Positions 1 through 47,628 of a stretch of DNA of 47,628 nt are shown in pieces. Source of the stretch: Nitrospirales bacterium. GTDB taxonomy: Bacteria > Nitrospirota > Nitrospiria > Nitrospirales > UBA8639. The notes under the pieces were generated by a model. It had not been told where the DNA came from and made no database searches. It saw nothing but the letters and a program-made list of their open reading frames with translations. Within the stretch, counting starts at the first letter, position 1. Each line of letters opens with the position of its first letter. A program made the position numbers and the translations under genes. The stretch is taken from the NCBI GenBank assembly GCA_029261255.1, contig JAJDBQ010000168.1:1-47628 (forward strand). Reading direction: 5' to 3'.

Positions 1-1
1 A

Positions 2-214
2 TTTTTTAACAAGTTTGGCTATCCGTATGAATTGGTCAACGCCTTGCCTAATCCTGAGAAACGTGAAGCCCTTTCTAAAATGACGAACTGGCCAACTTTG
101 CCTAAAGTCTTCATCAATGGCCAATTTTATGGGGACACCGACGTCTTGGGACCGATGGAAGAAAAAGGGGAATTACAACCGCTCTTAAAAGCGGCTTTCC
201 CTGATCAAGCCTAA
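2..214 (+). CDS. Glutaredoxin family protein, C-terminal part
   Basis: This is the last 70 codons of a gene that starts before the window. The reading frame is open from base 2 to the TAA at 212-214. Residues such as NWPTLPKVFINGQF followed by GDTDVLG match the C-terminal half of monothiol glutaredoxins of the Grx4/GrxD type, where T-[FL]-P supplies the cis-proline and the following G-x-x-D contacts glutathione. The active-site CxxS lies upstream and cannot be checked. The family usually has GG[CS]D at the glutathione site and here it is GDTD. Grx4-type proteins are cytoplasmic and carry or sense Fe-S clusters; a role here is inferred from family only. The gene ends 32 bases before a strong terminator. 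Confidence 0.8.
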   Translation, partial: FFNKFGYPYELVNALPNPEKREALSKMTNWPTLPKVFINGQFYGDTDVLGPMEEKGELQPLLKAAFPDQA

Positions 215-245
215 TTCCTCGATTATCATTCCGGGATGACCACAC

Positions 246-280
246 AAGGCCCACCAGCTTCCTGGTGGGTCTTTTTTTTT
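246..280 (+). terminator. Rho-independent terminator after the glutaredoxin gene
   Basis: A perfect 8-bp stem, CCCACCAG (250-257) with CTGGTGGG (262-269), encloses a CTTC loop. Flanking A/T and G/T pairs extend it, and nine T residues follow at 272-280. It lies 32 bases after the stop codon and is the clearest terminator in the window. It separates the glutaredoxin gene from the pilus region. Confidence 0.9.
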
Positions 281-464
281 CAAATTTGCACCAATAACGC
301 ACCTCGTTTTTCTGCTCACGAAATTTCTTCCGTTGAAATCCTAGGTTGAAGCTTTACCTACTCCCTTGCGTGTTCTCATCGGTTGTTCCTGAATCATTCC
401 CGTTGCTGAGACAGCATTATTCATCCGTATCAAGCCCTACGCAAGCTTTCCGATATGTGTGAAT

Positions 465-1094
465 ATGAAAGGTACATTCGTCAAAAGAACCTTTGCCATA
501 ACCACTCTTCTTGGAATGCTGGCATCAACGACAGCTTCAGGCAGCGACCTGAAACTATCATTAGACTCTTCAGGTCCCCCGAAAATTGAAGAACTGCAGA
601 AAATCCTGAAGCGCGCAGCCTCCCCAAGAAAGCCCCCAGCTTCAATGCCGACACCCCGAACGACTCGAGGCAGACCCTTACACGCTCCAGCCCACACCAA
701 ACAACCGGTCGACCTTCAGAAAACACAAACAGTGAAACCTGATGCAAAATTAGGATGGCGATTCTTGTTGAAAGAACAACCACAGGCCGCCATGGCTGCC
801 TACCGAGAAGCCCTGCGAAAAAACCCCAAATCGGCCAAGGCCTATTTGGGCTTAGGTATTTCTTTGAAAAGTCTCGGGAAAGTCAGACTCGCCAAGAAAG
901 CATTGGTCAAAGCAGTAAAACTCAACCCACGCCTACCCTCCGCACTCGTGCATTTGGGCTACCTCTATGCTGAAGGGCATTTTGGCCAGGCAGACCGCTC
1001 AACGGCTCGTCGTCTATTCAGCGAGGCCTCTCAATTAGGAGATCCTTTCGCTAGCATTGCACTCTTGGACATGAAGTCTCGTTCAAAACTCTAA
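465..1094 (+). CDS. Secreted TPR-repeat protein
   Basis: The protein has about 209 residues. A hydrophobic N-terminal segment (FAITTLLGMLASTTASG) looks like a signal peptide, so the protein is probably periplasmic. A basic, proline-rich linker covers roughly residues 45-85. The C-terminal half carries about three tetratricopeptide repeats, recognisable from the spacing of A-x-x-x-Y, L-G-x-x-L and P-x-[LS]-A. The ATG at 465 was chosen; a GTG at 459 is in frame two codons earlier and neither has a strong ribosome binding site. It lies 132 bases before the first pilin gene. TPR proteins often assist pilus or secretion assembly, but no specific partner can be named. A short leftover region of 215-458 before it holds only the terminator. 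Confidence 0.75.
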   Translation: MKGTFVKRTFAITTLLGMLASTTASGSDLKLSLDSSGPPKIEELQKILKRAASPRKPPASMPTPRTTRGRPLHAPAHTKQPVDLQKTQTVKPDAKLGWRFLLKEQPQAAMAAYREALRKNPKSAKAYLGLGISLKSLGKVRLAKKALVKAVKLNPRLPSALVHLGYLYAEGHFGQADRSTARRLFSEASQLGDPFASIALLDMKSRSKL

Positions 1095-1226
1095 ATCTAC
1101 ATAAAAAACCTCCCCTCTACTGTTAAGAAAGCCTTCGACAACTCCGATACTCCCAGTAGTACGGACTAAAGTGATAATGAAACATCGGAAGACACAAGAA
1201 CGTCCACTCCAAAGGAGCAGTAGCAT

Positions 1227-1910
1227 ATGTTAAGAAAACTCTACCAATCTTCTAAAAAAGAACAAGGGTTTACCCTGGTCGAAATGATTGGAGTCCTCGC
1301 CATTATTGCTATCCTCATAGCCTTGCTGCTTCCAAAAGTATTCACCTTGATTGCTTCCACAAATTCACGGGCCTTGGCGGCCGCCATTCGGACCTATGAA
1401 ACGGCCATTGTCAATTATTATGCCGATGTCGGCAGCGTCTATCCTTTGAATGTTGCTGGTACACCCGCTGCAGAAAACGGCGGGCTGAGCACAACAGCGA
1501 CATCCCTTGCCGCCCGGTTAACCCTTGATGTTTCAGATCCCTTAAATGTGGGAACAGGATCATGGCCACGTTTTCGAGGACCCTATGTCGAAAAGTTTAA
1601 TTCGGCTGTACCCCCAGGATACGGCACACAAATAACCTTAAGAACAACCACTAGCGTCGCGTTGGGAACCGCGACAACCGATTCGAACATTGGGTGGGAC
1701 CTGAAAGGTGATGATGGCAATAGTGACCTCCCGTCGGCATCCAGGACGGCCTATTTGAGGGTCGAAGGGGTGTCTGATACGGAATTTAATGAGTTGGATG
1801 GCATCATCGACGCGGGAATTGGGACGAATCTCGCAGAACGTCAACTACGAGGACGGGTGAAGTATCGGGCTGCCAATGATCGGCTCTATATATACATGCA
1901 ACACCAATAG
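1227..1910 (+). CDS. Type IV pilin / pseudopilin, class with GFTLVE leader
   Basis: The 227-residue protein has a 14-residue basic leader ending in G, then FTLVEMIGVLAIIAILIALL. That is the prepilin peptidase site plus the N-terminal assembly helix, with the conserved Glu at +5. The remainder would be the exposed globular head and has no cysteine pair. It resembles MSHA- or GspG/H-like pilins, but the head is not recognisable beyond that. A good ribosome binding site (AAAGGAG, 1211-1217) supports the ATG. It is the first pilin in a locus that continues with the assembly ATPase and platform protein, so it may be the major subunit; this is inferred from position. Confidence 0.85.
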   Translation: MLRKLYQSSKKEQGFTLVEMIGVLAIIAILIALLLPKVFTLIASTNSRALAAAIRTYETAIVNYYADVGSVYPLNVAGTPAAENGGLSTTATSLAARLTLDVSDPLNVGTGSWPRFRGPYVEKFNSAVPPGYGTQITLRTTTSVALGTATTDSNIGWDLKGDDGNSDLPSASRTAYLRVEGVSDTEFNELDGIIDAGIGTNLAERQLRGRVKYRAANDRLYIYMQHQ

Positions 1911-2022
1911 AGCACTATGTGTGGCGTGATTTCCAGCTCATGGTATTTCAACGCATACGAAACACACGTTTTTTAATCCCTCCTCACAAACGGTCACAAG
2001 TTTTAGGAGCCCTTAACTCCAG

Positions 2023-3726
2023 ATGAGTGACCCATCGATGTCAACCACAACTCCTCCAACTTCAACGGGAAGACCCCAACTAGGTGCCTCCCTCCTTCAG
2101 GATGGTTGGATTTCGCAAGAACAATTAGATCTTTCCCTGCGAGAAGCCAAGCGAACTCGGGTCATGCTCGGGCAAACCTTAATCAGCTTGGGCTTTATCA
2201 CAGAAAAAGTTCTGGCTCATTACCTTGCTGAAGGCACACAAACAGGGATGGTCGATCTCGCGGCCACCTTCATCCCTCCTGAAATTCTGGATCTCGTCCC
2301 TTACGACCTGGCTTCTCAGTTTCAAGTACTTCCCATCGGCAAACGTGGGCAAGTGCTAGACCTCGCTATGGCGGACCCCTTAAATATCATGGCAGTCGAT
2401 ACCATTGAAAACAAAACGGGCCTCAACGTTCATACGCAAACAGCTCCTGCGCAAGAACTGTCCGAAGCCATCGAAGGCCATTACGCACATACCGAGTCCA
2501 TCAAACAACTACTGGATGAACTGTCCACAAAAGGTTTTTCAGATCTAGGAGAAGATGCGAGTCAGGAAGCCCCGCTCATTCGTCTATGCAATCAATTGAT
2601 CGCCGCTGGAATCCAAGCGCGTGTGACTGATATTCATATCGAACCTGATGAACAGTATTTGCGAGTTCGCATGCGAATCGATGGAATCCTGACTCAGGAA
2701 TTGCTCATTTCCAAACCCCTGCAGGCGCCGATTACCGCTCGGATAAAGCTCATGGCGAATTTGAATCTCACTGAAAAACGCACGCCACAGGATGGACGTA
2801 TTTCCTTCAACTTAGGCTCTCGCCGGATAGACCTACGTGTCTCCACACTACCTACCAATTTTGGTGAAAGCATTGTCCTCAGGATCCTAGATAAAGGTGC
2901 TCTCAAGCTAGAATTTCGAGCGTTGGGATTCTCCAAAAACGATCAAACTCGTATGCAAGCTCTTATTCAACGGCCGCATGGAATCATTTTGGTAACAGGT
3001 CCCACTGGGAGCGGGAAAACCACGACCTTGTATACGGCTCTTCGCCACGTCAATGCCAAAGAAAAAAGCGTGTTTACATTAGAAGACCCGATCGAATATC
3101 AAATGCCTATGATCCGACAAACCCAAGTCAATCCCGATATTGACATGACATTTGCAGCCGGCCTCCGAGCCCTGCTTCGTCAAGATCCCGACGTCATTTT
3201 AGTTGGCGAGATTCGAGACCAAGAAACGGCAGACCTGGCTATGCGCGCCGCTCTCACAGGACACTTAGTCTTTTCAACGTTGCATACCAACGATGCGCTT
3301 GGAGCCATTCCTCGCCTCATTGACATGGGCATTGAGCCCTTTCTCTTAGCATCTGCACTCACTGCCGTCGTTGGGCAGCGACTCGTCCGATGTATTTGCC
3401 CTGGATGTAAAGTCGAACGAAAAGATGCAAAGCAGGTCTTAGCTGAACTCAAGGTTGACCTCCCCACCGATATACCACTGAAGCTATGGACGGGTTCAGG
3501 TTGCAGAACCTGCGGTAATAGTGGCTATTCTGGACGGGCGGGTATATACGAAATCATAAAAATTACGGATCAACTTCATACACCCATCGTTCATGGACCA
3601 GATCTCACGGCCATTCGAGCGATCATTCACAAAGAGGGCATGCCCACGATGTTTCAAGACGGAATCCTAAAAGCGCTCAATGGTGTCACGACGTTAGAAG
3701 AAGTCTTGAGGGTCGCCGGTGGCTAA
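2023..3726 (+). CDS. Pilus/secretion assembly ATPase (MshE/GspE/PilB family)
   Basis: The 567-residue protein powers pilin polymerisation at the inner-membrane base. An N-terminal T2SSE_N/MshEN-like domain occupies about residues 20-165. The Walker A motif GPTGSGKT is at 326-333. The Asp box (FTLEDPIEYQ), the Walker B region (DPDVILVGEIRD) and the His box (STLHTNDA) follow in the usual order. A four-cysteine zinc motif (CICPGC ... CRTC), typical of GspE/PilB extension ATPases and absent from PilT retraction ATPases, lies near 457-500. TAGGAG about 15 bases upstream supports the ATG. Its stop overlaps the GTG start of the platform gene by 8 bases, which implies translational coupling. MshEN-type N-domains in some relatives bind c-di-GMP; whether this one does cannot be decided by eye. 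Confidence 0.93.
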   Translation: MSDPSMSTTTPPTSTGRPQLGASLLQDGWISQEQLDLSLREAKRTRVMLGQTLISLGFITEKVLAHYLAEGTQTGMVDLAATFIPPEILDLVPYDLASQFQVLPIGKRGQVLDLAMADPLNIMAVDTIENKTGLNVHTQTAPAQELSEAIEGHYAHTESIKQLLDELSTKGFSDLGEDASQEAPLIRLCNQLIAAGIQARVTDIHIEPDEQYLRVRMRIDGILTQELLISKPLQAPITARIKLMANLNLTEKRTPQDGRISFNLGSRRIDLRVSTLPTNFGESIVLRILDKGALKLEFRALGFSKNDQTRMQALIQRPHGIILVTGPTGSGKTTTLYTALRHVNAKEKSVFTLEDPIEYQMPMIRQTQVNPDIDMTFAAGLRALLRQDPDVILVGEIRDQETADLAMRAALTGHLVFSTLHTNDALGAIPRLIDMGIEPFLLASALTAVVGQRLVRCICPGCKVERKDAKQVLAELKVDLPTDIPLKLWTGSGCRTCGNSGYSGRAGIYEIIKITDQLHTPIVHGPDLTAIRAIIHKEGMPTMFQDGILKALNGVTTLEEVLRVAGG

Positions 3727-4927
3727 TTTTCAGTATCGCGCAATTGATGCCCAAGGAAAACCTGCTGAGGGAGAGATGACAGCACTCGATCTCCCACAAT
3801 TAGAACAGCGCCTTCAGGATATGGGACTCTGGCTCGTTCGAGCTCTCGAGGCTAAGCCCAATGCGTCCAAACGTTCCGGCAAACTCGGAAAAGTGAAATC
3901 ACGTGATCTCTTGGAATTTTCCACCCATATGTTTACCTTATTGGACGCGGGCATCCCACTCTCTGAGGCCGTGAAAAACTTATCGGAAGAATCCCCAAAT
4001 CTTCAATTACGTGCAACCCTACAAAAGGTGTTCCAGCAGGTTGAGGCAGGCACTCCGCTCCATACAGCAATGAACCAATATCCCTCGATATTTCCTCCTC
4101 AAATTACCAACCTGATTCAAGCCGGCGAAGAGAGCGATACCCTAGCAGATACATTCAAAGAACTTGAAAGGTATTTAGATTGGGTAGATTTGATTAAGGG
4201 CGATATCCGGCAAGCGACCATTTACCCCAGCATCGTCATTGTCGCAGTCACGGGACTACTCATTCTATTGTTTACATTCGTGATCCCTCAATTTGTACCC
4301 ATCCTACAAGACTTGAATGTTCCACTCCCCTTCATCACTATTTTTGTAATCAGCGTCAGCGAATTCATGGTCAGCACATGGTACTTTTGGATGCCCATGC
4401 TTCTATTGATACCTCTGGCCTGGTGGGTGGGACGAAACTATATTCCCGGGTTCTCGCGCTGGCGTGACCGAATCATCTTAGAATTACCCATCATCGGAGG
4501 ACTACTCCAGATGCTGACATTGTCAAAGTTCGTCCAAAATTTTGCGGTGCTCTATCGGGCTGGGATTCCCGTTCTCCAATGCTTGGAATTGTGTCAAGGT
4601 GTCGTCGGCAATCAAGTTGTTTCAAGAGCCCTTCAACAGGTGCAACGCAATATCGCAGAAGGTTCGACGATCAATGAATCTCTTCAAAAACATCCCATTT
4701 TCCCACCCATGATGATTCAAATGATTTCAGTCGGGGAAGCCAGTGGAAATTTACCGAAAACCCTCATGAACGTGGCCAACTACTATAATCGAGAAATTCC
4801 GCGTAGAGTGAAGAAAGTCTTTGCGATATTTGAACCGGTCATTACCCTAGCACTGATCGGCATCGTGGGACTCGTGGCACTCGCTCTCTTCATGCCCATG
4901 ATGAGCCTGATGGGTGGACTCCATTGA
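3719..4927 (+). CDS. Inner-membrane platform protein (MshG/GspF/PilC family)
   Basis: The 402-residue polytopic protein recruits the ATPase and organises pilin addition. It has the two-fold T2SSF architecture, with repeats at about residues 70-190 and 272-395. Each carries the family signature (LLDAGIPLSEAV in the first, LYRAGIPVLQCLELC in the second). Three hydrophobic spans are clear, around 173-200, 208-240 and near the C terminus (the last in LIGIVGLVALALFMPMM). The GTG start at 3719 overlaps the ATPase gene by 8 bases, and the N-terminal FQYRAIDAQGK matches the family start. Length is normal for the family. Confidence 0.93.
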   Translation: MANFQYRAIDAQGKPAEGEMTALDLPQLEQRLQDMGLWLVRALEAKPNASKRSGKLGKVKSRDLLEFSTHMFTLLDAGIPLSEAVKNLSEESPNLQLRATLQKVFQQVEAGTPLHTAMNQYPSIFPPQITNLIQAGEESDTLADTFKELERYLDWVDLIKGDIRQATIYPSIVIVAVTGLLILLFTFVIPQFVPILQDLNVPLPFITIFVISVSEFMVSTWYFWMPMLLLIPLAWWVGRNYIPGFSRWRDRIILELPIIGGLLQMLTLSKFVQNFAVLYRAGIPVLQCLELCQGVVGNQVVSRALQQVQRNIAEGSTINESLQKHPIFPPMMIQMISVGEASGNLPKTLMNVANYYNREIPRRVKKVFAIFEPVITLALIGIVGLVALALFMPMMSLMGGLH

Positions 4928-4981
4928 AGGGAATATGACCTCTGTGCCCGCGGTGATCTCACTTCTATCCACCTTCCACTG

Positions 4982-6301
4982 ATGATCTACTCCCAAAGAG
5001 GATTTTCCCTTATTGCCCTTATTGGAATCCTCGCGGCTATTTCGATCAGCCTAGCAATCGCCAGCCCAGCCTTGATCAAAATATTTGAACGCGAGCATCA
5101 AGAAACGGAACGTCTGCAGCTTGACCGCATTGCTATTGGCATTCAACAGTATTTAGAGCAAAACAAGGCTTTTCCACCATCATTGGCAAGTCTTGTCCCG
5201 GATTATGTTCCCTTTTCTACGGCACAGATCAACACCAATGCTCATGGATTTCCACGTTATTATGCCATTCATCCAGCTATGGCTGGATTTAGCAATGGGA
5301 CAGGCCTGTCAACATCTGAACTCGCCAACGCTCGATTCCTCCTCGTATCCAATCTCGCACAAGATGCCGCACTCACCATCAGCACGCCTGCTGAATTTGA
5401 AACCTGGTGGTCCACCAATGAGAGTATCACGCCTAATCTGCATCTTCATCGAAGCAATGTCGGACATGCATTCTATTCCTTGTCCATCACGCCTATAGAC
5501 AACGGAGGGAGCTTTTCCCTCAATAACGACTCGAATAATTCCGGAGGAAACCTCCTACCCGCTCACAATGCGTTCCATCTCTTGGGAACCATGATTGGCT
5601 TTGATGGGGACACGACCTATACCACTCCGGAAGTTCAATTTGCTCTCACGACCAACACCGCCTATTGGTTCGATCCAAATTGTTCTTCTGGGAAACAATG
5701 GAATCCGATTGAAGCAGAGTGTGGCGGCGTCGTCACATTGCAGGACGGTGTGGACTCGTATACCGGAACTCGGGACACCTACCTGTATTCATTTCACTAT
5801 TGGATAAATTTTGGTACACGTACTGAATTGATAAATACAAGCCACTCTGGGAATTCGTTTGTTCCCCTCATACGGTTCGCTATTTTCCAATCTGAGGGAG
5901 GACCGGTGCCCGATGGGGCCACTATTCAGTCGGCGATACTTTCCGTGGAAAAATTCTCGTATTACAACACCATCTATCATGCGCACCGCGTACTCAAGGA
6001 TTGGGTGGAAACCGAGGCGACCTGGAACGATGCGCAAATCGGTTTGCCTTGGACCGTGGGCGGAGCCTTAGGACTTGGAAGCGATATCTTAGTCCTGGAA
6101 GATGATCAAACCGAAGCCGGATGGGACCCTCCTGAAGTGCTCAGTTTTGACGTAACGACCGGAGTCCAAGCATTTTCCGATGGTATGGCCAACTACGGCT
6201 GGCATCTCGTGGTAGGGACAGGTAACGGAAATATCAAACGTTTTCGTAGCCGCGAATATGGAACCGTGGCCAGTCGACCCAAACTCGTCATTCAGTACTG
6301 A
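4982..6301 (+). CDS. Pseudopilin-like protein fused to a C-terminal DNRLRE-type domain
   Basis: The 439-residue protein begins with a pilin leader and assembly helix, RGFSLIALIGILAAISI. Position +5 is Ala instead of the usual Glu. Residues about 30-245 are a globular head closely related to the next pseudopilin gene. Residues about 250-439 resemble the DNRLRE (disaggregatase-like) beta domain: D-T-Y-L-Y, then R-F near a P-D-G-A-T-I-Q-S-A motif, DW-x-E-x-x-A-T-W-N, and a terminal R-S-R-E-Y with R-P-K-L-V-I. DNRLRE domains occur in extracellular proteins, so a pilus-tip adhesin or carbohydrate-binding minor pilin is a reasonable inference. No strong ribosome binding site precedes the ATG, 54 bases after the platform gene. 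GspK-type minor pseudopilins also lack Glu +5 and sit at the tip. Confidence 0.8.
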   Translation: MIYSQRGFSLIALIGILAAISISLAIASPALIKIFEREHQETERLQLDRIAIGIQQYLEQNKAFPPSLASLVPDYVPFSTAQINTNAHGFPRYYAIHPAMAGFSNGTGLSTSELANARFLLVSNLAQDAALTISTPAEFETWWSTNESITPNLHLHRSNVGHAFYSLSITPIDNGGSFSLNNDSNNSGGNLLPAHNAFHLLGTMIGFDGDTTYTTPEVQFALTTNTAYWFDPNCSSGKQWNPIEAECGGVVTLQDGVDSYTGTRDTYLYSFHYWINFGTRTELINTSHSGNSFVPLIRFAIFQSEGGPVPDGATIQSAILSVEKFSYYNTIYHAHRVLKDWVETEATWNDAQIGLPWTVGGALGLGSDILVLEDDQTEAGWDPPEVLSFDVTTGVQAFSDGMANYGWHLVVGTGNGNIKRFRSREYGTVASRPKLVIQY

Positions 6302-6393
6302 AAAAATAAACAAGGAACTGACTCCTCACGCTAGGGGCGCCTATCTCCCTTACGCGTCATGCGTTCGCTTTTTCCCTTCTCACATTAAGATCG

Positions 6394-6422
6394 ACTCCTC
6401 ACTTTCCGACAGGTGAAGGAGT
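6394..6422. repeat. Short hairpin related to the GTGAGGAGT repeat family
   Basis: ACTCCTCAC (6394-6402) and GTGAAGGAGT (6413-6422) are complementary except for one bulged base, with a 10-base loop. The intergenic segment 6302-6499 also contains pyrimidine-rich CTCCTCACGC and CCCTTACGC stretches like the right arms of the larger repeats listed below. It sits between two paralogous pseudopilin genes inside the operon. No T-run follows, so it is not a typical terminator. Confidence 0.45.
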
Positions 6423-6499
6423 GGTATACCCGTCAAGAGTTGCCGATACCCAAGATATGCCCATAGCCACATGAGAAACATCATGGACAGTTTAGGCAA

Positions 6500-7327
6500 A
6501 TGTTAAGCGATACCAGAATCAGGCGAATCAGGACTGCATCGATTGCCACGACTCCTTTTATGCCTCATACCTCTCTGCTCACGTCTTCCCGCGGGTTCAC
6601 ACTTGTGGAAATGATTGGGGTCTTGGCGATTCTAGCAATTTTGGCGAGTTTTATTACGCCAAATGTCATGAATCAACTTCGGAGTGCCAGGCGTGATGCG
6701 GAAGACCATCAGTTGGCTAACATCGCTCAAGGGATAGAACTATTCGTCCGCCAAAACCGTGTATTTCCAGAAAATTTAGCCGACTTAAGTCCAGACTTTG
6801 TACCCACATCGACGGGACAACTCACCGACAACCCCAATGGGTTTTTGCGCTATTACTTTGTCCAACCGAATATCAGCAGCTATACGAATGCAGCTGGGTT
6901 AGCTCCTGGATCCCTAGCTGATGCACGATTTTTGCTCATTACCAATTTACTACAGAATGCCGCCCCCACCATTACGACAGATGCGCAATTTGAAACGTGG
7001 TGGGATACCGACGAAACTGCGACGCCAGATCTCAAAATCCATCGAGGACACATTGGCCAATTGTTTCACCTGCTGAGTCTTTCGGCCGATGGAGCAGGAG
7101 GGAGTTATTCTATCGATGGAACTTCAGTGAACTCAGGTGGAGGCACGCTCGCAGCCCATATTCGTTATCACGTGATAGGAACATCCGTGGAGTTGGATGA
7201 AGCCAATACGTTTGGAACGGCAGAAATTCAATTCACCATGGTGGCAGAAGCGGGCTATCAATTTGACCCCGACTGTCCAAGCGGGTCGCAATGGCGAGTC
7301 ATCAGTAGTGGTTGTTACAGCCCATAA
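6500..7327 (+). CDS. Pseudopilin, paralogue of the preceding pilin-DNRLRE protein
   Basis: Up to 275 residues from the ATG at 6500. An in-frame ATG at 6560 would leave a shorter, more usual leader (12 residues before FTLVEMIGVLAILAI). The prepilin site and Glu +5 are intact here. The head follows the preceding gene almost segment by segment: a [NK]-x-x-FP motif, PDFVP/PDYVP, NPNGF/NAHGF, ARFLL, FETWW, a histidine-containing LKIHRGHIGQ/LHLHRSNVGH, and a final FDP-x-C-x-SG-x-QW. It stops where the DNRLRE domain begins in the neighbour. The two genes therefore arose by duplication with domain gain or loss. Likely role: minor pilus subunit. Confidence 0.82.
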   Translation: MLSDTRIRRIRTASIATTPFMPHTSLLTSSRGFTLVEMIGVLAILAILASFITPNVMNQLRSARRDAEDHQLANIAQGIELFVRQNRVFPENLADLSPDFVPTSTGQLTDNPNGFLRYYFVQPNISSYTNAAGLAPGSLADARFLLITNLLQNAAPTITTDAQFETWWDTDETATPDLKIHRGHIGQLFHLLSLSADGAGGSYSIDGTSVNSGGGTLAAHIRYHVIGTSVELDEANTFGTAEIQFTMVAEAGYQFDPDCPSGSQWRVISSGCYSP

Positions 7328-7342
7328 GAAAACGTCCAAGAC

Positions 7343-8833
7343 ATGAATATTTCCTTATCAATACAATCTCTAAAAGAAGGTTTTTGGCCAGCAATCCTCA
7401 AGCTTTCAGATCAATGTCGGAGTAGATTCTCCCGCAAACCACTCACCGTTCTCAGCATCAGTTTAGTGAATGGTCGATTCAGCGCGATGTCTATTATTAA
7501 TGATTCAATGCATAAAAGTTGGGTAAAGCCTGGGATCATCTTGAGATCGAATGGTCTGTACCAAGCTATTTCGGATGCCATTGAACAGACAGAATTTCCA
7601 GGCCATCACATTTCAATTCTGCTGGAAGACAGTCGGTGCATGACCCTCTCCATTCAACTCCCCATCATGCCGTCAACAGACTTACTCCCTATTCTTGAAC
7701 GAAAAGTGCAGCAGGCCAAGACCTGGGAAGAACCGCCCATATGGCGCTATCACCTCAGTATGCAAGCCAGAGGGAAAGAAAGTATCCATATCGAAATTTG
7801 GCCAAAAAGCTTAGTCGATGAAATCGTTCAGGCATGCAAGGACTTGGACCTACAGCTTCAGCTGCTTGTTCCTTTATCAGCACTCTCAGAAAGCCAGCTG
7901 GACACTTTGTCGATTGAAAAAGGAGAGGCCACCATCCTCATTAGCGTATTAGAAGGCAAGGTGACCTTCATCGCCGCAGGAGATGATGGCGTTCCCTTGA
8001 TGACACGGCACCTTGCCCCCGCACAAGATTGGGTCCCATTAGGAGAACGAATTGGCACAGAAGTCAATCGCACCATCATGTTCATTACGCAACAGCTCAG
8101 CGTCAATATTCCCCATATTTGGTTTATCAGTGAAGACGAACAATTAACGTTGGCAGAAGTCCAACCTCACGTTTCTACGCCAATATTTTCATGCCCTGTT
8201 AAGCCAGATTGGAAATACTGGCTCTGGGTGGGTGCGAATCTTCCGATCAATCTGAGAAATGACTTCACCCCTCTTGAAGTACGGCGAGCACCACTACAGA
8301 AGATGCTCACCAAAACCTTAGCAGCCATGGTGGTCGGATTCGTGATTTTCGGCGTTGGTGCGACAGCAATTCTTGAAGGATACCTTTCTCAAAATCAGAG
8401 CAGCCTCCAACTCGCTACGACTCAAGCTCAGGCCCTCCAAGAAGACCAAAGACATTGGATGAATCAACTCGTCTCGTTAAACACTGAGCGGGAATGGGCT
8501 CAGGTTATTTCTGAATCGACCGTTCCCTCGCTTGAAGGCCCGCTGTTGAGTTATTTGGGTACTATTATTCCTCCTCAGATCATTCTTCATAAAGCTGTGA
8601 TCAAACGCACAAATCATCAGTGGGATCTGGAGCTAGCAGGCAGAACCTCCACGAATCTTTCTTCGACCTTGTCGCTCATCGATCAACTTGTTGGCCAATT
8701 AGCACAGGGGCCCTATCACGTCAGAGTAGAGGAGGGTTGGCAGGATCAACTGCTGAGTCAGACGAGTTCTCAAACCTCAAGGAAAGATATACCTCCCTCT
8801 TACCAGTGGACCTTAAAAGGAAATCTCTCATGA
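7343..8833 (+). CDS. MshI/PilM-PilN/GspL-like pilus assembly protein
   Basis: The 496-residue protein has a cytoplasmic actin-like (PilM/GspL type) region over about residues 1-310 and a single membrane span at about 323-347 (LAAMVVGFVIFGVGATAIL). A PilN-like coiled-coil and ferredoxin-like periplasmic domain follows. Sequence conservation with named relatives is weak; the call rests on architecture and on the order with the next five genes. It would connect the assembly ATPase to the periplasmic alignment proteins. The TGA overlaps the next ATG (ATGA at 8830-8833), which indicates coupling. Confidence 0.7.
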   Translation: MNISLSIQSLKEGFWPAILKLSDQCRSRFSRKPLTVLSISLVNGRFSAMSIINDSMHKSWVKPGIILRSNGLYQAISDAIEQTEFPGHHISILLEDSRCMTLSIQLPIMPSTDLLPILERKVQQAKTWEEPPIWRYHLSMQARGKESIHIEIWPKSLVDEIVQACKDLDLQLQLLVPLSALSESQLDTLSIEKGEATILISVLEGKVTFIAAGDDGVPLMTRHLAPAQDWVPLGERIGTEVNRTIMFITQQLSVNIPHIWFISEDEQLTLAEVQPHVSTPIFSCPVKPDWKYWLWVGANLPINLRNDFTPLEVRRAPLQKMLTKTLAAMVVGFVIFGVGATAILEGYLSQNQSSLQLATTQAQALQEDQRHWMNQLVSLNTEREWAQVISESTVPSLEGPLLSYLGTIIPPQIILHKAVIKRTNHQWDLELAGRTSTNLSSTLSLIDQLVGQLAQGPYHVRVEEGWQDQLLSQTSSQTSRKDIPPSYQWTLKGNLS

Positions 8834-9417
8834 TTCTCTGGGTCTCAAAACTCCGGGGCGCTCTTTCCAATAACAAAGGACTCCTCTTGGTGATTATGCT
8901 TGCTGGCAGTCTCACATTCGTAGGATGGATGAGTCTTGACAAATTTGCAGAAGTCAGCGCCAACCAAGCATCCATGCAGACCATCATCGATTTGGATCAA
9001 GAAATTTCTCGACTTCGAATCCAGTATCGTCAGGCCAAGCCCGAGACTCATCAGTCCGATCTCGAACAAGCCGAACGTCGTTTATTACAGGATTTCACTC
9101 AGCTGGCCCAATGGGCTCAGAAACTCCAAAAAGAAGGAGAACAGATCGCCCTTCACATGAATTACCAGATCCGGAAGGAAGAACGAACTCCTTCTTCGAT
9201 ACAAGGCATCACAATCGTCCCTCTAAAACTTCATTTACGCTCACTAGATGGCCATAGTGGGTACCATTCATTCTTGAAGTTTTTACAAGTCTTGGAGCAA
9301 TCAGGTCCACGTGTCAATATTGAAGAGGTCGCCGTCAATGGTGACGGGAAAAAGGCCACAACATTTACAGTTGGATTATCGACATGGATGAAGACACAAG
9401 ATTCCGTCGAGCTTTAA
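8830..9417 (+). CDS. MshJ/PilO/GspM-like pilus alignment protein
   Basis: This 195-residue protein starts at the ATG that overlaps the previous stop by four bases. A longer open frame upstream is only an extension inside the preceding gene. A short N-terminal cytoplasmic tail is followed by one membrane span (GLLLVIMLAGSLTFVGWM), a coiled coil at about residues 45-110 and a small alpha/beta domain ending in VGLSTWMK. That is the PilO/GspM plan. The family is poorly conserved, so position and architecture carry the call. It overlaps the next gene by 34 bases. Confidence 0.68.
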   Translation: MILWVSKLRGALSNNKGLLLVIMLAGSLTFVGWMSLDKFAEVSANQASMQTIIDLDQEISRLRIQYRQAKPETHQSDLEQAERRLLQDFTQLAQWAQKLQKEGEQIALHMNYQIRKEERTPSSIQGITIVPLKLHLRSLDGHSGYHSFLKFLQVLEQSGPRVNIEEVAVNGDGKKATTFTVGLSTWMKTQDSVEL

Positions 9418-9911
9418 AAAGTCCGCTCGTCATGATTGGCCTGTGCCTCCTAGCAGGTATTGCGGTGTATCACAATGTGATTCAATCGACCAGTGACTTT
9501 TCATTGCCAATTTCCGTGGCCTCCACACCATCTTCAGCGGAACTAACGCCAACAACTCCCGTTCCTTCGTTAGTGGGACATGATGAAGAAGCAACCCAAT
9601 GGATTGCCAATCCAACACGCGATCCCTTTGCACCCATAGCTATTGCAAAGTGGTCAAATTCATCTTCACAAGAATCCTTGATCTCTTTACCTCTAACCCT
9701 TAAACCACACGGAAGATCACCAAGCCAACTCACCTTGAAAGCAATCGCGATCGAGGCCCAACACCGAAGTGCTGTGATCAATCGTCAGGTTGTCGTGGAA
9801 GGGGAAATGGTCGGTGGGTATCAAGTTGTTTCAATTCAACTGAAAGGCGTCTTGCTTACACGTCATGGCAAGAAAAAATTCTTAACCTTTGCGACAGACA
9901 CGACCTCCTAA
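9384..9911 (+). CDS. MshK/PilP/GspC-like periplasmic linker protein
   Basis: The 175-residue bitopic protein has a short cytoplasmic start and a membrane span at about residues 13-29. A Ser/Thr/Pro-rich linker follows, then a small beta domain. NPTRDPFAPI followed by LTLKAIAIEAQHRSAVIN and VVEGEMVGGYQVVSI fits the HR/PilP fold that binds the N0 domain of secretins. The predicted partner is the secretin encoded immediately downstream. It overlaps the PilO-like gene by 34 bases, so translation is probably coupled. MshK homologues are usually shorter (near 100 residues), so the linker is long here. Confidence 0.7.
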   Translation: MDEDTRFRRALKSPLVMIGLCLLAGIAVYHNVIQSTSDFSLPISVASTPSSAELTPTTPVPSLVGHDEEATQWIANPTRDPFAPIAIAKWSNSSSQESLISLPLTLKPHGRSPSQLTLKAIAIEAQHRSAVINRQVVVEGEMVGGYQVVSIQLKGVLLTRHGKKKFLTFATDTTS

Positions 9912-9918
9912 ACACACG

Positions 9919-11520
9919 ATGACAACGATCGAACACACGAGAACTCAACATTCAATAAGCCGCGTGAAAAGAGCCACGACCCACCACCTTTGTTCCTCGA
10001 AGCAAGGATTATGGGCCATGTTCATGATGATAACCGTCATCGGACTGTTGACTCTTTCGAGCTGTACCACAATTGATCCTGAAAAAGACGTCGTACCTAG
10101 CCCCATACCCACCATTTCTGAATCCGGGCCATCATTCAAGTCTCACGAAATTCAATCGAAACTAAAAAATTCCAACGTGACGTTTTCCCTTGAAGATCGC
10201 ATGCTATTCAGCAACGATATGGATGAGGTTTCTCATCCAACTCCTCCCGAATTAGGCCCCTTGTATTCGTTTCGAGCACATGAACTTCCTTTAATTGATG
10301 CCCTCGCACTCTTTGCACGAAGCAACAAACTTAATATCGTCACAGGACCAAACATTACTGGAACGACGACTGTCGACTTTCATGATCTGCCTTTGCAACA
10401 GGCGATGTCGGCACTCCTAGAAGCCCACGGCTATTATTGGGAACATCATGACAATCTCATTCAAGTTCGTCGATTCCAAACGACAAGGTTGAATATTGAC
10501 TACATTCGGTTGATCCGAGGAGGCACCGGCCAAAACCGTGCACAAATGAGTTCCGGTTCATCAGGTGGGGGCGGATCACAAGATTCCGGCCAAATCACAG
10601 TGAATCAAGAAGATGAAATAAAGTTTTGGGAAGAATTGGAAACACAACTCAAAACGCTCATGTCGCAGGATGGACGATTGGTGATCAATCGACTTTCAGG
10701 AACAATCCAAGTGACGGATTGGTATCAACGGGTCGATGAAATTAATCAATTCGTTGAATCAGTCCATCAATCATTGCACCGGCAAGTCCAGATTGAAGCC
10801 CGAATTTATGAAGTGAACTTGAATGACAATTACAGCCTGGGCATCGATTGGAATCGGGTTGATTTTTTGGGAGATTCCTCCGGGCTGATTGGTGCTGCAA
10901 GCTCAATCATCGCCTCGCCCATTGGCGGGGTTGTTCCCAAAATCAAAACGACCTCGATTTCCTTTTCCGATGCAAGTTTTGACGGAGTCATAGAGGCCCT
11001 CCAGGAGCAGGGCGAACTCAAGGTGGTCTCACAACCTCGTATCGTCACTCTGAACAATCAACCGGCTCTTATCAAAGTGGCTACCGATCAACCTTTTTTT
11101 ACACAAACCATTACTCAAGGTACGTCAGGAACCGGGAATATTGTGACCGAAGAAGCCAATTCAGTGACCGTCGGCTTAGTCTTATCCGTGACCCCTCAAA
11201 TTTCCAAGGATGGATGGATCATGCTCGACGTCACGCCTATTATTTCTCGGCTTCGGGAAACCGCGATTTCACCCCTTAAGACCTCCAATGCCCCTGTCTT
11301 GGATGTCAAGCAAACCTCTGGGCTCGTGCGTCTCAAAGATGGTGAAATGATGATAATCGGTGGACTTATCCAAGAAGAATCATCAGAAACCGAACGAAAA
11401 GTCCCCCTGTTAGGGGATATTCCGCTTCTTGGACGACTCTTTACTGGCACCTATACGGTAAAAACCAAAAGTGAACTCGTCATATTTATTTCACCAACGA
11501 TTGTGAAAGCTGGGCTATGA
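9919..11520 (+). CDS. Secretin of the MshL/GspD/PilQ family, lipoprotein-type signal
   Basis: This is the outer-membrane gated channel for the pilus. The ATG at 9919 is preferred over a TTG ten codons upstream; another in-frame ATG at 10018 would give a compact signal sequence. The hydrophobic stretch ends in a lipobox, L-S-S-C, followed by TTID, so the protein is probably acylated. An N0/STN-like domain spans about residues 110-190 from the upstream TTG, with a Gly/Ser-rich loop (SSGSSGGGGSQD) before the next ring-building domain. The C-terminal secretin core ends in VPLLGDIPLLGRLF and ELVIFISPTIV, both hallmark motifs. It overlaps the next gene in ATGA fashion (11517-11520). Confidence 0.92.
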   Translation: MTTIEHTRTQHSISRVKRATTHHLCSSKQGLWAMFMMITVIGLLTLSSCTTIDPEKDVVPSPIPTISESGPSFKSHEIQSKLKNSNVTFSLEDRMLFSNDMDEVSHPTPPELGPLYSFRAHELPLIDALALFARSNKLNIVTGPNITGTTTVDFHDLPLQQAMSALLEAHGYYWEHHDNLIQVRRFQTTRLNIDYIRLIRGGTGQNRAQMSSGSSGGGGSQDSGQITVNQEDEIKFWEELETQLKTLMSQDGRLVINRLSGTIQVTDWYQRVDEINQFVESVHQSLHRQVQIEARIYEVNLNDNYSLGIDWNRVDFLGDSSGLIGAASSIIASPIGGVVPKIKTTSISFSDASFDGVIEALQEQGELKVVSQPRIVTLNNQPALIKVATDQPFFTQTITQGTSGTGNIVTEEANSVTVGLVLSVTPQISKDGWIMLDVTPIISRLRETAISPLKTSNAPVLDVKQTSGLVRLKDGEMMIIGGLIQEESSETERKVPLLGDIPLLGRLFTGTYTVKTKSELVIFISPTIVKAGL

Positions 11521-12341
11521 CCACACTCGACCTCAGTCTTTGTTACGAAGAACTGGGATTTACTGAACCGCCGTTTCGGCTGACGCCTGACACAGATTTC
11601 TTTTTCCCTGGCAGTCATCATATGGAAGCCTTGAACCATCTTCGCTTCGGGATTGCCAGCGGCGGATTTACCATGCTGACCGGAGAAGTCGGACTGGGAA
11701 AAACACTGCTATGTCGACACCTGCTGCGACATCCTCCAGAAGGCGTGCGCTTTGCCTACCTCATCAACCCCGATCAATCGTATGGCGACCTACTCACGTC
11801 CATTTATGAAGACCTCACCGGGACGACACCGGAAGATTCCTCGCTAGGGAGCCTCCAACGGGAATTACCGAAACTCCTTCTCCGTCTAGCTGAAGGTGGC
11901 GAGCGCGTGGTTGTTCTCGTAGACGAAGCCCATCGCTTGAGTGGCAAGGTCCTAGAAGGCCTGAGGCTCTTGTCTAATCTTGATACGGAAAAAGACAAAC
12001 TGATGTGTCTTTTGCTCGTTGGACAGCCCGAACTCGAACAAAAACTTTCCGGACGCGCGTTTCGCCCGCTTCGGCAACGCATTAGCGTGCGCTATCGCCT
12101 GCAGCCGTTTGGATACAGAGAAACACGAGACTATATTTGTCACCGCATCAAAAAAGTGCAAAAAACCGACGAGCTTCGATTCCGAACCGGAGTACCGTGG
12201 CTGATCTATATGCTCTCAGGCGGTGTGCCTAGGCGGATCAATCAACTCTGCGACCGTGCCATGCTCGGAGCTTTTGCAAATAATCATTCAGTCATTGGAC
12301 ATTTCTTAGTATGGAAAGCGTCACAAGAATTTCTGACGTAA
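11517..12341 (+). CDS. MshM/ExeA-like AAA ATPase
   Basis: The 274-residue protein opens with YEELGFTEPPFRLTPD, the usual ExeA/MshM start. Walker A is GEVGLGKT at residues 56-63 and Walker B is VVVLVDEAH. The sensor-like LLLVGQPEL and a C-terminal GGVPRRINQLCDRAM complete the family pattern. ExeA helps secretin insertion through peptidoglycan together with ExeB; this shorter version lacks the peptidoglycan-binding tail, as MshM does. The start overlaps the secretin stop by four bases. Cytoplasmic or peripheral membrane location is expected. Confidence 0.9.
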   Translation: MTTLDLSLCYEELGFTEPPFRLTPDTDFFFPGSHHMEALNHLRFGIASGGFTMLTGEVGLGKTLLCRHLLRHPPEGVRFAYLINPDQSYGDLLTSIYEDLTGTTPEDSSLGSLQRELPKLLLRLAEGGERVVVLVDEAHRLSGKVLEGLRLLSNLDTEKDKLMCLLLVGQPELEQKLSGRAFRPLRQRISVRYRLQPFGYRETRDYICHRIKKVQKTDELRFRTGVPWLIYMLSGGVPRRINQLCDRAMLGAFANNHSVIGHFLVWKASQEFLT

Positions 12342-12472
12342 AAAGGAGAAGTGAAAGGTGCGAAGAAATAACGATAGCAAGGTTGAGGGGAAGAATCCTC
12401 CAAAAATCCTTTGCTTACAGACTTCACGATTTCACTTCTTACTTTTCACTCCTGACTTCGCACTGTTCAAGA
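12342..12472. repeat. Dispersed repeat, intergenic copy between MshM and MshN homologues
   Basis: The 131-base gap has a purine-rich left arm (AGGAGAAGTGAAAGGTGCGAAG, in part 12345-12366) and a pyrimidine-rich right arm (12422-12472, with TTCACTTCTTAC, TTTTCACTCC and CTTCGCAC). The arms are complementary only in parts, for example GTGCGAAG with CTTCGCAC, but their heptamer-like wording matches the other copies. It replaces the usual tight junction seen elsewhere in this operon. Confidence 0.6.
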
Positions 12473-12473
12473 A

Positions 12474-13874
12474 ATGAGCATTATTGCCGACACATTGAAA
12501 CGTCTTCAGGCACAAGCTGATGATTCCCCACCCAAGCCAAAGGAGGACGTCGTTCAGCGTCCTGCTTTTAACAAAGGAGAAGGATCTGGACGGCATCGCA
12601 AGGATTCTCCGTTCACATTCTTGATGGTGTTGGTGGGGATGACCATGACACTCGGGAGTCTTGCTGTCGCAGCATTTTGGATCGGGGGGCATCTCGACTT
12701 CGGGCTGGGAAACACCACCCAAGCTCGCCTGAATGACCAACGCTCGCTCCCCAGGCCTCTCGATATTTCCGAGGAATCAATTTTCGATGAGCAAGCCTCA
12801 GAAACCAAGATTGCCGTCGCGGTGGAACCAACCCGGAATCACCTCACGACTGCGTCTCTTGGCAGTAATGACGACGAGCTCGCATCTGAACATTTCACAA
12901 GCAAGTCCGCACTTCCCTCATCGGCACCTCATAAAGAGACAGCCCCCTCTCTTTTACACATCGAACGGAACGATCCCTCATCAGGGAACACCACGGCAAC
13001 CATAATTGCTACTGAGCAAATTGCATTTTCTGATCCCATAGAACAATTGAGCGAGATTCAAGAAACGTCGACAGCTTTCTCCGCTTCGGATTCTGAGGAC
13101 CCTTCATCGATCGTATCCTCCCCTGAGCTCCACACGGAACTCATGCATGATCCAGACACAGACATTGTTGTCTTCAGCAACAATGGTGAAAGAGCCGCAT
13201 CAAATTTGGTTGCGTTGTTATCAGATGAAGAAATCATCGAGACAGAAGAGTTCGTCACAACAAGTAGCCGTGCAACTGATTCTGTCCCCGAAACAACTCT
13301 CGCAGCGCTGCAAGCGCAGCGCACGTCGATGAATGAAGCTGGCCAACCCATTGCACCATTACAACCGTCCCCGACCAACCGATTGAACCATGCGCAGGAG
13401 ATGATTCGAGCGGGAGAGTATGAAGACGCCGTGGCCCTCCTCTCTCCACTCTTTCATAACCCACCCGTAAAATGGCAACCCTGGTTTTGGATGGGGACCG
13501 CATTACTCGGTAAAGGCGATATGGAGGAGGCCGATCAATACTTCTTAAGCGGGCTCGCGAGAAATGACAAAATTCCACAGCTTTGGATCCAACGCGCCTT
13601 GGTGGCACAACAGCGCGGCGACTTTCAATTGGCCATCCATGAATTGAGACAAGCTGAATCTCTAGCAGCCAATCTTCCACACATCCATCTCAATATGGGT
13701 TATGCGTATGAACAGTTAGGGAACGATCAAATGGCGAATCAATATTATGGGAAATTCCTGAAACTCTCAGAAGATCAGCCTTCATTCTTCTCCACGAGAA
13801 AAAAACTGTTTGCACGTTTAACCCAACAAACTCCCACGAAGAAACTCACTCTCCCATCCCCTTCAGAACCCTGA
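12474..13874 (+). CDS. MshN-like membrane-anchored TPR protein
   Basis: The 466-residue protein has a short cytoplasmic N terminus (MSIIADTLKRLQAQAD), as in MshN/GspB-like proteins. A membrane span follows at about residues 43-66 (FLMVLVGMTMTLGSLAVAAF). Residues 75-300 form a long acidic, Ser/Thr-rich, probably disordered periplasmic region. At least three TPR units follow at about 300-450 (A-x-x-x-I-R-A-G-E-Y-E-D-A-V-A-L-L and W-x-x-x-G-x-A-L-L-G-K-G-D). It closes the MshI-J-K-L-M-N-like run and probably stabilises the pilus machine. There is no clear ribosome binding site, and a repeat element sits just upstream. Confidence 0.75.
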   Translation: MSIIADTLKRLQAQADDSPPKPKEDVVQRPAFNKGEGSGRHRKDSPFTFLMVLVGMTMTLGSLAVAAFWIGGHLDFGLGNTTQARLNDQRSLPRPLDISEESIFDEQASETKIAVAVEPTRNHLTTASLGSNDDELASEHFTSKSALPSSAPHKETAPSLLHIERNDPSSGNTTATIIATEQIAFSDPIEQLSEIQETSTAFSASDSEDPSSIVSSPELHTELMHDPDTDIVVFSNNGERAASNLVALLSDEEIIETEEFVTTSSRATDSVPETTLAALQAQRTSMNEAGQPIAPLQPSPTNRLNHAQEMIRAGEYEDAVALLSPLFHNPPVKWQPWFWMGTALLGKGDMEEADQYFLSGLARNDKIPQLWIQRALVAQQRGDFQLAIHELRQAESLAANLPHIHLNMGYAYEQLGNDQMANQYYGKFLKLSEDQPSFFSTRKKLFARLTQQTPTKKLTLPSPSEP

Positions 13875-13953
13875 TTAGACCAATAATTTCGTCTATTCCG
13901 AGCACCAATGATTGCCAATCTCGTTTGTCCCGTTTCATCAGATTAGATTCAGA

Positions 13954-13974
13954 TTTCGGCTGCAAATGCCGAAA
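13954..13974. other. Small hairpin upstream of the FIST gene
   Basis: TTTCGGC (13954-13960) pairs perfectly with GCCGAAA (13968-13974) around a 7-base loop. The following sequence is A-rich, so on the plus strand it is not a standard terminator. The 197-base gap 13875-14071 has nothing else recognisable. It could act as a weak terminator or an mRNA leader element. Confidence 0.35.
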
Positions 13975-14071
13975 AAGATAAAAAATCCCCCTGTATGAGG
14001 AATCTGTAAGAACACGTCTGTTTCACGAGGAGCTATATTCACAACATGATTCAACAGAGTAAGGAAAATGC

Positions 14072-15205
14072 ATGAAGGTCCAAACATTTTGTCTTGATAA
14101 TTCGAGCCCACCAATCACTCGTCCAGATTTTATCCAGGATCCTCAGAAATCTCTGGTGATTGTGTTCGGAGCCTCTAGCTTTCTGGAGTCTCCTGAACGC
14201 GTTCAAACCATCAGTCAAACATTTTCGGGCATTCCCATGATTGGCTGTTCAACGTCGGGGGAAGTGTTTGGGAATGAGATCAAAGACGACAGTTTGGTCG
14301 GAGGGGTGATGCAGTTTGATTGGACCACGGTTAAAACAGCAACCGTATCAATTCCCGATCCCACTCAATCATTTCATGTCGGCCAGCAAATAGCCAACGA
14401 CCTCCTGGGCCCAGACCTGAAGGGCGTCTTAGTGTTGTCCGATGGACTGCTCGTCAATGGCAGTGAACTCATCCGTGGGCTGAATGCGGTACTCCCAGAA
14501 TCAGTGGTCATTACCGGAGGGTTGGCCGGAGACGGAGATCGATTCAAACAGACGTGGGTCATTCAAAATAATGTTCCAACAGGAGGCATGGTGACAGCCG
14601 TCGGATTCTATGGTGACCGCATTCATCTGGGACATGCGTCTAAAGGAGGATGGGACTATTTGGGCCCTGAACGTCGAGTCACACGCTCTGATGGCAATGT
14701 GCTCTATGAGCTTGATGGCAAACCCGCCTTGGAGCTCTACAAGGAATACCTTGGGGACCGAGCCAGTGGACTTCCGGCCACCGCTCTACTGTTTCCCTTA
14801 GCCTTAAAACAAGATGGGCCAAGTGATGAATATCTGGTGCGAACCATCCTTGCTGTGAACGAAGCTGCCCAATCAATGACCTTTGCCGGAAACATCCCTC
14901 AAGATTCACTCGTACAACTGATGCGAGGAAATTTTGACCGGCTGATTAATGGAGCTTCTGAGGCAGCACTAGCCACCAAATCTGAGGACCCACAGAATAC
15001 GCTCGCCATCGCCATCTCCTGTGTCGGTCGACGCCTCGTGTTAGGCGAACGTGCCGAAGAAGAAGTCGAAGCCACGGTAGAGGTGTTCCCTCCTGGAACT
15101 CAACAAATAGGGTTTTACTCCTACGGCGAACTCTCCCCTTATGCCAATGGACGGTGTGAGCTCCATAACCAAACCATGACCCTCACGACAATCTCCGAAC
15201 AGTAG
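14072..15205 (+). CDS. FIST domain sensory protein
   Basis: The 377-residue soluble protein has an N-terminal FIST domain (about residues 25-215: LVIVFGASSF, GCSTSGEVFG, VLSDGLLVNG, GGLAGDG) and a FIST_C domain (about 220-355, including LLFPLAL and IGFYSYGELSP near the end). FIST domains are thought to bind small ligands such as amino acids and are found alone or in front of kinases and cyclases. It stops 6 bases before the hybrid kinase, so the two are probably co-translated and act as a split sensor and transmitter. TAAGGA before the ATG supports the start. Confidence 0.92.
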   Translation: MKVQTFCLDNSSPPITRPDFIQDPQKSLVIVFGASSFLESPERVQTISQTFSGIPMIGCSTSGEVFGNEIKDDSLVGGVMQFDWTTVKTATVSIPDPTQSFHVGQQIANDLLGPDLKGVLVLSDGLLVNGSELIRGLNAVLPESVVITGGLAGDGDRFKQTWVIQNNVPTGGMVTAVGFYGDRIHLGHASKGGWDYLGPERRVTRSDGNVLYELDGKPALELYKEYLGDRASGLPATALLFPLALKQDGPSDEYLVRTILAVNEAAQSMTFAGNIPQDSLVQLMRGNFDRLINGASEAALATKSEDPQNTLAIAISCVGRRLVLGERAEEEVEATVEVFPPGTQQIGFYSYGELSPYANGRCELHNQTMTLTTISEQ

Positions 15206-15211
15206 TTCTCC

Positions 15212-17473
15212 ATGCATCCTCTACTCAAACGACAACTCAAACGCATAGGGCAGGCAGATCTCACAGTTCCAGATTCCCCTGAGAATTGGAATAAATTGCT
15301 AGAGCGTGTCAGCAATGCGTATACCGAAGCGGATCAAGGACGTGAATTACTAGAACGGTCACTCGCCCTGTCATCCAAAGAGATGCAGCAACTCTATGAC
15401 AACCTTCGGTACACGAGCGAAACACGGCTGAAGAATGCGCAAGACCGAACTCGGGCGATCATCGATCATGCACTGGATGCGATTATCTCCGTCAATGAAG
15501 CTGGCATCATTGTGGATTGGAATCCACAAGCAGAAACATTATTTGGATGGACAAAAAAAGAAATCATAGGGCAACCTCTAACAGAAATGATCATCCCTCC
15601 AGAGTTTCGCGAGGGACATACTCACGGCTTTGAACGCTATTTAACAACTCGCCAAAGCACCATGCTCAACCAACGGCTTGAAGTCACAGCCCTCAATCGA
15701 AAGGGAGAAAAATTTCTGGCCGAGCTTACAGTCACCCCTATCACTGTTGAAGGAACAACGATCTTCAGTGCTTTCATACGCGATATCACCGAACAAAAAA
15801 ATACGGAACACACCTTACGGCAAGCCAAGGAAACAGCAGAACAAGCGGCAAAAGCTAAAAGCGAATTTTTAGCGACCATGAGTCATGAGATTCGTACACC
15901 CATGAATGGCATTATCGGAATGACCGGACTGTTGTTGGATACCAGTCTGTCTTCCCAACAACAGCAGTTTGCCGAAACCGTTCGCAGTTCGGGTGAAGCC
16001 TTGCTGACCATTATCAATGATATTCTTGATTTTTCAAAAATTGAAGCGGGAAAGTTGGATTTTGAAACCATTAATTTCAATCTTCGTGTGGCCATGGAAG
16101 ATACCTTGGACCTCTTAGCTGAAAAAGCTGGGAGTGCTCAAGTAGAATTGATTGGTTACATGGCCCCTTGCGTTCCCGCGCATCTAAAAGGGGACCCGGG
16201 GCGTTTTCGACAGGTTTTGCTGAATCTAGTTGGTAATGCCATCAAATTTACGAAAAAAGGGGATGTGACCCTACGTATTTCCTTGCTTGAGGAAACGAGA
16301 GACACCGCCACGATTCGTGTGGCCGTCACTGACACAGGCATCGGGGTCGACCCGTCGGTTCAAGCGCACCTCTTTCAACCCTTTCAACAAGCTGACAGTT
16401 CAACCACCCGTCAATTCGGTGGAACAGGGCTCGGCCTGGCTATTTCCAAAAAATTAGTCGAACAAATGGGTGGAAGCATCGGTGTCGAGAGTCAGGTGGG
16501 TCAAGGCAGCACCTTTTGGTTTACCTCACGCTACCTTAAACAATCCGAGTCCCCAAAGATTCTGCCAACAATGGACCTCGACGGATTGCGTCTCTGTTGT
16601 ATCGACGACCTCCCCATCAACCGAGAACTCGTAGAAGAATATGCCAAAGCCTGGGGCCTACATACGACGTCTGTCTCGACACCGACGGAAGGTCTCGAAG
16701 TGCTACAACGAGCCATGGACAAAGGAGAGCCGTTCCACATCGCCATTGTCGATATGGAAATGCCAGGTATAGATGGAGTAGCTTTGGCTCATGCCATCAA
16801 AAGCAATCCTCAATTGTCGGATACTCGCTTGATACTCTTATCGTCTATCGGGCAACAAGGGGAGACAAAGGAGGCCAAAGCTGCAGGTTTTTCAGGCTAT
16901 CTGACCAAACCTATTCGCCAGAATGCTCTGAAGCACACATTAAAGACCGTGATGGGCCTTGAGAGGGGGAACATGGATCAACTTGATACACCAGTCATCA
17001 CCCGTTTTGCGTCACTAGAATCAGCAGAAATAGTCGGCCATCGAGTCCTTGTCGTGGATGATCATCACGTCAATCAACAATTAGCCGTCATGATGATTGA
17101 GCGACTCGGACATCGAGTGCACGTCGCCGCCAATGGGCAGGAAGCCATCGACGCCTTGAAGACCATCCCCTATGACTTGATCTTTATGGATTGCCATATG
17201 CCTGTCATGGATGGCTACGAAGCCACGAAAATAATTCGTGAGGCGGAAATGGCAAAGCGCGAGGCGAAAGCAACAGATTCAACTGACCCCTTACGCCTCA
17301 CGCTTAACGGCACACTCCATGTGCCTATCGTGGCCATGACGGCTAACGTGATGCCTCAGGATCGTGAAAAATGCCTACAGGCCGGAATGGATGACTATTT
17401 AAGCAAACCCATTCGCCCTGACGGGCTTGTACGAATATTTGCTAAATGGCTATCTGCCCATACCCCAAAATGA
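15212..17473 (+). CDS. Hybrid histidine kinase PAS-HisKA-HATPase-REC-REC
   Basis: The 753-residue protein has no membrane span, so it is cytoplasmic. A helical N-terminal region (1-75) leads into one PAS domain (about 80-200, ending FIRDITEQK). HisKA follows with phospho-acceptor H225 in [13 protein letters not shown]. The HATPase_c domain has GNAIKFT, DTGIGV and [12 protein letters not shown]1 has D514 (VDMEMPG) and REC2 has D660 (MDCHMPVMDG), both with the conserved acidic pair and Lys. There is no HPt, unlike the two sister kinases. REC2 holds an insertion encoded by a dispersed repeat. The FIST protein just upstream is the likely signal input. Confidence 0.93.
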   Translation: MHPLLKRQLKRIGQADLTVPDSPENWNKLLERVSNAYTEADQGRELLERSLALSSKEMQQLYDNLRYTSETRLKNAQDRTRAIIDHALDAIISVNEAGIIVDWNPQAETLFGWTKKEIIGQPLTEMIIPPEFREGHTHGFERYLTTRQSTMLNQRLEVTALNRKGEKFLAELTVTPITVEGTTIFSAFIRDITEQKNTEHTLRQAKETAEQAAKAKSEFLATMSHEIRTPMNGIIGMTGLLLDTSLSSQQQQFAETVRSSGEALLTIINDILDFSKIEAGKLDFETINFNLRVAMEDTLDLLAEKAGSAQVELIGYMAPCVPAHLKGDPGRFRQVLLNLVGNAIKFTKKGDVTLRISLLEETRDTATIRVAVTDTGIGVDPSVQAHLFQPFQQADSSTTRQFGGTGLGLAISKKLVEQMGGSIGVESQVGQGSTFWFTSRYLKQSESPKILPTMDLDGLRLCCIDDLPINRELVEEYAKAWGLHTTSVSTPTEGLEVLQRAMDKGEPFHIAIVDMEMPGIDGVALAHAIKSNPQLSDTRLILLSSIGQQGETKEAKAAGFSGYLTKPIRQNALKHTLKTVMGLERGNMDQLDTPVITRFASLESAEIVGHRVLVVDDHHVNQQLAVMMIERLGHRVHVAANGQEAIDALKTIPYDLIFMDCHMPVMDGYEATKIIREAEMAKREAKATDSTDPLRLTLNGTLHVPIVAMTANVMPQDREKCLQAGMDDYLSKPIRPDGLVRIFAKWLSAHTPK
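17255..17305. repeat. Dispersed inverted repeat inside the REC2 coding sequence
   Basis: AAGCGCGAGGCGAAAG (17255-17270) and CTTACGCCTCACGCTT (17290-17305) are complementary at 14 of 16 positions around a 19-base loop. The reading frame stays open and encodes roughly MAKREAKATDSTDPLRLTLN between the receiver's I-R-E-A-E and V-P-I-V-A-M-T-A-N segments. The wording is the same as in the intergenic copies. Confidence 0.75.
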
Positions 17474-17857
17474 GAAAAGCATAGAAGGCTATCGACTTGT
17501 TTTGCCTAACTCTGCTGCCCCCCCTTGCATCTGAGCCCTACACAAACCTCAAGAATGGTTCAGCGTTAAGAACCAACATCCAGAAACCGAGAAAATCGTG
17601 ATGGGCTGAATGTCTTGGAATCACAATGCCCAGACTACCTGGCTATGAAATGTCGAACGAAAAGAAATTATCGTAGGAGATCCAGAAATTCTCTTTAAGA
17701 AATCCACTAATGACATTCGTGGCCTCGAGTCGAATGGGGGTGCAATCCGATGAAAAAAATCCACTGACTCTAAACTAAAACCAAATGAAACCCCATCCTG
17801 TCTTCCTATCTTCAGATATTCCTTCCATGAGGAACATTCCCCTTCTGAGAATCATTC
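17474..17857. other. Intergenic region, 384 bases, no supported gene
   Basis: No convincing open frame, RNA gene or terminator was found here. A run of C residues near 17520 and a short receiver-like peptide at 17626 (MPRLPGYEM, soon stopped) are the only oddities. The last 60 bases are pyrimidine-rich and lack a strong ribosome binding site for the downstream kinase. Confidence 0.5.
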
Positions 17858-20800
17858 ATGCCCACTAGCTCCTCCTTCCAGCCCTTGACCTGGATGCTGA
17901 CCTGCACGGCTCTCGTCTTGCTGATGCAAGCCGGGTTTACGTGCCTAGAAACTGGTCTGGTCCGAGCTAAAAATAGCATCAACGTGGCCATCAAGAATGT
18001 TGTGGATTTTTGCATTGCCTCCATCATTTTTTGGATGCTTGGCTACGGCCTAATGTTTGGCACCACCGCGTTTGGGTTCCTTGGCACCTCGCAATTTCTG
18101 TTCGACGGGGATTCAAGTACACAGATGTGGACGTTCTTCCTGTTCCAACTCACATTTTGCGGAACCGCCACGACGATTATTTCTGGAGCAGTCGCGGAAC
18201 GTATGCGCTTTAGCGGCTATATTCTGGTTTCCTCGCTTATTAGCCTGGCCATCTACCCCATCATCGGTCATTGGATGTGGTCAGGCCATGCCGAAGGCCT
18301 TAAAACCGGTTGGTTGAACAACCTGGGATTTATTGACTTTGCGGGAGCCACGGTCGTCCATTCCACTGCTGGATGGGTGGCTTTAGCTGCGGCTTTGGTC
18401 ATTGGACCTCGTCTCGGGCGTTTTGGCGCAAACAGTGTGGCCATTCAAGGGCATAATCTGCCCCTTACTGCACTCGGATTATTCTTATTATGGGTGGGAT
18501 GGCTGGGGTTCAATGGTGGCAGCGCGATTCCCGGCACTCACAATCTTCCTCTCATCTTAGTGAATACCATGCTGGCAAGTGCATCCGGCGGAATCACCGC
18601 GTTGACGTATGCATGGAGATTAAAGAAGAGGCCAGATGCGAGCTCAGTGATCAATGGCATGTTAGCAGGACTGGTCGCGATGACGGCTTCTGCACCCTAT
18701 ATGACCCCCACCACAGCACTAATCGTCGGAGGAATCGCAGGAATCCTGTGCGTCCTGGCCACGAGTCTCTTAGAACGATGGCACATAGATGATGTCGTCG
18801 GAGCCATCCCTGTGCATGCTTGCGCAGGGGTGTGGGGGACCCTCGCAGTAGCCTTACTTGGGAATATGGAACTATGGGGAACCGGGTACGACCGTCTCAC
18901 GCAATTTGGCATTCAACTCAGCGGGGTCTTGGCCTGCTTTGGATGGGCCTTCGGTGTCAGTGCCATGATTTTGACGTATCTCAACAAGATATATCCTCTT
19001 AGGGTCACCGAGGATGAAGAACGCTTGGGATTGAATATGGCGGAACATGGGACCAGCACGGCCCAGCTTGATCTGCTTGGACAAATGGAAACGCACCGGG
19101 CCAAGGGAGACTTCACTCGGTCAGTGGAAGCGGAGCCCCATACAGAAGTTGGACAAATCGCGACCGAATACAATCGTGTTTTAGACCGAGTGAATGCGGG
19201 AGCTGAGCAACGGGAACAGGCCATTCGAGCCCTTCGTGAGAGTCGAGAAGAGATTCGCCTCATTATAGATCATGCTCTCGATGCCATTGTCACCATCGAT
19301 CAGGAAGGCATCATCACCGACTGGAATCCACAAGCCACCTTAATATTCGGATGGCCCAAGTCTGAAATAATGGGAAAGAGCTTTGGAGTCACGTTGCTTC
19401 CTTCAAGTCCTTGCAATGAAGAAGAAAGCCTGTTCAAACATTTTCTAGAGACGAAGCAACAACATATCGTGAATAAACGCCTGGAAATTAGAGGACTCCA
19501 CCGACACCATCAAGAGTTTCTCATGGAAATCACCATAGTGCCCCTGTTCAAGCAGAATTCGTATTCTTTTTGTGCGTTCATCAGAGATATTACGGAACAG
19601 AAACAGATCGAAGCAGCGCTTGGCCAAGAAACAGCCCTGATGCGACTCATCCAGCAGGTCGCTATTGCGGCCAATGAAGCACAATCCGTCAATGATGCCT
19701 TTCAATCCAGCTTAGATCGCATCTGCGCATTTACCACATGGCCAGTCGCTCATGTCTACTTCCGTGATGATGAACACACCTCACAACTCTCACCTTCACA
19801 TTTATGGCATTTGGACAATGACGATGAATTCCAAACCTTTAAGGCCCTCACGGAACAAACGGTTTTTTCCGCAGGAGTAGGACTTCCTGGACGAGTACTC
19901 GCACAAGGCCGAGCAGCATGGATTCCTGACATCACCCAGGACCTGAACTTTCCAAGAGCACGGATGGCGGGCGAACTGGGGATCCGAGGTGGATTTGCCT
20001 TTCCCGTTCTCATTGGGAATACCGTCATGGGTGTATTGGAATTCTTTTCTCGTTCAATCGAATCTCCCAATGCTCGTTTGCTAGAAGTGATGGAAATCGT
20101 AGGGACGCAATTGGGCCGTGTGCTTGAACGCAAACGAGGAGAATTGGCGCGAGAGGAAAGCGATGCACGGATCAGAGGAATTGTGGAAACGGCAGCCGAC
20201 GCCATCATTACCATTAATGAAACAGGGATCATCCAATCGTATAACAGCGCAGCCGAACACGTGTTTGGCTATTCAGCGCAAGAAGCCATCGACCAGAATG
20301 TGTCTTTTCTCATGCCTTCCCCCCACCAAGAAGAACATGATGGATACCTCCGACGATATCTCGATGGACAGTCTTCCACCATTCTTGGGAAAAGTCGCGA
20401 ATTAGTTGGCAAACGAAAAAATGGCAGAACCTTTCCCATGGAACTCGCCGTGAGCGAAACAAAGGTGGGTGCTCGCCCTACGTTCACCGGCATTATTCGA
20501 GATATCAGTGATCGCAAACAACAGGAACAAGAACTTCGAGAAGCCAAAGAGCATGCAGAATCTGCGGCCATCGCGAAAAGTCAGTTTCTCGCGACCATGA
20601 GCCATGAAATCCGCACGCCGATGAATGGCGTGATTGGGATGACCGGGCTCCTTTTGGAAACAGACCTCTCCACTCAACAACAGCAGTTTGCCGAAACGGT
20701 TCGGTCATCTGGAGAGACGTTGCTAAAGATCATTAACGATATTTTAGATTTCTCGAAGATTGAAGCCGGAAAGTTAGAATTCGAAATGATCCCATTTGAT

Positions 20801-22594
20801 CTTCGAACCACCTTAGAAGAATCGTTAGAGTTGTTGGCGGAAGCGGCAGGCAAAAAAAACCTCGAATTAGTTGGTCTCGTCAACGCCAACGTTCCTACAG
20901 CATTGCAAGGGGATCCTGGACGCTTACGCCAGATATTCATGAATCTCACCGGGAACGCAATAAAGTTTACGACTCAAGGGGAAATTATAGTCAAGATCTC
21001 GTCGGTCGAAGAAACGCCAGATTCGGTGACCATACGTGTGGACATTCATGATACAGGAGAAGGTATCCCCTCTGACATTCTACCAAAACTTTTCCGACCG
21101 TTTTCCCAAGCTGACAGTTCGACGACTCGACGTTATGGCGGGACCGGACTCGGACTCGCTATCTGCAAACAACTTGTCCAACAAATGAGCGGGGAAATTG
21201 GCGTTGAAAATCGAATAGAAGGTGGGAGCACGTTTTGGTTTTCCGCCCATTTTGAGAAACAACTACCAATGGACACCGGTCTCTCTCAAAGACCTATCAC
21301 CCTACAAAACCTCCGAGTCTGTGCAGTGGATGATCATGTCACCAATCGACAGTTATTGGAGCAATATTTCCACTACTGGAATATAGATGGCACATTAGTA
21401 GAAGACCCCAAGGAATGCTTAATCCTACTTCAGCAACAGGCCAAGCAGGGGAGGCCATTCGATTTGGCTATCTTAGATATGGAAATGCCAGAGATGGATG
21501 GATTTACGTTAGCCACACACATTAAATCAGACAGCATTCTTCAAAACACGCGGTTGGTCTTGCTGACTTCCCTAGGAAGACGAGGAGATGCCACAGCAGC
21601 CAAACAATCAGGATTTTCTGGGTATTTGACCAAACCGATTAGAAAAGCACAACTTCAAGCCTGCATGGAAACCGTCATGGGTTTACCCCTCTCTGATACT
21701 CATTCCGCACCTCAACCATTAGTCACGGCTCACTTCCTAAAAGACCTCCACCGCCAACAAGCCATTCGCATTTTGGTGGTAGATGACCACCAAGTGAATC
21801 AGCAACTAGGCGTCTTGATGGTTGAACGATTAGGCTTTCGCGCAGATGTGGCAGGCAACGGACATGAAGCCCTCGAAGCCTACTCTCGCATTCCGTATGA
21901 CCTGATTTTAATGGATTGCCAAATGCCAGAAATGGATGGCTATGAAGCCACAAAAAATATTCGTGAGGCGGAAAGCGTCAGGCGTGAAGCGCAAGAAAAA
22001 ATCTCGCCTGACGCTTCACCCCTAACGTCTCGACATGTGCCTATTATCGCTATGACTGCGAATGCGATGCAGGGAGATCGTGAAAAATGTCTCCAAGCAG
22101 GAATGGACGAATATCTCAGCAAGCCCATTCGGCCTGAGGAATTATCCAATATCTTGGCTCAGTGGTTACCGAAGTCCGATCCCCTGGCACTTCCGATCGC
22201 TGAGAACATCGAAACATCCTCCTCGTCTCCAACACCCGATTCTCCTACATCAGATGTTATCAACCATCAGACTCTGGACGAATTGGAAATTCTTGGAGGA
22301 CGGGAATTTCTCCAAACCATGATTCAGAGATTTGTCGAAGATTCCCTAGAATGTGTCACCCTCATTGAACAGGCTTTAGACAAACACGACCTAGCACAAA
22401 TTCAAGAATCCGCCCATGGGCTTAAAGGCATCTCGCGAAATATGGGAGCCACCGCTCTCGCCCGAGTGGCCGTGGACCTTGAGACTGCCTGCCAGGGAGA
22501 AGCAACAACCATGACGCCTTCATTTCGCACGAAGATTCAAGACACATTTCAAGCAACCCGTCAGGAACTAGAAGCCATGCTCAACGATCCCTAA
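17858..22594 (+). CDS. Ammonium transporter-fused hybrid histidine kinase (Amt-PAS-GAF-PAS-HK-REC-REC-HPt)
   Basis: The 1578-residue protein starts with a complete Amt/Mep/Rh domain of about 11 membrane spans (residues 10-385). The pore residues of E. coli AmtB are retained: D160, H168 and H320 (twin histidines), F100 and F218 (gate), W215 and S222. After LRVTEDEERLGLNMAEHG comes a helical linker, then PAS (about 465-590), GAF (593-760) and PAS (767-886). HisKA has H916, and an intact HATPase domain follows. REC1 has D1207, REC2 has D1353, and the HPt domain has H1520 in AHGLKG. An Amt-kinase fusion, Ks-Amt5 of Kuenenia, has been described as an ammonium sensor. The job here is therefore probably to sense ammonium and start a phosphorelay. 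The pore residues mean transport cannot be excluded. Confidence 0.94.
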   Translation: MPTSSSFQPLTWMLTCTALVLLMQAGFTCLETGLVRAKNSINVAIKNVVDFCIASIIFWMLGYGLMFGTTAFGFLGTSQFLFDGDSSTQMWTFFLFQLTFCGTATTIISGAVAERMRFSGYILVSSLISLAIYPIIGHWMWSGHAEGLKTGWLNNLGFIDFAGATVVHSTAGWVALAAALVIGPRLGRFGANSVAIQGHNLPLTALGLFLLWVGWLGFNGGSAIPGTHNLPLILVNTMLASASGGITALTYAWRLKKRPDASSVINGMLAGLVAMTASAPYMTPTTALIVGGIAGILCVLATSLLERWHIDDVVGAIPVHACAGVWGTLAVALLGNMELWGTGYDRLTQFGIQLSGVLACFGWAFGVSAMILTYLNKIYPLRVTEDEERLGLNMAEHGTSTAQLDLLGQMETHRAKGDFTRSVEAEPHTEVGQIATEYNRVLDRVNAGAEQREQAIRALRESREEIRLIIDHALDAIVTIDQEGIITDWNPQATLIFGWPKSEIMGKSFGVTLLPSSPCNEEESLFKHFLETKQQHIVNKRLEIRGLHRHHQEFLMEITIVPLFKQNSYSFCAFIRDITEQKQIEAALGQETALMRLIQQVAIAANEAQSVNDAFQSSLDRICAFTTWPVAHVYFRDDEHTSQLSPSHLWHLDNDDEFQTFKALTEQTVFSAGVGLPGRVLAQGRAAWIPDITQDLNFPRARMAGELGIRGGFAFPVLIGNTVMGVLEFFSRSIESPNARLLEVMEIVGTQLGRVLERKRGELAREESDARIRGIVETAADAIITINETGIIQSYNSAAEHVFGYSAQEAIDQNVSFLMPSPHQEEHDGYLRRYLDGQSSTILGKSRELVGKRKNGRTFPMELAVSETKVGARPTFTGIIRDISDRKQQEQELREAKEHAESAAIAKSQFLATMSHEIRTPMNGVIGMTGLLLETDLSTQQQQFAETVRSSGETLLKIINDILDFSKIEAGKLEFEMIPFDLRTTLEESLELLAEAAGKKNLELVGLVNANVPTALQGDPGRLRQIFMNLTGNAIKFTTQGEIIVKISSVEETPDSVTIRVDIHDTGEGIPSDILPKLFRPFSQADSSTTRRYGGTGLGLAICKQLVQQMSGEIGVENRIEGGSTFWFSAHFEKQLPMDTGLSQRPITLQNLRVCAVDDHVTNRQLLEQYFHYWNIDGTLVEDPKECLILLQQQAKQGRPFDLAILDMEMPEMDGFTLATHIKSDSILQNTRLVLLTSLGRRGDATAAKQSGFSGYLTKPIRKAQLQACMETVMGLPLSDTHSAPQPLVTAHFLKDLHRQQAIRILVVDDHQVNQQLGVLMVERLGFRADVAGNGHEALEAYSRIPYDLILMDCQMPEMDGYEATKNIREAESVRREAQEKISPDASPLTSRHVPIIAMTANAMQGDREKCLQAGMDEYLSKPIRPEELSNILAQWLPKSDPLALPIAENIETSSSSPTPDSPTSDVINHQTLDELEILGGREFLQTMIQRFVEDSLECVTLIEQALDKHDLAQIQESAHGLKGISRNMGATALARVAVDLETACQGEATTMTPSFRTKIQDTFQATRQELEAMLNDP
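21973..22016. repeat. Dispersed inverted repeat inside REC2 of the Amt-kinase
   Basis: AAGCGTCAGGCG (21973-21984) and CGCCTGACGCTT (22005-22016) form a perfect 12-bp inverted repeat with a 20-base loop. More repeat-like words follow (TCACCCCTAACG). It encodes an in-frame insertion after I-R-E-A-E, at the same receiver position as the copies in the two sister kinases. Confidence 0.8.
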
Positions 22595-22846
22595 CGCTTC
22601 TTGCTCTCGCTCTTTCCACAAGCACCCATTACTTGCTCCCAACCTACCGTTTCCCCTCTTCCGAGCAGCCATTATTGGCATTCCGCATTCCTCTTCATTA
22701 AGTCTCAATTTCGGATAACCGACATAAAGATTAGGGAAAATAAGGCCCTTTCTCTAAGTTACTGTCCCCCTCGATTGTCGTCGCCGGCAAAAGGAAGTGG
22801 TCCAATTAATCAAGAAGAATTCGGTAGTGTGCACTCGGAGGATTTC
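22595..22846. other. Leader region of the TonB receptor gene
   Basis: The 252-base region is open in one frame up to the receptor gene, but the translation looks random. No cobalamin, TPP or other riboswitch core could be picked out by eye. A good ribosome binding site, CGGAGG at 22836-22841, marks the true start at 22847. Confidence 0.5.
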
Positions 22847-24859
22847 ATGACAGGCTTTTCTACAACACAAAATTTCCCGCACCAAATAGTTGCTCCCCTT
22901 AAAAAAATGCGAATGGCAACGCTGCTTCTTATCATCATGACCGGAACAGCCTTCGGTGAGATATCTGATCTCTCTTCGAACACTGACCTGACTGAGCTCA
23001 GCTTGGAAGAACTTATGTCTGTCGAAGTCACGTCAGTATCCAAGAAAAAGCAAAAATTATCGAAATCAGCAGCGGCCATTTTTGTCATCACACAGGAAGA
23101 TATTCGCCGATCAGGCGTGACGAGTATTCCAGAAGCTCTTCGCATGGCTCCAGGCATCCAAGTCGCAAGAGGGAGTAATAATCAATGGAACATCAGTTCC
23201 AGAGGATTCAATGAACGATTCACCAATAAATTGCTAGTCCTTATCGACGGTCGAACTGTCTATAACCCCTTATTTGCTGGAGTGGCATGGGAAACGCAAG
23301 ACACGATGCTGGAAGACATTGATCGTATCGAAGTGATCCGTGGCCCTGGCGGGGCACTGTGGGGTGTGAATGCCGTGAATGGCGTCATCAATATCATCAC
23401 GAAGCACGCTCAGGATACGCAAGGGCTTTTAGTCAGCGGGGTGACCGGAACCGAGGAAGGCATTGTGTCAGTCCGACAAGGGGGAAGTCATGGCTCAGAT
23501 TTCCAGTATCGATTGTTTGCCAAGTATTTCAATCGAGATACGAGTTTTAACGCAGTGGGCGCCCATGATGACACACGAATGTTCCGCAGTGGATTTCGCA
23601 CTGATTGGCAACCGGCTACACAAGATCGTGTGATGGTTCAAGGGGAGCTCTATACTGGCAATGGCGGACAACAAAGTACGGTCGCCACGACCACAACATT
23701 TCCCTATGCATTTACTCTTGGGAACGAGGACCTAGAAATGTCAGGAGGACATTTCCTCACACGTTGGGAACATACCTGGAATTCAGGTTCCGATATGGCG
23801 CTACAATTTTTTTACGATCGTTATGAGCGAAGAGAAAACACGGTGAAAGCGACCATTGATACATTCGACGTGGACTTTCAACATCGATTTGCCTTCCTTA
23901 GCCACCAAGAGATCCTCTGGGGATTGGAGTATCGCTATTGGATGGATGACTTGCAAAATACTCCTGGTACAGCAGTTTTCCCTGATTCACAATCCTTCAA
24001 TTTAGTAAGTGGCTTTCTCCAAGACGAAATCACAGTCATTCCCGACACCCTCATCGTCACGATTGGCACGAAACTCTCACACAACCATTTTACCGGATTT
24101 GAATATCAGCCCAGCGGACGTTTTCTCTGGACGCCAATGGATGGTCACAGTCTGTGGGGAGCCATTTCTCGCGCCGTCCGTGTTCCGTCTCGCTTAGAAG
24201 ACAACATCCGTCTCACTCTTCCAGCCAATAGCACCACGCCCTTCCCGACTTTAGTCAGAGGAAATCAGAGCTTCAAATCCGAAGAGCTCTTAGCATATGA
24301 AGTAGGCTACCGACTCAATACGTTTGAGTGGATCACATTTGATATCACAGGGTTCTATAATCAATACGACAATATTCGTGGCACCAGAGTCGTCAGCCTC
24401 GCCCCTCCTACTGGCACGCTCGAAAATAATTTGGAAGTGGACAGCCTGGGAGTAGAACTGGGCAGTGATGTTCAACTTCAAGATTGGTGGCGAATCCGTG
24501 GCGCCTATACGTATATCAACATGTGGGTGGAAGGCCCAATTAATACCGCCCTCAGTACAACCGGCAGAGGCACACCACACCATCAAGGGTCCATTCGTTC
24601 CTTGATGACACTCCCCTATCAAGTGGAATTCGATTCATGGCTGCGCATTTCGGATAACCTCCCAGCTCCAAACATTGCAGGCTATCTCGAGCTGGACCTT
24701 CGCCTTGGGTGGAAGCCATGGCCCAATCTTGACGTATCACTCGTGGGACAAAACCTCTTGGATAATCATCATCCAGAAGCGGCTCCATCTCTGTTCTTAG
24801 CCACACAGCCAACCGAAGTTCAACGCAGTGTCTATGGAAAACTCACGTGGAGCTATTAA
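22847..24859 (+). CDS. TonB-dependent outer-membrane receptor
   Basis: The 670-residue protein starts at the ATG preceded by CGGAGG. An in-frame ATG at 22907 also sits before the hydrophobic signal segment (MATLLLIIMTGTAFG). The mature N terminus, LSLEELMSVEVTSVSKK, is typical of a receptor subgroup often found next to sensory proteins. The plug domain follows (IFVITQEDIRRSG, SRGFNERF, VLIDGRTVYNPL, RIEVIRGPGGALWG, NAVNGVINIITK), then a beta barrel ending in an aromatic-rich strand (YGKLTWSY). The substrate cannot be named. Its position ahead of a YfiR protein and a periplasmic-domain kinase suggests that its loading state may be part of a signalling chain. Confidence 0.92.
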   Translation: MTGFSTTQNFPHQIVAPLKKMRMATLLLIIMTGTAFGEISDLSSNTDLTELSLEELMSVEVTSVSKKKQKLSKSAAAIFVITQEDIRRSGVTSIPEALRMAPGIQVARGSNNQWNISSRGFNERFTNKLLVLIDGRTVYNPLFAGVAWETQDTMLEDIDRIEVIRGPGGALWGVNAVNGVINIITKHAQDTQGLLVSGVTGTEEGIVSVRQGGSHGSDFQYRLFAKYFNRDTSFNAVGAHDDTRMFRSGFRTDWQPATQDRVMVQGELYTGNGGQQSTVATTTTFPYAFTLGNEDLEMSGGHFLTRWEHTWNSGSDMALQFFYDRYERRENTVKATIDTFDVDFQHRFAFLSHQEILWGLEYRYWMDDLQNTPGTAVFPDSQSFNLVSGFLQDEITVIPDTLIVTIGTKLSHNHFTGFEYQPSGRFLWTPMDGHSLWGAISRAVRVPSRLEDNIRLTLPANSTTPFPTLVRGNQSFKSEELLAYEVGYRLNTFEWITFDITGFYNQYDNIRGTRVVSLAPPTGTLENNLEVDSLGVELGSDVQLQDWWRIRGAYTYINMWVEGPINTALSTTGRGTPHHQGSIRSLMTLPYQVEFDSWLRISDNLPAPNIAGYLELDLRLGWKPWPNLDVSLVGQNLLDNHHPEAAPSLFLATQPTEVQRSVYGKLTWSY

Positions 24860-24951
24860 TCCATTCACGAACTGCTAGTGAGGACCTGGAACCACCACAC
24901 AATGCCCCTCCAGCTCTTGGTGGCTAAGCCATTTTGCTTGGACGCTTTTCC

Positions 24952-25512
24952 ATGATGCACAGACCCCATCATGCATTTGGCCTGTGCCTCGCTATAGTTA
25001 TCGTCTTAAGTAGTCTGATCTGGCATCCAGAACACAGCCAGGCCGATGGACCAAAAGAGTATCAAATCAAAGTCGCATTCCTCTATCACTTTGCCACATT
25101 CGTGGATTGGCCATCCTCCACATATAAGGACACCGATGGACACCTCCGAATCTGCATTATGGGGAAAGATCCATTTGGAGAAAGTCTCGATGCCACGTTA
25201 CGCACAAAAAAAATTGGGAGCCATCCACTTGAAATATACCGCAACCCTAGCACAACGACATTGAAACATTGTCATATGCTGTATCTTGCCGCAGCACAAT
25301 CATCGCAACTCAGAACCTACCGCCAACAATACGGTAGCGCAAACGTCTTGACGGTAGGAGAAAACGATATCTTTATCCAGCACGGTGGCATGATCAAATT
25401 CTTCCTAGATGATCAAAAAGTGCGGTTTGCCATCAACCCGGACGCGATCAACAAGACAAACCTAAAAGTTAGTTCAAAATTGCTACGTCTGGCCAAAATT
25501 ATCTCCCCATAA
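24952..25512 (+). CDS. YfiR family (DUF4154) periplasmic protein
   Basis: About 186 residues from the ATG at 24952; a TTG at 24934 is in frame but less likely. The signal peptide ([14 protein letters not shown]) would be cut after SQA. The mature part has the family signature: [19 protein letters not shown] at its start, [12 protein letters not shown], then VLTVGE and [15 protein letters not shown] at the end. In Pseudomonas, YfiR holds the CHASE8-HAMP cyclase YfiN inactive from the periplasm. Here the next gene has the matching periplasmic module but a kinase output, and only 5 bases separate the two. Repression of that kinase is a strong inference. Confidence 0.9.
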
Positions 25513-25517
25513 ATACG

Positions 25518-28500
25518 ATGCCATTTTCCTGGACACCAAAGATCGTTCAACGAATGCCTCTCAAGAGTAAGCTCCTCTTGATCCTTCTATTCACATCTGG
25601 CCTGAGCCTGCTATTCGCCTGTACCGTCTTAGTTGTGAACGACTTAGTGGAATTTAGGCAATCGCTCGTCAATGAGCTCATGGATCAAGCCGGCTTGGTG
25701 GGCGAAAACAGCTCTGCTGCGCTGGTATTTCATGATCAAGAAACCGCGAAAGAGATTGTCTCGGCCTTCCAGCATCAATCGAACATTCTTCAAGCCATGC
25801 TCCTGACTCCCCAAGGAGACATACTCGCTCAATACCAACCTGGACCGCTCCCCATATTCAACAACACAACGAATCAAATGTTGACGACTGTATCGTGGGA
25901 ATCTGTAGAAATTTCCCGCCCTATCATCTTCAACGGTGAGAAAGTCGGCGTCCTGTATGTCCAATCAAATTTACAGGCAATGTATGAGCACCTCGAGCAT
26001 CTTCTTGCGATTATGATCTCTGCCATGATCGTCGCAAGTCTGTTAGCCCTATTGATTTCTTCGAGACTCCAAGAAGTCATACTGAGTCCATTGGTTAATC
26101 TCACAAACGTGGCCACTCGCATTTCTCACAGTCAAGATTATTCCTTACGTGCCGATGGCCATCGGCAGGATGAAATCGGGACCTTGATTGATGGATTCAA
26201 TGCCATGCTGCAAGAAATTCAAAATCGAGATACAGAACTGGAACAACATCGCTCCCATTTATCAGACATGGTCACCGAGCGTACAAACGAACTTATGAAC
26301 ACTAACGTCCTGCTGCATCAGGAAATCAGTGATCGAGAACGTGATGGCCAGGAAATTAGCAATATGGCCACAAACCTTCAGAAAAAGAATGATGAACTAG
26401 CCGTATCGCGCGACGCAGCCCTCCAAGCCGCTAAGGCAAAAGCTGAGTTCTTGGCCACCATGAGCCATGAAATTCGTACCCCAATGAACGGTGTGATTGG
26501 CATGACCGAATTATTATTGGATACCCATCTGACGGCCGAACAGCAGTATTTAGGCAAAACCGTACGGACGTCAGCTGAAGCCCTCTTGACACTATTGAAC
26601 GACATTCTTGATTTCTCAAAAATTGAGTCGGGTAAACTCGAACTGGAGTCCATTGATTTCGATGTGAACACCACATTGGAAGATACGCTTGATTTACTCG
26701 CCGAACGGGCGTCTCACAAACATGTGGAATTAACAGGCGTGGTATTTCCTGATGTGCCCAAAAGACTGAAAGGTGATCCCGGTCGAATTCGCCAAATTCT
26801 CTTGAATTTAATAGGCAACGCCATCAAATTCACTCAACAAGGCGAAGTCAGTGTTCAGATCTTGTTCATGGGATCTTCTGAGTCACATGTCGAACTGCAA
26901 GTGCATGTCTGGGACACCGGAATCGGCATCGCTTCTGATGTCAAAGACAAACTGTTTCATGCCTTTACCCAAGCCGATAGTTCCACGACCAGAGAATATG
27001 GTGGCACAGGCTTAGGATTAGCCATTTGCAAGCAACTGGTGGAGCTGATGGATGGCAAAATAGACGTAGAAAGCCAACGTGGAGCATGGAGTTTATTTTG
27101 GTTTTCGGTGACATTAGAAAAATCCGCTGCAACGACACGACCAGAATGGCTGCCTCGACCTGATCTTCATGGTCTCCGAGTCTTATGCGTTGATCAAAAT
27201 CCGACGAACTTATTCTTATTAGAGTCTTATGCCAAATCCTGGGGCATGGTCGTCCAGACAACGGCGAACACGCACGACTGTCTCCCCATTCTCCAAAACG
27301 CCATGGCCTCCGGCCATCCATTTGATGTCGCTATTGTAGATCGCGGTATATCTAAGCTCGACGGCCTCAAGCTAGGGCAACTGATCAAACAACACCCGGA
27401 TGTGGCTCAGACCAAACTTCTGCTCCTCACCTCAATTGGCCAACGTGGAGAAGCTGCAACAGCCCATGAGGCTGGATTTTCCGGCTATCTCACCAAGCCC
27501 CTGCATAAAGTACAACTGCATGATGGGTTGGCCACAGTCATGGGGTACTGTTGGACCGAAAACCCAGAACAGACACGGCCATTAGTGACACGACATACGC
27601 TGAAAGAAACACAACGGCGATCTCGAGATAAAATCCTGGTGGCTGACGACCATGCCATCAACCAGCAACTCATTGTCTTACTCCTTGAGCGTCTCGGGTA
27701 TGGATCTGACGTCGTGAGTACAGGACATGATGCCGTCCAAGCTGTAGCGACCGAGTCGTATGCCCTCGTGCTCATGGACTGCCAGATGCCAGAAATGGAC
27801 GGATTCTCAGCCACTCGAAAGATTCGAGAAGCGGAAGGTGTAAGACATGAGGCGTTAGGCGAAAAAGACGAAACACACAAAACACAATCACCTGATGCTT
27901 TACCCCTTACGCCTTACGACGAGCTGCGAATTCCAATTGTAGCTTTGACTGCCAATGCCATGCCTGGCGACAGAGAAAAATGCTTAGCCACAGGGATGGA
28001 CGACTACCTCGCAAAACCTATCCGCCCAGAAGAATTAGCTCGAGTACTGGAACGGTGGCTTCCAGAATATCCTGAGACCACGGACCAGGATTTACTCCTT
28101 GGCAAGGGTCATCATATCGAAAGGGCAGAAGAGCAGAACACGAACAGCTTGAATGATCTTGGCAACCACGTAATTGAAACACCTTCCCCCATCGATCCAT
28201 CCAGATTCCAAGAATGGCAAGAGCTTGGAGGAACAGAATTTGTCAATCGCATGGTTGAACAATTTGTCACAGATGCCACCAATTGTGCTCAGGCCCTCAC
28301 ACATGCACTCGAGCATCACGACGACGATGGATTGGCAGAAGCCGCTCACGGATTGAAAGGCATTTGCGCCAATATTGGCGCGACGCAACTCCATCACATC
28401 GCGATCAACATTGAGCAAGCCCTTCACGCAGGGCAAAAAGTAGACTCCAAGCAAACAACGGAATCACTGGAAATTGCCCTTGCTCAAATCACCAATTACC

Positions 28501-28529
28501 TTGCGACTATCCAAACACCTCAGGAATAA
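25518..28529 (+). CDS. Membrane hybrid histidine kinase, CHASE8-like-HAMP-HK-REC-REC-HPt
   Basis: The 1003-residue protein has a membrane span at about 18-40, a periplasmic CHASE8-like domain (about 42-155: [10 protein letters not shown] and G-D-I-L-A-Q-Y) and a second span at about 158-182. HAMP (to about 235) and a coiled coil lead to HisKA with H317 and an intact HATPase domain. REC1 looks damaged: the acidic pair is DQ instead of DD, and the acceptor D608 sits in [10 protein letters not shown] where MP is expected. REC2 is intact (D754, [10 protein letters not shown]) and carries the repeat-derived insertion. The HPt domain has H944 in AHGLKG. It is coupled to the YfiR gene. Its core is a close paralogue of the Amt and FIST-associated kinases. 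Confidence 0.93.
27837..27919. repeat. Dispersed repeat inside REC2 of the CHASE8-like kinase
   Basis: The left arm has GTGTAAGACATGAGGCG and GTTAGGCG words (27839-27861). The right arm has CACCTGATGC, TACCCCTTACGCC and TTACG words (27889-27918). Complementarity is partial, as in the intergenic copies, and the frame remains open. It gives the longest of the three receiver insertions, about 30 residues between I-R-E-A-E and I-P-I-V-A-L-T-A-N. Confidence 0.65.
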
Positions 28530-28948
28530 AATTATTCCTTGTTTCCTGCACTGAGTCTTGTTCATCCTCTCCTTCAAGGAGATCTCACTAATAAAATCCT
28601 GATTTCCTGCCTCTCACCTTACGTTCCTTCCTTCTAATCTTTTTACTCCGTATTTTTCGCATATTCCCATCCATGTTCTTCTCTCTTCATTTCATCAACG
28701 AGCGCAATCCTTGAGGGATGTCACACAACAACATAGTGATGGCATGTGCCCTGAAGAATGCGCGTTATCTGTTGTCAAGTTTCTGGCAGCTCATCCGAAA
28801 ATGAATCAGGATGCAAAAATATTCACTTCAATCAGCAGATACCATTCATCCCGCAGAATTGAATATCAGCGTCATGCATCAAATAAAAAACGCGTAGCAA
28901 AAAATCAGAAAAACCGAACAACCACCTCTTTCAATTCGAAATATTTAC
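28530..28948. other. Intergenic region, 419 bases, no supported gene
   Basis: The first half is strongly pyrimidine-rich. It includes CTGCCTCTCACCTTACG near 28605-28625, which resembles only the right arm of the dispersed repeat, so it may be a half copy. A weak TTG-initiated frame of 94 codons from 28711 runs into the following gene, has unremarkable composition and was not accepted. No terminator with a T-run was seen. Confidence 0.45.
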
Positions 28949-30052
28949 ATGATCTCACAACAACAATGCCAAAACGCCACGATCCTCATCGTTGACGATC
29001 AAATGACCAACATTCTGCTCTTAGAGAGTATCTTACAAAACGCTGGCTATACCAACATTCATTCAACTCAAGACCCCACACAAGTCGTCACACTTGTCAA
29101 AGAGTTGAATCCCGATCTCATCTGCTTGGATATCCGCATGCCAGAAATCAACGGGTTTCAGGTCATGGGTCAGTTAAAAATTATTCAGAAAGATGCCTAT
29201 CTTCCCATTTTAGTGTTGACCTCCGAAGAGGATCGCGAAACTCGTTTGCGTGCGCTGGAATCCGGAGCCAAAGATTTTCTGCATAAACCGTTTGACAAAA
29301 TTGAAGTGCTCATGCGCATTCGCAACCTACTGGAAGCCAGCCTCTTAAATCGAACGATCTTGTTACAAAAAGATACGCTGGAAGAAACCGTTCGAGTGCG
29401 GACACAAGAACTCAAGGAAACACAATTGGAGGTCGTCCATCGACTCGCCCAAGCAGCGGAACATCGTGACAATGAGACTGGAAGCCATATCGTTCGAATG
29501 AGCCACTATGCTGTCGTCATCGGACGTGCCTGCGGGATGAACGAAGAAGAATGCGACGTGCTCTTCCATGCAACACCCATGCATGACGTGGGCAAACTCG
29601 GCATACCAGACAAGATCCTCCTCAAACCTGGCAAGTTGGACGCGGAAGAATGGGAAGTCATGAAACAGCACACCGTGATTGGCGGCCAATTATTGTCGAA
29701 TAGCCAATCCCCTGTCTTGCAAATGGGAGAAACCATTGCTCTCACGCATCATGAGCGATGGGACGGGTCAGGGTATCCCAACCGCTTAGCTGCTGAAGAT
29801 ATTCCACTCGTTGGCCGAATCTGCGCCATCGCTGATGTCTTTGACGCCCTCTCCTCCAAACGCTGTTACAAAGATCCCTGGCCGCTCGAAAAAGTACTGC
29901 AGGAACTTCGCTCACTGTCTGGAATTCAATTTGATCCACGATTACTCGAAATGTTTGATGAACTACTCCCGATCATCCTGGAAATTCAACGATCACACAC
30001 CGATGTCCCCGTACCCAAATTCAATCTGACCGAAGTCAGCTACTTAACCTAA
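28949..30052 (+). CDS. Response regulator with HD-GYP c-di-GMP phosphodiesterase domain
   Basis: The 367-residue cytoplasmic protein has an N-terminal REC domain (about 10-125, acceptor D61 in CLDIRMPEING, KPF near its end) and a helical linker. An intact HD-GYP domain follows, with H212-D213 in MHDVGKLGIPD, HHERWDGSG and the G275-Y276-P277 triplet. HD-GYP proteins hydrolyse c-di-GMP using two or three metal ions. It is probably controlled by one of the adjacent kinases, since the Amt and CHASE8-like kinases end in HPt domains that could hand phosphate to a free receiver. The ATG has no strong ribosome binding site. Confidence 0.94.
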   Translation: MISQQQCQNATILIVDDQMTNILLLESILQNAGYTNIHSTQDPTQVVTLVKELNPDLICLDIRMPEINGFQVMGQLKIIQKDAYLPILVLTSEEDRETRLRALESGAKDFLHKPFDKIEVLMRIRNLLEASLLNRTILLQKDTLEETVRVRTQELKETQLEVVHRLAQAAEHRDNETGSHIVRMSHYAVVIGRACGMNEEECDVLFHATPMHDVGKLGIPDKILLKPGKLDAEEWEVMKQHTVIGGQLLSNSQSPVLQMGETIALTHHERWDGSGYPNRLAAEDIPLVGRICAIADVFDALSSKRCYKDPWPLEKVLQELRSLSGIQFDPRLLEMFDELLPIILEIQRSHTDVPVPKFNLTEVSYLT

Positions 30053-30218
30053 TCCGACTCCCCTCACCTTCTTCCATTTCCTCTTCCCTCTGCACGACAT
30101 GTCCATGCCACATTCTGATCTTTCTTGAACCCGCGTAATGCGCTAGACTGAACTGCTCCCTCCCTTCCATATAGACTGTCATCCAGTCATTCATATCTCA
30201 ACCAGGTAGGTGGACACG

Positions 30219-33200
30219 ATGAATTCCGTTTCCGCAAGATCCGGGCATTTCCCGTCGTTTCAACAATGGAGTCCCATAGGCGCCGCGGCTGGTGGGATCT
30301 TTCTCATTGACCTCTTTATTCCTCTTGGTATCGCAACCGGTGTCCTGTATACCGCGGTCGTCTTACTAAGCCTGCGCTACAGGGATTCACAACTCCCTCT
30401 ATGGACTGCCGTAGGCTGTTCGATACTCACGATCGTAGCCCTCTTCATCTCACCTGTCGGAGGCGAATTCTGGAAAGTCTTGATCAATCGTGGATTGGCC
30501 CTCTTTGCGATCTGGACAACAGCAATCATGAGTCGCATTCAACTTCAACAAATTGGACGCATTCAGTATGACCATCTCCTGACGGCTCAGGTATTTCAGG
30601 CTTCTCACGATCACATTTCTATCCTTGGGCAAGATTACCGATATCGTCGCGTTAATCCCAGCTATGAAAAGGTCCATGGCAGAGGCAGCCAAGACTTTGT
30701 TGGCATGCACGTCTCAGAATTATTAGGGAAAGAAATTTTTGAGAAAACGGCAAAGCCCAAGTTGGACCAATGTTTTCAAGGAGAAGAAGTCCATTATGAG
30801 GCCTGGTTTCGTTTCGCAGACGACCAGGAGCATTTTATGACGGTATCGTATTTACCTCTCATGTCTCAGGAAAAGAACATTGAAGAAATCGTGGTGATCG
30901 CCAGGGATATGACCGAACGGAAACGAATGGAAGAAGCCCTTCAGGCAAACCAACAACAATTGCGTACTATTCTCGATGCCATGACCAATTTTATTGGCAT
31001 TGGAACAGCAGATGGGACGATTACAGACTGTAATCAAGCTCCGCTTACGCTAGCTGGATTAACCAGAGAAGACGTCATTGGCAAACGTTTTACTGACACC
31101 GATTGGTTAAACTATTCGCCAAAAACTCAAGAACAGGTCCGTGACATTATTCAACGGGTCAGTCAGGGAGAAATCGTCCGCGAAGACTACCAGGCTTGTA
31201 TGGGTGTTAACGGTATGGTGATTGTCGATGCGTGTTTTGTTCCTGTCAAAGATGCAATGGGACAGGTCCAACAGATCATCCATTCCGGCATCGATGTGAC
31301 CGAACGACGTCAAATCGAAGACGCAGTACGACAAAGTGAAGAGCAATTCCGAGACCTCTATGAATCTGCCCCGCTGGCCTATTTTTCAGCGTCATTGGAT
31401 GGACACATCACCAGGGTCAATGGCCGCGCGAGTGACCTGCTTGGATATCCCAAAGAGGAACTCATCGGGAAACACGTGCTGATTCTCTATGCTCCAACAA
31501 AAGATGGATATGAAAAAGCCTCAAACATTCAAAAGAAAACTCAGGAGGGTATTTCCATACAGGATGAAGAATTAGAGATGATCAAAAAGGACAGGACTGT
31601 TCTTTGGGTCAGCCTCACTGTTCGTCTCATTTTTGATGAATCGGGGAAAATTATCGAGCGCCGAAGCATAGCGCAAGACATTTCAACCCGAAAAAAAATC
31701 GAAAGCGAGCTACGAGTCAGCGAAGAACGTTTTCGAACTTTTTTTGAAGCGGGATTGATCGGTATGGGGATGATTTCCTTAGAGCAAAAATGGCTGGAAG
31801 TGAATGATCAGCTCTGTGAGTTACTGGGTTATTCTCAAACAGAACTTAAGCTAACAACATGGGCTGAACTCACGTATCCCGATGACCTCGCTCTGGATCA
31901 AGCCAATTTCGAAAGCCTGCGAGCCGGCACTCTCAATTCCTATGCTACGTCGAAGCGGTACATCCGAAAAGATGGGTCACTGATGTATGCCAACCTCTAT
32001 GTCAATGTCGTCCAAAATTCATCTGGCCAAGCTGAACATTTCACCACCATGGTTGAGGATGTGACTGAACAAAAACAAGGCGAAGCATTGCTCATGAAAT
32101 GGGCCATGATTTTTCAACATACGCAATGGGGAGTTGCCGTTAGTGCGGGAATTTCAACCAATTTTGAAATGGTGAATGAAGCCTATGCGCGTATGCATGG
32201 ATATGCGATTCGGGAGTTGGAAGGTATGTCGGTAGCAGACGTCATGACAGCAGAATTTCGTATCAAGCTTCCAAACATTATTAAAACAATTCACCAAGAC
32301 GGATTCTTTTCCTATGAAGCAAGTCATATGCGTAAGGACGGCAGCACCTTTCCCGCGTTGGTGACCGAGTCTGCGATCAAGGACATCAAGGGACAAACGC
32401 TGTATCGCGTCACGAATGTCATTGACATTTCTGAACTCAAATCCGTTGAGGATGCACTAAAGAAGAGCGAAGAACGACTCAGCACAGCACTTGAAGCCAC
32501 GGCTTCAGGAACATGGGATTGGAACGTTCTGACCGGCGATGTGATATTTGGTAAAGAATGGCTTAAGGCTCTTGGGTATCAATCCCAAGACCTCCCAAAA
32601 ACTGTAGAATCTTGGAAAGATCTCGTTCACCCGGACGATATGCCAAATACTCTACAAGCAATCAACAATCACTTTTCCGGTGAATCTCAAATATATGAAT
32701 CCATCAATCGGCTTCGGATGAAAAATGGAGAATGGCGATGGAATTTAGACCGTGGGCGTGTGGTGGAATGGACCACCAATGGAAAACCATTACGGATGGT
32801 CGGAACGGATACAGATATCACCGAGCGCAAGCAGGTAGAAGTCGCCCTCGAAGAAAGTCGTAATCGATTTCGAGCCATCTTTGATAATGCCGGAATCGGC
32901 ATGGCTCTTGTCGATGACAAGGGTCATCCTATCGAAACGAATCGTTCATTCCAAGCGCTTCTCGGGTATGATTCTGAGGAACTAGCGGCTATGTCATTCG
33001 TCGAATTTACTCACGATGAAGATTCCCATGAAGATTGGAAACGTTACGAGGAGCTTAAGGCAGGAGCACGCGAATCCTTTAACATGGAAAAGCGGTATAT
33101 CAATAAAGACGGAGAGATTGTCTGGGGGCACTTGACCGCCACGGCCATTCGACATGCCAATGGTAAGCTCAAATTCGCCATAGGCATGGTCGAGGACATC

Positions 33201-35135
33201 ACAAAAAAGAAACTGTCTGAAGAGCTGCTCACGAAATGGGCCACCATTTTTCAGCACACACAATGGGGCGTGGCCGTGGGAAATGCAGATAGTCACAACT
33301 TAGATCTCGTGAATGAGGCATATGCCCGTATGCATGGATACACCGTCGAGGAATTGCTAGGACAACCCATTGCCAAAGTCTTTTCTCCCAGTTTTAGGCC
33401 TCAACTTCCAGCATTCATCCAAAAAATTCATGAAGAAGGTTTCCAATCTATCGAATCGCTCCATCTTCGGAAGGATGGGACCACGTTCCCGGCCTTACTG
33501 ACCGTCTCCGCCGTCAAAGATTCTCAGGGAGTGGTCCTGTATCGAGTGGCCAATCTCATTGATATTTCTAATCGAAAAATAGCTGAAGAATCTCTTCGGA
33601 AAAGTGAACAGAGATTTCGCAGCATGTTCGAGCAAGCCGCAGTAGGCGTGGCTCAGGTTAACTCGAACACGGGGGAATTCATCAGGATCAATCAACGCTA
33701 CTGTGACATTGTCAAACATTCTCAAGAAGAAATGATGAGGATGAAATTCCAGGACATTACCCATCCTGCTGATCAGCTTGCTGATCTGGAAAATATGACG
33801 AAGCTGCTTTCTGGAGAACTTCCTAAGTTCTCTATTGAGAAACGGTATGTACGAAAGGATGGCTCAGTTGTCTGGATCCAGCTCACGGTCTCCCCCATGT
33901 GGCAGATTGGAGAGAAACCATCACATCACATCGCTGTCGTAGAGGATATCACTCAACGTGTAATGGCTACAGAGGCACTCGAACAATCGGAACGACTGGC
34001 AAATTCCACCATGAATGCGTTGACGGCTCAGTTGTGTGTCCTTAATGAGTCAGGTCAAATCCTCTTCACGAACGAACGATGGGATCAATTTGCACGAGAT
34101 AATCACGGGGACCCCACAAAGTTAGGGAAAGGCATTAACTATGTGAATGTCTGCGCGCGGGCTGCAAAAAAAGGAAACAAAGAGGCTGAATTATTCCTGA
34201 ATGGCCTCAATGCGGTGCTGAGCAAGCAGCAATCAGAATTTTCCTTGGACTACCAATGTTCCTCGCCACGCCAGATTCGTTGGTATTCGGCACGAGTCAC
34301 AAGATTTCCTGATCCTGGCCCCGTTCGTGTCGTGGTGTCGCATTCTGATATCACGGAACAAAAATCGCTAGAAGAAGCCATTCGCAAACAGAATGAAAAT
34401 TTAGAGACTGTGCTGGTACAGCGGACAGAACGGATTGTCGAACTAGAACAGCGTCGAATGCAGGTGGAAAAACTAGCCGCCCTCGCTCAAATTGCCGCAG
34501 GGGTCGCGCATGAGATTAACAACCCATTAGCCAGTATTTCTCAATCATTGGTGCTACTGAAACGAGCCATTTCTGAGGACCATCCGCACTATCGATATAC
34601 GGCAAAAACGGAAGACTGTATTCAGCGAATTGCGACTATTACCAAGAATCTCTATCAACTCTACCGCCCAAGTGGACCCATACCGACACTCGTCGATATC
34701 AGAAAGTGCATTCAGACAGCAACGGAAATCATGGAAGAGCGCTCAGATAAGCATGGAGTACAGATAAAGGTCCCATCTCATTCAACACCGATTATGACCC
34801 ATATCGCACAAAGCGAACTGATCCAAGTCCTCTGCAACCTGATTCACAATGCCATTGACGCATCTGTTGAAGGAGATACGATTGAAATGAGCATCACGAC
34901 AGGACCCAAGGCCCTCGTTATTTCTGTTGCAGACCAAGGAGAAGGGATTGCACCAGAGGCCGCCGCCCATATTTTCGAACCCTTTTATACCACCAAACAG
35001 AATGGATCGGAGGGTGGGATGGGTCTAGGCCTTTCGATTAGCCATAGTCTGGTAGAATCTATGAAAGGCTCACTTGACTTTTCTACTACATTGGGGCAAG
35101 GAAGTACGTTTGTGATCACATTACCGCGTACCTAA
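30219..35135 (+). CDS. Membrane histidine kinase with about ten PAS domains
   Basis: The protein has 1638 residues from the ATG, preceded by AGGTGG at 5-6 bases; a GTG at 30210 lies three codons upstream. Three or four N-terminal membrane spans (about 15-100) precede ten PAS domains at roughly 115-235, 243-367, 371-490, 496-619, 624-741, 746-870, 876-997, 1003-1121, 1128-1247 and 1253-1381. Most end in the PAC motif D-[IV]-T/S-x-[RQK]-K. A coiled coil leads to HisKA with H1431 in AAGVAHEINNPLA, then HATPase_c (GEGIAPEA, GGMGLGLSI). There is no receiver. PAS 4-5 and PAS 7-8 are a repeated pair, both containing FQHTQWGVAV and NEAYARMHGY. The next gene encodes the obvious receiver partner. Confidence 0.92.
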   Translation: MNSVSARSGHFPSFQQWSPIGAAAGGIFLIDLFIPLGIATGVLYTAVVLLSLRYRDSQLPLWTAVGCSILTIVALFISPVGGEFWKVLINRGLALFAIWTTAIMSRIQLQQIGRIQYDHLLTAQVFQASHDHISILGQDYRYRRVNPSYEKVHGRGSQDFVGMHVSELLGKEIFEKTAKPKLDQCFQGEEVHYEAWFRFADDQEHFMTVSYLPLMSQEKNIEEIVVIARDMTERKRMEEALQANQQQLRTILDAMTNFIGIGTADGTITDCNQAPLTLAGLTREDVIGKRFTDTDWLNYSPKTQEQVRDIIQRVSQGEIVREDYQACMGVNGMVIVDACFVPVKDAMGQVQQIIHSGIDVTERRQIEDAVRQSEEQFRDLYESAPLAYFSASLDGHITRVNGRASDLLGYPKEELIGKHVLILYAPTKDGYEKASNIQKKTQEGISIQDEELEMIKKDRTVLWVSLTVRLIFDESGKIIERRSIAQDISTRKKIESELRVSEERFRTFFEAGLIGMGMISLEQKWLEVNDQLCELLGYSQTELKLTTWAELTYPDDLALDQANFESLRAGTLNSYATSKRYIRKDGSLMYANLYVNVVQNSSGQAEHFTTMVEDVTEQKQGEALLMKWAMIFQHTQWGVAVSAGISTNFEMVNEAYARMHGYAIRELEGMSVADVMTAEFRIKLPNIIKTIHQDGFFSYEASHMRKDGSTFPALVTESAIKDIKGQTLYRVTNVIDISELKSVEDALKKSEERLSTALEATASGTWDWNVLTGDVIFGKEWLKALGYQSQDLPKTVESWKDLVHPDDMPNTLQAINNHFSGESQIYESINRLRMKNGEWRWNLDRGRVVEWTTNGKPLRMVGTDTDITERKQVEVALEESRNRFRAIFDNAGIGMALVDDKGHPIETNRSFQALLGYDSEELAAMSFVEFTHDEDSHEDWKRYEELKAGARESFNMEKRYINKDGEIVWGHLTATAIRHANGKLKFAIGMVEDITKKKLSEELLTKWATIFQHTQWGVAVGNADSHNLDLVNEAYARMHGYTVEELLGQPIAKVFSPSFRPQLPAFIQKIHEEGFQSIESLHLRKDGTTFPALLTVSAVKDSQGVVLYRVANLIDISNRKIAEESLRKSEQRFRSMFEQAAVGVAQVNSNTGEFIRINQRYCDIVKHSQEEMMRMKFQDITHPADQLADLENMTKLLSGELPKFSIEKRYVRKDGSVVWIQLTVSPMWQIGEKPSHHIAVVEDITQRVMATEALEQSERLANSTMNALTAQLCVLNESGQILFTNERWDQFARDNHGDPTKLGKGINYVNVCARAAKKGNKEAELFLNGLNAVLSKQQSEFSLDYQCSSPRQIRWYSARVTRFPDPGPVRVVVSHSDITEQKSLEEAIRKQNENLETVLVQRTERIVELEQRRMQVEKLAALAQIAAGVAHEINNPLASISQSLVLLKRAISEDHPHYRYTAKTEDCIQRIATITKNLYQLYRPSGPIPTLVDIRKCIQTATEIMEERSDKHGVQIKVPSHSTPIMTHIAQSELIQVLCNLIHNAIDASVEGDTIEMSITTGPKALVISVADQGEGIAPEAAAHIFEPFYTTKQNGSEGGMGLGLSISHSLVESMKGSLDFSTTLGQGSTFVITLPRT

Positions 35136-35152
35136 CTAACAAGGGGGACCGT

Positions 35153-35893
35153 ATGACACCTGCAGGGACCATTTTATTGGCTGACGATGAAGATACCTTT
35201 TTAGAAGCCACGAAAGACCTACTCGAAGAGGAAGGATATGCATGTCACGGTGTCCGTAATGCCACGGAACTCTCAGATGCTTTGAGCGTGGGACAGTTTG
35301 ATCTGCTGATCACCGACCTCAATATGCCAGGAAACCGCATCATGGAAAAGGTGAGTGAATTGCGAGAGCAGTCCAAGGTCATGCCGGTCATCGTCATAAC
35401 CGGCTATCCATCAGTTCCCACGGCGGTGGAATCCGTTCGTCTCAACGTGATGGAATATATGATTAAGCCGGTCAATTTTCCAGTGTTATTGGATGCCGTC
35501 AAACGAGCCATTCAACATAAACAGATGCTGAATACGTTATCTGACGTTCGCCATCATGCAGAGGCCCATGTACAGAACCTTTCGAGCTTGGAAGAAACGC
35601 TGAGTACGTTTCACATCCCAATGAATGAATCAGCCAACCAGGAGCTTCTATCGAACGTTGTTTCGAACTCACAAGTTCAGCAGCAGGCAGTGGACGTCCC
35701 TGCCCTGCCCTCTATGACCGATTATTTTCGTCTCCGTGAGTCGGTCTTTCATACGATTCAAGTACTCCAGAAAACCAAGAGTGCGTTCCGATCCAAAGAC
35801 TTGGCCGGTTTGCGAAAATATCTTGAAGAAGTCCTAGGAGACACGACTGAAACGCTCAAGAGTCATGAAGCACCAACCGATAACCCCCTCTAG
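35153..35893 (+). CDS. Response regulator, REC domain plus helical C-terminal region
   Basis: The 246-residue protein has an intact receiver (about 6-125) with the acidic pair ADDED, acceptor D55 in ITDLNMPG, Thr in VITGYPS and Lys in MIKPVN. The GYPS and VMEYMIKP wording is like NtrC-type receivers, but no AAA or HTH domain follows. The C-terminal 120 residues look helical and are not recognised. AAGGGGGA before the ATG and a gap of only 17 bases after the ten-PAS kinase make it the probable cognate partner. The output may be protein-protein interaction or phosphate relay. Confidence 0.88.
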   Translation: MTPAGTILLADDEDTFLEATKDLLEEEGYACHGVRNATELSDALSVGQFDLLITDLNMPGNRIMEKVSELREQSKVMPVIVITGYPSVPTAVESVRLNVMEYMIKPVNFPVLLDAVKRAIQHKQMLNTLSDVRHHAEAHVQNLSSLEETLSTFHIPMNESANQELLSNVVSNSQVQQQAVDVPALPSMTDYFRLRESVFHTIQVLQKTKSAFRSKDLAGLRKYLEEVLGDTTETLKSHEAPTDNPL

Positions 35894-36041
35894 CAAATAG
35901 AATTCCTCTTAATCGAAGCAGACTCGTTCTCCCTCTAGGCGAGTATGCCATTGTATTCTCATTACCTGCCTAACGGGTCAACTCTCGCAATTGCCCGACA
36001 AGTTGAGGCGGCAGACATTCATACGGGATTAGTGCCAGCGG

Positions 36042-36106
36042 TTTCAGCGCTCTGAAAGGTTCTGTAGGCGCGCTATCAGATACGTCTCGCCATAGAAAAG
36101 AGCGCT
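36042..36106. promoter_or_regulatory. Inverted-repeat cluster upstream of the STAS gene
   Basis: TTTCAG and CTGAAA flank CGCT at 36042-36057, a compact 6-bp inverted repeat. Inside it AGCGCTCT (36046-36053) is perfectly complementary to AGAGCGCT at 36099-36106. The gap 35894-36149 contains no gene. The arrangement could be an operator or alternative mRNA hairpins; the assignment is speculative. GCAGGAG at 36136-36142 is the ribosome binding site of the next gene. Confidence 0.3.
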
Positions 36107-36149
36107 CAGAACGAGAACGGCCTATGCCAGCATAAGCAGGAGAATCACC

Positions 36150-36509
36150 ATGATTGTCAACGCCACACAGCCCGATCAATCCACTTGGGTCATAGCATTA
36201 TCAGGGAAGTTGCTCTTTGAAAGCCGCCATGCGTTTCAAGACGCCATGACCACAGTCCAACAAACATCTGCTCGACGGGTTATTCTTGACCTGACAGACC
36301 TATCCCACATCGATAGTGCCGGATTAGGTCTCATGGCTGTTGCCCACAGGAAACTGACTCCCATGGACATTAGCCTCATGGTAGCGAACCCGCAAAAGAC
36401 CGTGCGAGATATCCTTCTCTTAACGAATATGGATAAAATGTACTCATTGCATGATTCGGTTGCAGAGGCCTCCAGACAATCAAAAACTACCACCTTGCTC
36501 CACAGTTAG
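36150..36509 (+). CDS. STAS-domain anti-sigma factor antagonist-like protein
   Basis: The 119-residue single-domain protein has the STAS pattern: a beta strand with ALSGKLLFESR, then VILDLTDLSHIDSAGLGLM, then ISLMVANPQKTVRDILLLTNMD. S56 in DSAGLG aligns with the phosphorylated serine of SpoIIAA/RsbV-type antagonists. Such proteins act in partner-switching with an anti-sigma kinase, but neither the kinase nor a PP2C phosphatase lies in the window. GCAGGAG gives a good ribosome binding site. It may act with the following HD-GYP-like protein, 171 bases away. Confidence 0.9.
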   Translation: MIVNATQPDQSTWVIALSGKLLFESRHAFQDAMTTVQQTSARRVILDLTDLSHIDSAGLGLMAVAHRKLTPMDISLMVANPQKTVRDILLLTNMDKMYSLHDSVAEASRQSKTTTLLHS

Positions 36510-36680
36510 CGCCTTCTTGCCAAACGTCCTCTTTCTCAACTATAGGCAGATTTCATGCTTTTTCTCTTCATTTTGAGCGGTTGTCATCCGATAAGGTGAC
36601 AAGAAGTCTATTCAAGCGAACACGAAGACTGAGATTCAATTCTGTCAAAATTTCTGTACTTTGGAGCTCTGTAAATTTTT

Positions 36681-38042
36681 ATGGCTTTCGTTCCCTTAGA
36701 CCCCAGCGCACTTCGGCTTGGGTTATTTATCAAGATTGAAGGGTCGTGGTTCAGTCATCCCTTTCCAACGAACTCCTTTAAGATCATCGCGGGAAAGGAC
36801 CTTGAAACCCTACAGGGTCTCAAAAAAGTCAAACTTTTTGTGGATATGGATCGGTCCGATCCTGAGTCTACTTCCTCAACAGCCTCTCCAGAAGCACCAC
36901 CGCAGGAGCGTTCTAAATATTTCGATGACGAGGAACCCGTTGCACAAGATCTTGTAGAGGAGAGTGCCGCGTCCATCCCTGAGGAGGAGGCAGAGGAAGC
37001 AGTCCTAGATCCTATGGAACGGAAGATGGCGGAGCATGAAGCCTTTCAAGAATATCAATCACACCTCCAAGAAGTAGAAAACCAATTTCAAGAGGTTCTA
37101 CAAGAAGCTAAGCAGTCCGTTCAGGATGTGGTGGCGGGTCGCCCCCGTGGGCTTCGCACGGCTCAAAAAATCGTCGGGAATCTCCACGATTTGCTCGAGG
37201 GATCAGAGGACTCTCGAGCCCTGCTGAATCTTATTGCTTCTAACGAAACGAACGATGAGTTTTTTTTCCACGCCACCAACGTCGCTTCATTATCAATGAT
37301 GGTGGGCCTCGACCTTGGGCTGAGCCGCAAGGACAATGAAAAATTGGCCGTAGGCGCGTTTTTTCATGATATCGGAGAACTCAACTATCCTGCTGCAGAC
37401 TTGTTGCGTAAAGGATTCATGGCCCCAGCTGAGTTGAAAAAATTCCAACAGACTCATCCCAAAAATGGTGTGGAAATGGTGGAGAGGATTCCGAATTTCC
37501 CTTATGAGGCCGTCGATGTTATTCGTCAACATCACGAGCGCATGAATGGATCAGGGCAACCTTCAGGGAAAAAAGATGCGCAAATCAGTACCTTCGCGAA
37601 AATCGTCATGGTCGTCGATCTGTATGATGAACTCTGCCATCACCCAGACCCAACCCGTTCATTGTCGCCTTCAGAAGCGCTGTCGTATTTGTATGTGAAA
37701 TGTAAACAGACCCTCTGGCAGGATGCCGTTGTCTCACTGATCAAACAACTGGGTGTCTATCCACCTGGTTCCTTGATTAAGCTGAACAACCAAAAAACTG
37801 GGATTGTGACCAGCGTGAATTTCGATAACCGACTCCGGCCGGTCATCTTGGTCTATGATGAACATACCACTTCAAATGAACCAATGGTCTTAAACTTGGC
37901 TGAGGAAGACGATTCGTTGACGATTGTTGAATCCATCCGTCCTGGCGATCTTTCCCCACAAATTCGAGAGGCTTTGAACCCGCGACGCATGATCTGTTAC
38001 TTCCCATCCAACAGTCCCGTCGAAGCCACGGTCACACAATAG
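36681..38042 (+). CDS. Degenerate HD-GYP domain protein with N-terminal DUF3391
   Basis: The 453-residue protein starts with a DUF3391-like domain (about 5-60: LRLGLFIKIEGSWFSHPF). A long acidic linker and coiled coil (60-170) are followed by an HD-GYP-like domain (about 180-370). The HD pair is present (H229-D230), but the usual HD-x-G-K reads HDIGE, and the GYP triplet is G292-Q293-P294. HHERMNGSG is kept. Loss of Lys and of the GYP signature suggests altered or lost c-di-GMP hydrolysis, perhaps a binding or regulatory role. The C-terminal 80 residues form a small beta-rich region common in this family. Confidence 0.85.
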   Translation: MAFVPLDPSALRLGLFIKIEGSWFSHPFPTNSFKIIAGKDLETLQGLKKVKLFVDMDRSDPESTSSTASPEAPPQERSKYFDDEEPVAQDLVEESAASIPEEEAEEAVLDPMERKMAEHEAFQEYQSHLQEVENQFQEVLQEAKQSVQDVVAGRPRGLRTAQKIVGNLHDLLEGSEDSRALLNLIASNETNDEFFFHATNVASLSMMVGLDLGLSRKDNEKLAVGAFFHDIGELNYPAADLLRKGFMAPAELKKFQQTHPKNGVEMVERIPNFPYEAVDVIRQHHERMNGSGQPSGKKDAQISTFAKIVMVVDLYDELCHHPDPTRSLSPSEALSYLYVKCKQTLWQDAVVSLIKQLGVYPPGSLIKLNNQKTGIVTSVNFDNRLRPVILVYDEHTTSNEPMVLNLAEEDDSLTIVESIRPGDLSPQIREALNPRRMICYFPSNSPVEATVTQ

Positions 38043-38065
38043 CGAGAAGACGACAGAAGAAAAAA

Positions 38066-38174
38066 TCGTGAGGTGTCAGGCGTAAAGCGGTTCGAAAAAC
38101 GTCCTCTTGCCTTTTTCTCTTCACCGTTTCTTACATTCTCCCCCTCATGCCTTACCCCTAACGCTTTACCGCTT
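38066..38174. repeat. Dispersed repeat, copy between convergent genes
   Basis: The left arm (38066-38090) reads TCGTGAGGTGTCAGGCG then TAAAGCGG. The right arm (38140-38174) reads CCCCTCATGCC, TTACCCCTAACGC and TTTACCGC. The copy fills the gap between the end of the HD-GYP-like gene and the stop codon of the minus-strand small gene. Like other intergenic copies it could serve as a two-way terminator, but there is no perfect stem with a T-run. Confidence 0.65.
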
Positions 38175-38538
38175 AATTATTCCCTTGTCCAAAAAGTCTC
38201 CCTATTCGCTGAAGCCAGGAGAGTGCCGGGACTTCTTCCGGTTCAGGATCCGGATAATCCACCCACAGCTCCTGATTTCCTAAATATTGCTCGCCTTGGA
38301 AAATGCGTTGTGTCCGCAATTGCGTATAGCCTCGCTCCTGTAGAGTCAAGGCCACACGCTGCAGGGCCTCCTCTTCTGTCAACGAAGACTCTATCTCAAT
38401 TTGCAACGCTTCATACCGCAACCGTGCCTGATATGCGGTTCCCTGACTGATCACGTGGACTTGGCGATTAAAGCCACGCTCCCGATCATCTAAGCCAGAA
38501 ATATGATGGACGTTCGTCATTGAAGATGGTGATTCCAT
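38173..38538 (-). CDS. Small hypothetical protein
   Basis: The 121-residue protein is encoded on the minus strand, with AAGGGG about 7-12 bases upstream of the ATG. It has no signal peptide or membrane span. The centre, TAYQARLRYEALQIEIESS followed by TEEEALQRVALTLQERGY, looks like an alpha/beta domain with charged helices. The C terminus is proline- and acid-rich. The overlapping plus-strand frame from 38073 is low-complexity and was rejected. I do not recognise the family. It is the only minus-strand gene before the NhaB gene, and is transcribed divergently from it. Confidence 0.6.
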   Translation of the reverse strand: MESPSSMTNVHHISGLDDRERGFNRQVHVISQGTAYQARLRYEALQIEIESSLTEEEALQRVALTLQERGYTQLRTQRIFQGEQYLGNQELWVDYPDPEPEEVPALSWLQRIGRLFGQGNN

Positions 38539-38590
38539 GGTGCCGCCCCTTGTTCATGATGTGTTGCTTGCATTTGCATATTTTTATGCT

Positions 38591-38619
38591 TTCATTAGAG
38601 GAGAAGAGCTTCTTATAAT
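38591..38619 (+). promoter_or_regulatory. Candidate sigma-70-type promoter for nhaB
   Basis: A perfect TATAAT at 38614-38619 lies 94 bases before the nhaB start. TTCATT at 38591-38596, 17 bases upstream, is a poor but correctly spaced -35 match. The surrounding sequence is A/T-rich, as expected. This gap (38539-38712) lies between divergent genes. Confidence 0.45.
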
Positions 38620-38712
38620 ACCCCGTCTTTATTTTCTCCAATTATCTTCCTCATTGTTTTATTAATCGTAAAACAATCAACACCCGTCTTCACGGAAAGG
38701 GCTGATATACAC

Positions 38713-40302
38713 ATGAGCCGTAGTATTCCTCAAGAATTAGCACAGAATTTTCTCAATCATACTCCCACTTGGTACAAACTCACGATAGTCGGCTTTCTGT
38801 TGCTCAACCCAGTCTTGGTGATCACAGTTGGTCCATTTGTGACTGGCTGGATCTTGATTTTGGAATTCATTTTTACACTGGCCATGGCACTGAAAAGTTA
38901 CCCCCTTGCCCCGGGTGGCTTATTAGCCATTGAAGCCGTCATGTTAGGCATGACGACACCCGCCATGGTCTACCATGAAACCTTGAATAATTTCCAGGTC
39001 ATCTTGCTTTTGATGTTCATGGTCGCCGGCATCTATTTCATGAAAGATCTTTTGCTCTTTCTCTTCACCAAAATCCTTTTGGGTGTGCAATCGAAAGTTT
39101 GGTTAGGCCTTCTGTTTTCCATTATGGGGGCCTTTCTCTCGGCTTTTCTTGATGCGCTGACCGTCACGGCCGTCATCATTGCCGTGGCAACTGGGTTCTA
39201 TAGCATTTACCACCGAGTCGCATCAGGCAAATCCTATACGGCCTCTCATGACCACACGAGTGATCAAGAAGTACAGGAATTAAATCGTAGCGATCTTGAA
39301 GCGTTTCGTGGGTTTTTGCGCAATCTGATGATGCATGGGGCCGTGGGCACTGCCTTAGGAGGCGTGTGTACCTTAGTGGGTGAACCTCAGAATCTCCTGA
39401 TCGCCGATCGAGCGGATTGGGAATTCATGGAATTCCTGTTTCGAATGGCCCCGGTGACTATCCCCGTATTTCTTATGGGACTCACGACATGTTTCATTGT
39501 CGAGAAAATGAAGTGGTTTGACTATGGCTACGAATTGCCTGAACCGGTTCGTCATATTTTGGTGGAATATGAAACGGAGCAACAAGAGCGCCGAGACAAC
39601 GATGATAAAGCCAAGCTGATCGTTCAAGCTGTTGCAGGCATCTGGCTCATTATTGCCTTAGCCTTACATTTAGCGGAAGTGGGAATCATTGGGTTAACCG
39701 TTATTATCTTTATCACCGCATTGAACGGGATCATCGAGGAACACCAGCTTGGAGAGGCCTTTAAAGAAGCTCTCCCGTTTACGGCCTTGCTCGTGGTCTT
39801 TTTTGCAATTGTGGCCGTAATACAAGAGCAAAATTTGTTTGCGGGAATCATTGGTTATGGGTTGAGCTTGGATGTCACCCATCAAACTGGAATGTTCTAT
39901 TTAGCCAACGGAATTTTATCTGCCATCAGTGACAACGTCTTCGTCGCCACGGTCTATATTAACGAGGTGTTCCGCGCTCTTCAGGCGGGAACCATCACTC
40001 GAGAACAATTTGACCTCCTGGCTGTGGCTATTAACACCGGGACCAATATTCCTAGTGTCGCCACACCGAATGGGCAGGCCGCTTTCTTATTCTTGCTAAC
40101 CTCTTCGCTAGCTCCGATCATCCGCTTGTCATATGGACGCATGGTCTGGATGGCCTTACCCTACACGATCACCATGACGTTGGTTGGCCTCGCAGCGGTC
40201 TATTTCATCCTTGAGCCGGCGACGAGTTTCCTCTACGACATCAACTTGATTCAACACCATGCCATACCAGGAAGCGAGAGCGGAGGGTCAGCCCATCATT
40301 AA
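38713..40302 (+). CDS. nhaB: Na+/H+ antiporter NhaB
   Basis: The 529-residue polytopic inner-membrane protein exchanges sodium for protons. It follows E. coli NhaB along its length as remembered: TPTWYKL near the start, [75 protein letters not shown] then [10 protein letters not shown], and near the C terminus [20 protein letters not shown] and [13 protein letters not shown]. The length is close to the usual 513. It faces a convergent OmpA-type gene, with a dispersed repeat in between. NhaB is best known from gammaproteobacteria. Confidence 0.95.
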
Positions 40303-40425
40303 GGCGTGAGGCGTGAGGCGATAAAGAGTAAGAAGGGTTAAGTGTAAAGTAAATAGTGAAATGAAGGAAACAGGTCTTTGCCCCCTTCCTTCTTACTACT
40401 TACTTCTAACTCCTCACATCTTGTT
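40301..40425. repeat. Dispersed repeat between convergent nhaB and the OmpA-like gene
   Basis: The left arm begins AAGGCGTGAGGCGTGAGGCG (40301-40320), which includes a tandem GGCGTGA, and continues purine-rich to about 40370. The right arm is pyrimidine-rich (40381-40420). A perfect 10-bp pair, AGTAAGAAGG (40327-40336) with CCTTCTTACT (40388-40397), closes a large hairpin. Its placement between convergent genes fits a bidirectional transcription end. Confidence 0.75.
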
Positions 40426-41503
40426 ACTGCGTAAGTGTTGCGACAGTCTTGTTGTTCGGTGTGACTCGTTCAGGATACAACACAATTTCTACCCGCCGAT
40501 TTTGAGCCCGCCCTTCTGCTGAACTATTCTCTACCGCAGGTCGGGTCTCCGCATAACCAGCAGCGGAAAAGTCTTGTGGATTCATTCCTGTTTGTTCGAT
40601 CAAAAATCTGAGCACCGTCGTTGCTCGTGCTGTTGAGAGTTCCCAATTGGTGGGATACTGCTGTTGTAATCGACCATAAATGGGATTGTTGTCCGTATGC
40701 CCTTCAACCTGAACGTTCTTATTGGGTAAGGTGGCTAACACTTCGCCCACTTGCTTCATGATATCTAAACCTAAAGGCGTGAGTTGGGCTTGCCCAGATT
40801 TAAATAAGATTTGACCGAGCATCGTTAACACTAAGCGATCTTGATGTTGCGTCACCACTAGGCTTTTCCCAAATTTGTCTTCAAGGGCTTTCGTAATCCG
40901 ATCGATTTCTCTGCCTACCGTCTGCACTTCATGTCGCACCGTAGCAAGCTTGGCTTCTTGCTTTTCACGATCTGCACGCACCAGTTCTAATTCTTTCTTG
41001 AGTCGCTCCACGTTACGTAGTCGAGCTTCTAACTTCTGAAGTGCTTCCTCTAACTGGTCGTTTTGTGAACGTAATTGAGAAAATTCATCAATTTGAGATG
41101 CCAAGGTCGAACGAATATTTCGGAAGGCTTGTCCGATATCATCAAAATCCACCTCGTCCCCTTCAAACCCTGACAAATTGACTGGTTTGGCTCCAGAAAC
41201 GCTTACCAAATCGTTTACTTGGGAATACAACTCCCGCAACTCTTGCTTATAGCCATTCAAATTCCTTTCTTTAACTTGCTCTTGCACGTCAATTTCGGCC
41301 TCCAGGTCCTTGTTGGCTTCTTGGAGTTGGACGACAGCAGCTTCTCGCTCTTGAGCCACTTGTTGCAATCGCTCCACTTCCTGCGCAGAAGTTTCGTTGG
41401 TCAATTCCAATTCTTCAATAGCTCGTTCATGAGTCTGTTGGCTGAGACAGCCGAGAACCAACGTACACATAAGCATGACACACAGGATTTTGATTGTATT
41501 CAT
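40424..41503 (-). CDS. OmpA-family lipoprotein with coiled coil
   Basis: The 359-residue minus-strand protein has a lipoprotein signal with lipobox L-V-L-G-C. A very long charged coiled coil (about 25-215) leads to a C-terminal OmpA-like peptidoglycan-binding domain. That domain contains VEGHTDNNPIYGRL, NWELSTARATTVLRFL and GRAQNRRVEIVL. The Asp and Arg residues that bind diaminopimelate are in place. AAAGGAG precedes the ATG. The protein probably tethers the outer membrane to the cell wall; MotB-like stator or PAL-like roles are less likely because there is no membrane span. Confidence 0.9.
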   Translation of the reverse strand: MNTIKILCVMLMCTLVLGCLSQQTHERAIEELELTNETSAQEVERLQQVAQEREAAVVQLQEANKDLEAEIDVQEQVKERNLNGYKQELRELYSQVNDLVSVSGAKPVNLSGFEGDEVDFDDIGQAFRNIRSTLASQIDEFSQLRSQNDQLEEALQKLEARLRNVERLKKELELVRADREKQEAKLATVRHEVQTVGREIDRITKALEDKFGKSLVVTQHQDRLVLTMLGQILFKSGQAQLTPLGLDIMKQVGEVLATLPNKNVQVEGHTDNNPIYGRLQQQYPTNWELSTARATTVLRFLIEQTGMNPQDFSAAGYAETRPAVENSSAEGRAQNRRVEIVLYPERVTPNNKTVATLTQ

Positions 41504-41536
41504 ATGACTGACTCCTTTGCGTGATCTCTTAACTTC

Positions 41537-41553
41537 CCCATTTGCAAAATGGG
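41537..41553. other. Perfect short hairpin upstream of the OmpA-like gene
   Basis: CCCATTT (41537-41543) and AAATGGG (41547-41553) form a 7-bp perfect stem with a GCA loop. It lies between the two minus-strand lipoprotein genes, and no T-run follows on either strand. It may be an attenuator or RNA-processing element in the shared transcript. Confidence 0.35.
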
Positions 41554-41566
41554 ATCATCCTCACTT

Positions 41567-41848
41567 CTATTCTTCTGATTCAGAATTTTGGATATCTGGT
41601 TCTGGTTCTTCTTCCATCGGCTCTTGTCTCACGGGAGACCATCCTTGAGCTTCCAAGCATTGTTCAATCCGTTCTTCATTCAGCCCGACTCTCCGTTGAA
41701 GAGACTGACACTCTTCTACATCTTCCTGTAATTGTGTTTTGCCAGCTCCTGACTTTGTCCAATACACGTTCACCACTTGGCTACACCCAACACTCAGGGT
41801 CATTAACAGGGCCAAGCCCGTAAACGTCACATACTCACGAGTTATCAT
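41567..41848 (-). CDS. Small lipoprotein, function unknown
   Basis: The 93-residue minus-strand protein has a lipoprotein signal with lipobox L-S-V-G-C and a mature part rich in Glu and Gln. CQSLQRRVGL and QCLEAQGW segments carry two cysteines. The C-terminal tail is strongly acidic. GGAGG seven bases before the ATG supports the start. It is followed 63 bases later by the OmpA-like lipoprotein gene, with which it is probably co-transcribed. I do not recognise a family. Confidence 0.75.
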   Translation of the reverse strand: MITREYVTFTGLALLMTLSVGCSQVVNVYWTKSGAGKTQLQEDVEECQSLQRRVGLNEERIEQCLEAQGWSPVRQEPMEEEPEPDIQNSESEE

Positions 41849-42365
41849 CTTCTAGCCTCCATCTTCCAATTGAAAATCATGCCACTCACAGGGCCACCTG
41901 ACGTTGACCAACAGCACACAATCACGATTTCATTGCCCTTCTTCGGTTCCTTTCGCTCAATTCTTGAGATAACAAGGAAGAAAAACCACAAATACGTATC
42001 AATATCAGGAATCATACCAGAAAAAGAGCCGTCTTCCCGCCCAAATTACAGGTTGAGCGTACTGAATAATGAGAATATCAAGAAGTAAACAGACCCTGGA
42101 ATGTGTTGACTATCAGCAGGTTCGAGTCAGTTCAACAACGTCACTCAAAAATCGCGAGGAGTCAGGCGTAAGGAGAGAAGGTATAGAAGAATGGGCCAGC
42201 ATGCACTGACAGGCTGTTCTTCAATCTTGCTCCTCACTTTTCACCCCTTACCCACTCAGGGAATGCCGCTGACATACGGGCCGAAGCATTTGCGGAGGCT
42301 GGTGACTTTTTTCAACATGCCCACGATAGAAGGGTTTTAACTCATTTCAGAAGAAGCAGGTAGTA
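41849..42365. other. Intergenic region, 517 bases, with one repeat copy
   Basis: Apart from the dispersed repeat near 42150-42253, nothing functional was identified. A 72-codon plus-strand frame from 41870 has no ribosome binding site and a random-looking product, so it was left out. The right part may contain the 3' untranslated end of the minus-strand NuoM transcript. Confidence 0.5.
42150..42253. repeat. Dispersed repeat downstream of the NuoM-like gene
   Basis: The left arm is ATCGCGAGGAGTCAGGCG followed by TAAGGAGAGAAGG (42151-42181). The right arm is TCTTGCTCCTCAC, TTTTCACCCC and TTACCCAC (42225-42253). Paired words such as GAGGAG/CTCCTC and GTAAGG/CCTTAC are visible, and the complement is partial. 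It has the same layout as the copies near 12.4, 38.1 and 40.3 kb. Confidence 0.65.
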
Positions 42366-43880
42366 TCAGTTCAAGCTAGCTGAGGATTGAAGATTCGCGA
42401 GGTTGGCTTGTGACGTCTCTATCTGTTGAACAAGATGTGACACACTGGCATCCATCATTTCCATCAGAGGGCCAGGATAGACTCCGATCCACAGCACCAT
42501 GATCGCCAGAGGAATCACGGTCGCTAACTCACGACGGGAGAGATCAGGAAGAAGAGCCGCCGCTTTTGTATTCGGTTCTCCCAACGCCACTCGTTGCAAC
42601 ATCCAGAGCATATACGCTGCCGCCAACACGATCCCACCCATGGAAAGGAGAACCATGGCGAAACTCGTGTCAGATATGCCCACCAACACCAAAAATTCCC
42701 CAATGAAATTGCAGGTACCTGGCAAACCAAACGCGGCGACAGAGAAGAGAAAAAATAACGCGACAAATCTCGGCATGGTTTTATGCAACCCACCATAGTC
42801 TCCAATGGCCCGGCTGTGCGTACGGTCGTACAACTGCCCAATCACTAAAAATAGCGCGGCCGTTGTGATTCCATGATTAAACATTTGTAGAATTGCACCC
42901 TGAACGCCCTGACTGTTGAACGCAAACACCCCCAACGTGACAAACCCCATATGGGAAACGGATGAGTACGCCACCAGTTTCTTGAGATCTGTTTGGGCCA
43001 ACGCCAAATATCCTCCATAGACGATCGCGAAGACGGACAACCATAAAATGAATGGGGCAAACGTGGCGGAAGCTTCGGGAAACAACGGCAAGCAAAATCG
43101 CAAAAATCCGTAACCACCCATTTTTAATAATACTCCGGCCAAGATGACACTGCCGGCTGTTGGGGCTTCGGAATGCGCATCAGGTAACCACGTATGAAAT
43201 GGCACCATGGGCATTTTGATCGCAAAAGCCAAAAAGAGAGCGAGGAATAACCAAAATTGGGTGTTGGAAGAATACGTTTGCTCACTTAACACCATCAGAT
43301 CGAATGTGTGACCGCCTTCCAAATACAGTCCCAAGATGCCTACCAACATCAACAGACTTCCTGCCAGGCTGTACAAGACAAACTTAATTCCTGCGGCGAT
43401 CCGATTCGGGCCGCCCCAGAGAATAATCATGAAGTACATGGGAATCATCGTCAGTTCCCACAACATGAAAAAGAGAAAGAGGTCCAATGCGGTAAACACC
43501 ACAATCATGGCCCCTTCGACTAATAAAATAAGAGACAAAAACGCCCGAACACGTGTCGTGACTGCTTGCCAAGAGCACAACACACACAACGGGCACAAGA
43601 GGGTCGTGAGTACCACTAAAAGAATGCTAATCCCGTCAACTCCCACAGCATATTGAATATTGAACGTCGGCATCCATTCCATCCGTTCCACGAATTGCAT
43701 ACCCTGTGTCCCAAGCTCGAACCGCTGCCAAAGAATGAGGGCAACTCCAAACTCCACCATCGTGCAGGCAAATGTTATCCGACGCATCCATTCCTGATCG
43801 CGTGCAAATGCGAGCAGAGCAATACCCAAAAATGGAATGACGACCATCCAGCTAATCATATGTTCGGTAAATATGGTCAT
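42366..43880 (-). CDS. NuoM-like proton-translocating antiporter subunit
   Basis: The 504-residue minus-strand membrane protein has about 14 spans and NuoM/NdhD hallmarks: YAVGVDGIS, the essential Glu in LWELTMIPMYF, KMPMVPFHTWLPDAHSEAP with the conserved Lys and His, KLVAYSSVSHMGF, and FNHGITTAALFL. GAGGT lies before the ATG. It is the last gene of a minus-strand run (mrpC-mrpD-NuoL-NuoM) in which the hydrophilic Nuo subunits are absent. It probably works in an Mrp-like or complex I-like membrane module moving H+ or Na+. Confidence 0.92.
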   Translation of the reverse strand: MTIFTEHMISWMVVIPFLGIALLAFARDQEWMRRITFACTMVEFGVALILWQRFELGTQGMQFVERMEWMPTFNIQYAVGVDGISILLVVLTTLLCPLCVLCSWQAVTTRVRAFLSLILLVEGAMIVVFTALDLFLFFMLWELTMIPMYFMIILWGGPNRIAAGIKFVLYSLAGSLLMLVGILGLYLEGGHTFDLMVLSEQTYSSNTQFWLFLALFLAFAIKMPMVPFHTWLPDAHSEAPTAGSVILAGVLLKMGGYGFLRFCLPLFPEASATFAPFILWLSVFAIVYGGYLALAQTDLKKLVAYSSVSHMGFVTLGVFAFNSQGVQGAILQMFNHGITTAALFLVIGQLYDRTHSRAIGDYGGLHKTMPRFVALFFLFSVAAFGLPGTCNFIGEFLVLVGISDTSFAMVLLSMGGIVLAAAYMLWMLQRVALGEPNTKAAALLPDLSRRELATVIPLAIMVLWIGVYPGPLMEMMDASVSHLVQQIETSQANLANLQSSASLN

Positions 43881-43962
43881 ACGTACCTCACTGAGGTTGA
43901 TCGCTTTCCATTCCAGACTTCACGGCACCATGATGACAGCGCCAGTTGTCCCATACATTCAA

Positions 43963-46050
43963 TTACACCAAGACATACAAGAGTCCAATAGCCGATACCA
44001 GCCAAAAAACCATGACAAGCAAATGATGTTGTATGGTGCGAGATTCGGTTTCTTGAATGACCTGGCCTGCCGCATCAACACCTTTGAAAATCTGACAGAG
44101 ATTGGAACCTAGCCAACGAATATCCATCACACGCCACATCCATTGTCCAAGTCCCACACTGGATGCTCCAACACCAACGATGACTCGATCGATACCCTTG
44201 ATATCGATCACTCGCCATAACCAGCTTGCCAACGCAAGAGTAGTAGAGGCAATCGCGTGAACCATTCGATCAAACCCACGAATATCCACAGTCCGCCAGA
44301 GCCAATTGGCAAAACGAAGTGTCGGTTGCACGACATACACTTCGTACCATTCATCAAAGTATCCCTTATGAAGAAAGAAGACGTACAAGGCCTTTTTCCA
44401 GTCAGCTTCTTTCGAATGCATGTGAGACTTAGTCGTCTGGCTGGCCATGGCATACGCCCATCCGCCAACCGCCACTCCAAGTGGCAACAAGATCCACCAT
44501 GAACTTGCAGTCAGTGCTGTCACCTCTACGTCGGGCAATGGGGATACAGGCAAAGCAGGAGAGAGAAATTCAACGAACCATGTCCAGATGACCATGAGCA
44601 AATAGGCCATGACACCGCCGACCAGCGCCAGAGGGATGACATGCGTTGGAGAAAGTAACTGAGGCTGGATCGTGACCGTTCCGGCTTTTCCAACAGCGGG
44701 AATGGTTGGCCCATGCTGAAAGATGAACAGGATTCCACGAAAAAGGTAGATGGCTGTAAAGAAGACCGTTGCCAAGCCTATAAGCCAAAACACGATCTTA
44801 GCTGACCCAAATTCATTGGCATTCCACAGACCTTCGTAGGGACCAGAAAAGATGACAAAGGGAGGCAAACAGGCCAGCACCAAGGCCCCCACATACAATG
44901 TCGTTTTTGGGGTCGAATGACTCGAATAGTGATTCGCGACATGATGATTGGCGTGTACCGCTTGTAACGCACTCCCAGTGGACATGAATAAAAAGGCCTT
45001 CAAAAAACCATGGGCCAGCAAGTGAAAGAGCGCAGCGGCGAAAGCTCCGATTCCACATGACATGATCATGAACCCAATCTGACTGATTGTGGAATAGGCC
45101 AGATTTTTTTTGATATCGGATTGGACCATTGAGACCATGGCGGCAAATAAGGCCGTTGCTCCTCCGACTATTGCGATACATGTCATTGCTTCTGGCGATA
45201 ACATGAGCAATGGACTCATTCGAATGAGTAAAAATGGTCCTGCATTCACCATCGTCGCGGCATGAATCAATGCTGACACAGGAGTCGGGGCTTCCATCGC
45301 ATACGGGAGCCAGATATGAAAGGGCAATTGAGCAGACTTCCCCATCGCGCCCACAAACAACAAGAGAGGAATGATCGCGATCGGATAGATCTGGTATTCC
45401 ATGCCAAACCACCCAAACAGATTGATAGTGTGATCTTGTAAGCCTTCAGCTTGAGCCAAAATTGTCTGAATATCGAGGGTACCAAACGTCGCAAAGGTCA
45501 AGATGATTCCAAAACCGAATCCTACATCCGCAATCGCATTGACAATGAATGCTTTCGTGGCCGCTTGGATCGCCGGCTTGCGTTGGGCTGAATGAGAAAT
45601 TAACAAGTAGGAACAGAGCCCCATCACTTCCCAAAAGACATAGAGCATCAGCAGATTCCCGCTCATGACTAACATCAACATCGAAAAGGTGAACAGCGCA
45701 ATGACCGCAAAGAACCGATTGTAGCGAGGGTCCCCAATCATGTATCTCGAGGAAAAGACATGTACGACAAGACTCACACCAGTCACCAATACCAGGAGAA
45801 GAACTGTGAGCTGATCGATGTAGAAATTCAGGTCAACAACAAGGGAGTCAACGTGTATCAATCGGTAAAGTGAGACCGATATTGGTCCACTTGTGACCAC
45901 TTCAAAAAACGCGTAGAGAGAAAGGACAAATGAAAGACCCATGGCAGGTATGCCAATCCGGTGTCCCTCATCTCCCCATCGCCGCCCGCCCAAGGCTAAG
46001 ACAACTGCGGCAATGAGAGGACACAGAGGAATCAAAACAAATATGGACAT
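43963..46050 (-). CDS. NuoL-like antiporter subunit with triple C-terminal repeat
   Basis: About 695 residues from the ATG at 46050 (AAAGG seven bases upstream); a GTG at 46056 is in frame two codons earlier. NuoL features are YIDQLTVLLLVLVTGVS, the Glu in FWEVMGLCSYLLI, KSAQLPFHIWLPYAMEAPTPVSALIHAATMV (quoted in part from its invariant Lys and His motifs), KKNLAYSTISQIGFM and LAHGFLKAFLF. The region before the last span, where NuoL has its lateral helix, contains a 27-residue motif three times: W-[LM]-W-R-x-[VIM]-D-I-[RK], followed by G-[FI]-D-R in the first two. The start lies just after the MrpD stop, so the two are co-translated. Confidence 0.9.
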   Translation of the reverse strand: MSIFVLIPLCPLIAAVVLALGGRRWGDEGHRIGIPAMGLSFVLSLYAFFEVVTSGPISVSLYRLIHVDSLVVDLNFYIDQLTVLLLVLVTGVSLVVHVFSSRYMIGDPRYNRFFAVIALFTFSMLMLVMSGNLLMLYVFWEVMGLCSYLLISHSAQRKPAIQAATKAFIVNAIADVGFGFGIILTFATFGTLDIQTILAQAEGLQDHTINLFGWFGMEYQIYPIAIIPLLLFVGAMGKSAQLPFHIWLPYAMEAPTPVSALIHAATMVNAGPFLLIRMSPLLMLSPEAMTCIAIVGGATALFAAMVSMVQSDIKKNLAYSTISQIGFMIMSCGIGAFAAALFHLLAHGFLKAFLFMSTGSALQAVHANHHVANHYSSHSTPKTTLYVGALVLACLPPFVIFSGPYEGLWNANEFGSAKIVFWLIGLATVFFTAIYLFRGILFIFQHGPTIPAVGKAGTVTIQPQLLSPTHVIPLALVGGVMAYLLMVIWTWFVEFLSPALPVSPLPDVEVTALTASSWWILLPLGVAVGGWAYAMASQTTKSHMHSKEADWKKALYVFFLHKGYFDEWYEVYVVQPTLRFANWLWRTVDIRGFDRMVHAIASTTLALASWLWRVIDIKGIDRVIVGVGASSVGLGQWMWRVMDIRWLGSNLCQIFKGVDAAGQVIQETESRTIQHHLLVMVFWLVSAIGLLYVLV
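44098..44312 (-). repeat. Three tandem 27-residue repeats in the NuoL-like C terminus
   Basis: Read on the minus strand, the copies begin at NWLWRTVDIRGFDR, SWLWRVIDIKGIDR and QWMWRVMDIRWLG. The spacing is exactly 27 residues each time. The third copy loses the G-x-D-R end. This is protein-level repetition in the lateral-helix area, and the codons differ, so it is not a recent DNA duplication. Confidence 0.8.
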
Positions 46051-46058
46051 CTTCACCT

Positions 46059-47528
46059 TTACAAACCTGGCGGTAGCGTATGCTCAATCAACATTCCCAC
46101 AATGGGATCGCTCAATACGCCTAAGACGATGATCGCCATAGACGTGAACCCGACACTCAATTTGATCTGGATAGGAATATCAATAGGTTGCGCTTTGGAC
46201 ATCGTTGGAGTATGACGAAACACTTGTTCAAAAATTTTGACACAATAGGCCAACGTCAGCATGGTTGAAAGCAACACCGCTCCCACCGCGATATAATTGT
46301 TTGCTTCAAGCGCTCCAAGGATGATGTACCATTTTCCAAAAAACCCCCCAGTTGGTGGAAGCCCAATCATCCCCATGGCGGCAATGACAAGCGCCGACGT
46401 GAATAAAGGAGATTGTTTGGCCATTCGCCCCACATCCTCTATGGTGTAAACTCCATAGAGATGGATGGCTGCCCCCGCAATGAAAAATAAGGATGCCTGC
46501 ATCACCGCATCATTTAATAAGTAGAACACTCCTCCCACAAACCCCGTTTGATTGCCTTGGCTCACCCCAATGAGAATGATCCCAATATGCGAAATCCCGC
46601 CATAGGCAAACATTCGTTTTAACTCCTCTTGAGTCAATGCGAGAACAGCACCAATCACAGCAGCCAATGCACCCAGTAGTCCCACGAGTAACAGGACGGG
46701 GGTGTCGTCTACCACAACTTGTACCCCAAGCACCCAAAATATAATGCGTACCCATCCTAAGAGCGCCACCTTGGTCACCAGTGCCGCTAAAATTGGAGAA
46801 ACAGAATTTGGAGCATGGGTATACGCATCAGGAAGCCACGCATGGAATGGCACCAAGGCCATCTTAATTCCCAATCCGATAAACATAAACAGCAACCCGC
46901 CCACCACGGCTTTGGAGGTCAATAAATGCGGAAGTTGCTCGGCCATATCTGCCATATTCAACGTTCCGGTCGCGGCATAGAAGTAACTCACCCCTAATAG
47001 ATAGAGAGAGGCACCTAACGTTCCCAAGATCAGATAACGAAAGGCCGCCATCAGGGCTTTCCCGCCAGCCACACCGACAAGGGCATAACTCGCTAACGCC
47101 GCGACTTCAAGAAAGACAAATAAATTAAACAGGTCGCCAGCAAAGACAATGCCGGTGAGGGATGAAATTAACAACAGGATCAGGGTATAAAAATGAACAA
47201 GCCGCCCCCCAAGATCTTTTGGCGCTGTCGGCCCTGCAAATATCACGGTCACCAAACCTAAGAGACTCAACGCCACTAACATGACACTGGCTAATCCATC
47301 TGCCACCCATTCAATTCCTAAGGGCGGCGGCCAGCCACTAAACGCATAGCGGATCTCGCCATGTTGAAAGATATTGATGAGATTCATGATGGAGAACACC
47401 ACCATGCTACACAGCACGCTTAAGGCAATGGATCGACTCCATGCCCTATGCCGTAAACAGACGATCGGCATCGAAATTGCGGCAAACAATGGAACGAGGA
47501 AAAGAAGAGCTGGTAAATGTCGGCTCAT
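46059..47528 (-). CDS. mrpD: MrpD-like antiporter subunit
   Basis: The 489-residue minus-strand membrane protein with about 14 spans is of the MrpD/NuoN type: DGLASVMLVALSLLGLVTV, GDLFNLFVFLEVAALASYAL with the key Glu, KMALVPFHAWLPDAYTHAP with the conserved Lys and His, and KRMFAYGGISHIGII. The Phe-x-x-x-Glu wording is that of Mrp subunits more than Nuo. Its ATG overlaps the stop of the upstream MrpC-like gene (ATGA, 47525-47528) and its own stop is 3-9 bases from the NuoL-like start. This indicates an operon. Confidence 0.9.
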   Translation of the reverse strand: MSRHLPALLFLVPLFAAISMPIVCLRHRAWSRSIALSVLCSMVVFSIMNLINIFQHGEIRYAFSGWPPPLGIEWVADGLASVMLVALSLLGLVTVIFAGPTAPKDLGGRLVHFYTLILLLISSLTGIVFAGDLFNLFVFLEVAALASYALVGVAGGKALMAAFRYLILGTLGASLYLLGVSYFYAATGTLNMADMAEQLPHLLTSKAVVGGLLFMFIGLGIKMALVPFHAWLPDAYTHAPNSVSPILAALVTKVALLGWVRIIFWVLGVQVVVDDTPVLLLVGLLGALAAVIGAVLALTQEELKRMFAYGGISHIGIILIGVSQGNQTGFVGGVFYLLNDAVMQASLFFIAGAAIHLYGVYTIEDVGRMAKQSPLFTSALVIAAMGMIGLPPTGGFFGKWYIILGALEANNYIAVGAVLLSTMLTLAYCVKIFEQVFRHTPTMSKAQPIDIPIQIKLSVGFTSMAIIVLGVLSDPIVGMLIEHTLPPGL

Positions 47529-47628
47529 TCCAACTTCTTCAAAATCTCTGCTTCATCAAGACTGCCATACGTCCGGTAAATGGCAGAACATAAAGCAAGA
47601 GCGACACCCAGAGTGGCGACCCCAACAA
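47525..47628 (-). CDS. mrpC: MrpC-like (NuoK-type) antiporter subunit, C-terminal part
   Basis: Only the last 33 codons of this minus-strand gene lie in the window. The product ends in a membrane span followed by YRTYGSLDEAEILKKLE, which matches the tail of MrpC (usually A-x-Y-R-x-x-x-x-G-T/S-L-D-x-D-E-[LI]). The stop overlaps the MrpD start by four bases in the standard Mrp order C-D. NuoK has a related tail, but the neighbour favours MrpC. Confidence 0.75.
   Translation of the reverse strand, partial: VGVATLGVALALCSAIYRTYGSLDEAEILKKLE

Follow-up and report, generated by a model that had tools for sequence, protein, structure and literature searches.

The Amt kinase gene and its relatives

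The window, that is, the whole stretch of 47,628 nucleotides analysed here, comes from a Nitrospirales bacterium and contains a gene joining an Amt domain to a hybrid histidine kinase. The features of this gene and of its neighbourhood are the following.

14072..17473, + strand: FIST (NosP-like) gene and a PAS-HK-REC-REC kinase gene (Pfam), a possible co-input
17858..22594, + strand: Amt-receptor hybrid histidine kinase gene, open reading frame with an ATG start, 1578 aa, with relatives in other genomes
17891..19057, + strand: Amt domain, residues 12–400 (Pfam Ammonium_transp, E 5e-119)
19061..19195, + strand: HAMP-like linker, about residues 402–446, bounds set by us (19.3 bits to PF00672, cut-off 25)
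19280..19597, + strand: PAS1, residues 475–580 (Pfam, matched as PAS_9)
19682..20128, + strand: GAF_2, residues 609–757 (Pfam)
20168..20506, + strand: PAS2, residues 771–883, FixL-like (Pfam; the FixL heme-pocket His and two Arg are present)
20573..20770, + strand: HisKA, residues 906–971, phospho-acceptor H916 (Pfam, motif)
20909..21250, + strand: HATPase_c, residues 1018–1131, with N, G1 and G2 boxes (Pfam, motifs)
21314..21682, + strand: receiver 1, about residues 1153–1275, bounds set by us, D1207 (Pfam Response_reg, motif)
21770..22156, + strand: receiver 2, residues 1305–1433, D1353 (Pfam Response_reg, the better of two stretches; motif)
22319..22564, + strand: HPt, residues 1488–1569, H1520 (Pfam Hpt, motif)
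24934..28529, + strand: YfiR-like gene and a CHASE8-HAMP hybrid kinase gene with HPt (Pfam)
28949..30052, + strand: RpfG-like REC-HD-GYP gene, the candidate output partner (HDVGK and GSGYP motifs)

The Pfam order and the motifs agree with the first-pass annotation, which had described a single frame of 1578 codons running from an Amt domain into a transmitter and a phosphorelay. All kinase and phosphorelay motifs are found (H916, the N-box at 1029, G1 at 1065, G2 at 1094, D1207, D1353, H1520), as is a KP motif in each of the two receivers. The domains listed in that annotation are real, but the HAMP-like segment between Amt and PAS1 and the FixL likeness of PAS2 had been overlooked. The Rfam scan of the whole window yielded no matches, and the search for AMO in the same genome gave no match, nor did its positive control.

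A frame of this length might be an assembly join or a chimera of two genes, a concern raised already with its first description. The source genome is a draft (4.36 Mb, 88% complete, 251 contigs), and in two relatives from the Phycisphaeraceae the Amt-linker part and the kinase are separate frames. However, separately assembled genomes show identical architecture and flanks. The exact architecture is observed in six of 79 fusions (the window, L064–L067 and L069), and L068 is the same up to the end of its contig, so that six relatives, one of them contig-truncated, share it. The downstream TonB receptor, YfiR-like gene and CHASE8 kinase are kept in L064–L067, L069 and L070; the FIST gene and its kinase lie upstream in L064, L066 and L067 and are absent from that position in L068 and L069. 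Moreover, isolate genomes, for instance that of Blastopirellula marina, also encode fused Amts. Hence the assembly join is in practice refuted, its residual probability being negligible.

Relatives were collected by scanning nucleotide contigs with the patterns [IL]GLNM[AT]EH and EPHTEVGQ, which produced 76 loci, 65 of them with the frame closed at both ends; the linker conservation among these loci is in part a consequence of selection by the patterns. This bias does not affect another search, in which just the Amt domain served as query against 395 genomes from the window's phylum. At E up to 1e-60 it found a match in 134 genomes; the four best have 58–100% identity and open frames of 1115–1581 aa, while the others, among the matches listed, have at most 50% identity and frames of up to 614 aa.

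The domain order was then compared across 79 fusions, classified by local profiles (the window, L035–L037 and all scan loci except L070, 75 in number). Many of them have additional PAS, GAF, REC or HPt domains, and hence the PAS-GAF-PAS inputs, receivers and HPt of the window protein are not the special additions they had first been taken for. By the record titles, the scan loci span several phyla and include cultured strains, of Allochromatium, Thiobaca, Halomonas, Vibrio, Shewanella, Cerasicoccus and Blastopirellula, which makes the family testable outside anammox bacteria; some labels of metagenome-assembled genomes, for example those of L112 and L100, may reflect binning errors. Fused Amt receptors form a broad, little-studied family whose members probably report ammonium and perhaps, simultaneously, oxygen.

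Clade, pore and cation site of the Amt domain

The best sequence matches of the Amt domain in PDB are 8qj3 and 8qpf, followed by 6eu6 (Ks-Amt5), and the best folds are the OFF and ON states of Sd-Amt1 (8qj3, 8qj4) and Ks-Amt5. The PDB titles read 'Receptor Sd-Amt1' for 8qj3 and 8qj4 and 'Ammonium Transporter Amt1 from Shewanella denitrificans' for 8qpf. With 51% identity to Sd-Amt1 and 44% to Ks-Amt5, the closest solved relative is Sd-Amt1. The resemblance to Ks-Amt5 noted at the outset nevertheless holds; both proteins have an Amt domain fused to a HisKA/HATPase kinase.

In the careful tree of 62 rows, 33 fused rows, including the window and Sd-Amt1, form one group (99/99); a separate group holds eight Ks-type rows (100/100), and eight ordinary Amts also group together (100/100). 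The remaining thirteen rows, stand-alone Amts that have both Q24 and D50, group with lower support (91/68). The quick tree of 146 rows recovers the fused group (98), with four stand-alone Amts of the Granulosicoccaceae falling inside it. The joint clade of the fused Amt kinases and the Ks-type proteins has support 92/82, with the alternatives (p-AU 0.31 and 0.12) not rejected, and in another, larger quick tree the support was 16. By sequence, then, the Amt domain of the window is placed in the clade of Sd-Amt1, apart from the Ks-Amt5 types. Amt receptors as a kind are already known from these two proteins.

For the residue comparison, 71 fused and 69 stand-alone rows were aligned. The fused set leaves out the partial Amt domains (L076, L077, L082, L100, L132, L133), L070, which has no Amt frame, the short-tailed L090 and L106, counted apart, and the duplicates L003, L034 and L140; the Amt rows of L035 and L072 do not differ. 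Most stand-alone rows were drawn from genomes of the window's phylum and from the best-scoring or nearest matches. Among them the same gene appears twice, as L018 and L047, so that the 27 loci discussed below are 26 distinct ones.

The window protein has a full-length PF00909 domain with D160, the twin histidines, the Phe gate and the W/S filter. All six pore residues listed in the first-pass annotation (F100, D160, H168, F218, S222, H320) were confirmed, and W141 as well. The same annotation had taken the presence of both histidines to raise the question whether the protein transports as well as senses. As a sign of transport they do not discriminate: both are kept in every row of the alignment, fused (71) and stand-alone (69) alike, and Ks-Amt5 has intact pore residues and yet does not translocate efficiently (PMC5764959). 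Thus intact pore residues are no proof of transport. The Phe-gate position 103 is Leu in three of the 71 fused rows.

Another candidate mark is the deep cation site, where Ks-Amt5 is described as holding two ammonium ions between Q24, E31, N47, D50, T51, T109 and T112, and which assimilatory Amts are said to lack (PMC5764959). Five of these seven residues are identical in the window (Q24, E31, N47, D50 and T106 in its own numbering), T51 being replaced by Phe and T112 by Ser. Q24, E31, D50 and T109 are invariant among the fused rows (71 of 71); position 47 is Asn in 69 of them and Arg in two. However, Q24 and D50 are also present in 31 of the 69 stand-alone rows, 28 of them with E31 and three with Cys at that position. 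Four of the 31 are Granulosicoccaceae Amts adjoining a fusion. Genomes of the window's phylum supply the remaining 27 (26 distinct), and 24 of these 27 loci (23 of 26 distinct) have a PII gene within the stretch examined. Since stand-alone Amts with a neighbouring PII gene share these residues, the deep site is rejected as a mark found in sensors alone, and the use of its residues to recognise sensors comes into question. In the alignment they characterise a wider Amt subfamily, and their presence would decide neither sensing nor loss of transport. Loop 5 has 18 residues in the window, 20 in Ks-Amt5 and Sd-Amt1, 15 in AmtB and Af-Amt1, and 18–20 in 31 of the 69 stand-alone rows.

The possibility that the Amt domain conducts ammonium and that the kinase responds to its transport cycle or pore occupancy appears rather unlikely, although every pore residue is intact and the cation-site residues are found in PII-linked, presumably transporting Amts. 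Ks-Amt5 is described as plugged by the side chains of F27, Y30 and F34 (PMC5764959); the window keeps F27 but has the smaller L30 and L34, and hence its pore may be more open. In the fused rows F27 is invariant (71 of 71), and Leu is found at position 30 in 67 and at position 34 in 48. Against conduction stands, besides the failure of Ks-Amt5 to translocate efficiently, the gene context: while a PII gene is near 25 of 31 ordinary-Amt loci, no PII (glnK) gene was found near any of the 76 scan loci, near L035–L037 or in the window, the locus lengths differing between these sets. The same genome encodes two further Amts, whose genes flank a PII gene, and thus uptake by the cell would not need to rest on the Amt kinase. 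On balance we slightly favour the reading that the Amt domain has lost transport; to judge from its sequence, transport is probably not the main role of the protein.

Linker, second input and output

Residues 380–465 follow a conserved pattern in 73 linkers, GLN.aEHgAsTe..dLl..M...r..gdFs..V.vEPHTEVGQIA.eYNrVl. When the linkers were scanned singly with an upper limit of E 1, 56 of the 73 matched Pfam HAMP (PF00672), the best at 1.3e-5, and 17 gave no HAMP match; the families next in rank were each matched by nine. The window linker itself stays below the cut-off. A HAMP domain consists of a helix, a connector of about 13 residues and a second helix. The AF2 model of residues 1–473 (monomer, mean pLDDT 90.8) has a helix at 402–416, a connector at 417–429 and a helix at 430–472, so the predicted topology fits. 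The linker profile also detects Sd-Amt1 (8qj3 and 8qpf at E 7e-14; shared GLN..E ... VGxI..YN).

Ks-Amt5 is stated to have no HAMP domain (PMC5764959). We considered whether one had been overlooked there. All 20 Ks-type loci examined are weak matches of the linker profile (17 to 22 bits, E 2.5e-7 to 4.8e-6 in the set of 20 sequences). On inspection by eye, however, all that they have in common with it is the GLN..E part, followed by a heptad helix or coiled coil leading into the H-box, and this candidate was dropped. We read the linker, from the profiles and the model, as a HAMP-derived relay and as a real difference from Ks-Amt5. The Amt transporter fold is trimeric in its known members, and a HAMP-like linker beneath it turns the driving of a twofold kinase by a threefold receptor into a testable question.

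The first-pass suggestion of a cytoplasmic signal besides ammonium is supported and can be narrowed down. PAS2 aligns with the FixL heme-PAS without gaps (112 bits; the next family, EcDOS/DosP, has 51 bits), and it contains the heme-pocket His and two Arg, which we take to be H200, R206 and R220 of FixL. This triad is present in PAS2 of all seven orthologues (the window and L064–L069). PAS1 has none of the three residues, and in the PAS domain of the neighbouring kinase the second Arg is missing. Across the family, 53 of the 79 fusions gave 67 PAS hits. Seven of these hits have the complete triad, and each is the PAS2 of an orthologue; counting every hit that has the His, with or without other residues, gives 17, the same seven included. 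Since the triad is kept in the seven orthologues and in no other PAS domain of the 67, the second signal, at the FixL-like PAS2, is probably a gas, most likely O2. That PAS2 binds heme is, in our view, reasonably probable.

The FixL likeness with its conserved triad and the adjoining NosP-like gene could even mean that O2 or NO at PAS2 is the main stimulus and the Amt domain a membrane anchor or a weak modulator. We consider this quite improbable, as the triad is limited to the seven orthologues, whereas the twin histidines together with Q24, E31, D50 and T109 are retained in every full-length fused Amt row. The product of the gene is likely an ammonium-responsive receptor kinase.

On the output side, the RpfG-like gene lies 6.4 kb downstream, behind the TonB receptor, the YfiR-like gene and the CHASE8-HAMP hybrid kinase. 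The kinase cores of the latter and of the upstream FIST-linked kinase are 53% and 57% identical, respectively, to that of the Amt kinase. An RpfG orthologue (86–92% identical) is retained in five of five related genomes searched, a set that does not include the genome of L069; in G396, G397 and G398 it is on the contig of the Amt kinase, on the same strand as the latter and 6.2–6.4 kb behind it; in the other two, G395 and G399, the two genes are on different contigs, and the genome of L064 is among those so arranged. Elsewhere in the family, GGDEF-EAL ends 16 of the 79 fusions. Nine proteins are of the Amt-PAS-HK-REC-REC-HPt type and not truncated, and a REC-HD_5 gene follows directly in eight cases, namely L099, which is labelled just 'bacterium', and seven with the label Planctomycetota; L094 is the exception. 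The GGDEF-EAL fusions should be set against a 2022 census of c-di-GMP stimuli, where a term search of the main text found none of 'ammonium', 'ammonia' and 'Amt' (PMC8846402).

With GGDEF-EAL or a following RpfG-type gene in other fusions and an RpfG downstream here, a c-di-GMP output is suggested; breakdown of c-di-GMP via the RpfG-type protein, perhaps shared with the neighbouring kinases, has in our estimate an even chance of being correct. The CHASE8-HAMP hybrid kinase, which lies before RpfG, may be its true partner. It is also quite possible that the HPt signals to an unlinked regulator, such as a transcription factor for nitrogen genes. The three genes separating RpfG from the Amt kinase would fit this, as would the relatives followed by a lone REC (L089, L091, L107, L112, L117, L123) or a REC-SpoIIE protein (L136); the GGDEF-EAL and adjoining RpfG outputs in other branches and the retention of RpfG speak for c-di-GMP. 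The upstream ATPase of an MSHA-type pilus (2023–3726), which has an MshEN domain, was considered as a c-di-GMP effector and is doubtful by sequence. The motif Arg and Gln are replaced by Q and A in repeat 1 and by M and G in repeat 2, as judged by eye against the motif given in PMC5013675, and two regular expressions did not match.

Proposed mechanism and comparison with known systems

The following scheme joins these elements. Ammonium would enter the selectivity filter (W141/S222) of an Amt trimer and reach the deep cation site at Q24, E31, N47, D50 and T106; both the trimer and the binding are predictions. The movement would pass through the C-terminal tail of the Amt domain (GLNMAEHG) and the HAMP-like helix-connector-helix to PAS1-GAF-PAS2, where the FixL-type, probably heme-binding PAS2 would add the gas signal, most likely O2. 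The combined state of ammonium and gas would set autophosphorylation of H916, followed by a relay from H916 via D1207/D1353 and H1520 to a response regulator, most likely the downstream RpfG-type REC-HD-GYP protein, and c-di-GMP would be broken down. The coupling of dimeric HAMP, PAS and kinase parts to a trimeric receptor has no structural explanation and counts against this scheme.

Taken as a whole, the proposal that one polypeptide is a coincidence detector of NH4+ and O2 (a trimeric Amt, a HAMP-like module and a heme-PAS phosphorelay), lowering c-di-GMP via HD-GYP and sharing this output with the neighbouring NosP (NO) kinase, is a doubtful one. The reading frame, domains, residues, family and synteny are observed, and every function of the Amt kinase is inferred. 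If the proposal were true, a nitrifier-type bacterium would sense NH4+, O2 and NO via one set of closely related kinase cores.

Among the matches listed in the CC-licensed literature, which leaves most subscription papers outside, there was no paper on Sd-Amt1 or on a Nitrospirota Amt kinase, and no report of a PAS-GAF-FixL-PAS-HK-REC-REC-HPt protein with a HAMP-like linker. The ammonia-sensing kinase GrtK is said not to be an Amt (PMC12918730), and three Amts are ascribed to N. marina (PMC8115632). In the case of GlnK-regulated assimilatory Amts, the PII gene adjoins amt, unlike in the window.

FixL shares with PAS2 the ungapped heme-PAS match and the three heme-pocket residues; however, PAS2 sits between GAF and a hybrid kinase, below an Amt receptor, and its heme is putative. 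The NosP-NahK-NarR system (FIST, hybrid kinase and c-di-GMP enzyme; PMC8846402) is similar in having a FIST gene and a related hybrid kinase, here upstream, but the receptor is different, and the partner in the window would be HD-GYP.

Two fused Amt receptors with solved structures were found in this analysis. Ks-Amt5 of Kuenenia stuttgartiensis (6eu6) resembles the window protein in the fusion of Amt with a HisKA kinase, the intact pore residues and Q24/E31/N47/D50/T109 (PMC5764959). It differs in belonging to a separate clade, in having no PAS, GAF, REC or HPt, in residues Y30, F34, T51 and T112, which are other here, and in a linker that, in the Ks-type loci, seems to be a plain coiled coil rather than HAMP-like. 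Sd-Amt1 of Shewanella denitrificans (8qj3, 8qj4, 8qpf) is closer, with its 51% identical Amt domain, the same clade and a related linker. Its C-terminal part, however, matches GGDEF (residues 439–646 of 8qpf), and from this match we read it as an Amt-diguanylate cyclase, whereas the window protein has PAS-GAF-PAS-HK-REC-REC-HPt in this place.

Genes flanking the Amt kinase

The Amt kinase gene of the window has the following neighbours.

1227-13874: MSHA-type pilus genes (T2SSE with MshEN, T2SSF, secretin, ExeA-like AAA, TPR)
14072-17473: FIST (NosP-like) gene, then a PAS-HK-REC-REC kinase, 5' of the Amt kinase
22601-28529: TonB-dependent receptor, YfiR-like protein, CHASE8-HAMP hybrid kinase
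30210-35893: multi-PAS kinase (1641 aa, GTG start), with a REC protein next
36681-38042: DUF3391-HD_5 protein, a second HD-GYP-like protein in the window

The set that starts with the TonB-dependent receptor is kept in six related loci, and here the target of the YfiR-type periplasmic control is apparently a kinase, not a cyclase. On the upstream side, the FIST protein and its kinase are likely a NO-sensing pair; comparison of the flanks shows that this pair is absent from the corresponding position in the orthologous loci L068 and L069. In the MshEN motif of the pilus T2SSE, other residues have replaced the Arg and Gln, and a regex search of the DUF3391-HD_5 protein yielded no HDxGK match.

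Paired Amt proteins

Four MAGs labelled Nitrospirota have two Amt kinases per genome (L064/L077, L065/L082, L068/L079, L070/L073), and in each pair one kinase belongs to the window type, the other being an Amt-GAF-HK-REC-REC kinase. In Granulosicoccaceae (L078, L081, L084, L086), the fused Amt has as its neighbour a stand-alone Amt that also groups in the fused clade and was apparently produced by duplication of the Amt domain.

Interrupted frames and the Ks-Amt5 site

The related locus L070 (383-3427) contains the same parts as the window, split by an in-frame stop.

383-1354: PAS1 frame of L070
1358-3427: GAF-PAS-kinase frame of L070, past the stop

In two Phycisphaeraceae loci, L090 and L106, the frame of Amt and linker stops at 573 and 577 aa, respectively (measured stop to stop), and its end is overlapped by a downstream kinase-like frame, HisKA-HATPase-REC in L106. 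Either receptor and kinase form a pair of separate proteins here, or both MAGs carry a frameshift. The L072 frame (5843-9187, 1115 aa), Amt-PAS-GAF-GAF-PAS, terminates without a kinase; its Amt row is identical to that of L035, an Amt fusion from the window's phylum.

The residues of the deep cation site of Ks-Amt5, the Kuenenia stuttgartiensis Amt-kinase fusion, are present also in PII-linked stand-alone Amts (L018, L038-L063).
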